NCBI RefSeq assembly: GCF_003319125.1 | Contig: NZ_QOHG01000013.1 | Location: forward strand, 62,001 to 126,000 | Reading direction: 5' to 3' | Length of the DNA stretch: 64,000 nt | From: Blastococcus sp. TF02A-26 | GTDB taxonomy: Bacteria; Actinomycetota; Actinomycetes; Mycobacteriales; Geodermatophilaceae | Shown: positions 1 to 64,000 of the stretch, in pieces | How positions within the stretch are numbered: the stretch's first letter is position 1 | How the letters are laid out: each line of letters begins with the position of its first letter | Made by a program: the position numbers and the translations under genes | The notes under the pieces: model-generated | Databases searched by the model: none | The model's input: only the letters and a program-made list of their open reading frames with translations | Told to the model about the DNA's origin: nothing

Positions 1-27
1 GGAGGCGGCGGTACGGCGTGGGCACGG

Positions 28-288
28 TCAGGACAGCGTGGCCAGGGCGGTCGCGACCAGGTCGGTGAGCGCGGTGACGATCGACCCACCGGTCACCACC
101 TTGTAGAGCACCGCGGCGAACGCGCAGGCGGCGATCGTGCCGACCGCGTACTCCGCGGTGCTCATGCCCGCCTCCGGCTCCGCGACGAGCTGCGCCCAGC
201 GGCGGCGCAGGCCCGCGGGCGGCTCCGTCGCGTCCGCCGCCTCCGTCTCCTCGGTTCGGATCGGATCGGTCTCCTCGTGCGTCCCCAT
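28..288 (-). CDS. DUF4244 family Flp/TadE-like pilin subunit
   Basis: Protein of 86 aa. The start at 288 is chosen over an upstream one because a GAGGAG ribosome site lies just before it. A charged N-terminal stretch leads to EAGMSTAEYAVG, followed by one hydrophobic helix of about 20 residues. This is the prepilin-like arrangement of small actinobacterial proteins encoded at Tad loci: a Glu residue five positions into the mature region, then a membrane segment. It is probably the pilin or pseudopilin assembled by the Tad machinery encoded upstream on the same strand. The family call rests on sequence pattern and on position after tadC. No prepilin peptidase gene is visible in the window. Confidence 0.8.
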   Translation of the reverse strand: MGTHEETDPIRTEETEAADATEPPAGLRRRWAQLVAEPEAGMSTAEYAVGTIAACAFAAVLYKVVTGGSIVTALTDLVATALATLS

Positions 289-414
289 GGCTCCTCCTCG
301 CGTCAGCGGCCCACCGTCGGGGCCCGGCACCGCGACCCTTCCGGCGAGCCGGGCCCGGATGGGCGGGCCGGCGCACTCTGTGGAGGACCGCGGTCCCTGT
401 GGACGCAGGGCTGC

Positions 415-1155
415 TCACGGCAGGACCTCGCCGGCGATCCCGAGCACCACGGGGGCGATCCCGAGGCAGACGAAGGCCGGGAGGAAGCAGGCGCCGAGCG
501 GGGCGAGCACCCAGACCCCCGCGGAGCGCACGCGGGCCTCCGTGGTGGCCCGCAGCGCGACGCGGGAGTCCGCGGCGAGGGCCCGCAGCGCCGCGATGAC
601 GGTGGACCCCGACTCCCCGGCGCGGGACACGACCCGTCCGAGACCGGCGACCGGCGGGGTCACGCTCGTCCACGCCGCGGCGGCCTCCGACCCCAGCCGG
701 TAGCGGCCGGCGACCACCGCGAGCTCGGCCGCCAGCGGACCGTGCAGCGCACCGGCCACGGCCGCGAGCGCCCCGCCGACCGGCAGGCCGGCCGCGAGGC
801 AGACCGCGAGCAGGTCGCAGGCCACGGGGAACTCGTCCTCGGTCGCCATCCGGTCGCGGCGGGCGTCCGCGCCGTCCGCTCGGCGCAGCGCCCGGTCGGA
901 GCCGACCCCGACGACCGCGCCGGCGACCACGCCCGCGACGCCGCCGAGGAGCAGCACCGTGCCGCAGACGGCGGCTGCGGTCAGCAGCGCACGGGTCCCC
1001 GGGCCCCGCGTCCGGCCGCGCGGGTCCTCGGACCGGGCCGGTGCCCGCGCGCGGACGAGCGCGCGGACCCGGTCGCTGCCGACCGGCGCGGACCACACCA
1101 GCAGCGCCGCCGCGCCGGCGGCCAGCACGACCGGGAGGGAGCCCGCGGTGCTCAC
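415..1155 (-). CDS. tadC: Type II secretion system F family protein, TadC-like
   Basis: A 246-aa inner-membrane platform protein of the Tad/Flp pilus assembly system. The N-terminus has a hydrophobic segment. The middle carries the T2SSF-type helical domain (VACDLLAVCLAAGLPVGGAL), and the C-terminus has two further membrane helices. The GTG start at 1155 overlaps the tadB stop in a GTGA junction, implying translational coupling. A much longer open frame runs upstream of this start but only shadows tadB. TadC is expected to pair with TadB around the TadA ATPase to drive pilin polymerisation. Confidence 0.85.
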   Translation of the reverse strand: MSTAGSLPVVLAAGAAALLVWSAPVGSDRVRALVRARAPARSEDPRGRTRGPGTRALLTAAAVCGTVLLLGGVAGVVAGAVVGVGSDRALRRADGADARRDRMATEDEFPVACDLLAVCLAAGLPVGGALAAVAGALHGPLAAELAVVAGRYRLGSEAAAAWTSVTPPVAGLGRVVSRAGESGSTVIAALRALAADSRVALRATTEARVRSAGVWVLAPLGACFLPAFVCLGIAPVVLGIAGEVLP

Positions 1156-1943
1156 GGCGTCACCCGCGCGACCAGGCGGGCGGTCCAGGCCAGCCCGGCC
1201 GCCTCCAGCGCCACCCCCAGGACCAGCAGGACCTGACCGGTGCCGGTCGTGGTCAGCACCCGCCACGGATCCGCGCCGATCCCGCCGCCCATGAGGAGGG
1301 CGAGCACCGGCAGTCCCGCCAGCAGCGCGGCGCTGGCCCGTGGACCGGCCAGGGCCGAGCGCAGCTCCAGCCGGTGTCGCCGGCGGGCGCGCAGGTCGTC
1401 CTCCACGGCACCGACCACGGCGGACAGCGAGCAGCCGGTCCGGACGCTGAGCCGGGCGGCGGCGGCCACCCGGGCCACCGCCGCGTCCCAGGCCCCGGCG
1501 TCGCGATCCGGCGCCGGGAACGAGGCGGGCGCCCGGACCGCCCGGAGCAGCGCCTCCGCCACGGCTCCGTCCCCGCACGCGGCGCCGGCGGCCGCTGCTG
1601 CGTCCTCGAGCGGCCGCCCGCTACGCAGCTCCGCGGCCAGCGCACCGAGCGCCTCCGTGAGGCCGGCGACGCGTTCCTCCTCGACCCTCGCGCGACCCCG
1701 TCGTCGCCGCCCCAGCACCGCGGCGGCCGCTCCCGCCGCGGCCAGTCCGGCGACCACCGGGGTGCTCAGCGCCGCGCCCGCGAGCGCCGCCAGCACCGCC
1801 GCCGTCGCGGGCAGCGGCACGGCGTCGGTGCACGACGCCGACCGGCGGATCGGCGGCAGCCGGACCACGGGACGCCGGGCCGGCCACGACAGCACCGCGG
1901 CGGCGAGGAGGAGGACGGCCGGAGCCACCGCCCGGGCGGTCAC
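1152..1943 (-). CDS. tadB: Type II secretion system F family protein, TadB-like
   Basis: A 263-aa integral-membrane protein, partner of TadC in the Tad pilus platform. Two hydrophobic stretches near the N-terminus are followed by an Arg-rich loop (RRRRGRARVEEE). Next comes a cytoplasmic helical T2SSF domain (LTEALGALAAELRSGRPLED), then C-terminal membrane helices. The GTG at 1943 overlaps the tadA stop and the gene ends inside the tadC start, so ssd-tadA-tadB-tadC reads as one coupled operon. It is shorter than many proteobacterial TadB proteins, as is common for actinobacterial versions. Confidence 0.83.
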   Translation of the reverse strand: MTARAVAPAVLLLAAAVLSWPARRPVVRLPPIRRSASCTDAVPLPATAAVLAALAGAALSTPVVAGLAAAGAAAAVLGRRRRGRARVEEERVAGLTEALGALAAELRSGRPLEDAAAAAGAACGDGAVAEALLRAVRAPASFPAPDRDAGAWDAAVARVAAAARLSVRTGCSLSAVVGAVEDDLRARRRHRLELRSALAGPRASAALLAGLPVLALLMGGGIGADPWRVLTTTGTGQVLLVLGVALEAAGLAWTARLVARVTP

Positions 1944-3082
1944 CGGACGCCACCGCCGAGCAGGTCGTCGAGCCGGTCCCGGCCCGGGCACCGAGCGCCA
2001 TCCGCCCGCCAGGCCGGCTCGACCACGATCAGTTCCCCGGCCCGGCGGAACACCCCGAGCTCCGCCACCCGGCGCACGCCGGCCCGGCGCCGCAGGTGGA
2101 CGACGACCGCCAGCGCGGCGGCGGCCTGGCTGTGCACCGCCACCCGGTCGAGCCCGGCCGCCACGCCCAGCGCCTCCAGGCGGGCCGGCACCTCCGTCGG
2201 CCGGTTCGCGTGCAGCGTGCCGCAGCCTCCGTCGTGGCCGGTGTTCAGCGCCGCGAGCAGATCGGTCACCTCCGCGCCCCGGACCTCGCCGACGACCAGC
2301 CGGTCCGGCCGCATGCGCAGCGCCTGGCGGACGAGGTCCCGCAGCTCCACCGCCCCGACGCCCTCCACGTTGGCCGCGCGGGTGACCAGCCCGACCACGT
2401 GCGGGTGGTCCGGCGCGAGTTCCGGCGCGTCCTCGCAGACCACGATCCGCTCCGCCGGGTCGACGATCCCCAGCAGCGCCGAGAGCAGCGTCGTCTTGCC
2501 CGAGCCGGTGCCCCCGGTGACCAGGAACGCCGACCGCGCGGCCACGACCGCCCGCAGGAGGTCGGCCGACTCCCCCGGGAGAGTCCCGCGGTCGACCAGG
2601 TCGTCCAGTCCCAGGGAACAGCGGCGGAGCACCCGCAGGGACAGGCAGGTGCCCCGCGCCGAGACGGGGAAGAGGACGGCGTGCAGGCGGGTGCCGTCGG
2701 GCAGCACGGCGTCCACCCACGGCGCGGCGTCGTCGAGCCGGCGCCCGGCCGCCGCGGCCAGCCGGACCGCGAGCCGCCGCACCGCGTCGTCGTCGGGAAA
2801 CCGCACCGCGACGCGCTCCAGGCCGCGACCGCGGTCGACCCACACGTCGTCGGGGCCGTTGACGAGGACGTCACTGGTGCCCGGTTCCCGCAGCAGGTCC
2901 TCCAGCGGTCCGGCACCGGCGAGCTCGTCGACCGCGGCACGCACCGCCGAGAGGACGCTGACGTCACCGGTCAGGCCGCCGGCCTCCTCCCGCACGAGGG
3001 CCGCCACCGCCGACCGGGTGGGCGGCTCGGGGACCGTGGCCAGACGGGCCCGCACCCGCTCCACCAGCGGCGCGCCGGTCAC
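1940..3082 (-). CDS. tadA: TadA family pilus assembly / secretion ATPase
   Basis: A 380-aa VirB11/TadA-type hexameric ATPase that powers Tad pilus assembly at the cytoplasmic face of the membrane. The N-terminal domain contains VLVNGPDDVWVDRG (about 72-86). The Walker A loop GGTGSGKTT is at about 190-198, the Walker B region RLVVGEVRGAE at about 261-271, and a His box ALNTGHDGGCGTLHAN follows. The GTG start at 3082 overlaps the ssd stop. All ATPase motifs are intact, so the machine is probably functional. Confidence 0.92.
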   Translation of the reverse strand: MTGAPLVERVRARLATVPEPPTRSAVAALVREEAGGLTGDVSVLSAVRAAVDELAGAGPLEDLLREPGTSDVLVNGPDDVWVDRGRGLERVAVRFPDDDAVRRLAVRLAAAAGRRLDDAAPWVDAVLPDGTRLHAVLFPVSARGTCLSLRVLRRCSLGLDDLVDRGTLPGESADLLRAVVAARSAFLVTGGTGSGKTTLLSALLGIVDPAERIVVCEDAPELAPDHPHVVGLVTRAANVEGVGAVELRDLVRQALRMRPDRLVVGEVRGAEVTDLLAALNTGHDGGCGTLHANRPTEVPARLEALGVAAGLDRVAVHSQAAAALAVVVHLRRRAGVRRVAELGVFRRAGELIVVEPAWRADGARCPGRDRLDDLLGGGVR

Positions 3083-4161
3083 GGCACCGCTCCTGACCGG
3101 GACAGTGCCCCGAGCACGGCGCGGGCAGCGGCTCCGGCCGGGGACCGCGCACCGACCGGTGGCGGCTCGCCGCGTTCCCCGCGCACCGTCGCCGACCGGT
3201 CGTGCGCGAGCTCGGCCAGCACCGGCCGGCCGACCACGTCGGCCACCTCGTCGGGGGCCAGGCCACCGGGGACGCGGCGGACCACGAGCCGCGCCGAGCT
3301 CCAGGGTGAGCTCTCCGGGCCGTCCACCAGCACGCGGGCAGCACAGGCCGCGCGGACCCTGGCCGGCACGACGAGCACCGCCAGGTCGGCCTCGGCGAGC
3401 ACCGCCTCCGCGACGCCGTCGGCCGGCAGCGGCCCGCGGGGCAGGTCGACGACGACGGGCCAGCCACCGGCGCGTCCGGCGTCCACCACCGCGGCCACGG
3501 CCTCCGGGCACGGCGCGACGGCCGCGGACCGTGACGCGGCGAGGACCCCGACCCCGGCGACGGTCGGCAGCGCCGCCATCACCGCCTCCCCGGAGACCCG
3601 GCCGCGGAGCCCGTCCAGGTCGGGCCAGCGCAGCCCCTCGGCGTTCTCCACCCCCAGCAGGAGGTCCAGGCCGCCGCCCCACGGGTCGCCGTCCACCAGC
3701 AGCGATCCCCCGCGCCCGGCGGCGACGAGGGCGACCGCCGTGGCGAGGGTGCTGGCGCCCGCTCCCCCGCACGCTCCACCCACGACCACGAGGGACCCGC
3801 GCTCGACGGGCTCGCGCAGCGCCGCGCCCGCCCGCCCGAGCACCCAGGACTCGTCGGCCGGCAGCACCGCCACCCGCTCGGCGCCCAGTTCCACGGCCGC
3901 GGCCCAGCCCGCGGGTGGCAGGTCGGCCCGGGCGACGACCACGACGCCGGGCCGTCTCGGGAGCGCGCGGACCGGAGCCGAGCCCAGCGCGTCCGCGCCG
4001 AGCAGCACCAGCGGCGCCTCGCGGTGCGCCCGCCGCAGCGCCGGACCGGCGGTCGCCACCTCCGGCTCGACGCCGGCGGCCGCCAGCAACCGGAGGGTCT
4101 CGTCGAGGAGCTCGTCGTCGGCGCTCACGAGCAGGGGTCGGACCGGGTGTGGAGAGGACAC
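3079..4161 (-). CDS. ssd: Septum-site-determining / CpaE-like MinD-family ATPase (Ssd)
   Basis: A 360-aa MinD/ParA-superfamily protein that heads the Tad operon. Residues 1-120 form a receiver-like domain without a recognisable phospho-acceptor pattern. Residues of about 125-320 form a MinD-like ATPase with the deviant Walker motif GGACGGAGAST and the ADLAVLVVPARV strand. In actinobacteria such genes are annotated Ssd (septum-site determining). In Tad systems the equivalent CpaE/TadZ protein localises the pilus apparatus, which is the role I favour here from position. The ATG is at 4161. A 126-bp divergent gap separates it from the HAD gene. Confidence 0.82.
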   Translation of the reverse strand: MSSPHPVRPLLVSADDELLDETLRLLAAAGVEPEVATAGPALRRAHREAPLVLLGADALGSAPVRALPRRPGVVVVARADLPPAGWAAAVELGAERVAVLPADESWVLGRAGAALREPVERGSLVVVGGACGGAGASTLATAVALVAAGRGGSLLVDGDPWGGGLDLLLGVENAEGLRWPDLDGLRGRVSGEAVMAALPTVAGVGVLAASRSAAVAPCPEAVAAVVDAGRAGGWPVVVDLPRGPLPADGVAEAVLAEADLAVLVVPARVRAACAARVLVDGPESSPWSSARLVVRRVPGGLAPDEVADVVGRPVLAELAHDRSATVRGERGEPPPVGARSPAGAAARAVLGALSRSGAVP

Positions 4162-4273
4162 CCGGCCAGCTCAGGGCGGAGTCGGCGGGGACGCGAGAGT
4201 CCCGTGGGATCTGTGGATGACCCGAACGGGTGTGGACACCGGGATGGCGCGGGTCACACCCGGGGCCTCCCCT

Positions 4274-4279
4274 TACAGT
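4274..4279 (+). promoter_or_regulatory. Candidate -10 element for the HAD-IB gene
   Basis: TACAGT lies 8 nt before the GTG at 4288 and no Shine-Dalgarno intervenes, which suggests a leaderless or near-leaderless transcript. An 8-bp inverted repeat (CGGGTGTG at 4227-4234, CACACCCG at 4255-4262) surrounds the expected -35 area and could be an operator. Confidence 0.45.
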
Positions 4280-4287
4280 CGTGAACC

Positions 4288-5133
4288 GTGACCCGCGCAG
4301 CGGCGTTCTTCGACCTGGACAAGACGATCATCGCCAAGTCCAGCACCCTCGCCTTCGGGCGGCCCTTCTTCGAGGGCGGGCTGATCAACCGCCGCACCGT
4401 GCTGAAGGGCGCCTACGCGCAGTTCGTCTTCTCCCTCGCCGGCGCCGACGCCGACCAGATGGAGCGGATGCGTGCGCAGATCACCCGGATGTGCACCGGG
4501 TGGGACGTCGCGACCGTGCACGACATCGTCCGCGAGACGCTGCACGAGATCGTGGACCCGCTGGTCTACGCCGAGGCCGCCGATCTGATCGAGGCGCACC
4601 GGGCCGCCGGCCGGGAGATCGTCATCGTCTCCAGCAGCGGTGCGGAGATGGTGGAGCCGATCGGCGAGATGCTCGGGGCCGACCGGGTCGTGGCGACCCG
4701 GATGGTGACCGTGGACGGCCGCTACACCGGCGAGATCGACTTCTACGCCTACGCGGAGAACAAGGCGGTCGCGATGCGGGAGGTCGCCGCCGAGAGCGGC
4801 TACGACCTGGCCGACTGCTTCGCCTACAGCGACTCGGTCACCGACCTGCCCATGCTCGCGGCCGTGGGGCACCCGACCGCGGTCAACCCCGACCGGGGCC
4901 TGCGCAAGGCCGCCGCCGAGCGCGGCTGGCCGGTGCTGGAGTTCAGCCGTCCGGTGTCGATCCGCTCCCGCTTCGGGCCGACGGCTCCGGTCGTCACCGG
5001 TGCCGCGATGGGTGTGGGCGCGGCGGTCGTCGGGCTCGCCTGGTACGCCCGGCGTCGTGCGCTGCGGGAGGCGGCCGGGCCGCCGACCACCCCGGCGCCA
5101 CTGCCCGGTCGACGCCGCCGCCGGGGCGCCTGA
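4288..5133 (+). CDS. HAD-IB family phosphatase with C-terminal membrane helix
   Basis: A 281-aa HAD-superfamily subfamily IB hydrolase (SerB-like fold). Motif I is FFDLDKTII at residues 7-15, motif II is IVSSSG, and motif IV is the YSDSVTDLPML region. A single predicted membrane helix (GAAMGVGAAVVGLAWYA) lies near the C-terminus with a basic tail, so the enzyme is probably tethered with its catalytic domain in the cytoplasm. Members of this group are found beside Tad/ssd loci in actinobacteria; the substrate is unknown. Phosphoserine or a lysophosphatidate-type substrate are the usual suggestions, but nothing here decides. Confidence 0.85.
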   Translation: MTRAAAFFDLDKTIIAKSSTLAFGRPFFEGGLINRRTVLKGAYAQFVFSLAGADADQMERMRAQITRMCTGWDVATVHDIVRETLHEIVDPLVYAEAADLIEAHRAAGREIVIVSSSGAEMVEPIGEMLGADRVVATRMVTVDGRYTGEIDFYAYAENKAVAMREVAAESGYDLADCFAYSDSVTDLPMLAAVGHPTAVNPDRGLRKAAAERGWPVLEFSRPVSIRSRFGPTAPVVTGAAMGVGAAVVGLAWYARRRALREAAGPPTTPAPLPGRRRRRGA

Positions 5134-5205
5134 CCACTCGCGCGTCCCTGCTCGCCCGGCGGGTCACCACCCCCGGCGGGGCGCGCTGCGCCATCCTCGG
5201 GGACC

Positions 5206-5487
5206 GTGCTGACGGTCCCACTCGCCTGGACGACGGTGCTCGCGGCCGCCGTCGCGGCGGCGCTGTTCGGGCAGACCGCCCGCACCGGGATCCACCCGCG
5301 GGGACCACGGCGGACGACGCTGCGCACCCGCGTGGGGCTCGCCGTCTCGATGTCCGGGCCGTGGCTGGTGCTGCTGGCCGGGATCGGTACGGGCGCGGCG
5401 ACCGGGGCGTGGACGGCGGCGGCGGCCGGGACGTTCGCCGCGGTGGTCGCCGTCGCCCTCACCGGGCTGGCGCTCGCACCCCGCTGA
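5206..5487 (+). CDS. Small membrane protein
   Basis: A 93-aa protein with three hydrophobic segments (about residues 3-23, 43-65 and 66-88) separated by an Arg-rich loop (HPRGPRRTTLRTR). I recognise no family. The GTG start follows CTCGGGGACC, a weak ribosome site. The reading frame has the expected GC3 bias and no better overlapping frame, so I treat it as a real small integral-membrane protein. It lies downstream of the HAD gene and converges on the Fic-like gene. Confidence 0.55.
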   Translation: MLTVPLAWTTVLAAAVAAALFGQTARTGIHPRGPRRTTLRTRVGLAVSMSGPWLVLLAGIGTGAATGAWTAAAAGTFAAVVAVALTGLALAPR

Positions 5488-5554
5488 GCACCCGGCACCG
5501 CCCCGCTGAGCGCCCGGCCGCGCCGCACCGCTCAGCCACGCAGCAGTGCTCAGC
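5483..5554. terminator. Nested inverted repeats between convergent genes
   Basis: Two GCTGAGC copies (5483-5489, 5505-5511) face two GCTCAGC copies (5530-5536, 5548-5554), so two alternative or nested hairpins can form. The first copy contains the stop of the membrane-protein gene and the last contains the stop of the Fic-like gene. This is a plausible bidirectional terminator; no U-tract is present. Confidence 0.45.
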
Positions 5555-6344
5555 CGCGCAGGATCGCCTCCGCGACCGCGAGACCCTCCAGGGCGCCGTG
5601 CTCGGTGGCCCGGCAGCAGTGCACCAGCCAGCCGGCCAGCCCCTCGGGCCCCCCGGTGGCGTAGCCGGCCAGTGCGGTGGCGTAGGCGTCGGCGCCCAGC
5701 TCCGCGAAGCCCATCTCCGGGACGGAGACGGCCTTGGGGTCCAGCCCCCGGACGATGCCGGTCAGGCGGCCCGCCGCCCGGGCGACCACGCCGTCGGCGC
5801 TGCCGAAGGGGGCGAGCGCGGCCAGCTCGCCGTGCACCAGGCCCGCCACGAGGACGGCGGGGACCGTGCTCGTGCCGGTCACCACGGTGAACAGCGACGT
5901 CAACCGCGGGCCCGCGTGCGGTCGGGGCCGGCCCAGCTCCGCCCGGTCGACGAGGTCCGCGGCGGCGAGCGCGTGCAGCCGGGCGAGCACCTGCCCGGGC
6001 GCCCGCGACCAGGTGTCCACCAGCGAGCCCAGCGCCAGCGAGGCCCGCAGCGCCCCCTGCACCACGGGGTCGTCGACCTGACCGGCCCGCAGGTCGACCA
6101 GCGGGACGTCGACCCCCTCCAGCGCCGCCGAGGCGCGGGCGCCGCGCAGCGCGGACTCGGCACTGACCTCGGCCGACCGGTTGCGCATGAGCCGGTGGCG
6201 CAGCAGCCGGTCGATCGCCGCCCGGGCGCTCTCCGCGGCATCACGGACGCCCGGCAGCTCCAGCAGCGGGGCCAGCGGATCGGGCGCGGCGGAGCGCGAT
6301 GCGGCGGCAGGAGCCCCGGGACGGAGGGGGATGGTCACGCCCAC
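5550..6344 (-). CDS. Fic/DOC-like protein with degenerate active-site motif
   Basis: A 264-aa, mostly helical protein. The segment HGELAALAPFGSADGVVAR matches the Fic signature (His, then PF, then Gly and Arg at the expected spacing), but the canonical GNGR core is replaced by GSADGVVAR. An N-terminal stretch (SALRGARASAALEGVDVP) resembles the Fic N-terminal region. Relatives in actinobacteria are often labelled oxidoreductase without support. If the alignment is right, AMP-transfer activity is probably lost or altered. The GTG at 6344 is the farthest upstream start; a GTG two codons later is also possible. It diverges from cobC. Confidence 0.6.
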   Translation of the reverse strand: MGVTIPLRPGAPAAASRSAAPDPLAPLLELPGVRDAAESARAAIDRLLRHRLMRNRSAEVSAESALRGARASAALEGVDVPLVDLRAGQVDDPVVQGALRASLALGSLVDTWSRAPGQVLARLHALAAADLVDRAELGRPRPHAGPRLTSLFTVVTGTSTVPAVLVAGLVHGELAALAPFGSADGVVARAAGRLTGIVRGLDPKAVSVPEMGFAELGADAYATALAGYATGGPEGLAGWLVHCCRATEHGALEGLAVAEAILRG

Positions 6345-6450
6345 GACGGTACGAGGGGTGACCGCGTCCCCGGCCGGCCGGGCCGTCGGGTTGCTCCCGA
6401 GCCGCCCCGCGGGAGGCCGGCGCGCCGGGGCGTCCTAGGCTCCGCAGGCC

Positions 6451-7002
6451 ATGTCGCGTCCGCTCACCCTCCTGCTGGTCCGTCACGGGCAGAGCGAGTG
6501 GAACGCCGCCGGCCTGCTGCAGGGCCAGACCGCCGACGTCCCGCTCACCGAGCTCGGTCACGCCCAGGCCGCGCGGGCTGCCCGCGAGCTGGCCGGGCTG
6601 CGGCCCGGTGCGCTCATCTCCAGCGACCTCCGCCGCGCCGTGCAGACCGCCGAGCACTGCGTGCGCGCGACCGGCCTCGCGGTGAGCACCACCCCGGCGC
6701 TGCGCGAGCAGGGGTACGGCGTGCTGGAGGGCCGGCCCTCGCGCGAGCTGTGGGACGTCGTCGACTGGACCGATCCGCACTGGGCGGCCGAGGGCGGCGA
6801 GAGCCTGGCCGAGCTCCACGGTCGGGTCGCGGCCTTCCTCGAGCACCTGTGCGCCGAGCCGCCCGCCGACGTCGTGGGGCTGGTGACGCACGGGGACACC
6901 ATCCGGGCGGCTCAGGCCGTCGCCGGCGGGCTGGGGCCGGACGCGATGCCGGCCGTCACGCCGCACAACGGGACCGTCACGCGCCTGGAGATCTGCCGGT
7001 GA
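6451..7002 (+). CDS. cobC: Histidine phosphatase, probable alpha-ribazole-5'-phosphate phosphatase
   Basis: A 183-aa histidine-phosphatase fold. The catalytic RHG triplet is at residues 11-13 (VRHGQSEWN), a second region is SDLRRAVQTAE, and the second catalytic His is in VTHGDT. The family is broad (phosphoglycerate mutase, SixA, CobC). The GTGA overlap with cobU, and cobS directly after, make dephosphorylation of alpha-ribazole phosphate in nucleotide-loop assembly the most likely job. A -10-like TAGGCT at 6436-6441 precedes the ATG with no clear ribosome site. Confidence 0.75.
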   Translation: MSRPLTLLLVRHGQSEWNAAGLLQGQTADVPLTELGHAQAARAARELAGLRPGALISSDLRRAVQTAEHCVRATGLAVSTTPALREQGYGVLEGRPSRELWDVVDWTDPHWAAEGGESLAELHGRVAAFLEHLCAEPPADVVGLVTHGDTIRAAQAVAGGLGPDAMPAVTPHNGTVTRLEICR

Positions 7003-7520
7003 GCCGCGTCCTGGTGCTGGGCGGCTCCCGGTCGGGGAAGTCGGCCCACGCGGAGTCCCTCGTCGCCGGGCACGACGACGTCGTCTACCTGGCCGCCTCC
7101 GCCCCGGTCACCGGCGACGCCGAGTGGGCCGCGCGGATCGAGACCCACCGCGCCCGCCGGCCCGCCGCGTGGACGACGCTGGAGACCACGGCGCCCAGCG
7201 ACCTGCTGCGCCGCGGCACGGTGCTCGTCGACAGCGTGACCACCTGGGTCGCCGCGCTGATGGACGAGACCGGCGTCTGGAGCGACGAGCCGGGCGCCGC
7301 CGACCGGCTCGTCGACCGCTGCGACGCCCTGGTGAACGCCTGGGCGATGACACCCGCCCACGTCGTCGCGGTCAGCGACGAGGTCGGCCTGGGCGTGGTC
7401 CCGGAGACCCGGGCCGGCCGGCTGTTCCGCGACACCCTGGGCACGGTCAACCAGCGGCTGGCCGGCACCGCCGACGAGGTGTGGTTCGTCGTCGCCGGGC
7501 TGCCCCAGCGGCTGCGGTGA
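6999..7520 (+). CDS. cobU: Adenosylcobinamide kinase / adenosylcobinamide-phosphate guanylyltransferase
   Basis: A 173-aa bifunctional enzyme that phosphorylates adenosylcobinamide and then transfers GMP to form adenosylcobinamide-GDP. Visible features are the N-terminal P-loop GGSRSGKS (about 7-14), the VDSVTTWV strand, and the conserved VSDEVGLGVVPET segment, all typical of CobU/CobP. Length fits the family. The GTG start overlaps the cobC stop, and the gene ends in the GTGA start of cobS, giving a tightly coupled cobC-cobU-cobS operon. Confidence 0.93.
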   Translation: MSRVLVLGGSRSGKSAHAESLVAGHDDVVYLAASAPVTGDAEWAARIETHRARRPAAWTTLETTAPSDLLRRGTVLVDSVTTWVAALMDETGVWSDEPGAADRLVDRCDALVNAWAMTPAHVVAVSDEVGLGVVPETRAGRLFRDTLGTVNQRLAGTADEVWFVVAGLPQRLR

Positions 7521-8293
7521 CGCCGCCCCGCCCGCGCTGGGCCGGTCCGTTCGAGTCCGCGGCCCTGCTCACGGTGCTGCGGGTCCCGGCGGCGGCCACC
7601 ACCTCCGCCCGCGGCGTCCTGCCGTGGGCGCCACTCGTCGGGCTCGTGCTCGGCGGGCCGGCCGCCGGGATCGGCGCGGCCGGCGCGCACCTGGTGTCGC
7701 CGCTGACCGGCGCGGTGCTCGCCGTCGCCCTGCTCGCCGCGCTCACCCGGGGGCTGCACCTGGACGGGCTGGCCGACACCGCCGACGGCCTGGGCCCGCT
7801 GCGCGGCCGCGAGCGTGCGCTGAAGGTGATGAAGCAGGGCGACGTCGGCCCGTTCGGCGTCCTCACCCTGGTGCTGACGCTGCTCCTGCAGGTCGCGACG
7901 GCGGCGGCGCTGCTGGCCGTCGACGGCGGGTGGGTCGCGGTGTGGACGGCGGTGGTGGTCGCCCGTCTGGCGATGACCCGCACCGGGCTGCCGGGGGTGC
8001 CCACCGCGGAGGGCTCCTCGCTCGGCCGGGCGGTGGCCGGCACGGTGTCCGTGCCGTGGCTGACCGGGTGGTTCGTCGTCGCCACCGCGCTGGCCGGGGG
8101 CGGAGGCTGGCTCGCCGGTGGGGCGGACCGCGCGTGGCAGCTCCCGGTCGCGGTCGTGGGAGGACTGCTCGCCGCGGAGCTGCTGCGCGTCCGGGCCACC
8201 GCGCGGCTGGGCGGGGTGAACGGGGACGTGATGGGTGCGACCGGCGAGGTGGCGGCGACCGTCGTCCTGCTGGTCGCCGCCTGCCTCACCTAG
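7517..8293 (+). CDS. cobS: Adenosylcobinamide-GDP ribazoletransferase (cobalamin synthase)
   Basis: A 258-aa polytopic membrane enzyme that joins alpha-ribazole (or its phosphate) to adenosylcobinamide-GDP, the last step of cobalamin assembly. It carries the conserved acidic motif HLDGLADTADGL (residues about 80-91) and MKQGDVGPFG, and ends with GVNGDVMGATGE, another family signature. Several hydrophobic helices follow. The GTG start lies inside the cobU stop. cobT, which would supply the ribazole precursor, is not in the window. Confidence 0.94.
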   Translation: MTPPRPRWAGPFESAALLTVLRVPAAATTSARGVLPWAPLVGLVLGGPAAGIGAAGAHLVSPLTGAVLAVALLAALTRGLHLDGLADTADGLGPLRGRERALKVMKQGDVGPFGVLTLVLTLLLQVATAAALLAVDGGWVAVWTAVVVARLAMTRTGLPGVPTAEGSSLGRAVAGTVSVPWLTGWFVVATALAGGGGWLAGGADRAWQLPVAVVGGLLAAELLRVRATARLGGVNGDVMGATGEVAATVVLLVAACLT

Positions 8294-8299
8294 ACGTCC

Positions 8300-8509
8300 T
8301 CAGCGGCGGCGGAGGAGCCCGCTCACCAGTCCGCCGAGGCCGCCCGCGGGTGCGGGTGCCGCCGCGCGACCCCGGCCCATCCTGCGGCCGGCGCTCATGC
8401 CGGTCGAGCGGCCCATGCCCCGCGTGGGGCGTGCCCCGGCGCGGCCGCCCCGGGCGGCTCCGCGCGCAGCGCTCTCTGCAGTGCCCATCAGTCGGTTCAG
8501 GATGCTCAT
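8300..8509 (-). CDS. Small Gly/Arg-rich basic protein
   Basis: A 69-aa very basic protein (many Arg, Gly, Ala) beginning MSILNRLMGTAESAARGA and ending LLRRR. The ATG at 8509 is preceded by an AGGTGGGT ribosome-site-like sequence. The composition suggests low-complexity or nucleic-acid or membrane-surface association, but no family is recognised. It converges on cobS, with only 6 bp between stops. It could be spurious given the GC content; the ribosome site is the main support. Confidence 0.5.
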   Translation of the reverse strand: MSILNRLMGTAESAARGAARGGRAGARPTRGMGRSTGMSAGRRMGRGRAAAPAPAGGLGGLVSGLLRRR

Positions 8510-8589
8510 GACCCACCTGTACCCAGCCGGTCCGGAGGTGCCCACGGAACCGCCCGGTCCCGGCGTGGCGTCACACCGGGTGACCGGGC

Positions 8590-11500
8590 TCAGGCCGGTG
8601 CCCCCTGCTGGGCGGGGGTCTCCCCGCCCTCCAGGTCGCCCTCGGTGTCCAGGTAGGCCTGCTGGAGCTCGGCCAGCAGCGCCGGGTCCGGCGACGCCCA
8701 CATCCCGCGGTCGACCGCCTCCAGCAGCCGCTCGGCGATCCCGTGCAGCGCCCAGGGGTTGGACTGCTCGAAGAACTCCCGCTGCTCGGGGTCCAGCACG
8801 TACGTCTGGGTGAGCTTCTCGTACATCCAGTCGTCGACGACGCCGGTCGTGGCGTCGTAGCCGAACAGGTAGTCCACGGTCGCCGCCAGCTCGAACGCGC
8901 CCTTGTAGCCGTGCCGGCGCATGGCCGCGAGCCACTTCGGGTTGACCACGCGGGCGCGGAAGACGCGGGCGGTCTCCTCCCCCAGCGACCGGGTGCGCAC
9001 CGACTCCGGCCGGGTGGAGTCACCGATGTAGGCCCGCGGCGCCGACCCGGTCAGCGCGCGGACCGTGGCGACCATCCCGCCGTGGTACTGGAAGTAGTCG
9101 TCGGAGTCGGCGATGTCGTGCTCGCGGGTGTCCACGTTCTTCGCCGCCACCGCGATCCGCCGGTAGGCCGCCTCCATGTCCGGCCGCGCCTGCACGCCGT
9201 CCAGGTCGCGGCCGTAGGCGTAGCCGCCCCACACCGCGTAGACCTCGGCGAGGTCGGCGTCCCCGCGCCAGTTCCGGCTGTCGATCAGCGACAGCAGGCC
9301 GGCGCCGTAGGCGCCCGGCTTCGACCCGAACACCCGGGTGGTCGCCCGCCGGCGGTCCCCGTGCGTCGCCAGGTCGGCCTCGACGTGGGCCTTCACGTGG
9401 TTCTGCTCGTCGGACTCCTCGGACAGCCCCGCCACCAGCGTCACCGCGTCGTCCAGCATCGTCACGACGTGCGGGAAGGCGTCCCGGAAGAAGCCGCTGA
9501 TCCGCACCGTGACGTCGATCCGGGGCCGGCCCAGCTCGTCCAGCGGGATCGGCTCCAGGCCGGTGACCCGGCGGGAGGCGTCGTCCCAGACGGGGCGGAC
9601 GCCGAGCAGCGCGAGCACCTCCGCGACGTCGTCACCGGAGGTCCGCATGGCCGAGGTCCCCCACACCGACAGGCCCACCGACCGCGGGTACTCCCCCGTG
9701 TCGGCCAGGTACCGCGCGACCAGCGACTCGGCCATCGCCTGGCCGGTCTCCCACGCCAGGCGGGAGGGCACCGCCCGCGGGTCGACCGAGTAGAAGTTGC
9801 GCCCGGTCGGGAGCACGTTGACCAGCCCGCGCAGCGGCGAGCCCGAGGGCCCGGCCGGCACGTAGCCGCCGTCGAGGGCGTGCAGGGTGGCGTCGAGCTC
9901 GTCGGTGGTGCGGGCCAGCCGCGGCACGACCTCGTCGACGGCGAAGCGCAGCACCGCGGCCACCGCGTCGTCGTCCCGGCCGAGCACGTCGCGCACCACG
10001 GAGGAGACGGCGTCAGAGGTCCAGCCGGCCGACTCCATGCCCGTGACCAGCCCGGAGGCGAGCTCCTCGACCGCGTCGGTGGCGCGCAGGCCGGCGGAGC
10101 CGTCCTCGGTGAGGCCGAGCGCCTCGCGCAGGCCCGGCAGCGCGACGGAGCCGCCCCAGATCTGCCGGGCGCGCAGCATCGCCAGCACCAGCCCGACCCG
10201 GTCGTCCCCGACCGGCGGCGAGCCGAGCACGTGCAGCCCGTCGCGGATCTGGGAGTCCTTGATCTCGCAGAGCCACCCGTCGACGTGCAGGATCATCTCG
10301 TCGAAGTGCTCGTCGGCCGGGCGCTCGTTCAGCCCCAGGTCCGAGTCGAGCTTGGCCGCCTGCAGCAGCGTCCAGATCTGCGCCCGGACGGCGGGGAGCT
10401 TCGCCGGGTCCATCGCCGCGACGTTGGCGTGCTCGTCGAGCAGCTGCTCCAGCCGCGCGATGTCGCCGTAGGAGTCGGCCCGGGCCATCGGCGGCACCAT
10501 GTGGTCGACCAGCGTGGCGTGCGCGCGGCGCTTGGCCTGCGAGCCCTCGCCCGGGTCGTTGACCAGGAACGGGTAGATCAGCGGCAGGTCGCCGATCGCG
10601 GCGTCGGGCGCGCAGGAGGCCGACAGTCCGACGGTCTTGCCCGGCAGCCACTCCATGTTGCCGTGCTTGCCGACGTGCACCAGCGCGTGCGCGCCGAACA
10701 CCGAGCGCAGCCACCAGTACGCCGCCAGGTAGTGGTGCGAGGGCGGCAGGTCGGGGTCGTGGTAGATCGCGATGGGGTTCTCACCGAAGCCGCGCGGCGG
10801 CTGGACCATCACGACGACGTTGCCGGCCCGGAGGGCTGCGAAGACGATGGCCGGGCCATCGGGTCCGGAGTCGTCCACGAACAGCGAGCCCGGCGGCTGC
10901 CCCCAGTGCTCGACCATCGCGTCGCGCAGGTCGTCGGGCAGCGTCTCGAAGAAGGCGCGGTACTCCGCGGCGGCGATCCGCACCGGCTGGCCGGACAGCT
11001 GCTCCGACGTCAGCCAGTCGGCGTCCTGCCCGCCGGCGGCGATGAGCGCGTGCACGAGCGCGTCGCCGTCGAGGTCCGCCACACCCGGCAGCGCGCCCGG
11101 GCCGGAGAACGGGCCGATGTCGTAGCCCGCGCCGGACATCGCCGCGAGCAGCCGCACCACCGACGCCGGGGTGTCCAGGCCGACGGCGTTGCCGATCCGC
11201 GAGTGCTTGGTCGGGTAGGCGCTCAGCATCACGACGATGCGCCGCTCGGCCGGCGGCGTGTGCCGCAGCCGCGCGTGGGCGACCGCGGTGCCGGCGACCC
11301 GCGCCGCCCGCTCGGGGTCGGCGACGTAGCTGGTCAGGCCGTCGGCGTCGGTCTCCTTGAACGAGAACGGCACGCTGATCAGCCGGCCGTCGAACTCGGG
11401 GATCGCGACCTGGTTGCCCACGTCGAGCGGGGAGAGCCCGTCGTCGTCGGCCAGCCAGTCCGCGCGCGAGCGGGTCAGGCAGAGACCCTGGATCACCGGG

Positions 11501-12219
11501 ACGTCGAGCGAGGCCAGCTGGCCGACGTCCCAGGCGCCGTCGTCCCCACCGGCCTGCGCGGTGGCCGGGCGGGCGCCGCCGGCGGCCAGCACGGTCACGA
11601 CCATCGCGTCGGCGCCGCGCAGCGTCTCCAGCAGGCCCTCGTCGATCGACCGGAGGCTGGAGGTGAAGACCGGCAGCGCCGAGCCGCCGGCCGCCTCGAT
11701 CGCGGTGCACAGGTCCTCGACGAAGCCGGTGTTCCCGGAGAGGTGGTGCGCGCGGTAGTAGAGGACGGCGATGCGGGGCCCCTCACCGGTGGACTCCCGC
11801 TCCAGCAGCCCCCAGTCCGGCGCGACCGACGGCGGCTCGAAGCCCTCACCGGTCAGCAGGACCGTGTCCGACAGGAACCGGTGCAGCTGCACGAGGTTGT
11901 CCGGGCCGCCCTGCGCGAGGTAGCCGTGCGCCTCGGTGGCCACGCCCATCGGGACGGTGGAGAGCTCCATCAGCTCCGCGTCGGGCACCTGCTCGCCACC
12001 GAGGACGACGACCGGCGCCGGCCCGGCGAGCAGCGGCGCGAGCATCTCCTCGTACTGCCGGCGGACGCCGAGGATCCGGACGACGACGAGCTCGGCGCCC
12101 TCGACCAGCGCGGCCACGCCGTCGTCGCCGAGGCGGACCGGGTTGCCCAGCCGCCACGCGGCGCCGCTGGCCCGGGCCGACAGCAGGTCGGTGTCGCTGG
12201 TGGAGAGCAGGACGAACAC
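8590..12219 (-). CDS. cobN: Cobaltochelatase large subunit CobN
   Basis: A 1209-aa subunit that inserts cobalt into hydrogenobyrinic acid a,c-diamide, with ATPase partner subunits. Family motifs include YYRAHHLSGNT near residue 155, HVGKHGNMEWLPGK in the middle (metal/porphyrinoid region) and GMVATVRALTG plus VVDDWMYEKL toward the C-terminus. Length matches CobN/ChlH-type proteins. The GTG at 12219 is chosen because GAGGAAG sits 6 nt upstream and family similarity begins there (VFVLLSTSDTD). A B12 riboswitch lies in its leader. No separate CobS/CobT chelatase subunits are present. The ChlID-like gene at 60-62 kb is the likely ATPase partner. Confidence 0.95.
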   Translation of the reverse strand: MFVLLSTSDTDLLSARASGAAWRLGNPVRLGDDGVAALVEGAELVVVRILGVRRQYEEMLAPLLAGPAPVVVLGGEQVPDAELMELSTVPMGVATEAHGYLAQGGPDNLVQLHRFLSDTVLLTGEGFEPPSVAPDWGLLERESTGEGPRIAVLYYRAHHLSGNTGFVEDLCTAIEAAGGSALPVFTSSLRSIDEGLLETLRGADAMVVTVLAAGGARPATAQAGGDDGAWDVGQLASLDVPVIQGLCLTRSRADWLADDDGLSPLDVGNQVAIPEFDGRLISVPFSFKETDADGLTSYVADPERAARVAGTAVAHARLRHTPPAERRIVVMLSAYPTKHSRIGNAVGLDTPASVVRLLAAMSGAGYDIGPFSGPGALPGVADLDGDALVHALIAAGGQDADWLTSEQLSGQPVRIAAAEYRAFFETLPDDLRDAMVEHWGQPPGSLFVDDSGPDGPAIVFAALRAGNVVVMVQPPRGFGENPIAIYHDPDLPPSHHYLAAYWWLRSVFGAHALVHVGKHGNMEWLPGKTVGLSASCAPDAAIGDLPLIYPFLVNDPGEGSQAKRRAHATLVDHMVPPMARADSYGDIARLEQLLDEHANVAAMDPAKLPAVRAQIWTLLQAAKLDSDLGLNERPADEHFDEMILHVDGWLCEIKDSQIRDGLHVLGSPPVGDDRVGLVLAMLRARQIWGGSVALPGLREALGLTEDGSAGLRATDAVEELASGLVTGMESAGWTSDAVSSVVRDVLGRDDDAVAAVLRFAVDEVVPRLARTTDELDATLHALDGGYVPAGPSGSPLRGLVNVLPTGRNFYSVDPRAVPSRLAWETGQAMAESLVARYLADTGEYPRSVGLSVWGTSAMRTSGDDVAEVLALLGVRPVWDDASRRVTGLEPIPLDELGRPRIDVTVRISGFFRDAFPHVVTMLDDAVTLVAGLSEESDEQNHVKAHVEADLATHGDRRRATTRVFGSKPGAYGAGLLSLIDSRNWRGDADLAEVYAVWGGYAYGRDLDGVQARPDMEAAYRRIAVAAKNVDTREHDIADSDDYFQYHGGMVATVRALTGSAPRAYIGDSTRPESVRTRSLGEETARVFRARVVNPKWLAAMRRHGYKGAFELAATVDYLFGYDATTGVVDDWMYEKLTQTYVLDPEQREFFEQSNPWALHGIAERLLEAVDRGMWASPDPALLAELQQAYLDTEGDLEGGETPAQQGAPA

Positions 12220-12256
12220 GCGCGCTTCCTCACTCGGGGTCCGCGCCCCGGGTCGT

Positions 12257-12372
12257 CGGTACGGCAGCACCGAGTGTCTGGCTGCGCCCCGGTCGGGGCT
12301 CACAGTGGCGGGACCGCGCCGGGTTCTCACCGGCTTCCTCGGGTGCACTGCCGCGGTGCGGCGACGGTACCC
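12257..12372 (-). promoter_or_regulatory. Cobalamin (AdoCbl) riboswitch upstream of cobN
   Basis: Read on the reverse strand, the segment contains the B12-element core: GAGGAAGCCGGTGAGAA, then GCGGTCCCGCCACTGTGA, then the B12-box-like AGCCAGACACTC. GCACCG (12359-12354) can pair with CGGTGC (12272-12267) as the closing stem, and GGTAC/GTACC can extend it outward. A short GCCCCG/CGGGGC hairpin replaces the larger variable arm. About 40 nt separate the aptamer from the cobN GTG, room for a ribosome-site-sequestering hairpin (CCGGGG...CCCCGAG). Expected to repress cobN when cobalamin is abundant. Confidence 0.9.
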
Positions 12373-12412
12373 GGCGGGCGTGCCGTTCCTGGTCGGCGGA
12401 CACAGGCTGCCA

Positions 12413-12433
12413 GTCGCCGACCCGGTCGGCGAC
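12413..12433 (-). terminator. Hairpin after the ABC transporter remnant
   Basis: Perfect 10-bp arms GTCGCCGACC / GGTCGGCGAC with a single C between them (possibly a 3-nt loop in practice). It lies just beyond the stop of the pseudogene and before the riboswitch, so it may be the surviving terminator of the lost transporter gene or may insulate the cobN leader. Confidence 0.45.
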
Positions 12434-12445
12434 CGGCTCCAGGGG

Positions 12446-12660
12446 CTACTGCCAGATCCGAGCCTGGGTGACCGCGTCGAGGCTCGCGGTGATCTCGTCG
12501 GCGACCAGGTAGCGGGGCCGGGCGAGCAGCGCGCGGGCCGGGTCCACCCGCTGCAGCTCGCCGGCGCTGATCTCGTGCGGACGGCGGTCCGGCCAGGCCG
12601 GCGCGACGAGCCGGGGGTCCAGGGGGGCGATCCAGACCCCTGGTCCGGCGTCCGGACCGC
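12446..12660 (-). pseudogene. Fragment of a peptide/nickel-type ABC transporter ATPase (DppF/NikE-like)
   Basis: The reverse strand encodes about 70 residues that match the C-terminal half of an ABC ATPase. They include HEISAGELQRV (degraded LSGGQ signature), PARALLARPRYLVADE (Walker B) and DEITASLDAVTQARIWQ (D-loop, family-typical ending), then a TAG at 12446-12448. Walker A, the Q-loop and the C-terminal oligopeptide-binding extension are missing, and the upstream edge runs into the iron-box promoter of the siderophore operon. Signature Leu and Gly and the Walker B-adjacent Pro are substituted. I read it as a decayed remnant. No start codon is supportable. Confidence 0.75.
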
Positions 12661-12680
12661 TGTGTAGTGTCCGGCCCGAG

Positions 12681-12699
12681 TTAGGTGAGGCTTACCTAG
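12681..12699. promoter_or_regulatory. IdeR/DtxR iron box controlling the des operon
   Basis: TTAGGTGAGGCTTACCTAG matches 16 of 19 positions of the IdeR/DtxR consensus as I recall it (an interrupted palindrome TTAGGT...ACCTAA). It lies 16 bp before the GTG of the first siderophore gene. TAGTGT at 12665-12670 could be the -10, placing the box over the transcription start. AAGGGG after the box can serve as ribosome site. Iron-bound IdeR would repress siderophore synthesis here. Confidence 0.85.
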
Positions 12700-12714
12700 A
12701 TAAGGGGTACCTGA

Positions 12715-14214
12715 GTGTCGGAGCAGCCACCCACGACGCACCTGTTCTCGGGCGCGACGGTCGACCACTACGCCGCCGTCGTGACCTCGACGCTGGGGGC
12801 CCTCGCCGACCGCGTCCGGGTGGTCCGCCGGCCCCGCTCGGGGGCTCCGCAGCAGGACCTCGAGGAGCTCGTCGCGAGCGTCGACCTCGACGCGCCGCTG
12901 GGTGACACCTTCTCCGCGGTCAAGGAGACCTCCCGCCTCTACCTCGAGCACGCGGTGTGGTTCCACGAGCCCGGCTACGTGGCCCACCTGAACTGCCCGG
13001 TCGCCATCCCCGCGCTGGCCGCCGACCTGCTCGCCTCCGCGGTCAACACCTCGGTCGACACCTACGACCAGTCGACGACCGCCACGCTCATGGAGCGCCG
13101 GCTGATCGCCTGGACCGCCGGGCGGGCGGGCCTGGGCCCCGGCGCGGACGGCGTCTTCACCAGCGGCGGCACCCAGTCGAACCTGCAGGCCCTGCTCCTC
13201 GCCCGGGACGAGACCCTCGCCCGCCTGCCCGGCGGCGCCCTGCCCGAGGGCGCGCGGTTGCGCATCCTCGCCAGCGGCCAGGCCCACTTCAGCGTCACCA
13301 AGTCCGCCCGCCTGCTCGGGCTCGGCGCCGACGCGGTCGTCGCGGTCCCCACCGACGCCGGCGACCGGATGGACCCGGCGGCCCTGCGCACGACCGCCGC
13401 GGCGGTGCGGGCGGCCGGCGACGTCGTCATGGCGGTGGTCGCCACCGCCGGCACCACCGACCTGGGCCGCATCGACCCACTTCCGGCGATCGCCGACGTC
13501 TGCGCCGACCACGGCGCCTGGATGCACGTCGACGCCGCGTACGGCGGCGCGCTGCTGGTCTCCCGCCGCCGCCGGCACCTGCTCGACGGCATCGAGCGCG
13601 CCGATTCGGTGACCGTCGACTTCCACAAGGGTTTCTTCCAGCCGGTGGCGTGCTCGGCGGTGCTGGTCCGCGACGGCGCGACGCTGCGGCACGTCACCCA
13701 CCACGCCGCCTACCTGAACCCGCGCGGTGAGCGGGCGCCGAACCAGGTCGACCGCAGCCTGCAGACCACCCGCCGGTTCGACGCCCTGAAGCTGTGGGTG
13801 ACCCTGCGGGCGATGGGCGCCGACGCCATCGGCGACTCCTTCGACGCCTGCCTGGACCTGGCCACGCAGGTGCACGCGGACCTGCTCGCCGACCCGCGGT
13901 TCGAGGTGCACAGCGCGCCGACGCTGAGCACGGTCCTCTTCCGCTACCGCCCGGTCGGCCCGGACGGCCGGCTCGACCCGGCCGCCGCCGACCGGCTGGT
14001 CGCCGCGATCCGCGAGCGGCTGTTCGAGGAGGGCGAGGCGATCGTCGCCCGCACCGTCGTCGACGGCCGCCCGTGGCTGAAGTTCACGCTGCTCAACCCG
14101 GCCAGCACCCTTGACGATGTCCGCACCGTCGTGGACCTCGTCCGGGAGGTCGGCGACGACCTGCTCGGCGTCCCCGCCGCGCCGGTCCGCGCCCGCGAGG
14201 AGGTGCTGGCGTGA
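12715..14214 (+). CDS. desA: PLP-dependent lysine decarboxylase, siderophore biosynthesis (DesA-like)
   Basis: A 499-aa group II PLP decarboxylase. The catalytic lysine is Lys305 in VDFHKGFFQ, and the cofactor Asp/Ala motif HVDAAYGG precedes it. First gene of the des-type operon, under the iron box. In desferrioxamine pathways this enzyme makes cadaverine from lysine. A diaminobutyrate or ornithine substrate cannot be excluded from sequence alone, but the downstream gene order (monooxygenase, acyltransferase, NIS synthetase) favours lysine. Its stop overlaps the GTG of the next gene. Confidence 0.85.
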   Translation: MSEQPPTTHLFSGATVDHYAAVVTSTLGALADRVRVVRRPRSGAPQQDLEELVASVDLDAPLGDTFSAVKETSRLYLEHAVWFHEPGYVAHLNCPVAIPALAADLLASAVNTSVDTYDQSTTATLMERRLIAWTAGRAGLGPGADGVFTSGGTQSNLQALLLARDETLARLPGGALPEGARLRILASGQAHFSVTKSARLLGLGADAVVAVPTDAGDRMDPAALRTTAAAVRAAGDVVMAVVATAGTTDLGRIDPLPAIADVCADHGAWMHVDAAYGGALLVSRRRRHLLDGIERADSVTVDFHKGFFQPVACSAVLVRDGATLRHVTHHAAYLNPRGERAPNQVDRSLQTTRRFDALKLWVTLRAMGADAIGDSFDACLDLATQVHADLLADPRFEVHSAPTLSTVLFRYRPVGPDGRLDPAAADRLVAAIRERLFEEGEAIVARTVVDGRPWLKFTLLNPASTLDDVRTVVDLVREVGDDLLGVPAAPVRAREEVLA

Positions 14215-15518
14215 CCGTGCACGACCTCATCGGCGTCGGCATCGGGCCGTTCAACCTCGGCCTCGCCGCGCTCAGCGCCCCGGTGCCGGAGATCGACGGG
14301 CTCTTCCTCGACGAGCACGAGGAGTTCTCCTGGCACCCCGGGATGCTCATCGAGGGAACCACGCTGCAGGTCCCGTTCCTCGCCGACCTGGTGACCATGG
14401 CCGACCCGACCTCGCCGTACTCCTACCTGGCCTACCTCAAGGCGACCGGCCGGCTCTACCCCTTCTACATCCGCGAGGACTTCCACCCGCTGCGGGCGGA
14501 GTACGACGCCTACTGCCGGTGGGTGGCCGAGCGCGTCCCCGGGCTGCGGTGGGGGCGCCGCGTCGAGCGGGTCGAGCACGACGGCGACGCGTACGTCGTG
14601 CACGCCCGGAACGTGCGCACCGGCGAGGTCGAGCTGCACCGCGGGCGGCGACTCGCCCTCGGGGTGGGGACGGCGCCGTGGCGGCCCGAGCCGCTGCGGG
14701 ACCTGCCGGGCCCGGCCTGGCACGCCGCGGAGTACCTCCAGCACAAGGAGGAGCTGCAGACGCTCGGGCACGTGACCGTCGTCGGCAGCGGGCAGAGCGC
14801 GGCGGAGGTCTACCTGGACCTGCTGACCGAGGCCGACCGGCTGGGCTACCGCGTCGACTGGGTGACCCGGTCGCCGCGGTTCTTCCCGATGGAGGTCACC
14901 AAGCTGACCCTGGAGATGACCTCCCCCGAGTACGCCCGCTACCACCACGGCCTGCCGATGGCCCGGCGCGACGCCCTGGCCCGCGAGCAGCGGCACCTCT
15001 ACAAGGGCATCAGCGCCGACCTCGTCGACGCCATCTACGACACGCTCTACCGCACCGGACGGCGCGGCGAGGTGCCGACGTCGCTGCTGACCGGCGTGGA
15101 CGTCGTCGGCGCCGAGTGGGACGTCGACCGCCGCGAGTACGCGCTGCGGCTGCACCACGCCGAGTCCGACCGCACCGGCACGAGGACGTCGCGCGGGCTG
15201 GTGCTGGCCACCGGCTACCGCGCCCGGGTACCGGAGTTCCTGGAGCCGGTCCGCGACCGCATCCGGTGGGACGCCCGCGGCCGCTACGACGTCGCCCTCG
15301 ACCACTCGGTCGACGGAACCGGCCGGGAGGTCTTCGTGCAGAACGCCGAGGAGCACACCCACAGCCTCATCGCGCCGGACCTCGGTATGGGCGCCTACCG
15401 CAACTCGGTGATCCTCAACGCGATCTGCGGCCGCGAGGTCTACGCCGTCGAGGAGCACATCGCCTACCAGGAGTTCGGCCTCGCCGAGAGCGAGATCCCG
15501 GTGGGGGCGGCCCGATGA
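14211..15518 (+). CDS. desB: Cadaverine/lysine N-hydroxylase (DesB-like)
   Basis: A 435-aa FAD- and NADPH-dependent N-hydroxylating monooxygenase of the lysine/ornithine N-monooxygenase family. The FAD loop GVGIGPFNLGLAAL is at residues 7-20, the conserved FLVTMADPTSPYSYLAYL-type substrate region follows, and the NADPH loop VVGSGQSAAEV is near residue 185. The C-terminal LATGYRARVPEF motif is typical. It would hydroxylate a primary amine of cadaverine to the hydroxylamine used for hydroxamate formation. Coupled to desA by GTGA and to desC by ATGA. Confidence 0.9.
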   Translation: MTVHDLIGVGIGPFNLGLAALSAPVPEIDGLFLDEHEEFSWHPGMLIEGTTLQVPFLADLVTMADPTSPYSYLAYLKATGRLYPFYIREDFHPLRAEYDAYCRWVAERVPGLRWGRRVERVEHDGDAYVVHARNVRTGEVELHRGRRLALGVGTAPWRPEPLRDLPGPAWHAAEYLQHKEELQTLGHVTVVGSGQSAAEVYLDLLTEADRLGYRVDWVTRSPRFFPMEVTKLTLEMTSPEYARYHHGLPMARRDALAREQRHLYKGISADLVDAIYDTLYRTGRRGEVPTSLLTGVDVVGAEWDVDRREYALRLHHAESDRTGTRTSRGLVLATGYRARVPEFLEPVRDRIRWDARGRYDVALDHSVDGTGREVFVQNAEEHTHSLIAPDLGMGAYRNSVILNAICGREVYAVEEHIAYQEFGLAESEIPVGAAR

Positions 15519-16093
15519 CCGCCGTCGTCCCCTGGACCGGCCGCACCCGGGTCGGGGCGGTCACGCTGGAGCCGCTGGACGTCGACCGCGACCTGGACCT
15601 GCTGCACGCGTGGGTCACCCACCCCCGCTCGGCGTACTGGCTCATGCAGGGCGCCTCGCCGGCCGGCGTGCGCGACGCCTACGCGGCGATCACCGCCGAT
15701 CCGCACCACGACGCGTGGCTCGGCCGGGTGGACGGCGTCCCGACGTTCCTCGCCGAGACCTACGACCCGCGCCTGCGCGAGCTCACCGGGAGATGGCCGG
15801 CCGAGGAGGGGGACGTCGGGATGCACGTGCTCGTCGCACCGCCCGCCGCCGATCCCGTCCCCGGGCTCACCTCCGCCGTCTTCGCGGCGGTCGTGCGGTT
15901 CTGCCTGGACCTGCCCGGGGTGCGCCGCGTCGTCGTGGAGCCCGACGCGCGCAACGCGGCGATCCGGGCGAAGAACCGGGCGGCCGGCTTCGTCGAGCAC
16001 GGCCCGCTGGACCTCGGGCACAAGACGGCGATGCTGAGCACCTGCACGCCCGAGGCCTTCGCGGCGAGCCAGCTCGCCGGGGTGCTGTCGTGA
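15515..16093 (+). CDS. desC: GNAT-family N-hydroxycadaverine acyltransferase (DesC-like)
   Basis: A 192-aa acyltransferase of the IucB/RhbD/DesC type. The family signature VRRVVVEPDARNAAIRAKNR, with the acetyl-CoA-binding turn, is in the C-terminal half. HAWVTHPRSAYWLMQG near the N-terminus is the substrate-side motif. It is expected to acylate N-hydroxycadaverine with succinyl-CoA or acetyl-CoA to give the hydroxamate monomers. The ATG overlaps the desB stop and the gene ends in the GTGA start of desD. Confidence 0.87.
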   Translation: MTAVVPWTGRTRVGAVTLEPLDVDRDLDLLHAWVTHPRSAYWLMQGASPAGVRDAYAAITADPHHDAWLGRVDGVPTFLAETYDPRLRELTGRWPAEEGDVGMHVLVAPPAADPVPGLTSAVFAAVVRFCLDLPGVRRVVVEPDARNAAIRAKNRAAGFVEHGPLDLGHKTAMLSTCTPEAFAASQLAGVLS

Positions 16094-17880
16094 CCGCCGT
16101 CGCGGAGCGGTCGGGTATCGGCGCCGACCACCTGGAGCCGGCGGCGATGGACCGGGCGCACCGGCACGTCGTCACCAAGGCGCTGTCGGAGTTCGCCCAC
16201 GAGCGCCTCGTCGCGCCGGTTCGCACCGACGGTCCGGACGGACGCACGTGGTGGTCGCTGACCACCGCGCCCGGCACCGTCTACCGGTTCGCCGCGCGGG
16301 TGCTGCCGCTGGAGCACTGGGACGTCGACCCGGCCTCGGTCACCCGCACCGTCGACGGCGCCGACGCACCGCTGGACGCCCTCGCGCTCGTCGACGAGCT
16401 GCAGGCCGACCTCGGCATCCCCGACCCCCTGCTCGGCACCTACCTCGAGGAGGTCAGCGCCACGCTGGCCGGCGCGGCCTGGAAGCTGCACCACCGCCGC
16501 GCCGACGCCCGGGAGCTGGCCCGCGCCGACCTGCAGACCGTCGAGCGGTCGATGACCGAGGGGCACCCCGCCTTCGTCGCCAACAACGGCCGGATCGGCT
16601 TCGGGCTGACCGACTGCACGGCCTACGCCCCCGAGGCGGGGACGCCGGTGCGGCTGGTCTGGGTGGCGGCCCGACGGGCGCTCACCCACCTGGCGCTGGG
16701 CGCCGGCGTCGACGAGGCGGGGCTCTACACCGGCCAGCTCGGCCCGGAGCTGCTGGACCGGTTCGCCGGCCGGCTGCGGTCGCTGGGGCTCGACCCGGAC
16801 GACTACCGCTACCTGCCGGTGCACCCCTGGCAGTGGGAGCACCGGCTGGCGGTCACCTTCGCCGCGGACCTCGGCCGGCGCGATCTCGTGCCGGTGGGGA
16901 CCAGCGAGGACCGCTACCAGGCCCAGCAGTCGATCCGCACGTTCTTCGACCTGGACCGCCCCGACCGGCACTACGTGAAGGTCGCCCTGGCGATCCAGAA
17001 CATGGGCTTCCTGCGCGGCCTCTCGCCGGCCTACATGCGCAGCACGCCGGCGATCAACGACTGGGTGGCCGGGGTGGTCGCCGGCGACCCGGACCTGGGC
17101 GGCTTCGGGATCCTCCGCGAGCTGGCCTCGATCGGGTACACCGGCGACGCCTACCACCGGATGGCCGCGCGCGGGGTGCGCTCCCCCTACCAGCGGATGG
17201 TCGCCGCGCTGTGGCGGGAGAGCCCGGTGCCGGGCCTGGCGGCCGACGAGCGGGCCATGACCATGGCCGCCCTGCTGCACCGCGACGCCGAGGGCCGGTC
17301 GCTGGTCGGCGGGCTGATCGCCGACTCCGGTCTCGAGCCACGGGCCTGGCTGCGCACCTATCTCGACGCCTACCTGCGGCCGGTGCTGCACTGCCTGCTC
17401 GCGCACGACCTCGCGTTCATGCCGCACGGCGAGAACGTGATCCTCGTGCTGCGCGACTCCGTGCCCCACCGTGTCCTCATGAAGGACATCGGCGAGGAGG
17501 TCGCCGTCTTCGGGGACCGGCCGCTGCCGGCCGACGTCGAGCGGGTCCGCGTGGACCTGCCCGACGACGTGCGGCTGCTGTCGGTGTTCACCGACGTCTT
17601 CGACGGGTTCCTCCGCTACCTGGCCACGGTGCTGGACACCGACGGGCTGCTCTCGGCCGAGGAGGTCTGGGGCGTCGTCGCCGAGTGCCTGCTGGGCCAC
17701 CGCGAGGCGCACCCCGACCTGCACCGGCGGTTCGACCTGTTCACCCCGGAGTTCGCGCACTCCTGCCTGAACCGGCTGCAGCTGCGCAACACCCTGCAGA
17801 TGGTCGACCTCGCCGACCAGGCCTCCTCCCTGCAGTACGCCGGCACCCTGGCCAACCCGGTCGCGCGGTACCGACCGTGA
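16090..17880 (+). CDS. desD: NRPS-independent siderophore synthetase, IucA/IucC family (DesD-like)
   Basis: A 596-aa NIS synthetase that adenylates and joins hydroxamate monomers, forming and cyclising a trimer in desferrioxamine pathways. Diagnostic motifs are KLHHRRAD, GHPAFVANNGRIGFG (ATP site), LPVHPWQWEH and AFMPHGENVILVLRD. The C-terminal part is the FhuF-like helical domain. Length is typical of type C synthetases. GTGA junctions on both sides keep it in the des operon. The gene order A-B-C-D matches the classic Streptomyces des cluster. Confidence 0.93.
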   Translation: MTAVAERSGIGADHLEPAAMDRAHRHVVTKALSEFAHERLVAPVRTDGPDGRTWWSLTTAPGTVYRFAARVLPLEHWDVDPASVTRTVDGADAPLDALALVDELQADLGIPDPLLGTYLEEVSATLAGAAWKLHHRRADARELARADLQTVERSMTEGHPAFVANNGRIGFGLTDCTAYAPEAGTPVRLVWVAARRALTHLALGAGVDEAGLYTGQLGPELLDRFAGRLRSLGLDPDDYRYLPVHPWQWEHRLAVTFAADLGRRDLVPVGTSEDRYQAQQSIRTFFDLDRPDRHYVKVALAIQNMGFLRGLSPAYMRSTPAINDWVAGVVAGDPDLGGFGILRELASIGYTGDAYHRMAARGVRSPYQRMVAALWRESPVPGLAADERAMTMAALLHRDAEGRSLVGGLIADSGLEPRAWLRTYLDAYLRPVLHCLLAHDLAFMPHGENVILVLRDSVPHRVLMKDIGEEVAVFGDRPLPADVERVRVDLPDDVRLLSVFTDVFDGFLRYLATVLDTDGLLSAEEVWGVVAECLLGHREAHPDLHRRFDLFTPEFAHSCLNRLQLRNTLQMVDLADQASSLQYAGTLANPVARYRP

Positions 17881-19991
17881 CGACAACCCGCGACGCCTGG
17901 GGCGTGCCGACGGTCCGGGCGGGGTCGCTCGACGACCTCGCCCGGGAGCAGGGCCGCGTCACCGCGGTGGACCGGGCCTGGCAGCTCGAGGTGGAGCGGT
18001 GGCGCAGCGAGGCGACGCTGGCCGCGCACGTCGGCGCGAGCGAGATCGAGTGGGACGCCTTCGCCGCCCGCGCCCGGCTGGACGACACCGCCCGCCGTTG
18101 CTTCGAGGCGTTGGACCCGGCGACGCAGCGGTGGATCACCGCCTACGTCGACGGGGTGCGCGACGGGCTGGCCGAGGGCGCGGCCCGCTCCCCGGAGCTG
18201 CGGGCGCTCGGCTTCCCGACCGGCGGGCACGGCGAGTGGCGGCCCTGGACCCCGCTGGGCGTCTTCGGTGTCCACCACGTCCTCTTCGGCTCGATCGGCT
18301 CGAAGGTCTGGCGCGGGCACCTGGTGCGGTCCTTCGGCCCCGGGCTGGGCCGGGAGCTGGCCGGGGCGCTGGGCCTCGGTCCCCCCGACGGCAGCAACGC
18401 CGTCGCGGTGACCGGCTCGCGGACGGCGTCCGGGCTGCCGCTGGTGGCCGGGGACCCGCACCGGCTGCTGGAGCGACCCGGCATCTACCAGCAGGTGCGC
18501 CTGGTGGCCTCCGACGACGACGTCGACGTGGTGGGGCTGGCCTTCCCCGGCGTCCCGGGAGTGGCCCACTTCGGGCACACGGGCACGGTCGCCTGGGCGG
18601 TCACCAACGCGATGGCCGAGTACCAGGACCTCTACCGCGAGCGGCTGCGCCGCGACGGCGACCGGGTGTGGGCACTGGGCCCCGACGGCGAGGAACCGGT
18701 CGAGGTCGCGACGGTGGAGCTGGCCGTCCGCGACGCGGAGCCGGTGTACGTCGAGACCCTCGAGACCGCGCGCGGCCCGGTCGTCGTCCCCTCGTGGGAG
18801 GGAGCCGGCGGCGAGCCGGAGGCGCTCAGCCTGCGCGCGCCCAGCCGGGTCGACGCCGCGCTGGGCTTCGAGGCGCTGCCGCAGCTGCTGCGGGCCCGGA
18901 CGGCGGCCGACGTCGAGGCCGCACTCGGGTCGTGGGTCGAGCCGGTGAACAGCTACCTGATCGCCGACACCACCGGGGACGTGCGCCAGCTGGTCGCCGG
19001 CCGGGTGCCCGACCGCGCCGTCGCCAACCGCTGGTACCCGGTGCCGGCCTGGGAGCAGGCGTACGCCTGGCGCGGCACGTGCCCGATGCCCGCCGGCCTG
19101 CGGGTGACCGACGACGCCCCCTGGGACGGCGTCGCGGTGACGGCCAACGACGAGCGCCCCGACACGGCGGCGTTCGGCTCCGTCTTCGCCCGGCCGCACC
19201 GCGCGGCCCGTATCCGCGCCCTCGTCGGGGACCGCACCGGCCTGACGCCGGACGAGCTGGTCGCGGTCCTCCTCGACACCGCCACCCCCGCCACGGGGCT
19301 GCTCGACCTGCTGGCCCGCACCGACGGGCCCGCGGCCGGCACCCCGGCCGCCGACCTGCGCGCCGAGGCGCTGGACTGGGACGGGCGGATGGACGCGACC
19401 TCCGTCGGCGCCGGGGCCTTCGCCGCCTGGCGATCCGCGCTGGTGCGCCGGCTGCTCGGCCTGCCGCTGCTCGCCCCGCTGCACCGGCCGGCGGGCGTCC
19501 CCGGGGTCCTGGCGCCGTGGCTGTCCCCCGCCGAGCGGGTCGGGACGTCGCTGGAGCGACTGCTCGCCGTCCTCCCCGGTTCCGGCGTGGACGTCGGCGC
19601 GCTCGTCCGCGAGGCGCTGGTGGACGCCGCCAGCGACCCGGCGCCGGAGTGGGGCGCGACCCACCGGCTGCACACCGTGCACTCCCTCGACGGCACGCCG
19701 TGGCAGGACGCCGTCGTCCGCCCCGCCGACGGCACCCCGCTGGACGGCGACACCGACTGCGTGCAGGCCACGGTGTCCCTGCCCGCCCTGACCGACCTCT
19801 GCCTGCGCGGCCCGGTGGCCCGCTACGTGTGGGACCTCTCCGACCGCGCCGCCGGCCGGTGGGTGGTCCCGCTCGGCGCCGACGGCGCGCCGGGGCCGCA
19901 CGCCGAGGACCAGACGCCGCTGTGGGCCACCGGCTCGTTCGTCCCCGTCCCCCCGACCTCCGAGGAGCCGCCATGTCCGACACCCGCCTGA
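17877..19991 (+). CDS. Penicillin acylase family (Ntn) amidohydrolase in the siderophore operon
   Basis: A 704-aa Ntn hydrolase. The predicted nucleophile is Ser173 in PDGSNAVAV, where autoproteolysis would split a short alpha chain (about 172 aa) from the beta chain. VAGDPHRLLERPG, FPGVPGVAHFGHTG and WVEPVNSYLIADT are family landmarks. Unlike secreted penicillin acylases it starts directly at the RDAWGVPTV motif with no signal peptide, so it should act in the cytoplasm. The GTGA overlap with desD ties it to siderophore synthesis. It may remove or exchange acyl groups on hydroxamates. I recall reports of des clusters carrying a penicillin-amidase gene called desG. Confidence 0.85.
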   Translation: MTTTRDAWGVPTVRAGSLDDLAREQGRVTAVDRAWQLEVERWRSEATLAAHVGASEIEWDAFAARARLDDTARRCFEALDPATQRWITAYVDGVRDGLAEGAARSPELRALGFPTGGHGEWRPWTPLGVFGVHHVLFGSIGSKVWRGHLVRSFGPGLGRELAGALGLGPPDGSNAVAVTGSRTASGLPLVAGDPHRLLERPGIYQQVRLVASDDDVDVVGLAFPGVPGVAHFGHTGTVAWAVTNAMAEYQDLYRERLRRDGDRVWALGPDGEEPVEVATVELAVRDAEPVYVETLETARGPVVVPSWEGAGGEPEALSLRAPSRVDAALGFEALPQLLRARTAADVEAALGSWVEPVNSYLIADTTGDVRQLVAGRVPDRAVANRWYPVPAWEQAYAWRGTCPMPAGLRVTDDAPWDGVAVTANDERPDTAAFGSVFARPHRAARIRALVGDRTGLTPDELVAVLLDTATPATGLLDLLARTDGPAAGTPAADLRAEALDWDGRMDATSVGAGAFAAWRSALVRRLLGLPLLAPLHRPAGVPGVLAPWLSPAERVGTSLERLLAVLPGSGVDVGALVREALVDAASDPAPEWGATHRLHTVHSLDGTPWQDAVVRPADGTPLDGDTDCVQATVSLPALTDLCLRGPVARYVWDLSDRAAGRWVVPLGADGAPGPHAEDQTPLWATGSFVPVPPTSEEPPCPTPA

Positions 19992-20581
19992 CCGACGCCC
20001 GCCTGACGGAGGGGACCCACCCGTTCGGCGACGGCCGCTCGATGGACCTGCGCGTGCTCGACCCGGCCGGCGACGCCCCGCTCGTGCACTCCTGGGTGAG
20101 AGAGGAGCGCTCCCGCTTCTGGGGGATGACCGACCACAGCGAGGAGCAGGTGCGCGACATCTACGCGTTCGTCGACTCCCTCGACACCCACCACGCCTAC
20201 CTGGTGTCGGTCGACGGGGCGCCGGTCGCGCTGCTGCAGACCTACCAGCCGGCCGAGGACCCGGTCGCCGAGGTCTACGAGGTGCAGCCCGGCGACCTCG
20301 GCATCCACCTGCTCATGGGGCCGGCCGCGGCCCGCGAGGAGGGGTTCACCGACCGCCTGGTGGCCGCCCTCGGTGCGGTCGTGCTGCTCGACCCGGGGGT
20401 CCGCCGGGTCGTCGTGGAGCCCGACGCGGGCAACGAGCGGGCCGGCAGCCGCGTCCGCCGCACCGGGTTCGAGCTGGGCCCGCAGGTCGACCTCGGCGAG
20501 AAGCGCGCCCAGCTGGCGTTCCTCGACCGGGCGACCCTCGAGGCGGTCGCCGCCAGCGTGGTGGCGACGCCCACCCGCTAG
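19973..20581 (+). CDS. Second siderophore GNAT acyltransferase
   Basis: A 202-aa protein paralogous to the desC product: both carry LVHSWVREERSRFWGM-like N-terminal and VRRVVVEPDAGNERAGSRVRR C-terminal motifs. The ATG at 19973 sits inside the end of the acylase gene and follows GAGGAG with good spacing. It is probably an N-acyltransferase with a different acyl-donor preference, working with the acylase to diversify the hydroxamate. I recall an extra acyltransferase, desH, accompanying desG in some actinobacterial des clusters. Last gene of the operon; its TAG overlaps the stop of the convergent YunG-like gene. Confidence 0.8.
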   Translation: MSDTRLTDARLTEGTHPFGDGRSMDLRVLDPAGDAPLVHSWVREERSRFWGMTDHSEEQVRDIYAFVDSLDTHHAYLVSVDGAPVALLQTYQPAEDPVAEVYEVQPGDLGIHLLMGPAAAREEGFTDRLVAALGAVVLLDPGVRRVVVEPDAGNERAGSRVRRTGFELGPQVDLGEKRAQLAFLDRATLEAVAASVVATPTR

Positions 20582-20961
20582 CGACCGGCCAGCGCCGCGT
20601 CGACGGCCGCCCGGAACGCGGCGTACTGCGCCGCACCCCGGCGCGGCGGTCCGGGCGGCCGCGGCACCACCCGCGGCTGCTGCACCACCTCGTGCGGCGC
20701 GAACTGCTCGCTGGTCAGGTCGACCTCGCGGCCGTCGGGCAGCCGGTTCCACCAGTGCACGCCCTGCCGGGAGCCGTCCGGGTGCAGCACCTCGGCCAGC
20801 AGCAGGTCCCCGCCCAGCAGGTCCTGGACGGTGAGCGCGGTGACCCCGCACTGACCGCGTGCCGGGTTGCCCGGCGTCCAGTCGGCCAGGTCCACCTCGT
20901 CGCAGGTCTCGCGCGACCACGCCGCCCGGACGGCGGCGGTCACGGTGGCGAGGGTGTGCAC
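20578..20961 (-). CDS. YunG-family protein of unknown function
   Basis: A 127-aa protein. The segment WTPGNPARGQCGVTALTVQ followed by DLLGGDLL matches the YunG family (Trp-Pro-x-Asn-Pro, GQC, TALVVQD), including the conserved Cys. HWWNRLPDGREVDLTSEQF is the other conserved block. Biochemical role unknown. The fold hints at a papain-like Cys/His arrangement, which is speculation. The start is taken as GTG at 20961, where similarity begins, without a strong ribosome site. It overlaps the des-operon terminal gene tail to tail. Confidence 0.65.
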   Translation of the reverse strand: MHTLATVTAAVRAAWSRETCDEVDLADWTPGNPARGQCGVTALTVQDLLGGDLLLAEVLHPDGSRQGVHWWNRLPDGREVDLTSEQFAPHEVVQQPRVVPRPPGPPRRGAAQYAAFRAAVDAALAGR

Positions 20962-20990
20962 GCGCGGAGCATGCCCGCACCCTCCGACGC

Positions 20991-21620
20991 TCAGCGCAGC
21001 AGCAGCCGGTCGACGGCGTCGGCGAACCACTCCCCGTACTGCTGCCCGGTCCACCCCCGCTCCCGGATCAGCCGGTCGGGGGTCTCGATGCCGAACACCG
21101 CCCACCAGGTCTCGGCCGCCGTGTCGACGTCGAGGTCCGGGCGCAGCCACGGCGCCAGCATCTGCACCATCGCCCGGCTGTCGGCGTAGCGACGGGACTC
21201 GTAGTCGACCCACGCCGCACGGACCTCGGGATCGGCCGCGGCGGCCGCCTCGAACATCCGGAGCATCGGTGTCACCGCCGGGCCGCGGTCGGCGGCGATG
21301 TCCCGGAGGGCTGCGAGCTTGCCCGCCTTGTCGGGCGCCTCGGCCAGCCGCACGAACAGGTCCCGCGCCAGGAGCGGGGCCTCCTCGTCGTCCCCCACCA
21401 TCGCGCGGTCCACGCACGCCAGCAGCAGCGCCGCCTTGCCGCCCTGGGCGAAGACGGTCGGGACCGAGACCCCGGCGGCGGCGGCGACGTCCTTCATGGT
21501 CGTCGCCGCGTAGCCGTCGGCGAGGAAGCAGCGTCCGGCCGCGTCGAGCACGGCGGCGCGCGTCCGCCGGGCCTGCTCCGCCCGCAAGGACGAGCGGTAG
21601 ACCCTCTTGCCCTCCGACAC
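20991..21620 (-). CDS. TetR family transcriptional regulator
   Basis: A 209-aa TetR-type repressor. The N-terminal helix-turn-helix spans about residues 18-62 (RTRAAVLDAAGRCFLADGY, then AAGVSVPTVF). The C-terminal ligand domain is of a common actinobacterial type with no ligand inferred. The GTG at 21620 follows a -10-like TAAGGT by exactly 6 nt, so the mRNA is probably leaderless. It diverges from the hemerythrin/Ddn pair across 61 AT-richer base pairs, and those genes are its likely targets along with itself. Confidence 0.88.
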   Translation of the reverse strand: MSEGKRVYRSSLRAEQARRTRAAVLDAAGRCFLADGYAATTMKDVAAAAGVSVPTVFAQGGKAALLLACVDRAMVGDDEEAPLLARDLFVRLAEAPDKAGKLAALRDIAADRGPAVTPMLRMFEAAAAADPEVRAAWVDYESRRYADSRAMVQMLAPWLRPDLDVDTAAETWWAVFGIETPDRLIRERGWTGQQYGEWFADAVDRLLLR

Positions 21621-21626
21621 GGTTCG

Positions 21627-21632
21627 ACCTTA
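21627..21632 (-). promoter_or_regulatory. -10 element of the tetR gene
   Basis: TAAGGT on the reverse strand with a 6-nt gap to the GTG start, the spacing expected for a leaderless transcript. The flanking gap (21633-21660) has the lowest GC locally and should hold the divergent promoter and the TetR operator; I could not define a clear palindrome. Confidence 0.5.
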
Positions 21633-21681
21633 CCGTGCCGCTATTCGTTTTATTAACGCTCTACCCAATAGGGAGGACACC

Positions 21682-22371
21682 GTGACCGCCGTTCCCCAGC
21701 TGCTGCTCGAGGGTCAGGCCGCTGCCCCCGAGGGCCCGATCGACCTCGCCGCCATGTACCTGATGCACCGCGGCTACCGGCGCGACACCGCCGCCTTCGC
21801 CGCCGTCGTCCCCACGGTCGACCCCGACGACCGCGCCCGGTGGGCACTGCTGGCCCGCCGCTACGCGCTGTTCGCCGGGATCCTCCACAAGCACCACTCC
21901 GGCGAGGACCGCGGCATGTGGCCCCTGCTCGCCGAGCGCGGCGCCGACCGGACCGTGCTCGACGCGCTGGAGGCCGACCACGCGGGCATCGACCCGCTGC
22001 TCACCGCCGCGCAGGCCGACCTCGACGCCCTGGCCGCCGGGACCGCCGGACCCGGCACCCGCGAGCGTCTGACGACCACCCTGGCGCGACTGCGCGACGA
22101 CCTCGGCGCCCACCTGGGCCGCGAGGAGCGCGACGGCATGGCCCTGGTGCAGCGGTACCTCACGCAGGAGGACTGGGACCGGCTCGACCGGGAGGTCTTC
22201 GCCGCCGACTACACGCCCCGCGAGGTGCCCGCGACGCTCGGCTGGGTGGCGAACGGTCTGACCGACGAGCAGGTGCGCCGCCTGCCCGGCGCCAACCCGG
22301 TCCTCCTCGCCGTCGCCCGGTTCATGGCCCGCCGCGCGGCGCGGCGCGACGCCCTGGTGTTCGGCCGGTGA
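21682..22371 (+). CDS. Hemerythrin HHE-domain protein
   Basis: A 229-aa protein with a hemerythrin-like four-helix bundle. Candidate di-iron ligands are in MHRGYRRD, HKHHSGEDRGMWP, ADHAGIDP and HLGREERDGM. Possible roles are oxygen, nitric-oxide or peroxide sensing or detoxification. The GTG at 21682 is preceded by GGGAGG at 5-nt spacing, which decides the start over a longer upstream frame. It is coupled to the next gene by GTGA and is likely controlled by the divergent TetR. Confidence 0.85.
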   Translation: MTAVPQLLLEGQAAAPEGPIDLAAMYLMHRGYRRDTAAFAAVVPTVDPDDRARWALLARRYALFAGILHKHHSGEDRGMWPLLAERGADRTVLDALEADHAGIDPLLTAAQADLDALAAGTAGPGTRERLTTTLARLRDDLGAHLGREERDGMALVQRYLTQEDWDRLDREVFAADYTPREVPATLGWVANGLTDEQVRRLPGANPVLLAVARFMARRAARRDALVFGR

Positions 22372-22821
22372 CCCGCGACGCGGTCCTGACCCTGGTCAGC
22401 CGGCACGTCGCGCGGTTGCACACGCGGGTGCTGCGGCGGACCGGCGGCCGGGTCGGCGCCCGGTGGCTCGGCGGGGACGTCGTCCTGCTCACCACCCGCG
22501 GCCGCGTCTCCGGCCGGGAGCGCACGACCCCGGTCCTCTTCGTCCGCGACGGCGAGGACCTCGTGGTGGCCGCCTCCAACGGCGGGATCGACGCCGAGCC
22601 GCAGTGGTGGCTGAACCTCCGGGCCGATCCCCGGGGCGCGGTGGAGGTGGGCGGACGCCGCACCGCGGTGGTCGCGAGCGCCGTCGCCGACACCGACCGG
22701 CAGCGGCTGTGGGACGCGCTGATGGGCCGGTGCGACGCCTACGACGGCTACCAGGCGCGGGTGTCCCGCCGGATCGCCCTGGTGCGCCTCTCCCCGGGCG
22801 GCACCCCTCCCCCGCCCGCGA

Positions 22822-22832
<11 letters not shown>
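22368..22832 (+). CDS. Deazaflavin (F420)-dependent nitroreductase family protein
   Basis: A 154-aa split-barrel flavoprotein of the Ddn family. The motifs LTTRGRVSGRERTTPVLFV and GGIDAEPQWWLNLRADP are characteristic of F420H2-dependent reductases in actinobacteria. The substrate is not predictable. The GTG overlaps the hemerythrin stop, so both are made from one transcript, and a redox-stress role for the pair is reasonable. Its 3' end overlaps the convergent ABC exporter gene by 11 bp. Confidence 0.85.
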
Positions 22833-24702
<1,870 letters not shown>

Positions 24703-24709
24703 GGCGGCG

Positions 24710-24740
24710 ACGCTAGGACCTCCAGCCCACTGGAGGTCAA
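24710..24740 (-). promoter_or_regulatory. Promoter with embedded operator-like palindrome for the ABC exporter
   Basis: On the reverse strand TTGACC (24740-24735) and TAGCGT (24715-24710) form -35 and -10 boxes 19 bp apart. The spacer is filled by a perfect 9-bp inverted repeat, GACCTCCAG and CTGGAGGTC, with a 4-bp centre (24717-24738). A dimeric repressor bound there would block polymerase. No regulator gene is adjacent. Confidence 0.6.
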
Positions 24741-24761
24741 CGACCGTTCGTGCGGACCCGT

Positions 24762-24806
24762 GTGCGGAATGGCGGTTCTGCACGGTGCAGAACCGCCATT
24801 CCGCAC
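24762..24806. repeat. 45-bp perfect hairpin / palindrome
   Basis: Two exactly complementary 22-nt arms (24762-24783 and 24785-24806) flank one G. It lies 10 bp beyond the TPR gene stop and about 20 bp upstream of the exporter promoter. It could terminate TPR transcription, although there is no U-tract. The perfection of the arms also suits a REP-like mobile repeat. Confidence 0.75.
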
Positions 24807-24816
24807 GGGAGCGGGC

Positions 24817-25152
24817 TCAGCGGGTGGCGCCCAGGGCGTCGGCCAGCCGGTGGTGGATGGCGGCCTCGTCGCCCCGGCTCTGCCGCTCGAGGGTGCGGGC
24901 CAGCGCGCGGCGGGCCCAGGCGTTGGACGGGGCGAGCTCCACGAGCCGGCCGAGCGCCTCCTCGGCGCGGGTGAGCTGCGCGGAGGCGAAGTAGCTGCGG
25001 GCGAGCAGTTCGAGCGCGGCCTCGTTGGCCGGTTCGGCCTCGACCACCGGCGCCAGGATCCGCGCGGCCTCGGTCGGCTGCCCCATGGAGAGGAACAGGT
25101 CCGCGCGCAGGTACTCCGAGTGCAGGTCCATCTCGAACGGCTGGGTGGTCAT
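24817..25152 (-). CDS. Tetratricopeptide-repeat protein
   Basis: A 111-aa protein built of about three TPR helix pairs (EYLRADLFLSMGQPTEAARI, EAALELLARSYFASAQLTRA, SNAWARRALARTLERQSRGD). It probably acts as a soluble protein-protein adaptor; partners are unknown. The ATG at 25152 is the start where the family-like MTTQPFEMDLHSEYLRAD sequence begins. It is divergent from the DUF4383 gene and followed by the 45-bp hairpin. Confidence 0.82.
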   Translation of the reverse strand: MTTQPFEMDLHSEYLRADLFLSMGQPTEAARILAPVVEAEPANEAALELLARSYFASAQLTRAEEALGRLVELAPSNAWARRALARTLERQSRGDEAAIHHRLADALGATR

Positions 25153-25269
25153 GCCCGGACAACACGCCCGAGTCGCGAACGATTTCGTGGCGCACGTCCT
25201 AACGGGCGCATCCGGAGTACGGAGCGGCGCGGAAGCCCAGGTGTCGTCCCGAACAACGAGGAGACCGCC

Positions 25270-25950
25270 ATGACCCTGCACCTCTCCCGCCCCCACCGGA
25301 CCCGGGCCTCCGGGGCCACCGCCCTCACCCCCGGCCAGCGCGTGCCGGTGGTGCACCGCATCGGCGCGCTGGTCGTCGCCGCGGTCATCGCCGTGTTCGG
25401 CGTGCTCGGCCTGCTCGACGGCCTCGACTTCTTCTCCACCGACGGCGGGGACGTGCTGGGCCTGAGCTCCAACGGCCTGCTCTCCACGATCTCGATCGCC
25501 ACCGCCGCGGTGCTCGTCTTCTCCGCGTTCCGCAGCCCCCGCACCGCGTCGACCGTCATGATCGTCGTCGGTGTGCTGTTCCTGCTCTCGGCGCTGGTCA
25601 ACCTCGCAGTGCTGGAGACCGGGGCGAACGTGCTCGCCTTCCGGTGGCCCAACGTCGTCTTCTCCGTCGTCGCCGGCCTCGTCCTGCTGCTGCTGGGCGC
25701 CTACGGCCGGGTCAGCGGCAACCTGCCCGCGGACAGCCCGTACGCCAAGCCGGCCGACGACGACCCCGAGCCCGTGGACGAGTCGCCGTCCACGCCGCAG
25801 GAGTACGCCGCGGAGCGGGCGATGCGCGACGCGGAGGTGGCCGTGGTGCAGCACCGGGCCACCCCCGACCAGCAGCGCCGGGTGGCGGCCATGGCCGAGG
25901 TGCGCAGCCGGGCCGACCGCCGTCGGGTCTGGATGTCGTTCGACCGATGA
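25270..25950 (+). CDS. DUF4383 domain membrane protein
   Basis: A 226-aa protein. Four hydrophobic segments fall between residues of about 30 and 150 (LVVAAVIAVFGVLGLLDGL, ISIATAAVLVFSAF, IVVGVLFLLSALVNLAVLE, VFSVVAGLVLLLLGAYG), matching the DUF4383 pattern. A charged cytoplasmic tail rich in Glu, Asp and Arg follows. GAGGAGA precedes the ATG at good spacing. Function unknown; in relatives these are abundant small membrane proteins. Confidence 0.82.
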   Translation: MTLHLSRPHRTRASGATALTPGQRVPVVHRIGALVVAAVIAVFGVLGLLDGLDFFSTDGGDVLGLSSNGLLSTISIATAAVLVFSAFRSPRTASTVMIVVGVLFLLSALVNLAVLETGANVLAFRWPNVVFSVVAGLVLLLLGAYGRVSGNLPADSPYAKPADDDPEPVDESPSTPQEYAAERAMRDAEVAVVQHRATPDQQRRVAAMAEVRSRADRRRVWMSFDR

Positions 25951-25986
25951 GGTGGCGGCCGCGGGGCACGTAGCCTCGCTGCCGTC

Positions 25987-27147
25987 ATGAGCAGCCCCCT
26001 CCGCGACCGCGTCGACGCCTGCCCCGGCGCGCTGCAGACCCATGCCGCCGCCGACGGCGGGCTGGCCCGCGTGCGGGTGCCCGGCGGCCTGGTCTCCCCC
26101 GCCCAGCTGCGCGTGCTGGCCGCCGCCGCCCGCGAGCTCGGCGACGGCGCGCTGGAGCTGACCAGCCGCGGCAACCTCCAGCTGCGCGGGCTGCCGGCCG
26201 GCGCGGAGACGTCGCTGGGCGACCGGCTGGCCGACGCCGGGCTGCTGCCCAGCGAGACGCACGAGCGGGTGCGCAACGTCCTGGCCAGCACGCTCTCGGG
26301 ACGGACGGCGGGCGGCACGCTCGACGTCACGCCGTGGGTCGCGGCGCTCGACGCCGGGCTGTGCGCCGACCCCGCGCTGGCCGACCTCCCCGGCCGGTAC
26401 CTGGCCACGCTCGACGACGGCCGCGGCGACGTCGCCGGTCTCGGTGGGGACGTCGGCCTGGTCGCGCTCGACGCCGGCACCGTGGCGCTGACCCTCGCCG
26501 GAGCCGACAGCGGGCTGCGGTGCGCCCCGCCCGACGCCGTGGAGCTGGCCCTCGCGGCGACCCGCGCCTTCCTCGCCGAGCGCACCGCCCAGGCCAGCAC
26601 CGCGTGGCGCCTCGCCGAGCTCGACGACGGCCCCGCCCGCGTCGCCGAGCGAGTGGGGACCTCGATGAGCGTTTCGCGCGCGGAGGTCCGGGGACTCTCG
26701 CGCGCGAAAGGCTCACTCCGCGCCGGCGTCGTCCCCCAGCTCGACGGGCGGACGGCGCTCGTGGCAGTCGTCCCGCTCGGCCGGCTGACGGCGGCGCAGG
26801 CGGAGCTGCTCGCGGCCACGGCGCCGACGGGTCTGCAGGTGACGCCGGGGCGCGCGGTCGCCGTCCCCGACCTGCCGGACGCCTCCGCGGCGGCCGCCCT
26901 CACCGCCGCCGGTCTCGTCCTCGACCCCGGCAGCCCGTGGTTGCAGGTGACCGCCTGCGCCGGCCGGCCGGGGTGCGCGAAGTCACTGGCCGACGTGCGG
27001 GCCGACGCCGCCTCCGCCGTCGCCACCGGGACGCTGCCGGCCGGCGGCGCCCGCCAGCACTGGGCCGGGTGCGGACGCCGCTGCGGCCGGCCGCGGGGCG
27101 AGGTCGTCGACGTCGTCGCGACGCCGGCCGGCTACTCGATCGGCTGA
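25987..27147 (+). CDS. cobG: Precorrin-3B synthase, CobG-like
   Basis: A 386-aa nitrite/sulfite-reductase-type protein. It has ferredoxin-like half-domains (ARVRVPGGLVSPAQLRVLA; ELTSRGNLQLRGL) and the 4Fe-4S/siroheme cysteine cluster TACAGRPGCAKS with WAGCGRRCGRP near the C-terminus. CobG hydroxylates precorrin-3A using O2 to allow ring contraction, so it marks the aerobic route. TAGCCT at 25971-25976 is a candidate -10. Residues of about 227-247 are translated from an inverted pair of a repeat that also occurs between genes nearby, so this stretch may be an insertion in the family alignment. Confidence 0.86.
   Translation: MSSPLRDRVDACPGALQTHAAADGGLARVRVPGGLVSPAQLRVLAAAARELGDGALELTSRGNLQLRGLPAGAETSLGDRLADAGLLPSETHERVRNVLASTLSGRTAGGTLDVTPWVAALDAGLCADPALADLPGRYLATLDDGRGDVAGLGGDVGLVALDAGTVALTLAGADSGLRCAPPDAVELALAATRAFLAERTAQASTAWRLAELDDGPARVAERVGTSMSVSRAEVRGLSRAKGSLRAGVVPQLDGRTALVAVVPLGRLTAAQAELLAATAPTGLQVTPGRAVAVPDLPDASAAAALTAAGLVLDPGSPWLQVTACAGRPGCAKSLADVRADAASAVATGTLPAGGARQHWAGCGRRCGRPRGEVVDVVATPAGYSIG
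26665..26716. repeat. Inverted pair of a REP-like repeat inside cobG
   Basis: The forward copy (26665-26690) shares GAGCGTTTCGCGCGCG exactly with the palindrome at 27145-27176. The reverse copy (26691-26716, read on the other strand) shares TTCGCGCGCGAGAGTCCC exactly with the copy at 36305-36332. The pair stays in frame with cobG and adds about 20 residues. Confidence 0.7.
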
Positions 27148-27176
27148 GGAGCGTTTCGCGCGCGAAACGCTCCTCA
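27145..27176. terminator. 32-bp perfect palindrome holding both stop codons of convergent genes
   Basis: The sequence is its own reverse complement around 27160/27161. Its left end TGAG supplies the cobG stop and, on the other strand, the same TGAG supplies the stop of the GlgC-like gene. It is likely a bidirectional terminator and a member of the GAGCGTTTCGCGCGCG repeat family. Confidence 0.75.
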
Positions 27177-28355
27177 ATCGGACTCGGGGTCGGGGAAGCG
27201 GGCGCCGGCGGCGATCTCCGCGCCGTCCTCGACCCGCACCCCGCGGCCGACCAGCGTGATGTCGCCGTCCCCACCGACCGAGGCGCCGCCGCCGACGTCC
27301 ACGCGGTCGTCGATCACGGCGCGGGTCACCGTGGCCCCCGCCCGCACCCGCACCCCGGGCAGCAGCACCGAGTCCACGACCGTCGCGCCGGCCTCCACGA
27401 TCACGCCGGGCGAGAGCACCGACCCGCGCACGTCGCCGGAGACCCGCGTCCCGCCGGAGAGCAGGCTGTTCTCGATCCGCCCGTCGTCGAGCACCCGCGC
27501 CGCGCTGTGCCGGCCGCCGCGGGTGTGCACCGGCCACGCGTGCTCGTCGAGGTCCAGCGGCGGCTCCTCGGCCAGGAAGTCCTGGTGCGCCTCCCAGTAC
27601 GAGGTCACGGTGCCGACGTCGCGCCAGTAGCCGTCGAACCGGAACGCGCGCGCGGCGCCGTCCCCGGTCTGGGCGGGCAGCAGGTGCGAGCCGAGGTCCT
27701 CGAGCCCGTCGTCCCCCACCTCGTCGGCCAGCGCCTCCAGCCGGTCGAGGGTCGGCCGCGGGCTGAAGACGAACACCTCGTTGGTGGCCGTCGTCGTCGC
27801 CGGCTCGTCGGGCTTGTAGGCGTAATCGGCGACCCGGCCGTCGTCCCCGACCCGGACGATCCCGTAGCGCGCGGCGTCGTCGGCGGCGACCTCGGTGGTC
27901 ACCATCGTGACCTCGGCGCCGGAGCCGAGGTGGGCGTCGACGACCTCCCGGTAGTCGAGCTTGTAGACGGCGTCGGAGCTGACGACGACGAGCGCGTCGG
28001 GGTCGAAGCCGCGGACCAGCTCGGCCTGCCGCCACAGCCCGTCGGCGGTGCCCTCGGTCCACCCGCCGCGCTCGTTGCCCTGGAACGGCGGCAGCATCAT
28101 CAGCCCGCCGGTGGTGCGGTCCAGGTCCCACGGGCGGCCGTTGGCCAGGTGCTCGGACACCGACTGCGGCTGGTACTGCACCGAGACCCACACGTCGGCG
28201 ATGCCGGAGTGCTGGCAGTTGGACAGCGGGAAGTCGATGAGCCGGTAGACCCCGGCGAAGGGGACGGCGGGCTTGGCGCGCGTCTCGGTCAGCAGTTCGA
28301 GGCGGTTGCCCTTGCCGCCGGCGAGGACGAGGACGAGGACGCGGGGAAGGGCCAT
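27174..28355 (-). CDS. glgC: Glucose-1-phosphate adenylyltransferase family protein
   Basis: A 393-aa nucleotidyltransferase. The N-terminal signature [20 protein letters not shown] includes the nucleotide-binding loop. Sugar-phosphate motifs [12 protein letters not shown] and GTADGLWR follow, and a left-handed beta-helix occupies about 280-393. It makes ADP-glucose for glycogen or related alpha-glucan synthesis. The isolated position (no glgA/glgB nearby) and the N-for-T change after GGKG leave some doubt about nucleotide specificity. The ATG at 28355 is preceded by GGGGTCGAC; it diverges from cobH. Confidence 0.82.
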
Positions 28356-28429
28356 GTCGACCCCGGTACCCGCGCACGACGGCGTCCCGAACCCGATGTC
28401 GGTGTTACCGGCACGTAGCCTCCTGGCCG

Positions 28430-29050
28430 ATGTACGCCTACGAGAAGGACGGCGCCGAGATCTACCGGCAGTCGTTCGCCACCATCCGCGCCGAGGCCGA
28501 TCTGGCCGGGCTGCCCGAGGACGTCTCCCGGGTCGTGGTCCGGATGATCCACGCCTGTGGCCAGGTGGACCTGGTCCCCGACGTCGCCTTCTCCCCCGCC
28601 GTGGTCTCCCGCGCCCGGGCCGCGCTGGACGCCGGGGCACCGGTGCTCTGCGACGCGCAGATGGTCGCCTCCGGCGTGACCCGCAAGCGGCTGCCGGCGG
28701 GCAACGACGTCGTCTGCACGCTGAACGACCCGCGGGTGCCCGGCCTGGCCGCCGAGCTCGGCACCACCCGCAGCGCCGCGGCGCTGGAGCTGTGGCGCGA
28801 CCGGCTCGAGGGGGCCGTGGTGGCGATCGGCAACGCGCCGACGGCGCTGTTCCACCTGCTGGAGATGGTCGAGGCCGGGGCGCCGCGGCCGGCCGCCGTC
28901 CTCGGCATCCCGGTCGGCTTCATCGGGGCCGCCGAGTCCAAGGACGCGCTGGCCGCCACCGACCTGGAGCACCTGGTGGTGCGCGGGCGGCGCGGCGGCA
29001 GCGCGATGACCGCGGCGGCGGTCAACGCGATCGCGAGCGACGTCGAATGA
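28430..29050 (+). CDS. cobH: Precorrin-8X methylmutase
   Basis: A 206-aa isomerase that moves the C11 methyl group to C12, converting precorrin-8X to hydrogenobyrinic acid. The catalytic histidine is His41 in [36 protein letters not shown] and [13 protein letters not shown] are family blocks. A -10-like TAGCCT at 28416-28421 precedes the ATG by 8 nt without a ribosome site. The stop overlaps the ATG of cobIJ, so the two are coupled. Confidence 0.95.
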
Positions 29051-30549
29051 GCGGCCGTCTGTACGGGGTCGGGCTCGGTCCCGGAGACCCGGAGCTGGTC
29101 ACGGTCAAGGCCGCGCGGCTCATCGGCGCGGCCGACGTCGTCGCCTTCCACGCCGCGCAGCACGGCCGGTCGGTGGCCCGGGCGCTGGCGGCGCCCTACC
29201 TGCGCGCCGGCCAGGTCGAGGAGCTGCTGGTCTACCCGGTCACCACCGAGACCACCGACCACCCCGGCGGCTACCAGGGCGCCATCGACGAGTTCTACGA
29301 GGCCGCCGCCGCGCGCCTGGCCGCGCACCTGGACGCCGGCCGGGACGTCGTCGTCCTGGCCGAGGGCGACCCGCTCTTCTACGGCTCGTACATGCACATG
29401 CACAAGCGGCTGGCGCACCGGTACCCGACCGAGGTCGTGCCCGGCGTGACCAGCGTCAGCGGCGCCGCCGCCGCGGTCGGCCGGCCGCTGGTGGAGCGCG
29501 ACGAGGTGCTCACCGTGCTGCCCGGCACGCTGCCCACCGAGGAGCTCGCCGAGTGGCTGGCGACCACCGACTCGGCCGCGGTGATGAAGCTCGGCCGCAC
29601 GTTCCGCTCGGTGCGCGACGCCTTCGAGGAGGCGGGCGTGCTCGACCGGGCGCTGTACGTGGAGCGGGCGACCACCGAGCGCCAGCGCACCATGCCGCTG
29701 GCCGAGGTCGACCCGGACACCGTGCCGTACTTCTCCCTCGCGCTGCTGCCCAGCCCGCTGACCGAGCCCACCCCCGGCCCCGAGCAGTACGACGAGGACC
29801 GGCCGCGCACCGGCGAGGTCGTCGTGGTCGGCCTGGGCCCCGGCCAGCGCTCGTGGACGACGCCGGAGGTCGCCGCGGCCCTCGCCGCCGCCGACGACCT
29901 CATCGGCTACGGCCCCTACCTGGACCGGGTGGAGGTCAACCCGCGGCAGACCCGGCACGCCAGCGACAACCGCGTCGAGGCCGAGCGGGCGGCGCACGCG
30001 CTGGAGCTCGCGCGGTCCGGACGCCGGGTCGCGGTCGTCTCCAGCGGTGACCCCGGCGTCTTCGCGATGGCCGCCGCGGTGCTCGAGGTGGCCGACCGGC
30101 CGGAGTTCGCCGGGGTCGCCGTCCGCGTGCTCCCCGGGCTGACCGCGGCGCAGGCGGTGGCCTCCCGCGTGGGCGCCCCGCTGGGCCACGACTTCGCGGT
30201 CATCAGCCTCTCGGACGTGCTCAAGCCGTGGGAGGTCGTCCTCGATCGGCTGCGGCACGCCGCCCAGGCCGACCTGGTGCTCGCGCTCTACAACCCCCGG
30301 TCCAAGGCCCGCCCGCACCAGCTGGGCGAGGCGCAGAATGCGCTGCTCGACGTCCGCGACGCCGACACGGTGGTCGTGGTCGGCCGCGACGTCGGCGGGC
30401 CGGAGGAGAGCGTGCGGGTCACCACCCTCGGCGAGCTCGACCCCGAGACCGTCGACATGCGCTGCCTGGTGCTGGTCGGCTCCTCGCGCACCCGGGTCGG
30501 CCCCGGGGGCGCCGTCTACACGCCCCGGACCTACCCCGCCCCCGCCTAG
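29047..30549 (+). CDS. cobIJ: Fused precorrin-2 C20-methyltransferase / precorrin-3B C17-methyltransferase
   Basis: A 500-aa two-domain enzyme. Residues 1 to about 240 are the CobI-type SAM methyltransferase ([33 protein letters not shown]). After a short linker, residues of about 257-490 are the CobJ-type domain ([40 protein letters not shown]). Fusion of the two is known in actinobacteria. It delivers two successive ring methylations. The ATG overlaps the cobH stop, and the TAG stop lies in an inverted repeat. Confidence 0.95.
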
Positions 30550-30609
30550 GCATGGGTACCGATACCCCTGTCCCGGAGCCCGGAGGCGGGGGTATCGGTA
30601 CCCATGCCT
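30548..30609. repeat. 21-bp inverted repeat between cobIJ and the MFS gene
   Basis: The arms at 30548-30568 and 30589-30609 are exact reverse complements, separated by 20 nt. The left arm holds the last bases of the cobIJ stop. The right arm holds the annotated ATG of the MFS gene (30604), so the structure could terminate cob transcription and also hide that start. Confidence 0.7.
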
Positions 30610-31893
30610 GACACGCCCGGGGCGGGAATGCGCCCGGGATCGTTCGCCTTGCGAAGGGTCGTGCCCTCCCCGACGCTCTCGCGCGCGCCCGCGTTCTGGA
30701 CGGCCGCCGGCCTGCTGCTCCTGGCCCTGGCCGCCTCGGGGGTGCCGACGCCGCTCTACCGCGTCTACTCGGAGCGCTTCGGCTTCGGCCCGGGCACGCT
30801 GACCGTCGTCTTCGGCATCTACGCGTTCGCGCTGCTGGTCTCGCTGCTCGTCGTCGGCGGGCTCTCCGACCACGTGGGACGACGTCCGGTGCTGGCCGGG
30901 GGCCTGCTGCTCATGGCCGGCGCGATGGTGCTCTTCCTGACCGCGGACGGCGTCGGCTGGCTGATGGTCGCCCGCGTCGTCCAGGGCCTGTCGATGGGCG
31001 CCCTGACCGGGACGCTCGGCGCGGTCCTGCTCGACTCCCAGCACCCCGACCGGCCGCTGGGGAACCTGGTCAACAGCGCCTCCCCCGGGTTCGGGCTGTC
31101 GGCCGGGGCGGTCGGTGCCGCGGTGGTCGTGGAGTACGTCGCCGAGCCGACCCGCTCGGTGTTCGCCGTCCTCGCCGTCGCCCTCGTCCTCGCCGCGGCC
31201 TCGGTGGTGCTGCTGCCGGAGACCTCCCCGCGCGCGCCGGGAGCCCTCGCCTCGCTGCGCCCCTCGGTCCGGGTGCCGCACCCCCAGCGGCCCGGGTTCG
31301 TGCTGGCGCTGCCCGTGGTCGCCGCTGCGTGGGCGCTCGGCGGCCTCTACCTCTCCCTGGGCCCGTCGCTGGCCGCGAACGTGTTCGGCGTCGAGGACCA
31401 CCTCGTCGGCAGCCTGCTGGTGCTGGCGCAGCAGGGGTCGGCGGCCCTCGGTGCGATCCTCGGCCGCGACGTCGGGCGGGAGCGCGCGATGGTCGGCGGC
31501 GCGCTGCTGTTCGCCACCGGCGTCCTGGGCACCATCGCCGCGCTGCTGACGGAGTCCATCGCGGTCATGTTCGCCTCCGCGGTCGTCTCCGGCCTCGGCT
31601 TCGGGCTCTCCTTCCTCGGCGCCGTCGCCACCATCACCGCCGGGGTCGCGCCGGCGGAGCGGGCCGGGCTGCTGTCGGCGGTCTTCGTCGTCGGCTACCT
31701 CAGCTTCAGCGTCCCGGCGATCGTCGCCGGCACCGTCTCCTCCTCGGTCGGGCTCCGGACGGTCGCCGAGGTGTACGCCGGCGTCCTCGTCGTCCTAGCG
31801 CTGACGGCGGTGGCCGGCGTCCTGCTGCGCCGCCGCAGCGTCCGGCGGGCGGACGCCGCAGCCGCGGAGCCCGCCCGCTCGCTCGTCGCCTGA
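30604..31893 (+). CDS. Major facilitator superfamily transporter
   Basis: A 429-aa protein with about 12 membrane helices and the MFS loop motif GGLSDHVGRRPVL after helix 2. It resembles drug/metabolite proton antiporters; the substrate is unknown. The frame opens at 30604 inside the right arm of an inverted repeat. An in-frame ATG at 30628 or GTG at 30658 may be the true start, since the first 20 residues are not hydrophobic or conserved-looking. It converges on the flavin reductase gene. Confidence 0.85.
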   Translation: MPDTPGAGMRPGSFALRRVVPSPTLSRAPAFWTAAGLLLLALAASGVPTPLYRVYSERFGFGPGTLTVVFGIYAFALLVSLLVVGGLSDHVGRRPVLAGGLLLMAGAMVLFLTADGVGWLMVARVVQGLSMGALTGTLGAVLLDSQHPDRPLGNLVNSASPGFGLSAGAVGAAVVVEYVAEPTRSVFAVLAVALVLAAASVVLLPETSPRAPGALASLRPSVRVPHPQRPGFVLALPVVAAAWALGGLYLSLGPSLAANVFGVEDHLVGSLLVLAQQGSAALGAILGRDVGRERAMVGGALLFATGVLGTIAALLTESIAVMFASAVVSGLGFGLSFLGAVATITAGVAPAERAGLLSAVFVVGYLSFSVPAIVAGTVSSSVGLRTVAEVYAGVLVVLALTAVAGVLLRRRSVRRADAAAAEPARSLVA

Positions 31894-31897
31894 GCGG

Positions 31898-32518
31898 TCA
31901 GCGCCCCGGGTACGGGGTGGCCTTGAGCGCCCGCGCCAGGTGCGCGGCGTTCTCCGCGAGGGTCGTCGTGGTGGAGGCGACCGCCTCCGGGGTCTCGTCG
32001 AGGTCGAGGTAGTCGCGGCTGCCCATCGCCTCGTCGTTCCAGTACGTCCCGCCCTGGGCCGGGATCGTGAAGCCGATGTCGTTGAGGCCCTGCATCAGGT
32101 CGGCGGTGATCTTGTGCGCGCCGTCCTCGTTGCCGACGACGGCGGTGACCGCGACCTTGCTGGTGACCAGGGGCCGGCCGGAGTCGTCGGTCTCCGACAG
32201 CTCCCCGTCCAGCCGCTCCAGCACCCGCTGGGCGACGCTGCTCATGTGCCCCACCCAGGTCGGGGTGGCGACGACCAGGATGTCGGCGGCCATCATCCGC
32301 CCGCGGATCGCCGGCCAGGCGTCGCCCTCGCCCATGTCCACCTCGACGCCGGGCTTCACGTCGTGGTCGACGACGCGGACGACGTCGCCGGTGACGCCGT
32401 GCTCGGCGAGGGCCGCGAGCACCTCGCGGGCCATCTTCTCGCTGCTCGAGGGCTTCGGGGAGGGCGACAGGGTGCAGATCAGGGCAAGGGCGGTCAGGGG
32501 CGACGCGGTCTCGGTCAT
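31898..32518 (-). CDS. Flavodoxin-like NAD(P)H-dependent FMN reductase
   Basis: A 206-aa flavodoxin-fold protein. It has an N-terminal strand and phosphate-binding region (ALICTLSPSPKPSSSEKMA) and TPTWVGHMSSVAQRVLERL around the flavin ring, the NADPH-dependent FMN reductase/WrbA-like pattern. The role could be quinone or flavin reduction. The ATG at 32518 is preferred over one ten codons upstream because GGGGTCGAC precedes it and similarity starts at MTETAS. Confidence 0.78.
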   Translation of the reverse strand: MTETASPLTALALICTLSPSPKPSSSEKMAREVLAALAEHGVTGDVVRVVDHDVKPGVEVDMGEGDAWPAIRGRMMAADILVVATPTWVGHMSSVAQRVLERLDGELSETDDSGRPLVTSKVAVTAVVGNEDGAHKITADLMQGLNDIGFTIPAQGGTYWNDEAMGSRDYLDLDETPEAVASTTTTLAENAAHLARALKATPYPGR

Positions 32519-32547
32519 GTCGACCCCGTGCCCCGGTCGGTTGCGCA

Positions 32548-33198
32548 CTACACGTCGGCGAGCAGGCCCCTGACCTGCGCCGGGGTGGCCGCTATGACCG
32601 CACCCGCCGCGCGCAGCTCGTCCGGCGCCGGCCCCCAGCCGGCGCCGATGCAGGGCAGCCCGTGGGCGGCGGCACCCAGGACGTCGTGCTCCCGGTCGCC
32701 GACCAGCACCGGCCGCGCTCCCCCGGGGTGCGCGGCGAGCGCGGCGGCCACGACCTGGTCCTTGTGCCGCACGGCGCCGTCGAGGGTCGCGCCGTGCACC
32801 GAGGCGAAGGCGTCGCGCAGCCCGGTGTGCTCGAGCACCCGGACGGCGAACGGCTCCGGCTTGCTGGTGGCGACCGCCAGCACCGCTCCCGCCGCGCGCA
32901 GCCCGGCCAGCAGGTCGCGGACGCCGTCGTACACGGTGACATCGAGCAGCGCCCCGGCCGAGTAGTGCGCCCGGTAGGCGGCCACGGCGCGCGGCACGTC
33001 GTCGGCCGGGACGCCGAGGACGAGCGCGAAACCGTCCTGCAGCGGCGGGCCGACCATGTCGCGCAGCTGCGCCGGGCTCGGCTCCGGCAGGCCGAGTTCC
33101 GCCGTCGCGACCCGGACCGACGCCCCGATGCCGGGGGTGGAGTCGACGAGCGTGCCGTCGAGGTCGAACAGGACCAGCCGGCCGTGCAGCGCGCTCAG
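32548..33198 (-). CDS. HAD-family hydrolase (phosphoglycolate phosphatase-like) with probable CTG start
   Basis: A protein of about 216 aa. HAD motif I is LVLFDLDGTLVDST, motif II is VATSKPE, the motif III lysine is in GAVRHKDQV, and motif IV is LVGDREHDV; the helical cap inserts after motif I. No ATG, GTG or TTG occurs between the family start and the upstream gene. A CTG at 33198 overlaps the TGA of the FusB-like gene in a CTGA junction, the same geometry as the GTGA/ATGA couplings elsewhere here. The start therefore appears to be CTG. Substrate unknown; 2-phosphoglycolate is possible. Confidence 0.78.
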   Translation of the reverse strand: MSALHGRLVLFDLDGTLVDSTPGIGASVRVATAELGLPEPSPAQLRDMVGPPLQDGFALVLGVPADDVPRAVAAYRAHYSAGALLDVTVYDGVRDLLAGLRAAGAVLAVATSKPEPFAVRVLEHTGLRDAFASVHGATLDGAVRHKDQVVAAALAAHPGGARPVLVGDREHDVLGAAAHGLPCIGAGWGPAPDELRAAGAVIAATPAQVRGLLADV

Positions 33199-33689
33199 GA
33201 GCCGAGCACCGAGTCGAGGAAGCCGTGCACGCGCGTGCGCAGCTCCGCCGTCCGCTCCGCGGCGACCTCGTCCGGGTCGCGCTCGCGCAGCCACGGCGGG
33301 ATCTCGGTGCGCGCCCGCTGCGCGCAGCCCAGGTCGGCGCAGATGTAGGTGCCGACCGTGTTGCCGTTGCGCCCGGACTCGCCGCTGCGCCGGGCGGTGA
33401 ACAGCGAGATGGCGTCGCCGGTCTGCGCGGTCTGGCAGAGCAGGCACATGGCCGCCGTCCGGCTGGACATCCTCGTGTCGGCGGCGCGCAGCGCGATGCC
33501 CACCGGCCGGCCCTCCCGGCGGACGACGAGGTAGCCGCGCAGCGGGGCCTTCGCGTCCCGCCAGCCGAGCAGCTCCAGGTCCTCCCACGGCAGCTGGTCG
33601 AGCTCGCGGGGCAGGGTGACCGAGTTCGCCTCGCCCTTGGAGCAGTTGACGAAGGAGCGGCGGATCTGTTGCTCGGTCAGGGGTTCCAC
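33195..33689 (-). CDS. FBP-domain (FusB/FusC-like) EF-G-binding zinc-finger protein
   Basis: A 164-aa protein whose C-terminal half has a four-Cys treble-clef pattern (CLLCQ and CADLGCAQ), with SRTAAMCLLCQTAQTGD typical of the FBP domain of FusB-type elongation-factor-G-binding proteins. Such proteins release EF-G from the ribosome, and some confer fusidic acid resistance; actinobacterial versions are uncharacterised. The GTG at 33689 overlaps the end of cobK by 13 bp. ATACTC about 8 nt upstream might be a -10 for a separate leaderless message. Confidence 0.8.
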   Translation of the reverse strand: MEPLTEQQIRRSFVNCSKGEANSVTLPRELDQLPWEDLELLGWRDAKAPLRGYLVVRREGRPVGIALRAADTRMSSRTAAMCLLCQTAQTGDAISLFTARRSGESGRNGNTVGTYICADLGCAQRARTEIPPWLRERDPDEVAAERTAELRTRVHGFLDSVLGS

Positions 33690-34420
33690 GTCTGTCGAGT
33701 ATCCGCCAGCCAGTCCAGCGCTTTCTCGACCGTGGCGACGACCGGGACCCCGTCGGGCAGCGGCGGGCGGCGGACCAGCACCACCGGGACGCCCAGGTCC
33801 CGGGCGGCGGTGAGCTTGGCCGCCGTCATGGCGCCGCCGCTGTCCTTGGTCACCAGCACCTCGACGGCGTGCTCGCGCAGGAGCGCCGTCTCCTCCTCGA
33901 CGGTGAACGGCCCGCGGGCGAGCACCACGGTGGTGCGCGGCGGCAGCGGCGGGTCCGGCGGGTCGACCGAGCGCACCAGCACCGCGCCGGTCAGGCCGGC
34001 GAAGGCGGCGAGCCCCTGGCGGCCCGTGGTGAGGAAGATCGACGCCGCGTCCCGGACCGACCCGGCCGCCTCCTCGAGGGAGTCCACCCAACGCCAGTCG
34101 TCGCCGGGGCCGGCCGACCAGCCGGGGCGCTGCAGCCGCAGCAGCGGGGTGCCGGTGGCGGCGGTCGCCGCCGCGGCGTTGCGCGTGATGGCCGCGGCGA
34201 ACGGATGCGTCGCGTCGACGACGGCGTCGACCTCCCCCAGCGCCTCCGCCAGCCCCTCGACACCGCCGAACCCACCGACCCGGACCTCACCGGGCGGGAG
34301 CACCGGGTCGGCCACCCGGCCGGCCAGCGAGCTCAGGACGTCGACGCCGGCCGCGACGAGCGCGGTGGCCAGTCGGCGCGCCTCGCCGGTGCCGCCCAGC
34401 ACGAGCACCCGCGGGCTCAT
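33677..34420 (-). CDS. cobK: Precorrin-6A reductase
   Basis: A 247-aa NADPH-dependent reductase of the C18-C19 double bond in precorrin-6A. The N-terminal nucleotide-binding loop is VLVLGGTGEARRLA, the conserved VVDATHPFAAAITRNA block is in the first half, and TKDSGGAMTAAKLTAA is the C-terminal signature. It is separated by 26 bp from divergently transcribed cbiD. The 3' end overlaps the FusB-like gene start. Confidence 0.93.
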   Translation of the reverse strand: MSPRVLVLGGTGEARRLATALVAAGVDVLSSLAGRVADPVLPPGEVRVGGFGGVEGLAEALGEVDAVVDATHPFAAAITRNAAAATAATGTPLLRLQRPGWSAGPGDDWRWVDSLEEAAGSVRDAASIFLTTGRQGLAAFAGLTGAVLVRSVDPPDPPLPPRTTVVLARGPFTVEEETALLREHAVEVLVTKDSGGAMTAAKLTAARDLGVPVVLVRRPPLPDGVPVVATVEKALDWLADTRQTWNP

Positions 34421-34446
34421 CGCACCCGCCCAGGCATGCTGGTGCC

Positions 34447-35529
34447 GTGAGCAGGGAGGGCAGCGGGCTGCGCCACGGCTGGACGACGGGCGCCTGCGCG
34501 ACCGCCGCGGCCACGGCGGCGTACACCGCGCTGCTCACCGGCGAGTTCCCCGACCCGGTGACGATCGACCTGCCGAACGACCGGCACCCCTCGTTCGCGC
34601 TGGCCCGGGAGGCGCTGGTGCCCGGCGCCGAGGCGACCGTCGGGATCGTCAAGGACGCCGGCGACGACCCCGACGTCACCCACGGCGCGCTGGTCTCCTC
34701 GCGCGTGCTGCTCGGGGAGCCCGGCTCCGGCACCGTCTTCCGCGCCGGCGCGGGAGTCGGCACGGTGACCAAGCCGGGGCTCCCGCTGGCCGTGGGCGAG
34801 CCGGCGATCAACCCGATGCCCCGGCAGTTCATCACCGAGCACGTGGCCGCGGTCGCCGCCCGGCACGGGGGCACCGGCGACGTCGTCGTCGAGGTGTCGG
34901 TGGAGGACGGCGAGGAGCTGGCCCGGCGCACCTGGAACCCGCGGCTGGGCATCCTCGGCGGGCTGTCGATCCTCGGCACCACCGGCGTCGTCGTGCCGTA
35001 CTCGTGCTCGTCGTGGATCGACTCGATCCGCCGCGGCATCGACGTCGCCCGCGCGGCCGGGCGCACCCACGTGGCCGGGTGCACCGGCTCGACCAGCGAG
35101 CGGGTCGCGCAGGAGCTGCACGGCCTCCCCGAGGACGCGCTGCTCGACATGGGCGACTTCGCCGGCGCGGTGCTCAAGTACCTGCGCCGCCACCCCGTGC
35201 CGCGGCTGACCGTGGCCGGGGGCATCGGCAAGCTGGCCAAGCTCGCCGAGGGGCACCTGGACCTGCACTCGGGCCGCTCGCAGGTGTCGTTCGAGGCGCT
35301 CGCCACGCTGGTCCGGGACGCGGGGGGCGCGCCGTCCCTGGTCGAGGGCGTGCGCGGCGCCAACACCGCGCTCGACGCGCTCCAGCAGTGCTCGGCCGCG
35401 GGGTTCCCGCTGGGCGACCTGGTGGCGGCCGGGGCCCGGGACACCGCGCTCGGCGTGCTCCGCGGCGCTCCGGTCGAGGTCGACGTCGTGGTGATCGACC
35501 GCGCCGGCACGATCGTCGGCCGCGCCTGA
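34447..35529 (+). CDS. cbiD: Cobalt-precorrin-5B C1-methyltransferase type protein
   Basis: A 360-aa CbiD-family enzyme, recognisable from LRHGWTTGACATAAATAA at the N-terminus, GAGVGTVTKPGLPLAVGEPA, and GDFAGAVLKYLRRHP further on. CbiD methylates C1 of the ring and is classed with the anaerobic route, whereas the neighbouring cobG, cobH and cobK belong to the aerobic one. No cobF, the aerobic C1 enzyme, is present in the window. It starts with GTG, 26 bp from cobK, and ends in an inverted repeat shared with cobM. Confidence 0.93.
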   Translation: MSREGSGLRHGWTTGACATAAATAAYTALLTGEFPDPVTIDLPNDRHPSFALAREALVPGAEATVGIVKDAGDDPDVTHGALVSSRVLLGEPGSGTVFRAGAGVGTVTKPGLPLAVGEPAINPMPRQFITEHVAAVAARHGGTGDVVVEVSVEDGEELARRTWNPRLGILGGLSILGTTGVVVPYSCSSWIDSIRRGIDVARAAGRTHVAGCTGSTSERVAQELHGLPEDALLDMGDFAGAVLKYLRRHPVPRLTVAGGIGKLAKLAEGHLDLHSGRSQVSFEALATLVRDAGGAPSLVEGVRGANTALDALQQCSAAGFPLGDLVAAGARDTALGVLRGAPVEVDVVVIDRAGTIVGRA

Positions 35530-35530
35530 G

Positions 35531-35571
35531 CGGAGTCGCTCGAGCGCGGAAATCGTCACCTAGCGACTCCG
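35531..35571. terminator. Hairpin between convergent cbiD and cobM
   Basis: The 10-bp arms CGGAGTCGCT (35531-35540) and AGCGACTCCG (35562-35571) are perfect complements with a 21-nt spacer. The cbiD stop is just outside, and the cobM TAG spans the right-arm edge. Internal sequence weakly resembles the TTCGCGCGCGAG repeat family. Confidence 0.55.
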
Positions 35572-36300
35572 ATGGGTCGAGTAGAGGTGGCTGTCGCGGA
35601 ACTGCTCGGCGGTCAGTGCCCGGCCGACCACCACGATCGCCGTCCGCCTGATCCCGGCGTCGGCGACCTGCGCGGCGATGTCGGCGAGCGTGCCGCGCAG
35701 CACCACCTCGTCGTCCCGGCTGGCGTACGCGACGACGGCGGCCGGGCAGTCGGCGCCGTAGTGCTCGGCCAGCTCGGGTGCGAGCTCGTCCAGCCGCTGC
35801 ACCGCCAGGTGCAGCACCAGCGTCGCGCCGGTGGCCGCGTAGGCCGACAGCTGCTCCCCCGGCGGCATCGGCGTGGAGCGGGCCGAGGTCCGCGTGAGGA
35901 CGACGGTCTGCGCCACCCCCGGCACGGTCAGCTCACGCTTCAGCGCGGCCGCGGCCGCGGCGAACGACGGCACCCCCGGGACGACCTCGTAGGGCACCCC
36001 GGCCGCGTCGAGCCGGCGCATCTGCTCGGCCATCGCGCTGTAGACCGACGGGTCGCCGGAGTGCAGCCGGGCGACGTCGAGACCGGCCTCGTGCGCGGCC
36101 ACCAGCTCGGCGGTGATCTGGTCGAGGTCCAGGTCCGCGGTGTCGACCAGCCGCGCCCCGGCGGGTGCGGTGTCGAGCAGCTCCCGCGGCACGAGCGCAC
36201 CGGCGTAGAGGCAGACCGGAGCCGCCGCGATCAGCCGGGCGGCACGGAGGGTGACGAGGTCGGCCGCACCGGGGCCGGCGCCGATGAAGTGGACGGTCAC
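35560..36300 (-). CDS. cobM: Precorrin-4 C11-methyltransferase
   Basis: A 246-aa SAM-dependent tetrapyrrole methylase with HFIGAGPGAADLVTLRAARL at the N-terminus, LHSGDPSVYSAMAEQ (SAM/substrate loop) and LTRTSARSTPMPPGE, the CobM/CbiF signatures. It methylates C11 of precorrin-4. GTG start at 36300. A repeat copy that includes the cobL stop lies in the 28 bp just upstream, so cobL and cobM are probably co-transcribed with that element between them. Confidence 0.95.
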   Translation of the reverse strand: MTVHFIGAGPGAADLVTLRAARLIAAAPVCLYAGALVPRELLDTAPAGARLVDTADLDLDQITAELVAAHEAGLDVARLHSGDPSVYSAMAEQMRRLDAAGVPYEVVPGVPSFAAAAAALKRELTVPGVAQTVVLTRTSARSTPMPPGEQLSAYAATGATLVLHLAVQRLDELAPELAEHYGADCPAAVVAYASRDDEVVLRGTLADIAAQVADAGIRRTAIVVVGRALTAEQFRDSHLYSTHRSR

Positions 36301-36304
36301 CGCA

Positions 36305-36332
36305 GGGACTCTCGCGCGCGAAGTGCTCTCAC
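36305..36332. repeat. REP-like repeat copy between cobL and cobM
   Basis: Read on the reverse strand it shares the exact 18-mer TTCGCGCGCGAGAGTCCC with the copy inside cobG (26692-26709). Its outer end contributes the TGA stop of cobL (36331-36329). Confidence 0.7.
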
Positions 36333-37546
36333 CGGGTCACGCTCCAGATCGTCACGGGCATGGCGGCCCGCCAGCCGGTGAACGTCCCGACCGGCTCGGC
36401 ACGCTGCACGGCGATGCGCACCAGCTCGCCGCCGACGCGGGCGTGCCACGCGGCCAGCACCGCCTCGCTCTCCACGGTGACCGCGTTGGCCACCAGGCGG
36501 CCGCCGGGCGGCAGCGCCTCCCAGCAGCTGTCCAGCAGGAGCGGGGTGGTGAGCCCGCCGCCGATGAAGACGGCGTCCGGGGTGGGGAGGCGGCCGAGGA
36601 CCTCGGGCGCGGAGCCGTGCACGACACGCAGGTAGGGGACGCCGAGCCGGCCGGCGTTGCGGGCGATCCGGGCCGCCCGCTCCTCGTCGGCCTCGACCGC
36701 CACGGCGCGGCAGGTCGGGTGGGCGCGCATCCACTCGATGCCGATCGAGCCCGAACCGGCCCCGACGTCCCACAGCAGCTGACCCGGGACGGCGGCCAGC
36801 CGCGACAGGGTGACCGCACGGACCTCGGACTTGGTGAGCTGGCCGTCGGACTCGTAGGCGCCGTCGGGCAGGCCGGGCGTGGTGGGCATCGGCATGGTGC
36901 CGCGCTCGGCCCGGCACTCGACCGCGGTGACGACGAGCGCCGGCGCGGGCTGGGACCAGGTGGCCGCGGTGCCGGTGCGCACCGTCTCCTCGGGGCCGCC
37001 CAGGCCGCCGAGGACGGTCACCAGGCTCTCGCCGTAGCCGCGGTCGGCCAGCAGCCGGGCGACGTGCGCCGGGGTGTCGCCGTCGGACCCGAGCACGAGC
37101 AGCCGCGCGCCGGGGTGCACGTGCGGGTGCAGCAGCTCCAGCGGCCGGCCGACGAGGGTCACCACGCAGGTGTCCTCCACGGCCCAGCCCAGCCGGGCGC
37201 AGGCGAGCGAGACCGACGACGGCGCCGGCAGCACCCGCACCCGGTCGGCGCCGAACAGCCGGGTGAGCGTGGTGCCGATCCCCGACAGCATCGGGTCGCC
37301 GCTGGCCAGGACCACGAGGGCCCGCCCGGCGTGCTCCTCCACCAGCCCGGGCAGCGCCTCGCTGAGCGGCGAGGGCCAGGGCACCCGCTCGGCCGTCACC
37401 GACTCCGGCACGAGCTGCAGCTGGCGCCGGCTGCCGAGCAGGACGTCGGCCCGCTCGACCTCCGCGCGCGAGGTGGGCGCCAGGCCGTCCCAGCCGTCGG
37501 CGCCGATGCCCACGACGACGATGGGTGCGCCGACGGCGGCCGTCAC
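36329..37546 (-). CDS. cobL: Precorrin-6Y C5,15-methyltransferase (decarboxylating)
   Basis: A 405-aa two-domain enzyme. The N-terminal CobE/CbiE-type methylase (VVVGIGADGWDGLAP; LASGDPMLSGIGTTL) occupies about 1-210. The C-terminal CbiT-type Rossmann methyltransferase has DVGAGSGSIGIEWMR near residue 258. Together they methylate C5 and C15 and decarboxylate the C12 acetate. The GTG overlaps the def stop, an unexpected coupling of deformylase to a corrin gene. The stop is provided by the repeat at 36305-36332. Confidence 0.95.
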   Translation of the reverse strand: MTAAVGAPIVVVGIGADGWDGLAPTSRAEVERADVLLGSRRQLQLVPESVTAERVPWPSPLSEALPGLVEEHAGRALVVLASGDPMLSGIGTTLTRLFGADRVRVLPAPSSVSLACARLGWAVEDTCVVTLVGRPLELLHPHVHPGARLLVLGSDGDTPAHVARLLADRGYGESLVTVLGGLGGPEETVRTGTAATWSQPAPALVVTAVECRAERGTMPMPTTPGLPDGAYESDGQLTKSEVRAVTLSRLAAVPGQLLWDVGAGSGSIGIEWMRAHPTCRAVAVEADEERAARIARNAGRLGVPYLRVVHGSAPEVLGRLPTPDAVFIGGGLTTPLLLDSCWEALPPGGRLVANAVTVESEAVLAAWHARVGGELVRIAVQRAEPVGTFTGWRAAMPVTIWSVTR

Positions 37547-38079
37547 GAGCGGGACTCCGCGAGCAGCCGCTCGCGCAGGTCCTCCGGGAGCCGGTCGACG
37601 TACACGGTGCCGTCGAGGTGGTCGACCTCGTGCTGCAGGCAGCGGGCCGCCATCCCGGTCGCCTCGATCGTCACCGGTGAACCGTCGGCGTCGACGCCGT
37701 CCACCCGCGCCCGGAACGCGCGCGGCAACTCGGCGTAGGGGCCGGGCACGGAGAGGCAGCCCTCCTCGGTGACCTCCTCGGCCGGGTCGTCGCCGACCGG
37801 CTCCGGGATGGTCAGCACCGGGTTCACGACGTAGCCGACGACGTCCTCGCCGTCGGCGTCTGGGCAGTCGATGACGAAGACCCGCGCGTCGACGCCGATC
37901 TGGTTCGCCGCGAGGCCCACGCCGTCGGCGGCCTCCATGCTGGCGAACATGTCGAGCACGAGGCGGCGCAGGTCGCGGCCGAACTCGGTGACCGGGGCGC
38001 AGGGACGGTGCAGGACCGGGTCGCTGCCGTACGTGACGATCGGGCGGGCGACGCCGTCGTAACGGCCGGGCAGGCGCAT
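37543..38079 (-). CDS. def: Peptide deformylase
   Basis: A 178-aa Fe/Zn hydrolase that removes the formyl group from nascent proteins. All three motifs are present: GVGLAANQIG (53-62), EEGCLS (105-110, metal ligand Cys108) and QHEVDHLDG (149-157, ligands His150 and His154). The start at 38079 gives MRLPGRYDGVARPIVTYG; a slightly shorter start is not available. It lies upstream of cobL in an overlapping pair and diverges from cobD. Whether this is the only deformylase cannot be told. Confidence 0.95.
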   Translation of the reverse strand: MRLPGRYDGVARPIVTYGSDPVLHRPCAPVTEFGRDLRRLVLDMFASMEAADGVGLAANQIGVDARVFVIDCPDADGEDVVGYVVNPVLTIPEPVGDDPAEEVTEEGCLSVPGPYAELPRAFRARVDGVDADGSPVTIEATGMAARCLQHEVDHLDGTVYVDRLPEDLRERLLAESRS

Positions 38080-38110
38080 GCGGCGATCCTAGGGAGCGCC
38101 GGTTGACAGG

Positions 38111-39070
38111 ATGACCGCCGTGCGCGCGGACCGGGACCTGGCGACGGCGGCCGGTCTGGCCCTGGGGGCCGCGGCGGACCTGCTGCTGGCCGATCCCCGG
38201 CGGCTGCACCCCGTGGCGGGGTTCGGCACCGCGGCGGCGGCCCTGGAGCGACGCGCGCACCGGGACTCCCGTGCCGCGGGTGCCGGGTACGCGGCCGTGC
38301 TGGTCGGTGCGGCGGGCGCGCTGGGCGCGGGGCTGGACCGCGCCACCCGTCGGAGGCCGGTGGCCCGCGCGCTCGGAACGGCCGCGGTCACCTGGTCCGT
38401 CCTCGGCGGCACCTCGCTCGGCCGGGCGGCCCGGACCGTCCACCTGCCGCTGGTCGAGGGCGACCTCGCCACCGCCCGGGAGCGGCTGCCCTCCCTCGTC
38501 GGCCGCGACCCCGCCGGCCTGGACGCCGGCGAGCTGGCCCGGGCGACGGTCGAGTCGGTCGCGGAGAACACCTCCGACGCCGCGGTGGCGCCGCTCTTCT
38601 GGGGAGCCGTGGCCGGGCTGCCGGGGCTCACCGCCTACCGGGCGGTCAACACCCTCGACGCGATGGTCGGCCACCGGTCGCCGCGGTACGCGCGGTTCGG
38701 CTGGGCCTCGGCCCGCGCGGACGACGTCGCCAACTGGGTGCCGGCCCGGCTGACGGCGGCGCTCACCGTGGCGGTGGCGCCGCTGACCGGGGCGTCGGCG
38801 GGCGGCGCGCTGCGGATCTGGCTGCGCGACGGCGCGGCGCACCCGAGCCCGAACTCGGGCCGGTGCGAGGCCTCGCTCGCCGGAGCGCTCGGGCTGCGGC
38901 TGGGTGGCCGGAACGTCTACGGCAGCCGGGTGGAGGTGCGGCCGACGATGGGCGACGGCCGGCCGCCGGTGGCCGGCGACATCCCCCGGGCCGTGCGGCT
39001 GTCCCGCGCGGTGTGGACGACGGCCGCCGCCCTCGCCGTGCTCGGCCGGCTCGCCCGACCCCGCTCCTGA
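38111..39070 (+). CDS. cobD: Adenosylcobinamide-phosphate synthase (CobD/CbiB)
   Basis: A 319-aa membrane enzyme that attaches the aminopropanol arm to adenosylcobyric acid. Conserved blocks are DLLLADPRRLHPVAGFG near the N-terminus, VESVAENTSDAAVAPLFW with YRAVNTLDAMVGH in the middle, and SPNSGRCEASLAGALG toward the end. Four or five hydrophobic segments are visible. The ATG at 38111 is 31 bp from the divergent def start. No threonine-phosphate decarboxylase (CobC/CobD-Salmonella type) is seen nearby. Confidence 0.93.
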   Translation: MTAVRADRDLATAAGLALGAAADLLLADPRRLHPVAGFGTAAAALERRAHRDSRAAGAGYAAVLVGAAGALGAGLDRATRRRPVARALGTAAVTWSVLGGTSLGRAARTVHLPLVEGDLATARERLPSLVGRDPAGLDAGELARATVESVAENTSDAAVAPLFWGAVAGLPGLTAYRAVNTLDAMVGHRSPRYARFGWASARADDVANWVPARLTAALTVAVAPLTGASAGGALRIWLRDGAAHPSPNSGRCEASLAGALGLRLGGRNVYGSRVEVRPTMGDGRPPVAGDIPRAVRLSRAVWTTAAALAVLGRLARPRS

Positions 39071-39094
39071 GGGGAGCCGGACGAGCCGGCGGCG

Positions 39095-39220
39095 TCAGAC
39101 GTTGCTGTCGCGGTCCTCGGGCTTCTTCGAGGTCTCGATCTCGGTCCCGGTGAGCGGCACGCCGCTCCCCTCCTCCGCTCCGCCGCGCTCGACGTCCTCG
39201 TTCCCGGTGGGCTCGCTCAT
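39095..39220 (-). CDS. Small acidic protein (41 aa)
   Basis: A reverse-strand reading frame from ATG 39220 to TGA 39095-39097, beginning MSEPTGNEDVERGGAEEG and ending KKPEDRDSNV. It is rich in Glu, Asp, Gly and Thr, hydrophilic, and probably disordered. A strong AGAGGAG ribosome site sits 6 nt before the ATG, which is the main reason to call it. No family recognised. It is convergent with cobD and may be part of a short stand-alone transcript. Confidence 0.6.
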   Translation of the reverse strand: MSEPTGNEDVERGGAEEGSGVPLTGTEIETSKKPEDRDSNV

Positions 39221-39302
39221 GACCTGCTCCTCTGGCTCGTCGGGCGTACCGACGACCCCCTACCCGAGGACCCCGGCCGATCCACCTCAACCCGGGGTGA
39301 GG

Positions 39303-40025
39303 TCAGACGGTGCCGATCGGCATCGACGGCGTGAGCTGCCAGGAGGCCGGCACCGCCGCCACGGCGCCGCCCTGCACCGGGGCGAGGTCGAGCACGAGCC
39401 GGGTGGGCTGGAACGCCTCGGCGTACCCGATCCGCGCCTGGGCGCCCCAGTGGCGGGCCGAGGCGACGACCGCGTCCGGCTCGACCATGGCCGAGAGCTC
39501 GACCTGGGTGGCGTGGGCGGCCAGCGCGGCGACCTTGCCCGACAGGTGGGCGGTGACGTCGACGAAGACGGTCGGGCTGAACGAGAGCGTGGAGGGGCTC
39601 TGATAGTGCAGCACCCGCGGCAGCCGGCGGGCGGCGCCCTGCGTCGCCGAGGCCACCGCGCGGTGGTCCTGGTGGCTGTCGTCGGGGGCGTGGACGTAGA
39701 CCAGGTCGGCGCGGGTGGCGCGCAGGACCCGCTCGATCAGGCGGACGGTCTGGGAGTCGGGGACGACCTCGCAGTCGCGCAGCCCGCCCCACACCAGCCG
39801 GGCGCCGATCATCTCCGCGGCACGCTCCTGCTCGGCGCGCCGACCGGCACCGCGGGCGCCGTCGCCGGGCCCGTTCTCGCCACCGGTCACCACGAGCATG
39901 GTCACGGTGTCGCCGGCGGCCACGTGCGCCAGCAGCGCGCCGCCGCAGCCGAGCTCGATGTCGTCGGGATGCGCGCCGATGGCCAGCACGCTGCGCCCCG
40001 CGATCCCCGTGTACCCGCCGTCCAT
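39303..40025 (-). CDS. PIG-L family N-deacetylase (first of a tandem pair)
   Basis: A 240-aa zinc-dependent LmbE/PIG-L deacetylase. The metal motif AIGAHPDDIELGCGG is at residues 14-28, with HAPDDSHQDHRAVASATQG (second metal His and catalytic region) in the middle. Substrates in this family are GlcNAc-type sugars or glycoconjugates. It is a close paralogue of the gene at 40202-40897. The start at 40025 is used because family similarity begins there; a 26-codon extension upstream looks non-coding. Probably tailors the surface glycan made by the neighbouring operon. Confidence 0.85.
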   Translation of the reverse strand: MDGGYTGIAGRSVLAIGAHPDDIELGCGGALLAHVAAGDTVTMLVVTGGENGPGDGARGAGRRAEQERAAEMIGARLVWGGLRDCEVVPDSQTVRLIERVLRATRADLVYVHAPDDSHQDHRAVASATQGAARRLPRVLHYQSPSTLSFSPTVFVDVTAHLSGKVAALAAHATQVELSAMVEPDAVVASARHWGAQARIGYAEAFQPTRLVLDLAPVQGGAVAAVPASWQLTPSMPIGTV

Positions 40026-40144
40026 GGCCGGTGCCCTCCGCTCCCGAGGGCGGCACGCGCCGCCCGATGCCCGTCCATCGGCCGTTCGGTGGAGCGCCTC
40101 CACCGAGAACGGCCCGGACCTCCCCCCTGGGGGTGAGGGAAGGA

Positions 40145-40196
40145 CCTGCCTGCCCCCCCACCACTCGCACGCTCGTGGCGGGCCCCTGCAGGCAGG
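40145..40196 (-). terminator. Terminator-like hairpin after the second PIG-L gene
   Basis: The arms CCTGCCTGC (40145-40153) and GCAGGCAGG (40188-40196) enclose a further CCAC/GTGG stem, forming a long GC-rich hairpin 6 bp past the stop at 40202. A second, imperfect hairpin (CCGTTCGGTGGAG at 40082) lies beyond. These separate the two PIG-L genes into different transcripts. Confidence 0.55.
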
Positions 40197-40201
40197 CCGA
40201 C

Positions 40202-40897
40202 TCAGCCGACGAGACGGGGAGTGGGGACGAGCCGGTGCACCGACGGCAGCGCGTCCTCGGCCCGCCGACGGGGCACCGGCGCCAGGTCCATGACCATCCG
40301 CGTCGGCGCGAACGCCTCCGCGTAGCCGATCCGGGCCTGGGCGCCCCAGTGCCGGGCCGAGGCGACCACGGCGTCGGGCTCGACCATCGCCGACAGCTCC
40401 ACCTGCGAGGCGTGCAGGCCGAGCGCGTGGAGCTTGCCGGTCAGGTGCGCGGTCACGTCGACGTAGACCGTCGGGCTGAACGAGAGCGTCGAGGGGCTCT
40501 GGTAGTGCAGCACCCGCGACAGCCGCCGGGCCGCGCCCTGCGTCGCCGACGCCACCGCGCGGTGGTCCTGGTGGCTGTCGTCGGGCGCGTGCACGTAGAC
40601 GACGTCGGCGCCGGTCTCCTCGAGGACCCCCTCGATGAGCGCCACCGTGCCGGCGTCCGCGGTCAGCATGCAGTCGCGCATGCCGCCCCAGACCAGCCGG
40701 GCACCGAGGCTGCGCGCCGCCGCCTCCTGCTCGAGCCGGCGCCCGGTGACCTGTCCGGGGTCCCCGGGGCCGTTCTCGCCCCCGGTCATCACCAGCATGG
40801 TCACGGAGTCCCCCGCCGCCGCGTGGGCGAGCAGCGTGGCGCCGCAGCCCAGCTCGACGTCGTCGGGGTGCGCCCCGATCGCGAGGACGCTGCGCAC
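40202..40897 (-). CDS. PIG-L family N-deacetylase (second of a tandem pair)
   Basis: A 231-aa LmbE/PIG-L enzyme with AIGAHPDDVELGCG at residues 6-19 and HAPDDSHQDHRAVASATQG. It is highly similar to the gene downstream at 39303-40025 over its whole length (for example RVLHYQSPSTLSFSPT in both), indicating local duplication. The GTG at 40897 lies 5 bp after the stop of the secreted LPADG protein, so both are probably on one mRNA. Likely a sugar N-deacetylase acting on a surface glycan precursor. Confidence 0.84.
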   Translation of the reverse strand: MRSVLAIGAHPDDVELGCGATLLAHAAAGDSVTMLVMTGGENGPGDPGQVTGRRLEQEAAARSLGARLVWGGMRDCMLTADAGTVALIEGVLEETGADVVYVHAPDDSHQDHRAVASATQGAARRLSRVLHYQSPSTLSFSPTVYVDVTAHLTGKLHALGLHASQVELSAMVEPDAVVASARHWGAQARIGYAEAFAPTRMVMDLAPVPRRRAEDALPSVHRLVPTPRLVG

Positions 40898-40902
40898 GGC
40901 CG

Positions 40903-41475
40903 TCAGGCCGCCGCGTCCGCCGACGGCGAGGTCCCCGTCAGGCGCGCCAGCCGGCGGCGGAAGCGGTAGAGCATCGCCGCACCGACGACGCCGGCCGCAC
41001 CGAGCGCGACCGCCGTCCCGGTGCCGTTGCCGTCGGCCGGCAGCTGCGTGGTCGGCGGGCAGACCGTCGCGTACTGCACGTAGTACGAGTAGCGGAGGGT
41101 CTGGCCGTTCAGGATCCAGCGGGCGTCCTGGTAGAAGATCTCCTGGTAGCTCAGCCGCACGGTCCAGGCGCCGTGCACGGTGCCCGCGGCGAACTGCTTG
41201 GGCTGCTGGCCCTGCAGCCGGGTCGGGTAGACCTGGTTCGCCGTCCCGTAGTTGTGGATCTGCTGGCGGCCGGTCGTGTTCTCGTAGCCGAGGACGATCC
41301 AGAAGGTGCCGTCCCCGTTGTCGCGGTAGCAGTCGACGATCGGCGCGACGCCGACGGTCGCCGAGGCGGTGCCCGGGGTGAAGATCGTGGCCAGCGCCGC
41401 GATCACCCCGATCGCCGCGATCCGCGCGAGCCGCGCACGGATGCGCGCGCCGGTCTTCCTGCTGGTGCCTGCCAT
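40903..41475 (-). CDS. Secreted protein with LPADGNG C-terminal sorting-like tail (A)
   Basis: A 190-aa protein. It has a basic N-terminus and a signal peptide ending near ATIFTPGTASA, then an extracellular domain of about 115 residues with two Cys (VDCYRDNGDGTFWIVLGY; ATVCPPTTQ). A tripartite tail follows: TQLPADGNG, a hydrophobic helix (AVALGAAGVVGAAMLY) and RFRRRLARL. The tail resembles sortase or exosortase sorting signals, but position 4 of the motif is Asp rather than Thr. Paralogous to the next gene upstream. Function unknown; an exosortase-like gene lies 3.6 kb upstream on the same strand. Confidence 0.8.
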   Translation of the reverse strand: MAGTSRKTGARIRARLARIAAIGVIAALATIFTPGTASATVGVAPIVDCYRDNGDGTFWIVLGYENTTGRQQIHNYGTANQVYPTRLQGQQPKQFAAGTVHGAWTVRLSYQEIFYQDARWILNGQTLRYSYYVQYATVCPPTTQLPADGNGTGTAVALGAAGVVGAAMLYRFRRRLARLTGTSPSADAAA

Positions 41476-41570
41476 GGCGTCGTCCCTCGGGTGCTCCGGA
41501 GCGGCCTTCCCGCTCCACCCGGGTGGCATCGGACGATGCGTCGCCGATCTGGAGGGTCTGCCGGCCGAAG

Positions 41571-42107
41571 TCACCCCATCGAGGGAGGTGCGGTCCCAGC
41601 GGTGCCGCGCCGGCGGTGCCATGCCTCGACGACGAGCGCGCCGGCGCCCAGGACGGCGGAGCCGCCGAGACCCATGGCCCAGCCCCAGCCGTTGCCGTCC
41701 GCCGGCAGCTGGGTGGACGACGGGCACGCCGTGCTCCCGGTCCGGTACGCGGTGACCCGGCTGTCGTACAGCTCCCACTGGATGCTGCTGTACGCCGATG
41801 GCACGCGGACCGTGAAGACGGCGTGGTGGGTGCCGGGAGCGAAGGTCTCGACCTGCGCGCCGTTGAAGAGGTCGGGGTCGAAGTCGTTGTCCCCGCCGAC
41901 CGGCTGGCTCTGGGTGACCGACGTCGAGTTCGTGTAGCCGAAGATCGCGGTCCAGTAGCCGTCCTGCACCGCGGTCACGCAGGACACGAGCGGGGCGACC
42001 GGGTCGGCGGCCGCGGCAGCACCGGGGGTGGCCAGCACCACCGCGGCTCCGATCGCCACGGTCACCGCCGACCGTGTGGATGTCCCGCGTGCTCTCGTGC
42101 CCCGCAT
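41571..42107 (-). CDS. Secreted protein with LPADGNG C-terminal sorting-like tail (B)
   Basis: A 178-aa paralogue of the preceding protein. It has a signal peptide (MRGTRARGTSTRSAVTVAIG through GAAAA) and an ectodomain with VSCVTAVQDGYWTAIFGYTN aligning to the DCYRDNGDGTFWIVLGYEN region of protein A, two Cys, then STQLPADGNG, a helix (AMGLGGSAVLGAGALVV) and a HRRRG tail. CP-x-(S/T)-TQLPADGNG is identical in layout in both, suggesting processing by one enzyme. The ATG at 42107 is chosen over an upstream ATG because the signal peptide begins there. No ribosome site as strong as GGAGG is visible. Confidence 0.78.
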   Translation of the reverse strand: MRGTRARGTSTRSAVTVAIGAAVVLATPGAAAAADPVAPLVSCVTAVQDGYWTAIFGYTNSTSVTQSQPVGGDNDFDPDLFNGAQVETFAPGTHHAVFTVRVPSAYSSIQWELYDSRVTAYRTGSTACPSSTQLPADGNGWGWAMGLGGSAVLGAGALVVEAWHRRRGTAGTAPPSMG

Positions 42108-42215
42108 CGTGCGTCCCTCGGATCGGGGCGGCCCGTCCGCCCTGCACCTCGACAACGGCATGCGCGCGGCCCGACCCGAGGGGATGCGGCGCAGGACCAC
42201 CCGGAGGTGGGAGGG

Positions 42216-42932
42216 TCACGCAGGGACGGCGGACCCGAGCATCTCGAGCGCGAGCGCCGCGGCGGCCGGGAACGAGTCGACGACGGCCTCGGCCCGCGGC
42301 TCGTCCGGCGCGTGCGCGTACTCCCCCTGGCGGATGCGGACGGCCCGGGCACCCACGGCGGCCGCCACCGCGACGTCCTTGCCCGGCCGGTCACCGATGA
42401 CCAGGACCCGGTCGGCGGGGACGCCCAGCCGGTCGGCGAGCGCGAGCAGCCCGGCGGGGTGCGGCTTGCGCGCCGCCCGGCCGCCGAGGGTGTCGGTGAC
42501 GAGCACCTCGCCGAGCAGCGGTCCGAGCCCGGTCGCGGCCACCTTGGCGGCCTGGATGACCGGGTTGCCGTCGGTCAGGCAGCCCAGCGGCGCGGCGGCG
42601 GCCAGCGCGGCCAGGGCCTCCGGCACGCCCGGGTAGGGCGTCAAGGTGTCCGGCTCGTGCCGGGTGAAGGCAGCCACCAGCGGCGGCACCAGCGCGGGGA
42701 GGTCACGGGCCGGCACCCCGGCCGCCAGCAGCGCCCGGTCGATCGTGCCTCCGGCGTCGGAGCCGGCGGCCAGTTCGCGGACGAGCGCCGCGTGCACGCC
42801 GGCGCCGTCGACGCCCAGCCCGGTCGCGGCGGCACCGACGGCGGCGGCCGCGCCGGCCAGGTAGTCGGCCTGCGGGTAGAGGGTGTCGTCAAGGTCGACG
42901 ACGACGGCCAGCGGCAGGAGCGGTGCGGTCAC
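42216..42932 (-). CDS. HAD-family hydrolase closing the glycan operon
   Basis: A 238-aa haloacid-dehalogenase-like protein. Motif I VVVDLDDTLYPQ is at residues 9-20, motif II is CLTDGNP, the motif III lysine is in AARKPHP and motif IV is VIGDRPGKDV. The cap domain lies between motifs I and II. The GTG overlaps the wecB stop. In surface-glycan operons such proteins act as sugar-phosphate phosphatases, the likely role here, with no specific substrate evident. Confidence 0.83.
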   Translation of the reverse strand: MTAPLLPLAVVVDLDDTLYPQADYLAGAAAAVGAAATGLGVDGAGVHAALVRELAAGSDAGGTIDRALLAAGVPARDLPALVPPLVAAFTRHEPDTLTPYPGVPEALAALAAAAPLGCLTDGNPVIQAAKVAATGLGPLLGEVLVTDTLGGRAARKPHPAGLLALADRLGVPADRVLVIGDRPGKDVAVAAAVGARAVRIRQGEYAHAPDEPRAEAVVDSFPAAAALALEMLGSAVPA

Positions 42933-44080
42933 CAGGGCAGCCGCCCGTCGGTGAAGTCCGGCTCCTCGATCGCCAGCAGCGCGTCGGTCGCCTCGTCGGC
43001 GAGGATCGCGGCGACCTGCGGACCGGTGGTCCCGTCGCCGTACGGGCACGGCAGGGACGCCGCCCGCGCCAGCTCCGCGGGGGCGGTGTGCCGGGCCGCC
43101 GCGGCGAGCACGGCGTCGGCCGCGCTGTCGTCGGCCAGGCTCGCCAGCGTGGTGGTGCCCGCCTCGACGCCCTCCCAGCGCGGGGTCGAGCCGCGGAGGA
43201 CGACGACCGGGACCCCGAGGTAGGCCGCCTCCTCCTGGATGCCGCCGGAGTCGGTGACCGCGATCCGCGCCGAGGCCAGGGCGGTCAGCAGCTCGTCGTA
43301 GCCGACCGGGCCGCTCAGCGAGATCGCCGGGTGGTCGAGCTCGGCGTCGAGACCGGTCGCGGCCAGCCGCCCCGCGGTGCGCGGGTGCACCGGGAAGGTC
43401 ACCGGCCCCACCTGCTCGGCCAGGGAGCGGACGATGCCGACCAGTCGCTTCAGCCGCACCGGGTCGTCGACGTTCGTCGGCCGGTGCGCGGTGACGAGGA
43501 CGCCGGTGCGCTCGGCGACCGGGACCGCCCGCACCCCGCGCCCGACCAGGGTGTCGACCACCGGGTTGCCGACGACGAACACGCGCTCGTCGGGGACCCC
43601 CTCGGCGGCGAGGAAGGCCGCGGCGCGCCGGGTGGGGGCCAGGTGAAGCGCGGCGACGGCGGCGGCGACCCGGCGGTTGACCTCCTCGACGCTGCGCGGG
43701 TTCAGGCTGCGCAGCCCCGCCTCGAGGTGGGCGAAGGGGATGCCCGCGCCGCGAGCGGCCAGCGCGTACGCCGGCACGGTGTTGGTGTCGCCGAGCGCGA
43801 GGACGACGTCGGGCCGGTACTCCCCCACCGCGCGGGCGGCGTCGGCGTGCAGCGCGCCGAGCCGGCTCGCCGGGGAGTCGGTCGGCAGCGCGAAGCGGCG
43901 CGTGGGCACCAGACCGAGGGCCTGCTGCAGCTCGCCGGCCAGCGCCGGGTCGGTGTGCTGCCCGGTGTCGACGACGTCCACGCGGTGCCCGGCCGCGGTC
44001 AGCGCGGTGACCACCGGTGCCAGCTTGACGACCTCCGGGCGGGTGCCGAAGGGCACCAGCACCGACCGGCTGCGGGTCAC
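42929..44080 (-). CDS. wecB: UDP-N-acetylglucosamine 2-epimerase (WecB-type)
   Basis: A 383-aa non-hydrolysing UDP-GlcNAc 2-epimerase that makes UDP-ManNAc. Recognisable from VPFGTRPEVVKLAPVV at the N-terminus, DTGQHTD, HLEAGLRSLN, LVTAHRPTNVDD, FPVHPRTAG and TDSGGIQEEAAYLGVP. Start GTG at 44080, inside the stop of the ATP-grasp gene. It indicates that the operon builds or modifies a ManNAc-containing surface polymer. No UDP-ManNAc dehydrogenase (wecC) is adjacent. Confidence 0.92.
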   Translation of the reverse strand: MTRSRSVLVPFGTRPEVVKLAPVVTALTAAGHRVDVVDTGQHTDPALAGELQQALGLVPTRRFALPTDSPASRLGALHADAARAVGEYRPDVVLALGDTNTVPAYALAARGAGIPFAHLEAGLRSLNPRSVEEVNRRVAAAVAALHLAPTRRAAAFLAAEGVPDERVFVVGNPVVDTLVGRGVRAVPVAERTGVLVTAHRPTNVDDPVRLKRLVGIVRSLAEQVGPVTFPVHPRTAGRLAATGLDAELDHPAISLSGPVGYDELLTALASARIAVTDSGGIQEEAAYLGVPVVVLRGSTPRWEGVEAGTTTLASLADDSAADAVLAAAARHTAPAELARAASLPCPYGDGTTGPQVAAILADEATDALLAIEEPDFTDGRLPW

Positions 44081-45117
44081 GCCCACACCGCCGCGGACAC
44101 GGAGGGGTCGGCCACCGGGGCGCCGGACCGGTCGGTGAAGACCTCGGCGTGGTAGCGGCGCATGCTCACGCCGGGGGTGAACCAGAGGTGCTCCAGCTGC
44201 CGGTCCGGCTCGCGGATGCCGGTCAGGTAGGCGCTGACGACGTCGGCGCCGGCGGCGAGGGTGAGCGGGAGGCCGCCGGAGAACCGGGGGTTGATCTCCA
44301 CCACGGCCGCGTCGCCGTCGGGCGCCACGAAGCCCTGCACGTTGGCCGGCCCGGTCAGCCCCACGGCCTCGAGCGCGCCGACGACGACGTCGGTCACCGC
44401 CTCCGAGTCGAAGGTGGTGCCCTTCACCGAGATGCCGGCCTTGGTCTCCTCCCGCCAGCGCGGGACGACGGTGAGGATCTCCCCGGTGCGGGAGACGAGC
44501 GTGTCCGCGGTGAACTCGCGCCCGTGCAGCCGGGTCTGGGCGACCAGCGACGGGTCGGTGCACAGCGCCTCCACCACCTCCGACCGGCGGTCGAGCAGGC
44601 GCACGCCGCGGCTGCCCCGGCCGGCGCGCGGCTTGACGACCCACGGGCCGGGGACCTCGACCAGCGCCGAGGTGGTGTCGGTGGTCGGCGGGTGCGGCAC
44701 GCCGGCGGCCCGCAGCGTCCGGGCGAAGGCAGCCTTGTCGCAGCACACCGCCACGGCCGCCGGGTCGGCCAGCCACGTGGCCACGCCGGCGGCGGCCAGC
44801 CGGTCGGCGCCGGCGGAGAGCGCCGGCAGCTCCTCGGCCACGGTCGGGATCAGCGCGTCGGCGCCCTGTGCGGTGGCGACCGCGACGAGGGCGTCGACGA
44901 AGTGCGGGTGGTCGGCCCGGGGCACGGTGAGCCCGACGGTCGCCAGCGCGGCGCCGGTCGCCGTCGGGTCGGCGTCCACCGCGACGACGCGGTGCCCGAG
45001 CGCGATGAGCCGGCGCACGACCGCGATGCCGGCCGGGCCGCCGGCGCCGGTGACGATCACCGCCGGAGCGGCACCCCCGGGCACGGCGTCGGGTCGGGTG
45101 GTGAGGAGCGAGGTCAC
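44077..45117 (-). CDS. ATP-grasp domain ligase (carbamoyl-phosphate-synthase-like)
   Basis: A 346-aa protein. A Rossmann-like N-terminal domain (VIVTGAGGPAGIAVVRRLIA) is followed by an ATP-grasp fold: CCDKAAFARTLRAAGVPHPP, WVVKPRAGRGSRGV (ATP-binding Lys), and VEINPRFSGGLPLTL (Mg-binding Glu/Asn). Members of this group ligate an acid to an amine, often in glycan or peptide-like natural product loci. The acceptor is unknown. GTG start overlapping the exosortase-like gene stop. It could add an amino acid to the glycan intermediate. Confidence 0.85.
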   Translation of the reverse strand: MTSLLTTRPDAVPGGAAPAVIVTGAGGPAGIAVVRRLIALGHRVVAVDADPTATGAALATVGLTVPRADHPHFVDALVAVATAQGADALIPTVAEELPALSAGADRLAAAGVATWLADPAAVAVCCDKAAFARTLRAAGVPHPPTTDTTSALVEVPGPWVVKPRAGRGSRGVRLLDRRSEVVEALCTDPSLVAQTRLHGREFTADTLVSRTGEILTVVPRWREETKAGISVKGTTFDSEAVTDVVVGALEAVGLTGPANVQGFVAPDGDAAVVEINPRFSGGLPLTLAAGADVVSAYLTGIREPDRQLEHLWFTPGVSMRRYHAEVFTDRSGAPVADPSVSAAVWA

Positions 45118-46403
45118 CGGGACACCTCCGGGTGGGGGTCGGCGGGGAGCGGGCGGGCGAAGCTGGACGGGCGCGAGGCGTCGGGGGCGCGGTGCCGGCC
45201 GCGGCGCTCGGGGCCGTCGTAGCTGCCGGGCTCGGCGCGGCGCCGCTCGGGACCGGCGTAGCCGCCGGGGGGTGGCGGGGGTGTGCGGAGCCCGATCAAC
45301 GGGACACGGGTGGTCTCGTCGAGGTCCGGGGAGACCTCGTGCTCGGGCAGGTGGACGACGTCGTCGTCGTCCTCGGGGTGGCGGGCGAGCAGCCAGCCGC
45401 GGGCCCACAGCCGCAGCGCCGCCACCCGGTGCGAGGTGACGGGCTCCCACTGGCGCGCGGCGATCGCCAGGGCGAGGCAGTCGAGGACGTAGGGGTCCTC
45501 CTCGTAGGTGGCGACGGCGACCAGCGAGGCGCCGTGCGCGCCCAGGCCGTCGGCGACCAGCTCGCGGATGCGGGCCATGCGGGCCGGCGCGGGGAGGTGC
45601 CCGATGCGGTAGTCGATCCGGCCGCGCTCGCGGCGGGCGGCCAGCCGCTTCGACGCCCACGACGGGAGGACGTAGCGGTACATCAGCCCGGTGAGGTTGA
45701 GCCGCCGGCGCTGCGCCGCGGGCAGCACGCCCTCGACGGTCCGGTAGCCGAGACCGGGGCGGGCCCAGCTGTCGGGGCGGCGGGCGGTGTGCCGGCCGTC
45801 GACGTCCTGCTCGGCCCGCTCCGGGGTGGGCAGCGTCAGCCAGACCATCAGGAGGAAGCCGGCGAGGGTGGCGACGAGGTTCCACAGCGTGCCCACCCAG
45901 TCGTGGAACAGCACCAGCGCGGCGTCGCCCCACCACATGCCGGCCAGGGCCGAGAACAGCAGCCGCAGGTGGTTGAGCAGGAGGAGCGCGGCGACCGCGA
46001 CGAGGAGACCGCCCAGGGCGTGCAGCTTGCGGCTGCGCAGCACGACGGCGGTCAGCGCGGTGAGGCCGAGTACCGAGAGGATCGACGAGCACGACGCGGT
46101 GACGACCGCGTCGATGACGGCGCCGTTCTCGGGGAACAGCAGCACGTGCCCGGGCAGCACGCCCGAGGCCTGGCCGGGGTAGATCCAGGACATGACCTGC
46201 GCGAGGCCCCGGGCCTCCAGCTCGCGCATGGGCATCTGCAGGTAGCGGAAGCCGAGCAGGCAGATCGCCGCGGCGAGGACCAGGTCGCCGGCGACCGGCA
46301 GCAGCCGGCGGCCGCTCCCCCGCCGGATGAGGCCGGCCCGGCGCGCGGGGGCGGGCGGCGTGGCGGCGCCGGCGGCGGGCCGACGTCCGAGGACGGCGGT
46401 CAC
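45114..46403 (-). CDS. Exosortase/archaeosortase-family membrane protein with C-terminal extension
   Basis: A 429-aa protein. The N-terminal 190 residues are polytopic and contain the exosortase triad layout: Cys105 in TASCSSILSVLG, Arg147 in LLLNHLRLLFSA, and His167 in LFHDWVGTLWN. Exosortases are membrane transpeptidase-like proteins that process C-terminal sorting signals. Residues of about 230-360 form a soluble helical domain I do not recognise, followed by a Pro/Arg-rich disordered tail. It is coupled by GTGA to the GT2 gene upstream and the ATP-grasp gene downstream. From memory, exosortase G (XrtG) loci of Gram-positive bacteria also pair with a GT2. Confidence 0.72.
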   Translation of the reverse strand: MTAVLGRRPAAGAATPPAPARRAGLIRRGSGRRLLPVAGDLVLAAAICLLGFRYLQMPMRELEARGLAQVMSWIYPGQASGVLPGHVLLFPENGAVIDAVVTASCSSILSVLGLTALTAVVLRSRKLHALGGLLVAVAALLLLNHLRLLFSALAGMWWGDAALVLFHDWVGTLWNLVATLAGFLLMVWLTLPTPERAEQDVDGRHTARRPDSWARPGLGYRTVEGVLPAAQRRRLNLTGLMYRYVLPSWASKRLAARRERGRIDYRIGHLPAPARMARIRELVADGLGAHGASLVAVATYEEDPYVLDCLALAIAARQWEPVTSHRVAALRLWARGWLLARHPEDDDDVVHLPEHEVSPDLDETTRVPLIGLRTPPPPPGGYAGPERRRAEPGSYDGPERRGRHRAPDASRPSSFARPLPADPHPEVSR

Positions 46404-47851
46404 CGGCTCCCCACCTCCTGGGGCTCCGTAGCGGCGAGGGCGAAGCTCCGCGGCCGCTCGGGGGCCGCGGTGGCGACCGGGGCGACCGTCTCCGACAGCG
46501 GGGACGGGAGGGCGGCGGTGGGGCGCACCGTGGACGTCGCGCCGGAACGCGAGGTCTTCACCCAGGTGTAGGGGCGGCCGAGCATGCCGTCGACGTAGGC
46601 CCGGGTGGTGATCCAGATGGAGAGGGCGAACGCCGGCAGGAAGCCGAGCAGGCGCCAGGCCGACCGGCGCTCCACGCGGCCGATGAGCAGGCCCACGCAG
46701 AGCTCGGCCAGCGGGCCGACGAACAGCAGCATCGACAGCGGGAGCACCGCCACGACCGGCAGGTCACCGATGCCGAAGGCGCGCAGCACCGTGAGGAGCA
46801 CGCCGAGGCCGGCGAAGACCGGGACGTGGTAGACGAGCAGGAAGAGCGTCGTCTCCACCTTCTCCAGCACGGAGAGGTGGCGCGAGCGCATGAGCGGCCA
46901 CCAGTAGTCGCGCGCGCACTTCTGGTGGCCCCGGGCCCAGCGGTAGCGCTGCTTCCAGAAGCGCTGGGCGGTGACGACCGCTTCCTCGTAATCGATCGCC
47001 GAGACGTCGTAGCGGACCCGCTGGCCGGCCATGACGATGCGCAGGGTGAGGTCGGTGTCCTCGGTGACCGTCTCGGGGTTCCACCCACCGAGGGCACGCA
47101 GGGTCGACATCCGCACCGCGCAGTTGGCGCCGCCGTAGGCCGGCAGCTCGAACAGCGCCTGGCGGCCGTACTCGTTGACCAGGTAGCCGGAGAGGTAGTC
47201 GACGAACACCGTGCCGGCCATGTGCGAGTCCTGGCCGTTGCGGATCACGCAGCGGCCCATGACGGCGCCCACGGAGGGGTCGCGGAAGTGCCGGACCAGC
47301 CGGCGCAGGGCCGTCGGCTCCGGCTCGTGGTCGGCGTCGAAGACGAGGACGACCTCGGCGTCGACGAGCTCCAGGGCGTCGTTGAGCGCGCCGGACTTCC
47401 CGCCGCCGGACCCGACCGCCCGGTGCAGCACCCGCAGTCGCGGCTCGATCGCCGCCCAGGCGTCGAGCTTCTCGCCCGTGCGGTCGTCGGAGCCGTCGTC
47501 CACCACGACGAGGGTCAGCCGGTCGGCGGGGTAGTCCAGCGCCAGCAGCGCGGTGACCATGCCGTCGACGACGAGTTCCTCGTTCTTGCAGCCCACGAAG
47601 ACCGCGACCTGCGGGGTGTAGCCCTCCAGGCCGACGTCGGCGGCGAGGAGGTCGCGCTCGGCCCAGCGGGCGGCGGCGACGGCGAAGGCGAGGTGCCGGC
47701 AGAAGAAGATCGCGAAGACGACGTTGAGCGCGCCGGCGATGGCCCCGAGCACCGGGTCGGCCCCGAAGAGCCAGATGGTGCCGGTCAGCGCAGCGGCGTA
47801 GAGCAGGAGGACCCAGCGTCTCCCCTCGGGCCGTGCGCTGGTGGTGGCCAC
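46400..47851 (-). CDS. Family 2 glycosyltransferase, membrane-bound, cellulose-synthase-like
   Basis: A 483-aa processive-type GT2 with hydrophobic helices at both ends. Catalytic motifs are VVVDDGSDDRTG, VLVFDADHEPEP (D-x-D), TVTEDTDLTLR (TED) and QRYRWARGH (Q-x-x-RW). It probably polymerises or transfers a sugar across the membrane for an exopolysaccharide or glycoprotein. The GTG at 47851 is chosen because GGAGGAGGGG lies 5 nt upstream. A GTG 17 codons earlier lies within a palindrome and lacks a ribosome site. First gene of the coupled GT2-exosortase-ATP-grasp-wecB-HAD operon. Confidence 0.9.
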   Translation of the reverse strand: MATTSARPEGRRWVLLLYAAALTGTIWLFGADPVLGAIAGALNVVFAIFFCRHLAFAVAAARWAERDLLAADVGLEGYTPQVAVFVGCKNEELVVDGMVTALLALDYPADRLTLVVVDDGSDDRTGEKLDAWAAIEPRLRVLHRAVGSGGGKSGALNDALELVDAEVVLVFDADHEPEPTALRRLVRHFRDPSVGAVMGRCVIRNGQDSHMAGTVFVDYLSGYLVNEYGRQALFELPAYGGANCAVRMSTLRALGGWNPETVTEDTDLTLRIVMAGQRVRYDVSAIDYEEAVVTAQRFWKQRYRWARGHQKCARDYWWPLMRSRHLSVLEKVETTLFLLVYHVPVFAGLGVLLTVLRAFGIGDLPVVAVLPLSMLLFVGPLAELCVGLLIGRVERRSAWRLLGFLPAFALSIWITTRAYVDGMLGRPYTWVKTSRSGATSTVRPTAALPSPLSETVAPVATAAPERPRSFALAATEPQEVGSR

Positions 47852-47883
47852 CGACCCCCTCCTCCGGACGCGGGCACGCCAGC

Positions 47884-47903
47884 GGTGGAGCGGCCGCTCC
47901 ACC
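47884..47903. promoter_or_regulatory. 20-bp perfect palindrome upstream of the glycan operon
   Basis: GGTGGAGCGGCCGCTCCACC is self-complementary. It lies 33 bp before the GT2 start and 33 bp after the stop of the small membrane-protein gene. It may be an operator for the glycan operon or the terminator of the upstream gene. Confidence 0.5.
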
Positions 47904-47935
47904 TCATCGCTGCATCGGCAGTCCGGCCCCGGACC

Positions 47936-48229
47936 TCAAGCGGAACGTCGCACGGCGCGGCGGACCGGTGCCGACGACAGGTCGCGGGCCGGCGTACGCC
48001 GCGCGGTCGGGCCCCCGGCGGGAGCCCCGGAGCCGACCCGGGCGGTGCTCCCGAGCCGGACCCCGCGGGGAGCGGGCAGGACCGGGAACCCGTTCGGGTC
48101 CACGCGGGCATGGCTGGCCGGTGGGTCGGCCGGGCCACGGCCACCGCGCACCGCGACCACCAGCGTGGTCACGGCGAGGGCGCCGAGGGCGAGGAGGAAC
48201 AGCAGGGCGAGGACGCTTCCGGTGGTCAT
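47936..48229 (-). CDS. Small single-span membrane protein
   Basis: A 97-aa protein with one N-terminal membrane helix (VLALLFLLALGALAVTTLVVAV) and a Pro/Arg/Ala-rich tail. The ATG at 48229 follows AGGGTGG. Unknown family. It diverges from the MocR regulator, with the inverted repeat at 48248-48273 in the shared promoter region. It could instead lead into the glycan operon, which starts 85 bp downstream. Confidence 0.55.
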   Translation of the reverse strand: MTTGSVLALLFLLALGALAVTTLVVAVRGGRGPADPPASHARVDPNGFPVLPAPRGVRLGSTARVGSGAPAGGPTARRTPARDLSSAPVRRAVRRSA

Positions 48230-48247
48230 GCGACCACCCTGGCATCG

Positions 48248-48273
48248 AGTGGACTGGTCTTTTCGAGTCCACT
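48248..48273. promoter_or_regulatory. Operator-like inverted repeat in front of the MocR gene
   Basis: AGTGGACT (48248-48255) and AGTCCACT (48266-48273) are perfect complements 10 bp apart, placed between two divergent starts. MocR/GntR-type regulators commonly bind such sites near their own promoter. Confidence 0.55.
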
Positions 48274-48290
48274 GCGGCATGGTGGCCTGC

Positions 48291-49748
48291 ATGCCACCGC
48301 GGATCGAGCAGTCCACTCCCGCGCAGGAACTGGCCACTCTGGTCGGCTCCCTGGAGGCGGCACCCGGGCCGCGCTATCTCGCCCTCGCCCGCCGGGTGCA
48401 GGAGCTGCTCGGCACCGGCCGGCTCGCGGCGGGCAGCCGGCTGCCCGCCGAGCGCGAGCTCGCCGCCTCCCTGGGGCTGTCCCGCGTCACCGTTGCCTCG
48501 GCCTACCGCGAGCTGCGCGAGTCCGGCCACGCCACCACGCGACACGGCTCCGGGACCGTGACCGAGCTGCCCGGCGGCGGCTCCCCGGGCCCCGCCTGGG
48601 GGGTGCACAGCACCGACCCCGGCGTCCTGGACCTCGCCCACGCCGCGCTCGAGGCGGCGCCGGAGCTGACCGCCGCCTACCGGGAGGCCCTGGCCGCCCT
48701 CCCCGCGATCGCCGCCGGCCACGGCTACGCCGCCGACGGGCTGCCCGAGCTGCGCCAGGCGATCGCCGACCGCTACACCGCGCGCGGCCTGCCCACCGAC
48801 CCCGACCAGGTGCTCGTCGCCGCCGGGACCGGCGACGCCACCGACGTCGTCCTGGCCACGCTGCTCCAGCCCGGCGACCGGGTGCTGGTCGAGCACCCCA
48901 CCTACCCGGGGATCATCGCCGCGGTCGAGCAGCACGGCGGGCGCTGCCTGCCCGTCCCGGTGGACGCCGAGGACCCCGACGCCGTCATCGGCCCCGCGCA
49001 GCTGGCCGCGCGGCAGAGCAGCCCGCGGCTGGCGTTCCTCATGCCGGACTTCTCCAACCCCTCGGGGGCCCGGCTCACCGCGGCCGGGCGGCGGCGGCTG
49101 GCCGCGACGCTGTGGCAGCAGGGCGTGCTCACCGTCGTGGACGAGGTGAGCGCCGAGCTCCACCTCGACGAGGGCCCGCTCCCCCCGTTCGCCGCCGGGC
49201 TGCCGGACGCGGCGACGGTCACCGTCGGCGGGCTGTCCAAGTCGGTGTGGGGCGGCCTGCGCATCGGCTGGGTGCGGGCCGACGCCGCGCTCGTCGCCCA
49301 GCTCGGCGAGGTCCTGCGGCGGCGCCAGCTCTCGGTGGGCGTGGTCGACCAGCTGACCGCCGCCGCGCTGGTCCGGGACCTGGACGCCGTCCTCGAACAC
49401 CGCCGGGCGGCACTGCGCGAGCGCCGGGACGTGCTGCGCGCCGAGCTCGCCCGCCGGCTGCCGTCGTGGACCGTGCCCTGCCCGGCCGGCGGGCTGTCGC
49501 TGTGGTGCACGCTCCCCCCGGGGCTGAGCTCGGCCGCCGTGGTCGCCGCGGCAGCACCGCTGGGGCTGCTGCTCGCCGAGGGCCGCGCCTTCGGCACCGG
49601 GCACGCGTTCGACGACCACTTGCGGCTGCCCTTCACCCGCCCCGCCGACCAGCTGCGTGCCGCGGTGGAGCTGCTCGTCCAGGCCGAGGCGACGGTGCGG
49701 GGCGGAGCCGACCGACGGGTCGGGACGAGGGCGCTCAGCGTCGTCTGA
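48291..49748 (+). CDS. MocR-family regulator (GntR helix-turn-helix plus PLP aminotransferase-like domain)
   Basis: A 485-aa protein. The N-terminal wHTH of GntR type (RLPAERELAASLGLSRVTVA, residues about 49-68) is joined to a class I aminotransferase-like domain with GYAADGLPELRQAIADRY, MPDFSNPSGARL, DEVSAELHLD and the PLP lysine in VGGLSKSVWGG. MocR proteins sense PLP or amino-compound adducts; the ligand is unknown. Start uncertain: ATG 48279 is in frame 4 codons upstream. A divergent small membrane-protein gene shares its promoter region. Confidence 0.88.
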   Translation: MPPRIEQSTPAQELATLVGSLEAAPGPRYLALARRVQELLGTGRLAAGSRLPAERELAASLGLSRVTVASAYRELRESGHATTRHGSGTVTELPGGGSPGPAWGVHSTDPGVLDLAHAALEAAPELTAAYREALAALPAIAAGHGYAADGLPELRQAIADRYTARGLPTDPDQVLVAAGTGDATDVVLATLLQPGDRVLVEHPTYPGIIAAVEQHGGRCLPVPVDAEDPDAVIGPAQLAARQSSPRLAFLMPDFSNPSGARLTAAGRRRLAATLWQQGVLTVVDEVSAELHLDEGPLPPFAAGLPDAATVTVGGLSKSVWGGLRIGWVRADAALVAQLGEVLRRRQLSVGVVDQLTAAALVRDLDAVLEHRRAALRERRDVLRAELARRLPSWTVPCPAGGLSLWCTLPPGLSSAAVVAAAAPLGLLLAEGRAFGTGHAFDDHLRLPFTRPADQLRAAVELLVQAEATVRGGADRRVGTRALSVV

Positions 49749-49895
49749 GCCGGCGCCCATGGGATGCGACACCGACCCGGAGTGGATACCGTGGGATCGC
49801 GGTCCCCCCTCTCGGTGCCGCCGCAACGCGCAGGTCGAAACCACGGCCCGAGCTCAGCCCGCCGAGACCTCGGCGGTGCCTCCGTGGAGTTCCCC

Positions 49896-50225
49896 ATGAC
49901 GACGACCCCGACAGCTCCCCTCAGCCGCCACCTGCTCGCGTCGCCGGTCGACGACGACCGCGTGCACCACCTGGAGCTCGAGGTCTCCCAGCTGCGCACG
50001 GCGATGGCCAGCCGGGCCGTCATCGAGCAGGCCAAGGGCATCCTCATGCTCCTGACCGGCTGCACCGACCAGGTGGCCTTCGACGTGCTGACGCACATCT
50101 CGAGCACCACGCACCGCAAGGTGCGCGATCTCGCCGTGGCGATCACCGACTCCGCCTGCGGCCGCAGGCCGCTGCCGGCCGACGTACAGGACGCCATCCG
50201 CGACGTCTGCCCGCCCCAGCACTGA
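49896..50225 (+). CDS. ANTAR-domain RNA-binding protein
   Basis: A 109-aa protein. Residues of about 30-92 are an ANTAR three-helix domain (LRTAMASRAVIEQAKGILML, then CTDQVAFDVLTHISSTTHRK). ANTAR proteins act as transcription antiterminators by binding paired RNA hairpins. Here there is no attached sensor domain. The ATG at 49896 follows GTGGAG. A perfect 8-bp hairpin (49859-49876) lies in its leader, and a GC-rich hairpin follows the gene. Confidence 0.85.
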   Translation: MTTTPTAPLSRHLLASPVDDDRVHHLELEVSQLRTAMASRAVIEQAKGILMLLTGCTDQVAFDVLTHISSTTHRKVRDLAVAITDSACGRRPLPADVQDAIRDVCPPQH

Positions 50226-50230
50226 CCTGA

Positions 50231-50258
50231 GCCCCGCCGACCTGGCGACGGGCGGGGC
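50231..50258 (+). terminator. GC hairpin after the ANTAR gene
   Basis: GCCCCGCC (50231-50238) pairs perfectly with GGCGGGGC (50251-50258) across a 12-nt loop, 6 bp past the stop. It is probably the terminator separating the ANTAR gene from plsC. Confidence 0.55.
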
Positions 50259-50336
50259 GGGGGCACCGGGCAGGATGCCGGGTGCCCCCGCCGCCGGGAC
50301 CGACGGCGCCGGGGCCCGACGAGGGGAGGCGCGGCC

Positions 50337-51002
50337 GTGCTCTACGCCGTCGCGAGGTTCGTGCTGCGACCGCTGGCCCGCGCCGTCCTGCGCATCTCCG
50401 TCACCGGCCGGGAGCACGTGCCGGCCTCCGGCGCCGTGATCCTCGCCAGCAACCACCTGTCGTTCATCGACAGCATGGTCATCCCGCTGGCCGCCCCGCG
50501 TCAGGTCCGCTACCTGGCCAAGGCCGAGTACTTCACGACTCCGGGGCTCGGCGGCTGGGTGACCCGCACCCTGTTCACCGCGCTGGGCGCCCTGCCGGTG
50601 GAGCGCGAGACCCACCGGGCCGCGCAGGCCGCGCTCGACACCGCCCTGGGCGTGCTGCACGACGAGGGCGCCTTCGGCATCTACCCCGAGGGCACCCGCT
50701 CCCGCGACGGCCGGCTGGCCCGGGGCAAGACGGGCGTCGCCTGGCTCGCGCTGACCGCCGACTGCCCCGTCGTCCCGGTGGCGGTGCACGGCACGGACCG
50801 GGTCCAGCCGGTCGGGGCGACCTGGCCGCGGCCGCACCGGGTCTCGGTCACCTTCGGCCCGCCGCTGACCTTCCCCGAGCACCGCGGCGCGGCCCGCAAC
50901 GGCCGCGCCCGCCGCGAGGTGACCGACCGGATCATGGAGGCGATCGCCGGGCTGTCCGGGCAGGAGAAGGCCGGGTGGGGCGACCCGCGCGAGGCCGCGT
51001 GA
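50337..51002 (+). CDS. plsC: 1-acyl-sn-glycerol-3-phosphate acyltransferase (PlsC family)
   Basis: A 221-aa membrane-associated acyltransferase of phospholipid synthesis. The catalytic H-x4-D is in [11 protein letters not shown] (about residues 38-48), and the acyl-acceptor motif is [15 protein letters not shown]. An N-terminal hydrophobic or amphipathic stretch anchors it. The start follows GAGGCGCGGCC, and the stop overlaps the GTG of cobQ, coupling an unrelated lipid gene to cobalamin synthesis. Confidence 0.88.
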
Positions 51003-52498
51003 GCGGCGCGCTCCTGGTCGCCGGCACCACCTCCGACGCGGGGAAGTCCGTCGTCACCGCGGGGATCTGCCGCTGGCTGGCGCGCCAGGGCGTCTCCGTG
51101 GCGCCGTTCAAGGCGCAGAACATGAGCAACAACTCGATGGTGACCGCCGACGGCGCCGAGATCGGCCGCGCGCAGGTCATGCAGGCCGCGGCGGCGCGGG
51201 TCGAGCCCGAGGCGCACATGAACCCGGTGCTGCTCAAGCCCGGCGGGGAGAACTCGTCGCAGGTGGTCGTGCTGGGTCGGCCGGTCGCCGAAGTGACGGC
51301 GCTGTCCTACCGGCCGATGAAGGCCGCGCTGCTCGAGCAGGTCCTGGCCTCGCTGGCCGAGCTGCGCTCGCGGTTCGACGTCGTCGTCTGCGAGGGCGCC
51401 GGCTCCCCCACCGAGATCAACCTGCGGGCCGACGACATCGCCAACATGGGGCTGGCGACGGCGGCGCGGCTGCCCGTGGTGGTGGTCGGCGACATCGACC
51501 GGGGCGGGGTGTTCGCCGCGCTGTACGGCACGGTCGCGCTCATGCCGCCGGCCGACCAGCGACTGGTCGCCGGGTTCCTGGTCAACAAGTTCCGCGGGGA
51601 CGCCCGCCTGCTCGCCCCCGGGCTGGACGAGCTGGCCCGGCTCACCGGCCGGCCGACGCTCGGGGTGCTCCCCTGGCTGCCCGGGGCGGCCGTCGACGTC
51701 GAGGACTCCCTCGGCGTGCCCACCGGCGTCTCGTCGGCCGGTCCGCCGCACGGGGAGGAGGTGCTGCGCGTCTCGGTGGCCCGGCTCCCCCGGCTGTCGA
51801 ACTTCACCGACCTCGACGCGCTGGCCGCCGAACCCGGCGTCCTCGTGCGGTACGCGACCCGACCCGAGGAGCTGGCCGACGCCGACCTGGTGGTGCTGCC
51901 CGGCACGCGGTCCACCGTCGCCGACCTCCGCTGGCTGCGGGAGACCGGGCTGGCCGACGCGGTGCTGCGGCGGGCCGCCGAGGGGCGGCCGGTGCTCGGC
52001 ATCTGCGGCGGTCACCAGATGCTGGCCCGCACCATCACCGACGACGTCGAGTCGCGGGCCGGGGTGGTCCCCGGGCTGGGGCTGCTCCCGGCCGACGTCG
52101 TCTTCGCCCCGGAGAAGACCCTCGGCCGGCCGGAGGGGACGGCGCTGGGGGTGCCGGTGCGCGGGTACGAGATCCACCACGGCGTGGTCGCGCTCGACGA
52201 CTCCGCCGAGCCCTTCCTCGACGGCGCCCGCGCGGGGGCGGTGTGGGGCACCACCTGGCACGGGGCGCTGGAGGGCGACGAGTTCCGCCGCGCCTTCCTC
52301 GCCGAGGTCGCCCGGGCGGCCGGACGGCGGTTCGTCGCCGCGCCGGACACCTCGTTCGCCGCCGTCCGGGAGGCCCGGCTCGACGCCCTCGGCGACCTGG
52401 TCGCCGAGCACGCCGACACCGACGCGCTGTGGCGGCTGGTCGAGTCCGGCCCGCCCGGGGACCTGCCGCTGCTCGGGCCGGGCGCCGGGTCCCGCTGA
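50999..52498 (+). CDS. cobQ: Cobyric acid synthase
   Basis: A 499-aa glutamine-dependent amidotransferase that amidates four carboxylates of adenosylcobyrinate a,c-diamide. The N-terminal dethiobiotin-synthetase-like domain has [10 protein letters not shown] (P-loop) and [13 protein letters not shown]. The class I glutaminase domain has the nucleophile in GICGGHQML, and [10 protein letters not shown] is typical of the C-terminal part. The GTG at 50999 overlaps the plsC stop. Confidence 0.95.
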
Positions 52499-52516
52499 GG
52501 TGTCGGGGGGCCGGGC

Positions 52517-52522
52517 TACCGT
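52517..52522 (+). promoter_or_regulatory. -10 element of the PPOX flavoprotein gene
   Basis: TACCGT with a 6-nt gap to the GTG at 52529 and no Shine-Dalgarno; the spacing fits a leaderless transcript. Confidence 0.5.
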
Positions 52523-52528
52523 TCGTCC

Positions 52529-53125
52529 GTGAGCAGCCCCGAGGCACTGGCCGTCTACCGCGAGCCGAACCGGATCCCGCTGGACAAGGTGATCGACCGG
52601 ATCGACTCGCACTGCCGGGCGTTCATCGAGATCTCCCCCTGGGCGACGCTGGCCACCGCCGACGCCGACGGCTGGCCCGACGTCTCGCCCCGCGGCGGCG
52701 AGCGCGGCTTCGTCAAGGTCCTCGACGAGCACCGGCTGGTCCTCCCCGACCGCCCGGGCAACAACCGGATCGACAGCCTGCGCAACATCGCCGCCAACCC
52801 GAAGGTGGCGCTGATGTTCCTGGTGCCGCGGATCGAGGAGGTCCTGCGGGTCTACGGGACGGCGACCATCGTGGGCCCCGACGACGTCGGCCTGGACCTG
52901 ACCGAGTTCGGCAAGGCGCCGCTGTCGGTGCTCGTCGTGGACGTGCAGCGGGCGTACTTCCAGTGTGCGAAGTCGCTGATCCGCTCCGGGATGTGGGCGC
53001 CGGACAGCTGGGGTGACCGCGGCGACTTCCCGGCGATCGGGAAGGTCTTCCGCGACCACTGCGACCTGCCGGCGCCCCTCCCGCCGGACGACGTCCTGCG
53101 CGCCGGGCTGCTGCCGGAGCTCTGA
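52529..53125 (+). CDS. FMN-dependent PPOX-type flavoprotein (MSMEG_1061-like)
   Basis: A 198-aa split-barrel protein of the pyridoxamine-phosphate-oxidase-like superfamily. TLATADADGWPDVSPRGGERGFV and LPDRPGNNRIDSLRNIAANP are the flavin-binding blocks, with AYFQCAKSLIRSGMW near the end. The reaction is unknown; members oxidise or reduce small molecules with FMN. It is transcribed alone after cobQ from a probable leaderless promoter and converges on the reductase gene. Confidence 0.82.
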   Translation: MSSPEALAVYREPNRIPLDKVIDRIDSHCRAFIEISPWATLATADADGWPDVSPRGGERGFVKVLDEHRLVLPDRPGNNRIDSLRNIAANPKVALMFLVPRIEEVLRVYGTATIVGPDDVGLDLTEFGKAPLSVLVVDVQRAYFQCAKSLIRSGMWAPDSWGDRGDFPAIGKVFRDHCDLPAPLPPDDVLRAGLLPEL

Positions 53126-53137
53126 GCGCCGCCTGTG

Positions 53138-53761
53138 CTACCGCCGGCGCACGGCGTAGGTCAGGTGCGTCACCCGCGACGACGGCGCCGCCGAGCCGAC
53201 CTGCTCCAGGGCGATGCGGCCGGCGTCCACGCCCTCGAAGATCCGCACGCCGGCGCCGAACAGGACGGGCGAGAGCGCGATCGTGAACTCGTCGACCAGG
53301 CCGGCGTTGAGGAACTGCAGGATCGTCTCGCCACCGCCGGCGATGCGGACGTCCCGGTCACCGGCGGCCTCGCGGGCCCGGTCCAGCGCGGCCTCGATGC
53401 CGTCGGTCACGAAGGAGAACGTGGTCCCGCCCGGCCGTACCCAGGGCTCGCGCTCCCGGTGCGTCACGACGACGACCGGGTGGCGGAACGGCGGCGACTC
53501 CGGCCACATCCGCTCGCCGGCGTCGAACATCCGCCGGCCCATGACGCTGGCCCCGGTGCGCTCGAAGGTCTCCCGCACGATGTCGTCGTCGCGGCCCTCC
53601 TCGCCGCCGCCGCCCAGCTGCAGGCGTTCCCGGAAGGACCGCTGCGGGAAGACCCAGCCCTGCAGTTCCATCCACCGCCGCCCCATGAGCTCCGACAGCG
53701 ACTCCGGGGCGATGTAGCCGTCCAGCGACATGGACACGCTGAAGAACACCATGCCGGCCAT
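53138..53761 (-). CDS. Dihydrofolate-reductase-family (RibD C-terminal-like) reductase
   Basis: A 207-aa protein. FSVSMSLDGYIAPE at the N-terminus, ASVMGRRMFDAGERMWP, VVVTHRERE, and DVRIAGGGETILQFLNAGLVDE with ALSPVLFGAGVRIFEG mark the RibD-C/DHFR-like NADPH reductase family, often of unknown substrate. The ATG at 53761 overlaps the TGA of the AHSA1-type gene in a TGATG junction, so three genes (ArsR, AHSA1, reductase) form one operon. Confidence 0.85.
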   Translation of the reverse strand: MAGMVFFSVSMSLDGYIAPESLSELMGRRWMELQGWVFPQRSFRERLQLGGGGEEGRDDDIVRETFERTGASVMGRRMFDAGERMWPESPPFRHPVVVVTHREREPWVRPGGTTFSFVTDGIEAALDRAREAAGDRDVRIAGGGETILQFLNAGLVDEFTIALSPVLFGAGVRIFEGVDAGRIALEQVGSAAPSSRVTHLTYAVRRR

Positions 53762-54237
53762 CAGCGACCGCTCCCGGTGACGTAGGCGGCCAGGTTGCCC
53801 AGCGTCTGCTCGCCACCCTCGACCGCGTGGTACTCCTCCACGGCCCGGTCCCGCAGCTCCCGGGTGGGGAACAGCGTGCGCATCTCGATCCGGGTCGCCG
53901 CACCCTCGGGCTCGAACGTCAGGACCGACTCGAACGCGTCCGGGTCCCCGCGGTACTCGCCGTGGAGCAGCGCGATCCGCTCCGGCGGGACGATCTCGGT
54001 CCAGGAGATCCACTCGGGGTAGTCCGTGCCGTCCGGTCCGTGCATCACGAACTCCCAGACGCCGCCCTCGCGGAACTCGAAGGACGTCGTGGTGGTGGTG
54101 AACCCCGTCGGCCCCCACCACTGGGAGAGGTGCCGGACCTCGGTGAAGGCCTCGAACACCACCTCCCGCGGTGCGTCGACCACCCGGGAGACGACGACCT
54201 CGCGATCGGCCGTCGTCCCTCGTTCCGTCGTGCTCAT
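53761..54237 (-). CDS. SRPBCC / AHSA1-like domain protein
   Basis: A 158-aa START-like fold protein with VVDAPREVVFEAFTEVRHLSQWWGP-type N-terminal helix and strand, WEFVMHGPDGTDYPEWISW, and GGEQTLGNLAAYV at the end. These soluble hydrophobic-cavity proteins frequently sit downstream of ArsR regulators; the ligand is unknown. The ATG at 54237 overlaps the arsR-type stop (ATGA). A 33-codon upstream extension only shadows that gene. Confidence 0.85.
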   Translation of the reverse strand: MSTTERGTTADREVVVSRVVDAPREVVFEAFTEVRHLSQWWGPTGFTTTTTSFEFREGGVWEFVMHGPDGTDYPEWISWTEIVPPERIALLHGEYRGDPDAFESVLTFEPEGAATRIEMRTLFPTRELRDRAVEEYHAVEGGEQTLGNLAAYVTGSGR

Positions 54238-54584
54238 CGGCTCTCGTCCTCCTGCCGGGTCCGGTCGAGGTGCTGGACGTAGGCGTCCAGCCGGTCGAAG
54301 CTCTCGTTCCAGAAGTGCTCGAAGCCGCCGACCCACTCGGAGATCGGCCGCAGGCCGCGGGCGTCCAGGCCGTAGAGGCGCTGCCTGCCCTCCCCCCGGA
54401 CCCGCACCAGCCCGACCTCCCGGAGCACGCGCAGGTGCTTGGAGGCCCCCGGCTGGCTCATCCCCAGCTCGCGGGCCAGGTCGGTCACCGGCCGCTCCCC
54501 CGCCCGCAGCAGCACGAGGATGTCCCGGCGCTGCGGTTCGGCGATGGCGTTGAACGCGTCCGAGGTGGTCGCTGCACGTGCCAT
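54234..54584 (-). CDS. ArsR-family transcriptional regulator
   Basis: A 116-aa winged-helix repressor. AIAEPQRRDILVLLRAGE is the N-terminal helix region, DLARELGMSQPGASKHLRVL is the recognition helix and VRGEGRQRLYGLD is the wing. No metal-binding Cys pair is visible, so a non-metal signal is more likely. The ATG at 54584 is preferred over one four codons upstream. A perfect 16-bp palindrome lies 13 bp before it, probably the autoregulatory operator. Heads the ArsR-AHSA1-reductase operon. Confidence 0.88.
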   Translation of the reverse strand: MARAATTSDAFNAIAEPQRRDILVLLRAGERPVTDLARELGMSQPGASKHLRVLREVGLVRVRGEGRQRLYGLDARGLRPISEWVGGFEHFWNESFDRLDAYVQHLDRTRQEDESR

Positions 54585-54596
54585 GCCGAGAAACAT

Positions 54597-54612
54597 ATAC
54601 CGATATCGGTAT
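54597..54612. promoter_or_regulatory. ArsR operator palindrome
   Basis: ATACCGATATCGGTAT is a perfect 16-bp palindrome and one of the most AT-rich spots in the region. It lies immediately upstream of the ArsR start and overlaps a TATATG -10-like element on the reverse strand. Confidence 0.7.
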
Positions 54613-54664
54613 GCGTCAAGCCGTCGACGACTCCTGTCGCCCCCCGGCCCTACCCTCCCGGCGC

Positions 54665-55090
54665 ATGGCGACCGACTTGCAGGTGACGATCGACTCCCTG
54701 GACCCGCACGTCCTGGCCGACTGGTGGGCCGAGGCGCTCGGCTGGGAGGTCGAGCCGCAGGACGCGGACTTCATCCGCCGGATGGTGGCCGAGGGCCACG
54801 CGAGCGAGGACGACACGACGACCCACCGCGGCGCGCTCGTCTGGCGCCTCGGGACGGCGCTGCGGTCCCCCGACCCCGGGCGGCCCCGGGTGCTGTTCCA
54901 GCGGACGACGGAGCCGAAGACGGTCAAGAATCGGGTGCACCTGGACCTGCACGTCGGAGCCGACCGGCGGGAGGCCGAGGTGGCGCGACTGCTCGCCGCG
55001 GGCGCTCGGGAGCTCTGGCGCGCCGGTCAGGGGCCGCTGGAGTGGGTCACCCTCGCCGATCCGGAGGGCAACGAGTTCTGCGTCGCCTGA
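54665..55090 (+). CDS. VOC (glyoxalase-like) domain protein
   Basis: A 141-aa protein with the vicinal-oxygen-chelate fold pattern: VTIDSLDPHVLADWWAEALGW at the start, VLFQRTTEPKTVKNRVHLDL in the middle and WVTLADPEGNEFCVA at the end. It may bind or modify a small hydrophobic compound or antibiotic; the actual activity is unknown. TACCCT at 54651-54656 is a likely -10 8 nt before the ATG. It diverges from the ArsR operon, so the palindrome at 54597 may also influence it. Confidence 0.82.
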   Translation: MATDLQVTIDSLDPHVLADWWAEALGWEVEPQDADFIRRMVAEGHASEDDTTTHRGALVWRLGTALRSPDPGRPRVLFQRTTEPKTVKNRVHLDLHVGADRREAEVARLLAAGARELWRAGQGPLEWVTLADPEGNEFCVA

Positions 55091-55117
55091 CCCGCCGGGC
55101 GGTGGTGCCGCTCGGGG

Positions 55118-55315
55118 TCAGCCGGCCCGGAGGTCCCTTGCGAGCCGGCGGGAGGCGACGGTGCGCTCGGCCGCGGCCCGGCTGCGGTCCCGTCTGCGCC
55201 GCCGCTCGGTGCCCAGGTATCGGGCATCCTCGACCAGCTGGAAGGCGGCCAGCACGCTGGCCTTCACCTCGCGCGGCCGGAAGGCGTGCGGCGGGACGGG
55301 CTCGGCCGAGGTCAT
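55118..55315 (-). CDS. Small basic protein of unknown function
   Basis: A 65-aa protein, MTSAEPVPPHAFRPREV followed by an Ala-rich helix (SVLAAFQLVEDARYLG) and a very Arg-rich tail (ERRRRRDRSRAAAER). GAGGAGAGG precedes the ATG at 55315. No known family. It may bind nucleic acid through the basic tail; that is inference from composition. Confidence 0.58.
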   Translation of the reverse strand: MTSAEPVPPHAFRPREVKASVLAAFQLVEDARYLGTERRRRRDRSRAAAERTVASRRLARDLRAG

Positions 55316-55474
55316 GGGCCTCTCCTCTCGGAACGGCCCCCAGACCGTTCCGAGACACATGGTGCCCCCCTATCGGCGTTCCGAACCAGATCCGTGACCA
55401 ATTGATGCCGATGTGTCACGAGTGACATCCGGGGCGGTCCGCCGGTCCCCCGGGCCACCCCGGCCGCGGCTCCG

Positions 55475-55480
55475 TACGGT
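55475..55480 (+). promoter_or_regulatory. -10 element of the PemK/MazF-like gene
   Basis: TACGGT ends exactly 6 nt before the ATG at 55487, with no ribosome site between them. Leaderless initiation is likely. Confidence 0.5.
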
Positions 55481-55486
55481 GCCCGC

Positions 55487-55984
55487 ATGGCCTCTCTCGG
55501 ACGGCGCCTGGTCGCGCTCGTGCGCACCGCACTCGACTCGCGGACCCGCGTCGGCCGGGGCCGGCCGCCGCAGGCCACGACCGCCGTCCACGGGCCGGAC
55601 GAGGTCGACGTGGAGTACCGCCCGCGCGACGACGACCGCCCGGATCCGGGTGAGGTCGTGTGGGCGTGGGTGCCCTACGACGAGGGCGACGGCCGCGGCA
55701 AGGACCGCCCGGTGCTGGTCATCGGCCGCCGGGGCGGCTCGCTGCTCGGGCTGATGCTGACCAGCAAGGACCACGACCGCGACGCCGCCGACGAGGCCCG
55801 CCACGGACGCGTCTGGATGGACGTCGGCACCGGCGCGTGGGACTCCCGCCGGCGCCCCAGCGAGGTGCGGCTGGACCGCCTGGTGGTGCTCGAGCCGACC
55901 GCCGTGCGGCGCGAGGGGGCGGCGATGGGCCGCGCCCTGTTCGACGAGGTCGTCGCCGCCGCCCGCCGCACCCAGGGCTGGTGA
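55487..55984 (+). CDS. PemK/MazF-like domain protein, solitary
   Basis: A 165-aa protein. Residues of about 54-140 resemble the MazF/PemK beta-barrel: GEVVWAWVPYDEGDGRGKDR, PVLVIGRRG, GLMLTSKDHD, and EVRLDRLVVLEP. The N-terminal 50 residues are basic and unrelated. No antitoxin-like gene is adjacent on either side, so it may be a domesticated or housekeeping member rather than half of a toxin-antitoxin pair. The start is supported by the -10 at fixed 6-nt spacing. Confidence 0.75.
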   Translation: MASLGRRLVALVRTALDSRTRVGRGRPPQATTAVHGPDEVDVEYRPRDDDRPDPGEVVWAWVPYDEGDGRGKDRPVLVIGRRGGSLLGLMLTSKDHDRDAADEARHGRVWMDVGTGAWDSRRRPSEVRLDRLVVLEPTAVRREGAAMGRALFDEVVAAARRTQGW

Positions 55985-56003
55985 CCGGCCGACGGTCCCT
56001 GCC

Positions 56004-57545
56004 TCAGGCGACGGCCGTCAGCGGTCCGCCGCCGCTCTCGGCTGCCAGTCGTCGGACGAGGTCGCGGTGGCCGAGGAGTGCCCACACGACGTGGTGGAGG
56101 TCCATGCGCTCACCGTTGACGTGCAGGGCGTCGGGGAGCTCGGGCTCGGCGTCGGCGAAGAGCAGCCGACCGATCGACGCAGGGCCGGTCGGTTCCTCGT
56201 CCTCGGGCACCGGTCGGGGGACCGACTGCGGCGATCCCGGCGCTCCCGCGGGAACGCCCGGGCGGCGGGCGCGGAGCTGGTCGATGGGGTGGACGCCCGC
56301 GTAGACGTCGTCGGCCCCGGGCCGGTCGAGGACGTCCGGCGCGTCCAGACCCGCCCTGAAGGCCGCGTCGGCCCGGCCCCAGACGCGCCGCCCGTCGGGA
56401 GTGAGCGCGATCAGCTCGCCGTCGCGGCGGTGCAGGACGAGGTCGAGGTCGTGCACGAGGCCGTGGTCGGCATCGCAGAGCAGGGCCATGTTGGAGACGT
56501 CGGTGGCGCCACCGAACAGCCAGTGCCGCAGGTGGTGGGCGTGCAGGCGCTCGATCCGGGTCTCGGGGCAGCCGGGACGGGAACAGCCGCCGTCCCGCCG
56601 GTACAGGGCCCGACGCTGGGCACGGGTGGCGAATCGGCGGGCGCGGCCGACGGCGAGAGGTTCCCGGCCGCGCTCGAGCATCGCCACGACCGTGGCCTCG
56701 CAGAGCATCCGCCGGACCTGGCTCGGGTGCAGCGCGGGCCCGCCCTCGATGTGCGCCGCACCGGCCGCGGCGTCGTCCGCGAGCACGGCGGCGTCGACGT
56801 GCACGACGACCTCTCGTCGCGGCGGGTCGCCGGCCCGACGGTCGGCGTCCGCGGCCGCAGCTGCCAGCCGGCCCAGCGCGGCGCACCGTCGAGCGGTCGT
56901 GCGCTCCCGGGCGAGCGCGACCTCGTCGTCCTCGGCGAGTCCGTCGGGGACACCCTCGCTCACGGCCCGGTTCCCCGCGCCGCCGGCGCGTTCCCGGCGA
57001 GCGGCGCGCTCGGCCAGCGAGTCGACCCCGGTGAGGAAGGCGGCGCCGGTCTCCGCATCGAGGCGCAGCCGGACGTCGAGCATGCCGTCGTCGTCCCAGG
57101 AGTACTCGAAGCGCATCCTGTCGCGCACGGTCCGCGGGGCCGGGGCCTCGTCCCGGCGCCACTCCCGGACGACGCGTTCCAGCTGTGACGCCGTCGTCTC
57201 GTGGGCCAACTCCAGCAGCACACCCTCGGTCGCCCGGTCGGCGACCCGGGTGATCGCGCGGACCTTCGAGTAGGACAGACGCCCGCCCGCGAAGGCCGCC
57301 GTCGTGGCCGGCAGATCCGTCAGGGCCCGTGCGACGCGGACGTGCTCGCGGGCGGCGCCCGTCGACAACCCGCACTGCCACGCCAGCCAGTGCGCGCACG
57401 AACGGATGCCGTACCCACCCCAGCCCTCGCGCCGGTCGAACTCCGCGACCAGCCCCAGCCAGGTGGCCGTCGCCGCCGCCAGCCGCACCGCCCCGCTGGT
57501 GATCCGCCGCGCCAGCTCGTCCAACGGCAGCTCCGTCGATGCCAT
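56004..57545 (-). CDS. DUF222 / 13E12-type HNH endonuclease
   Basis: A 513-aa protein. The N-terminal DUF222 region (about 1-330) includes WLAWQCGLSTGAAREHVRVA and LSYSKVRAITRVAD. The HNH nuclease motif follows near 345-395: CSRPGCPETRIERLHAHHL, HWLFGGATDVSNMALLC and HHGLVHD-like ADHGLVHDLD. These are abundant in actinobacteria, related to the REP13E12 repeats of mycobacteria. GGGGAGGGG precedes the ATG. A perfect LexA box lies 19 bp upstream, so expression should be DNA-damage inducible. Confidence 0.9.
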   Translation of the reverse strand: MASTELPLDELARRITSGAVRLAAATATWLGLVAEFDRREGWGGYGIRSCAHWLAWQCGLSTGAAREHVRVARALTDLPATTAAFAGGRLSYSKVRAITRVADRATEGVLLELAHETTASQLERVVREWRRDEAPAPRTVRDRMRFEYSWDDDGMLDVRLRLDAETGAAFLTGVDSLAERAARRERAGGAGNRAVSEGVPDGLAEDDEVALARERTTARRCAALGRLAAAAADADRRAGDPPRREVVVHVDAAVLADDAAAGAAHIEGGPALHPSQVRRMLCEATVVAMLERGREPLAVGRARRFATRAQRRALYRRDGGCSRPGCPETRIERLHAHHLRHWLFGGATDVSNMALLCDADHGLVHDLDLVLHRRDGELIALTPDGRRVWGRADAAFRAGLDAPDVLDRPGADDVYAGVHPIDQLRARRPGVPAGAPGSPQSVPRPVPEDEEPTGPASIGRLLFADAEPELPDALHVNGERMDLHHVVWALLGHRDLVRRLAAESGGGPLTAVA

Positions 57546-57563
57546 CGACCCCTCCCCACCACT

Positions 57564-57577
57564 CGAACACGTGTTCG
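57564..57577. promoter_or_regulatory. LexA (SOS) box
   Basis: CGAACACGTGTTCG matches the Gram-positive/mycobacterial SOS consensus (CGAAC-RNRY-GTTCG) at every position and is a perfect 14-bp palindrome. It lies 19 bp upstream of the HNH gene start. Confidence 0.85.
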
Positions 57578-57622
57578 CATGATGGCGGAGGGGTCCGACA
57601 GTTGCTGCAGGTCAGCGCGGAG

Positions 57623-57648
57623 GAGCGTTCCCGCGGGAACGTCCGCTC
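57623..57648 (-). terminator. Palindromic hairpin after the 89-aa gene
   Basis: A perfect 16-bp palindrome CGTTCCCGCGGGAACG (57626-57641) is extended by GAG/CTC ends. It abuts the stop of the small gene at 57647 and precedes the LexA-controlled HNH gene, so it is a probable terminator insulating that promoter. Confidence 0.5.
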
Positions 57649-57916
57649 AGCCGGCCGCCTCGTCGTGGTCGCGGCGGCGGGCCGGCGTGCGGAGGTGGTA
57701 GACGCCGGCCTGCCCGGGGAGCTCCTGCAGGTCGTAGCGGCTCACGACCTTGGGACCGTCGTGCAGGTGCACGTGCGTCACCGTCGGCAGCGGGTCGCCG
57801 TGCCGTGCGGGGCGCACCTCGACGCGGCCGTCGAGCGGGCCGCCGACGAACAGCAGCACGGTGTCGTCGGCCTCCACCTGCTCGGACAGCTCGCTCCCCC
57901 TCGTCGCGTCGGGCAC
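57647..57916 (-). CDS. Small protein of unknown function (89 aa)
   Basis: A compact soluble protein with alternating strands: DTVLLFVGGPLDGRVEVRP, then THVHLHDGPKVVSRYDLQEL and GVYHLRTP. Conserved-looking GGPLDG and HLH segments recur in short actinobacterial hypothetical proteins, function unknown. The GTG at 57916 lies 7 nt after a TACCCT -10 (57929-57924) with no ribosome site, which decides the start. Confidence 0.68.
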   Translation of the reverse strand: MPDATRGSELSEQVEADDTVLLFVGGPLDGRVEVRPARHGDPLPTVTHVHLHDGPKVVSRYDLQELPGQAGVYHLRTPARRRDHDEAAG

Positions 57917-57923
57917 CCGGTCG

Positions 57924-57929
57924 AGGGTA
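57924..57929 (-). promoter_or_regulatory. -10 element of the 89-aa protein gene
   Basis: TACCCT on the reverse strand, 7 nt before the GTG at 57916; leaderless-type arrangement in the 19-bp gap to the upstream membrane-protein gene. Confidence 0.45.
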
Positions 57930-57935
57930 GGCGCG

Positions 57936-58991
57936 TCATCCCGGACGGGCACGCAGCACGCGGGCGACCACGGGAGCCGTCCCGAGCATGACGAACAGCC
58001 GGAGGACCTGGACGGCGAGCACGAACGTCGCGTCCGCACCGCCGTCGGTGGCCGTTGCGAGGACGGCGTAGAGCCCGCCGGGGGTCGTGGCGAGGTAGGC
58101 GTCGAGCTCGCTCGCCCCGGTGGCGGCGGCCAGCAGCGCCCCCAGCCCGGCACTGGCCGCGATCACGCCGGCGATGACCGCCAGCGCCAGAGGCAGCGCG
58201 CGGCCGATGGTGCGCAGGCTGGCCCGGTCGAAGTTCAGCCCCACGTTCAGGCCGATGAGCACGAAGGCCGCCGCGCCGAGCAGGGCCGGCACCTCGGCGC
58301 CACCGGAGACGCCCGACAGGTCCAGCGCGGCAGCGAGCACCAGTGGCCCGAGCAGCGCGGGTACCGGGATCCGCAGCAGCCGGGCCAGGAGCAGCCCGGC
58401 GACCGCGCAGCCGGCGGTGACCAGCAGGCCGACCGGCCAGCCCGGCCCGCCGTCGTCCGCGGGGCCGGCGCCGGACCCCGGCGAGGCGCCGTAGACCGCC
58501 GTGGCGGCCACCGGCATGAGCAGCACGATCAGCAGCACCCGCAGGTACTGCAGGACGGCGACCATCCGGTCGTCGGCGCCGAGGTCGCGCGCCATCGCGG
58601 TGATGCCCGAGGCGCCGCCGGCGATCATCGCGAACGCACCGGTGACCGGGCTGATGCCCGGCTGCAGCCGGAGCAGGAGCCCGGCGACCAGGCTGAGGCC
58701 CAGCGTGCCGAGCACCACGAGCAGGACCGGCAGCCAGTCCTCCCCGAGGGCGGCGAGGGTGTCCACGTCGACCAGCGAGCCGATCGAGACCCCGAGCGTG
58801 GCTTGCGCCGCGAGGACCGCCGGCCGCGGCAGGCCCAGCCGCACCCGGCCGCCGAGGCCGCGGACCAGCCCGGCGAGCAGCCCGCCGAACAGCGCCGCCG
58901 AGGGGAGCCCGGCCAGGTCGAGGACGACGGAGGCGGCTCCCGCCGCGACGACGACTCCGGCGACGTCACCCCACCGCCGTACCGCGCTCAC
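57936..58991 (-). CDS. AbrB-family putative membrane transporter/regulator (ammonia monooxygenase-like annotation)
   Basis: A 351-aa protein with about ten hydrophobic helices in two similar halves, including LFGGLLAGLVRGLGGRVRLGLP, ISPVTGAFAMIAGGASGITAMARDLGADDRMVAVLQYLR and LDAYLATTPGGLYAVLATA. The paired GGAxGI and TPGGL loops are the hallmark of the AbrB duplication family, often mislabelled ammonia monooxygenase. Likely a transporter; the substrate is unknown. The start is GTG at 58991, 24 bp from the stop of the upstream regulator gene. Confidence 0.82.
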   Translation of the reverse strand: MSAVRRWGDVAGVVVAAGAASVVLDLAGLPSAALFGGLLAGLVRGLGGRVRLGLPRPAVLAAQATLGVSIGSLVDVDTLAALGEDWLPVLLVVLGTLGLSLVAGLLLRLQPGISPVTGAFAMIAGGASGITAMARDLGADDRMVAVLQYLRVLLIVLLMPVAATAVYGASPGSGAGPADDGGPGWPVGLLVTAGCAVAGLLLARLLRIPVPALLGPLVLAAALDLSGVSGGAEVPALLGAAAFVLIGLNVGLNFDRASLRTIGRALPLALAVIAGVIAASAGLGALLAAATGASELDAYLATTPGGLYAVLATATDGGADATFVLAVQVLRLFVMLGTAPVVARVLRARPG

Positions 58992-59015
58992 CGCGGCCAG
59001 TCTGCCCGGACCCGT

Positions 59016-59321
59016 TCAGCCGCCGGTGATCCGCCGCAGCTCGGCGACGTGGGCGTCGAACGCGCGCCGGCCGTCCTTGGTCAGCGAGAGGCTGGTGCGC
59101 TGGCGGGAGGCGATGGTCGCCTTCGACGCCTTCACGTACCCGGCCTCCTCCAGCTGCTTCACGTGCTTGGAGAGCACCGAGTCGCTGACCCCGACCGCGT
59201 CGCGAACCGCGGCGAACTCCATCGTGTCCACGGCGGCGAGCAGGCCGCAGATCTGCAGGCGGGGCGGCGGGTGGATGACCCCGTCGAACTGCGGGGGCGT
59301 GCCCGTGGGTGCGCTGGTCAC
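59016..59321 (-). CDS. Winged-helix transcriptional regulator
   Basis: A 101-aa single-domain regulator with helix-turn-helix AAVRDAVGVSDSVLSKHVKQLEEAGYV and wing KATIASRQRTSLSLTKDG. It resembles the compact MarR/ArsR-like regulators paired with a membrane protein. The GTG overlaps the stop of the membrane-protein gene (GTGA), so they form an operon. An inverted repeat in front of that gene is the likely autoregulatory site. Confidence 0.85.
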   Translation of the reverse strand: MTSAPTGTPPQFDGVIHPPPRLQICGLLAAVDTMEFAAVRDAVGVSDSVLSKHVKQLEEAGYVKASKATIASRQRTSLSLTKDGRRAFDAHVAELRRITGG

Positions 59322-59764
59322 AGCGACGTCCGCATCTCCGCGACCATCTTCCGGCCCCAGTACCGGCCGAAGACCACGATCGCCGTCCCGAGCACGGCGC
59401 CGGCGACCACCATGGCCCAGCGCTGGTCGAAGCCCTCGGCGAGGACGAACGCCGGCACCAGCACCAGCAGCACGAGGCCGGCCCACACCGCCATGACCGG
59501 CCAGGTGACGTTCACCCAGATCCCGGTGATCCGCTTGTACGCCGACACCAGCACGCCGAGTCCCGCCATGAAGACGACCAGCGCCGGGAAGGTCACCCAG
59601 AGGGAGTCGAAGGCGTAGGAGGAGAGGAAGCCGAACAGCAGCAGCCCCAGCGTGACGTCGTACCACCACGGCGCGACGACCCGGTCGGCCAGCGCCACCC
59701 GGTCTGCCCGCAGGGCGGCCAGCTGCGCGGCGGCGGTCTCGCGGTCGATCTCATTGCTTTCCAT
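59318..59764 (-). CDS. Membrane protein co-transcribed with a winged-helix regulator
   Basis: A 148-aa protein. A charged N-terminal helix ([20 protein letters not shown]) precedes four hydrophobic segments ([71 protein letters not shown]). No family name can be given with confidence. The ATG at 59764 is preferred to one 12 codons upstream because the upstream stretch overlaps the operator. It probably works with the regulator encoded next. Confidence 0.78.
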
Positions 59765-59793
59765 GTCGGAAAGAGTGCACCTGGCTTTCCGAC
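59765..59793. promoter_or_regulatory. Inverted-repeat operator of the regulator operon
   Basis: GTCGGAAAG (59765-59773) and CTTTCCGAC (59785-59793) are perfect 9-bp complements 11 bp apart. A third half-site CTTTCC lies at 59757-59762 just inside the coding start. It is directly upstream of the membrane-protein ATG and is the likely binding site of the winged-helix regulator. Confidence 0.65.
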
Positions 59794-59855
59794 TCGTCAA
59801 GTGACGGGCCGGGTGTCGGCGCGGCGGGTCCCCGTGGTGTCATGGGCGCGAACGA

Positions 59856-60004
59856 ACGACGGCAGTGGAGGAAGTCCGGTGAGATTCCGGCGCGGTCCCG
59901 CCACTGTGACCGGGGAGTCCGACCCCACCTGACGCCACTGCTCTGCGGAGTGGGAAGGCCGGGGCCGGGCGCTGATCCGGGAGCCAGGAGACTCTCGCCG
60001 TCGT
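59856..60004 (+). promoter_or_regulatory. Cobalamin (AdoCbl) riboswitch upstream of the ChlID-like gene
   Basis: The B12-element core is GAGGAAGTCCGGTGAGATT, GCGCGGTCCCGCCACTGTGA and the B12 box GGAGCCAGGAGACTC. The outer stem pairs ACGACGGC (59856-59863) with GCCGTCGT (59997-60004), and a large variable arm lies between core and B12 box. It precedes the chlID-cobO-cobB operon by 62 nt and should lower its expression when adenosylcobalamin is plentiful. Confidence 0.93.
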
Positions 60005-60066
60005 CCCTGCCACCTCCGGGCGCGGACACCCGGGGAGAGGACGAGTGTCGTGCTCGCGCACCCCGT

Positions 60067-62109
60067 ATGAGCTATCCCTTCAGCGCCGTCGTCGGCATGG
60101 CCGACATGCGGCTGGCCCTGCTGCTCAACGCCGTCTCCCCCGCCATCGGCGGGGTGCTGGTCCGCGGCGAGAAGGGGACGGCGAAGTCGACCGCGGTCCG
60201 CGCCCTGACCGCGGTGCTCCCGCCGGTCGACGTGGTGACCGGCTGCCGGTTCGGCTGCGACCCCGCCGCGCCGGACCCGGCCTGTCCCGACGGCCCGCAC
60301 GATCCCGGCGCTCCGGCGACCACCCGCCCGGCGCGGCTGGTGGAGCTGCCCGTGGGGGCCTCGGAGGATCGCGTCGTCGGCTCCCTGGACCTCGAGCGGG
60401 CGCTCACCGAGGGCGTCAAGGCGTTCGAGCCGGGCCTGCTGGCCGCCGCCCACCGCGGGGTCCTGTACGTCGACGAGGTCAACCTGCTGCACGACCACCT
60501 GGTCGACCTGCTGCTGGACGCCGCGGCGATGGGCACCGCCTACGTGGAGCGCGAGGGCGTCTCGGTCCGCCACGCGGCCCGGTTCCTGCTGGTCGGGACG
60601 ATGAACCCCGAGGAGGGGGAGCTGCGCCCCCAGCTGCTCGACCGGTTCGGGCTCACCGTGGAGGTGGCCGCCCCGCGCGACCCCGCCGAGCGCGCGGAGG
60701 TGGTCCGCCGGCGGTTCGCCGCCGACGCCGACCCGGCCGGGTTCGCCGCGTCGTGGGCCGGTGAGGAGTCCGCGCTCGCGACCCGGATCGCCGAGGCGCG
60801 GGCCCGGCTGCCGCACGTCGTCCTCGGCGACGACGCGCTGCGCCAGGTCACCGCAGTCTGCGCCGCCTTCGACGTCGACGGGCTGCGCGCCGACCTGGTC
60901 ACCGCGCGCGCCGCGATCGCGCACGCGGCCTGGTGTGGCCGCGACGCGGTGACCGAGGACGACGTCCGCGTCGCCGCCCGCCTGGCCCTGCCGCACCGCC
61001 GCCGGCGCAACCCCTTCGACGCTCCCGGCCTGGACGACGACACCCTCGACCAGGCGCTGGCCGACGCCCGCCCCGAGGAGCCCACCGACCCCGACCCGGA
61101 CGACGACGGCCCCGACGGCGGCGGCCAGCCCGACGGTGGTGGGCAGAGCCCCGACGCGGGCCCGGGCATGGGAAGCGATCCCCACGTCTCCGCGCCCGAG
61201 ACGGGGGGAACGCCTCCCATGCCTCGCGAGGACCAGCCGTCGTCGAGCGACTCCGCATCCGCTGCTCCCGCTCCCGAGCAGGCGGCGGTCGAGGCGGCCG
61301 ACCCGTTCCGCACCCGCCGCCTCGAGGTGCCCGGCATCGGCGCGGGCGCGGCCGGCCGGCGGTCGCGGGCGCGCTCGGAGCGCGGCCGGGTCGTCGGCTC
61401 GACCCGCCCGGCCGGCCCGGTCACCCGGCTGCACCTGGTCGACACCGTGCTCGCGGCGGCACCGCACCAGGTCGCCCGCGGCCGCACCGGCCCCGGCCTG
61501 CGCGTCGCCCGCGAGGACCTCCGCCAGGCGACCCTCGAGGGCCGCGAGGGCAACCTCGTGCTGTTCGTCGTCGACGCCAGCGGCTCGATGGGGTCCAAGG
61601 CCCGCATGGGGGCGGTGAAGGGCGCCGTCCTCTCGCTCCTCCTCGACGCCTACCAGCGCCGGGACAAGGTCGGGCTGGTCACCTTCCGCGGCGGGGACGC
61701 CGAGCTGGCGCTGCCGCCCACCTGGTCCGTGGAGGCCGCCGCGGCCCGGCTGCGCGAGCTGCCCACCGGTGGCCGCACCCCGCTGGCCGCCGGCCTGCTG
61801 CGCGCGTCCGAGGTGCTCCGCGTCGAGCGGATCCGCGAGCCGCAGCGGCGGGCACTGCTGGTCGTCGTCACCGACGGGCGGGCCACCGGTGCGCGGGGCA
61901 GCGACGCCGTCGGGCAGTGCCACCGCGCGGCCGGGCTGCTGGCCGCCGCGGGGACGGCGAGCGTCGTCGTCGACTGCGAGTCCGGGCCGGTGCGCCTCGG
62001 GCTGGCCGCGCAGCTCGGCGTCCACCTCGGCGCGCAGACCCTCCGCCTGGAGGAGCTGGCCGCCGAGACGCTGGCCGGCACCGTCCGCACGATCCGGGAG
62101 GCCGCCTGA
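60067..62109 (+). CDS. Fused ChlI/ChlD-like cobaltochelatase ATPase subunit
   Basis: A 680-aa protein. An AAA+ domain (about 1-330) has Walker [10 protein letters not shown], Walker [10 protein letters not shown] and sensor region [10 protein letters not shown] Pro/Asp/Gly/Ser-rich acidic linker (about 345-440) follows. A von Willebrand A domain carries the MIDAS motif [11 protein letters not shown] near 500. It is equivalent to joined BchI and BchD or CobS/CobT functions. With CobN it would drive ATP-dependent cobalt insertion. A weak ribosome site precedes the ATG. Coupled to cobO by TGATG. Confidence 0.88.
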
Positions 62110-62723
62110 TGCCGCAGGGGAAGGTCGCCGTCACCCCCGACGACGGGCTCACGACGAGGGCCCGGCGCAACCGGCCGCTGGTCGTCGTCCACACCGGCGA
62201 GATGAAGGGCAAGTCCACCGCCGCGTTCGGCATGGCGATGCGCGCCTGGAACCAGGGCTGGTCGGTCGCGGTCTACCAGTTCGTGAAGAGCGCCAAGTGG
62301 CGCGTCGGCGAGGAGACGGCGCTCACCGCGCTGGGCGAGGTGCACGCCACGACCGGCCAGGGTGGGCCGGTCGTCTGGCACAAGATGGGCAGCGGCTGGA
62401 GCTGGTCGCGCCGCCAGGGCACCGAGACCGACCACGTCGCCGACGCCGCCGAGGGCTGGGCGCAGATCAAGCGCGACCTCGCCGCCGAGGCGCACCGGTT
62501 CTACGTGCTCGACGAGTTCACCTACCCGATCAAGTGGGGCTGGGTGGACGTCGAGGACGTCGTCGAGACCCTCGTGCACCGTCCCGGCACCCAGCACGTG
62601 GTGATCACCGGCCGCGACGCGCACCCGGCGCTGGTCGAGGCCGCCGACCTGGTCGTGGAGATGACCAAGGTCAAGCACCCGATGGACGCCGGTCAGAAGG
62701 GCCAGCGGGGGATCGAGTGGTGA
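62109..62723 (+). CDS. cobO: Cob(I)yrinic acid a,c-diamide adenosyltransferase
   Basis: A 204-aa CobA/CobO/BtuR-type enzyme that transfers the 5'-deoxyadenosyl group from ATP to cobalt. The P-loop is VVHTGEMKGKSTAAFGMAMR (Met replaces the usual second Gly-containing turn), followed by VAVYQFVKSAKWRVGEE, VLDEFTYPIKWGWV and VITGRDAHPALVEAADLV, all family signatures. The ATG overlaps the upstream TGA, and the stop overlaps the GTG of cobB. Confidence 0.94.
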   Translation: MPQGKVAVTPDDGLTTRARRNRPLVVVHTGEMKGKSTAAFGMAMRAWNQGWSVAVYQFVKSAKWRVGEETALTALGEVHATTGQGGPVVWHKMGSGWSWSRRQGTETDHVADAAEGWAQIKRDLAAEAHRFYVLDEFTYPIKWGWVDVEDVVETLVHRPGTQHVVITGRDAHPALVEAADLVVEMTKVKHPMDAGQKGQRGIEW

Positions 62724-64000
62724 CGCCGCGCGTGGTGGTCGCCGCCCCCACGAGCGGCGCCGGCAAGACCTCGGTCACCACCGGCCTGGTCGCCGCGCTC
62801 ACCGCCCGGGGCCTCGCCGTCTCGCCGCACAAGGTCGGCCCCGACTACATCGACCCCGGCTACGCCGGCCTGGCCGCCGGGCGCCCGGGCCGCAACCTCG
62901 ACCCCTGGCTGGTCGGCGAGGAGCGGATCGCGCCGCTGTTCCTGCACGGCTCGCGCGGGGCGGACGTCGCCGTGGTCGAGGGCGTCATGGGGCTGTTCGA
63001 TGGCGCCAGCCACCCGCACGTCGCACCGGGCTTCGGCTCGACCGCGCACGTCGCCGGGCTGCTCCGGGCCCCGGTCATCCTCGTCGTGGACGCCAGCGCC
63101 CAGGCGCAGAGCATCGCCGCCCTGGTGCACGGCTTCGCCACCTTCGACCCGACGGTGCGGCTGGGCGGCGTGGTCCTCAACCGGGTCGGCAGCCCACGCC
63201 ACGAGGCGATCCTGCGCGAGGCGCTGGACGCCTCGGGGGTGCCGGTCCTGGGCGCCGTCCCGCGCACCGACGCCGTCGGCACGCCGTCCCGCCACCTGGG
63301 TCTGGTCCCCGCCGCCGAACGGTCCGCCGAGGCGGTGGACACCGTCCGCCGGCTGGGTGAGGTCGTGGCCGCCGGGATCGACCTGGACGCCGTCCTCGCG
63401 CTGGCACGGTCCGCGCCGGCGCTCGAGGCGACCCCCTGGGACCCGGCGCGGGAGGTCGACGTCGTCCCCGGCCGGCCGCGCATCGCGGTGGCGGGCGGGC
63501 CGGCGTTCACCTTCGGCTACGCGGAGAACGCCGAGCTGCTCGCGGCCGCCGGTGCCGAGGTGGTGACGGTCGACCCGCTCCGCGACGAGCGCCTCCCCGA
63601 GGGCACCGCCGGGCTCGTCGTCGGCGGCGGCTTCCCGGAGGTCTACGCCGCCGACCTGTCGGCGAACGCCTCCCTGCGCGCCGACGTCGCCGCGCACGCC
63701 GCCCGCGGACTGCCGGTCGCCGCCGAGTGCGCCGGCCTGCTGTACCTGGGCCGTGAGCTGGACGGTCACCTCATGTGCGGCGTCCTGGACGTGGCGACGG
63801 CGATGTCCCCGCGGCTCACCCTGGGCTACCGCGCCGCCGTCGCCCCGGCCGACTCCGTGCTCGCCGCCGCCGGCACCCGCGTGCGCGGCCACGAGTTCCA
63901 CCGGACCAGCGCCACCCCCGGCGCCGGTCCGGCACCCGCCTGGCAGTGGTCCGGACCGGCCGGTGCCACCAGCGAGGGGTTCGCCACGGGGTCGGTGCAC
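62720..64000 (+). CDS. cobB: Cobyrinate a,c-diamide synthase (partial, cut by window end)
   Basis: At least 427 residues; the frame is open at base 64000. The N-terminal dethiobiotin-synthetase-like domain has VVAAPTSGAGKTSVTTGL (P-loop) and HKVGPDYIDPGY, followed by VEGVMGLFDGAS. The glutaminase domain has its Cys nucleophile in AAECAGLLYLG and the LVVGGGFPEVYA block. It amidates the a and c carboxylates of (hydrogeno)cobyrinic acid. Starts with GTG overlapping cobO. Family length suggests only a few tens of residues are missing. Confidence 0.94.
   Translation, partial: MTPRVVVAAPTSGAGKTSVTTGLVAALTARGLAVSPHKVGPDYIDPGYAGLAAGRPGRNLDPWLVGEERIAPLFLHGSRGADVAVVEGVMGLFDGASHPHVAPGFGSTAHVAGLLRAPVILVVDASAQAQSIAALVHGFATFDPTVRLGGVVLNRVGSPRHEAILREALDASGVPVLGAVPRTDAVGTPSRHLGLVPAAERSAEAVDTVRRLGEVVAAGIDLDAVLALARSAPALEATPWDPAREVDVVPGRPRIAVAGGPAFTFGYAENAELLAAAGAEVVTVDPLRDERLPEGTAGLVVGGGFPEVYAADLSANASLRADVAAHAARGLPVAAECAGLLYLGRELDGHLMCGVLDVATAMSPRLTLGYRAAVAPADSVLAAAGTRVRGHEFHRTSATPGAGPAPAWQWSGPAGATSEGFATGSVH

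Follow-up and report, generated by a model that had tools for sequence, protein, structure and literature searches.

The window analysed here, a 64,000-nucleotide stretch from the soil-type actinobacterium Blastococcus sp. TF02A-26, holds a nine-gene island at 39303–47851, entirely on the reverse strand, with every gene at the position given in an initial annotation of the same DNA. The first five genes are coupled by 4-bp overlaps, as that annotation also recorded (GTGA at 4/4 junctions: GT2/XRT, XRT/ATP-grasp, ATP-grasp/WecB and WecB/HAD). They encode a GT2 membrane glycosyltransferase with processive-type motifs (46400–47851; PF13641, PF00535), a 429-residue exosortase (XRT; 45114–46403; TIGR04178), an ATP-grasp ligase (44077–45117; PF02655, PF15632 and PylC-like_N PF21360), a WecB-type non-hydrolysing UDP-GlcNAc 2-epimerase (42929–44080; TIGR00236) and a HAD-family phosphatase (42216–42932; PF00702, 71 bits, cut-off 26.4). 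Downstream lie genes for two secreted paralogues, SEC1 (41571–42107) and SEC2 (40903–41475), and two PIG-L/LmbE-type de-N-acetylases, 2 (40202–40897; PF02585, 79.5 bits, cut-off 28.2) and 1 (39303–40025; PF02585, 87.3 bits). These Pfam and TIGR matches uphold the initial family calls for GT2, ATP-grasp, WecB, HAD and PIG-L. A reading of the island as a mobile or defence element was rejected: the nine proteins had no PADLOC match at E ≤ 0.001, the C-terminal part of XRT, SEC1 and SEC2 had no PHROG match at E ≤ 0.1, and a plasmid search returned no match for XRT or SEC1.

Against TIGR04178, the exosortase/archaeosortase superfamily profile, XRT scores 36.1 bits (cut-off 23), and 31/31 XRT family members match at E ≤ 0.001. 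The putative catalytic residues Cys105 (46091–46089), Arg147 (45965–45963) and His167 (45905–45903), which together span 45903–46091, are invariant across the 31 rows of an alignment of XRT with 30 homologues (G029, G058, G060 and G079 were left out because their XRT frame is cut or merged with another gene). In the predicted structure (model m6c79e650f0f9; mean pLDDT 71.2, pTM 0.45) they fall within or at the start of helices 105–121, 126–158 and 160–190 of a membrane core at approximately residues 27–190; conserved Cys, Arg and His in membrane helices are one of the features by which the superfamily is recognized. The initial exosortase call, for which profile similarity around these three residues had been named as a check, thus holds at superfamily level. 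Narrower models fall short: PF09721 (Exosortase_EpsH) gives 19.3 bits against a cut-off of 25.7 (21.1 in the genome search) and aligns over model positions 111–253 of 254 only, XrtS (NF033767) gives 48.9 against 145 and XrtR (NF012138) 26.9 against 150, the last two being the nearest named models (31/31 and 23/31 family members at E ≤ 0.001, respectively). Both the PF09721 result and the lack of any Foldseek match of the XRT model to the PDB at E ≤ 0.001 count against the reading that we develop below. The related exosortases at loci L174 and L175, outside the family, show the same contexts of the Cys, Arg and His residues and pass the PF09721 cut-off (27.2 and 37.9).

SEC1 is a secreted protein whose model (mbd78db760da0) shows high-pLDDT strands in the region of residues 37–121 and a helix at 152–168. 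Foldseek found no PDB match for it at E ≤ 0.001; VIA-align gave many Ig-like rows with middling Z scores of up to 6.5, a likeness of fold that reveals no function. Both paralogues end in a sorting tail with a hydrophobic helix and a basic cluster: CPSSTQLPADGNG in SEC1 (41574–41726) and CPPTTQLPADGNG in SEC2 (40906–41061), the SEC2 assignments resting on the alignment together with the SEC and tail-only profile searches. The initial annotation had taken LPADG as the signal; this string occurs in 12/38 aligned tail proteins, whereas P-x-x-[GA]-N-G is present in 38/38, and C128, P135, N139 and G140 (SEC1 numbering) are invariant in all 38 rows. Within the window, only 2 of the 347 stop-to-stop frames of at least 100 residues carry the motif in their last 60 residues, namely SEC1 and SEC2. 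The P-x-x-[GA]-N-G tail appears to be a previously undescribed C-terminal signal. In the family matches seen, every tail comes with a SEC domain and the reverse, which gives no sign of a tail that moves between proteins as a signal; we count this against our reading.

We searched one set of 96 Geodermatophilaceae genomes (11/96 outside our completeness and contamination bar) for XRT, SEC, the tail and ATP-grasp. XRT is present in 33/96. Scoring was limited to the 35 or 72 top first-look candidates in each genome, so that weak relatives may be missed; on this basis the SEC family was found in 32/96, all XRT-positive (Fisher p 1.1e-24, uncorrected for kinship). Tail proteins in exosortase-negative genomes, which the initial annotation had named as evidence against itself, were looked for and found in 0/63. 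Another hallmark of the superfamily, that enzyme and cognate tripartite C-terminal signal share one distribution, is thereby seen: 32/33 XRT-positive and 0/63 XRT-negative genomes have the tail proteins. Among the best candidates scored, the tail-only profile gave 51 matches at E ≤ 4.1e-10, one to three per genome and all in the same 32 genomes, the next match (E 4.9e-4) covering the hydrophobic part only. Most of the sequences behind the profiles (33 for the tail, 38 for SEC) come from these 96 genomes, so the strength of the matches is in part built in; this does not apply to the lack of matches in the other 63. Within genera g3, g4, g6 and g12 the presence of SEC tracks that of XRT; g11 shows this too, apart from G079, which has XRT and no SEC match. 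This genome and G004, whose island lacks a SEC gene, weigh against our reading. Nine genomes have between them ten SEC genes that are separated from XRT by approximately 42 kb or more, or are placed on a different contig, and the motif is present in 10/10.

The remaining genes also track the exosortase. Of the XRT-positive genomes, 33/33 have GT2, ATP-grasp and PIG-L (in G013 with PIG-L on a separate contig) and 32/33 have WecB and HAD, the remaining locus being cut by a contig end; the ATP-grasp orthologue (66–100% identity) was found in no XRT-negative genome of the 96. PIG-L lies on the other side of the island in five loci (L068, L070, L072, L073 and L078). The counts omit L037, L038 and L041–L043, as duplicates of G001, G013, G069, G050 and G085, and also L044, for which no twin was seen and which carries GT2, XRT, ATP-grasp, WecB, HAD, two SEC genes and one PIG-L gene; L039 and L040 enter the alignments and stand outside the counts of 33. 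The genes for exosortase, tail proteins and sugar synthesis are inherited together, bearing out the pairing of exosortase with GT2 and tail proteins that had been anticipated at the outset.

DxD, TED and QxxRW patterns are present in 32/32 GT2 homologues, with scores well under the cut-offs for PgaC_IcaA (128.7 versus 422 bits) and the XrtP-associated glycosyltransferase (91.1 versus 520); the closest solved structure is 6yv7 (E 1.7e-19). WecB exceeds the TIGR00236 cut-off for UDP-GlcNAc 2-epimerase (223.1 versus 210.15). Both deacetylases pass the PF02585 family cut-off and stay below the equivalog cut-offs of BshB1 (95.1 and 83.4 versus 182.5) and of MshB and Mca, with lower scores still for the last two; de-N-acetylase 2 resembles the diacetylchitobiose deacetylase 8bgn (E 1.4e-9). 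The ATP-grasp protein resembles 2pn1 (E 2.3e-23). Its family membership suggests that it may form an amide; the families that it matches have no assigned substrate, a point against our reading.

A survey of 246 genomes across the phylum located GT2 (57–59% identical), XRT, ATP-grasp and PIG-L together in two genomes of other actinobacterial classes, one of which also has WecB and HAD. Here the exosortase carries a C-terminal HEAT-like domain (approximately residues 237–346; 45366–45695), and a profile of this domain finds a separate protein at L174 (4011–4916; E 5.1e-12; 25.7 against HEAT_2, just under the cut-off of 27.7) and the N-terminal part of the L175 ATP-grasp protein (E 4.9e-11). The domain is thus fused to the exosortase in one locus, to the ATP-grasp ligase in another and free in a third. 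Also in favour of our reading, one more genome has a gene for a SEC-domain protein that shares 4 bp with the start of a different exosortase gene. For the two other-class modules and for G181, the tails of the candidate substrates are tripartite but lack P-x-x-[GA]-N-G, which again counts against our reading.

Together these observations make the exosortase and the tail proteins a well-supported sorting pair, and on sequence grounds XRT very probably processes the P-x-x-[GA]-N-G proteins. Its neighbours probably make its acceptor, which is likely to be a sugar lipid with an amine, and we lean, by a little, towards a self-contained exosortase system in which SEC is joined to that product. A ManNAc-derived, deacetylated glycan is a plausible acceptor; that it is an aminoacylated amino sugar is possible, though we would put this at under an even chance. 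From gene content we infer the acceptor chemistry, along with cleavage, transpeptidation, acceptor identity and the order of synthesis, as follows. SEC would be exported via an N-terminal signal peptide and retained by the helix and basic cluster at its C-terminus; P-x-x-[GA]-N-G beside the helix would be recognized and cut by the membrane exosortase, which would form a thioester through its Cys105-Arg147-His167 site; and an amine on a lipid-linked sugar would resolve the thioester, leaving SEC on an envelope glycolipid or glycan. For the acceptor, WecB would convert UDP-GlcNAc to UDP-ManNAc, PIG-L would expose an amine through de-N-acetylation, and to that amine the ATP-grasp enzyme would couple an amino acid (or a similar carboxylate) in amide linkage; HAD would remove phosphate at some step and GT2 would place the sugar on a carrier. 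In its full form—a Gram-positive exosortase and a HEAT-linked ATP-grasp ligase joining P-x-x-[GA]-N-G proteins to a purpose-built aminoacyl-amino-sugar lipid, encoded alongside—the proposal is tentative.

Other arrangements of the same parts are conceivable. As in PEP-CTERM/EpsH systems, GT2 and a WecB-derived precursor could yield an exopolysaccharide, with XRT only freeing or lipid-anchoring SEC and the sugar genes making no acceptor; the processive-synthase motifs of GT2, its resemblance to PgaC/IcaA and the location of Gram-negative exosortases in EPS loci, as described in part of PMC1569441, speak for this. No polymerase, flippase or exporter family is found among the nine island genes, however, and the ATP-grasp ligase, unexpected for a plain polymer, is yet strictly co-distributed with XRT and tied to it by the common HEAT-like domain, so that we regard this reading as unlikely. 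Less likely again is that GT2 and the sugar genes glycosylate SEC while XRT processes the same protein in a separate step: co-inheritance of substrate and sugar genes would fit, as would the Lactiplantibacillus XrtG set of exosortase, CTERM protein and two glycosyltransferases (PMC12854382, in part), but neither an oligosaccharyltransferase nor a flippase family is represented among the nine genes of the island, and the ATP-grasp enzyme and deacetylases would need another role.

Processing of LPADG-like tails by a classical sortase, with the exosortase-like protein acting on the glycan, is highly improbable. The genome that carries the island encodes five classical sortases, LPADG resembles LPxTG and the sortase-linked LAETG model matches one tail protein (E 0.0051), and we count both the sortase genes and the LAETG match against our main reading. 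LPADG is nevertheless confined to the 12 tails noted above and LPxTG to 1/38, and among the 96 genomes the tails occur in XRT-positive ones only. The LPXTG-like character implied by the initial annotation also fails at the level of models: none matched SEC1 or SEC2 at E ≤ 0.1, and TIGR01167 and Gram_pos_anchor each match 3/38 SEC family members, weakly (best E 0.043 and 0.07). Motif counts, models and phyletic pattern all disfavour LPXTG-type sorting. Glycan genes often adjoin secreted-protein genes, and an ordinary polysaccharide cluster might have come to lie beside unrelated secreted proteins; the set recurs in XRT-positive genomes wherever contigs are uncut, except for SEC in G004, is kept although PIG-L changes side, and recurs for the most part in two genomes outside the class. 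This recurrence, with the co-distribution of SEC and ATP-grasp with XRT, contradicts a chance neighbourhood, to which we give next to no credence.

Among known systems, XrtG/Firmicu-CTERM of the Lactobacillaceae likewise brings glycosyltransferases and a CTERM substrate together with an exosortase in a Gram-positive host (PMC12854382, in part), but the set as listed in the relevant part of that source has no ATP-grasp, WecB, HAD or PIG-L, all four of which the island has, and the island tail is P-x-x-[GA]-N-G. The XrtG type mentioned initially is also not borne out by the XrtG-associated glycosyltransferase model (TIGR03111), on which the island GT2 scores 57 bits (cut-off 364). XrtS and XrtR match XRT best, yet XRT lies far below both cut-offs and bears the HEAT-like domain; the literature searched yielded nothing on the substrates or gene neighbours of XrtS for comparison. 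PorU of the T9SS is a sortase unrelated to exosortases and belongs to a Gram-negative host. Its A-LPS pathway (Wbp/Vim) nevertheless offers a likeness, in that a protein C-terminus is joined to a de-N-acetylated, aminoacylated sugar, and the authors speculate likewise for exosortases (PMC7468200, in part); the island has ATP-grasp where that system has the VimA transferase and PIG-L where it has VimE (carbohydrate esterase 4). Archaeosortase A of Haloferax is a superfamily enzyme whose anchoring depends on the amine-lipid enzymes PssA/PssD, and in Methanosarcina these lipid-amine synthesis genes, required for anchoring, adjoin the archaeosortase gene (PMC7157517, in part); it differs in using a phospholipid amine, against the sugar amine proposed here, and PGF-CTERM substrates (PMC11980579, in part). 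PEP-CTERM/EpsH exosortase A shares the conserved Cys, Arg and His, a tripartite tail and glycan genes (PMC1569441, in part), and differs in motif and in the partial, sub-threshold PF09721 match, the island having one substrate family seen and a Gram-positive host.

Among the papers listed in literature searches on exosortases, archaeosortases and sorting signals, no description of the island system was seen; exosortase with Geodermatophilaceae, and exosortase with LPXTG and actinobacteria, returned nothing, and exosortase and ATP-grasp were co-mentioned only within one reference list. The compound that bacterial exosortases attach to their substrates has been called unidentified (PMC7468200, in part), and a short, strictly co-inherited gene list opens the acceptor to deduction and testing. 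If our reading is correct, this long-unknown acceptor would be encoded beside its enzyme, annotation would gain a new C-terminal signal, exosortase sorting would extend to Gram-positive actinobacteria, and sortase-like enzymes adjoining the genes for their amine acceptor would form a wider pattern.

Nine minus-strand genes (47851 to 39303) make up the island, encoding in order GT2, the exosortase-like protein XRT, an ATP-grasp protein, WecB, a HAD protein, the secreted proteins SEC1 and SEC2, and two PIG-L proteins, with four GTGA stop/start overlaps coupling the first five. The gene set stands as read in the initial annotation, and family scans confirmed the assignments: GT2 matched PF13641/PF00535, the ATP-grasp protein PF02655/PF15632/PF21360 (with a PylC-like N-domain at 32.5 bits versus 27), WecB TIGR00236 (223.1 bits versus a cut-off of 210.15), the HAD protein PF00702 and both PIG-L proteins PF02585. 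Exosortase systems are already known; the one encoded here has a sorting signal and an enzyme group particular to it, along with an unusual and conserved set of genes for a putative acceptor pathway. The island appears inserted among genes (33677–39070 and 50999–52498 of the window) that look like cobalamin-synthesis genes, as judged by reading translations.

The proposed exosortase-like identity of XRT was borne out by the superfamily model TIGR04178 (36.1 versus a cut-off of 23) and by an alignment with 30 homologues in which Cys105, Arg147 and His167 are invariant. XRT scored below the Pfam EpsH cut-off (19.3 versus 25.7) and under that of every named exosortase/archaeosortase model matched at E ≤ 0.1, the closest being XrtS (48.9 versus 145). 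In the predicted structure (mean pLDDT 71.2, pTM 0.45), Cys105 opens one long helix while Arg147 and His167 lie in the next two, all three of which we read as probable membrane helices. The core is followed by a helical domain (about residues 237–346) that Pfam does not match at E ≤ 0.01.

Alignment of 38 SEC proteins defined a tail of the form C-x(n)-P-x-x-[GA]-N-G, with invariant Cys, P, N and G, ahead of a hydrophobic helix and a cluster of basic residues. The signal had been described as LPADG, which occurs in only 12 of the 38 (LPxTG in 1), against 38 of 38 for P-x-x-[GA]-N-G; the motif therefore needs correction. The earlier interpretation, that the island may produce a ManNAc-related, deacetylated glycan and join these secreted proteins to it or to the envelope, is right in outline. 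Only two of the window's 347 stop-to-stop frames, SEC1 and SEC2, carry the motif close to their end, and an LPADGNG-type DNA pattern has two copies in the genome, both inside the island. Classical sortases, which count against the exosortase reading, are also encoded in this genome. Of the known anchor models, TIGR01167 and Gram_pos_anchor each touch only 3 of the 38 SEC proteins (best E of 0.043 and 0.07) and an LAETG model one (E = 0.0051). The SEC body is a predicted beta-sandwich whose nearest folds are Ig-like and other sandwiches at middling similarity (Z at most 6.5).

Across 96 genomes of the family, XRT was found in 33 and SEC in 32, all 32 among those 33, while 63 have neither; tail proteins in genomes lacking the exosortase, which by the initial annotation would have refuted its reading, were not encountered. 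The association (Fisher p = 1.1e-24, a statistic that ignores kinship) recurs within genera, with XRT and SEC in 2 and 2 of 9 genomes of g3, 17 and 17 of 20 of g4, 5 and 5 of 18 of g6, 3 and 2 of 16 of g11, and 2 and 2 of 18 of g12. The sole XRT genome without a SEC match, G079, is 84% complete, and its XRT is terminal on a contig of 9.5 kb. A tail-only profile gave 51 matches at E ≤ 4.1e-10, all within the 32 SEC genomes and with the motif legible in their tails; the best remaining match (4.9e-4) was confined to the hydrophobic part, and there was no third strong match in the window's own genome. Tail and SEC domain always came together among family matches, so the tail is at most a putative portable tag. 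The motif is also retained in every one of ten SEC genes, from nine genomes (G001, G004, G036, G041, G046 (twice), G054, G065, G091 and G095), that are separated from XRT by at least about 42 kb or by a contig boundary.

GT2 and PIG-L accompany XRT in 33 of 33 genomes, although for G013 the PIG-L linkage is inferred because there the gene shares with two SEC genes a 4.4-kb contig distinct from that of XRT. WecB and HAD are present in 32 of 33, with G079 cut by its contig end and the G060 copies on a second contig, beside ATP-grasp and SEC. SEC lies in one run with these genes in 31 of the 33 genomes (G013 counted by inference, G060 on its second contig), being absent beside XRT in G079 and in G004, which has one SEC elsewhere. 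An ATP-grasp orthologue (66–100% identity) occurs in all 33 XRT genomes, as fragments in G060 and G079, and in none of the XRT-negative family genomes. A more distant relative (39–42%) is found elsewhere in XRT-positive G060 and in some g12 genomes; XRT-negative g12 genomes with it include G012, G034, G038, G043, G057 and G084. Five loci (L068, L070, L072, L073 and L078) have PIG-L at the opposite flank of GT2. Seven flanking genes of the window were compared with 32 fetched loci, and homologues (E ≤ 1e-20) turned up in only three of these (L047, L048 and L056), which suggests that the module sits at different places in different genomes. In the XRT tree genera are intermixed, with G011 (g11) and G020 (g12) forming a pair and two g6 sequences nested in a g4 group, which whole-module transfer or deep paralogy would explain. 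The XRTs of three genomes with the P-x-x-A-N-G variant (G014, G028 and G047) form one supported group of five with those of G011 and G020.

As a family, ATP-grasp enzymes with this fold couple a carboxylate to an amine in an amide bond, and the island's enzyme may do likewise. Following the exosortase model, we postulate that SEC would be exported, retained through its tail, cleaved beside P-x-x-[GA]-N-G and transferred to an acceptor, with WecB, PIG-L, ATP-grasp, HAD and GT2 supplying steps for an amine-bearing ManNAc-type sugar lipid, possibly aminoacylated. That neighbouring sugar genes may make such an acceptor is proposed from three published parallels. PMC7157517 describes amine-bearing-lipid enzymes as needed for archaeosortase-dependent processing in Haloferax and places their genes beside artA in Methanosarcina. 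For the type IX system, PMC7468200 relates that deacetylation and then aminoacylation of the linking sugar take place; the authors speculate that a compound of this sort may also serve exosortases. Rhombosortase, according to both papers, uses a glycerophosphoethanolamine-containing moiety. Alternatively, GT2 could possibly act in a plain exopolysaccharide role.

Putative acceptor genes also accompany XRT in two genomes beyond the family. TIGR04178 matched (E ≤ 0.001) in 14 of 246 actinobacterial genomes, the window's own being the only one from its class, and two of the 13 others, G325 and G284, hold GT2, XRT, ATP-grasp and PIG-L together (57 and 59%, 32 and 35%, 50 and 49%, and 50–51% identity to the window proteins, respectively), with matching Cys, Arg and His contexts in XRT. 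G325 further has WecB (52%) and HAD (46%); the G284 contig ends just behind the ATP-grasp gene, which has a 4-bp overlap with XRT. In G325 the C-terminal domain of XRT exists as a stand-alone protein, whereas in G284 it forms the N-terminal portion of the ATP-grasp protein; that one lineage has it joined to the exosortase and another to ATP-grasp speaks for the two acting together. The putative substrates in G325 and G284, guessed from where they lie and how they look, end in tripartite tails with different sequences. G181 encodes a SEC-domain protein (E = 1.7e-19; L173:6845-7519) whose tripartite tail lacks P-x-x-[GA]-N-G and whose gene shares its last 4 bp with the beginning of the gene for a longer exosortase of another kind (L173:7516-8970; XrtA model 25.3 bits versus a cut-off of 208). 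That exosortase bears an additional C-terminal region that Pfam does not match at E ≤ 0.01, and the next gene along matches cellulose synthase weakly (24.7 bits versus a cut-off of 699). On this showing the sorting signal would vary from lineage to lineage, with the sugar genes retained.

Two neighbours of the G325 module (L174:4011-4916 and 12952-13335) encode small proteins that, by eye, each have a single hydrophobic stretch at the N terminus; the former carries the HEAT-like domain fused to XRT in the window, and the latter only looks similar, the HEAT-like profile finding no match. Three loci of G221 and G243 (L176, L177 and L178, two of them short contigs) pair an exosortase, without an NCBIfam match at E ≤ 1e-5, with a GT2 relative (184–193 bits), and had no ATP-grasp or PIG-L relative in the stretches examined. 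One genome recorded as belonging to the window's phylum has an XrtX/XrtH-like exosortase (L166:2399-4095), scoring under the cut-offs of both models, directly after a 374-aa frame ending VPATSKWSILMLGLGG...RRK, a tail that we take to be of IPTL-type look.
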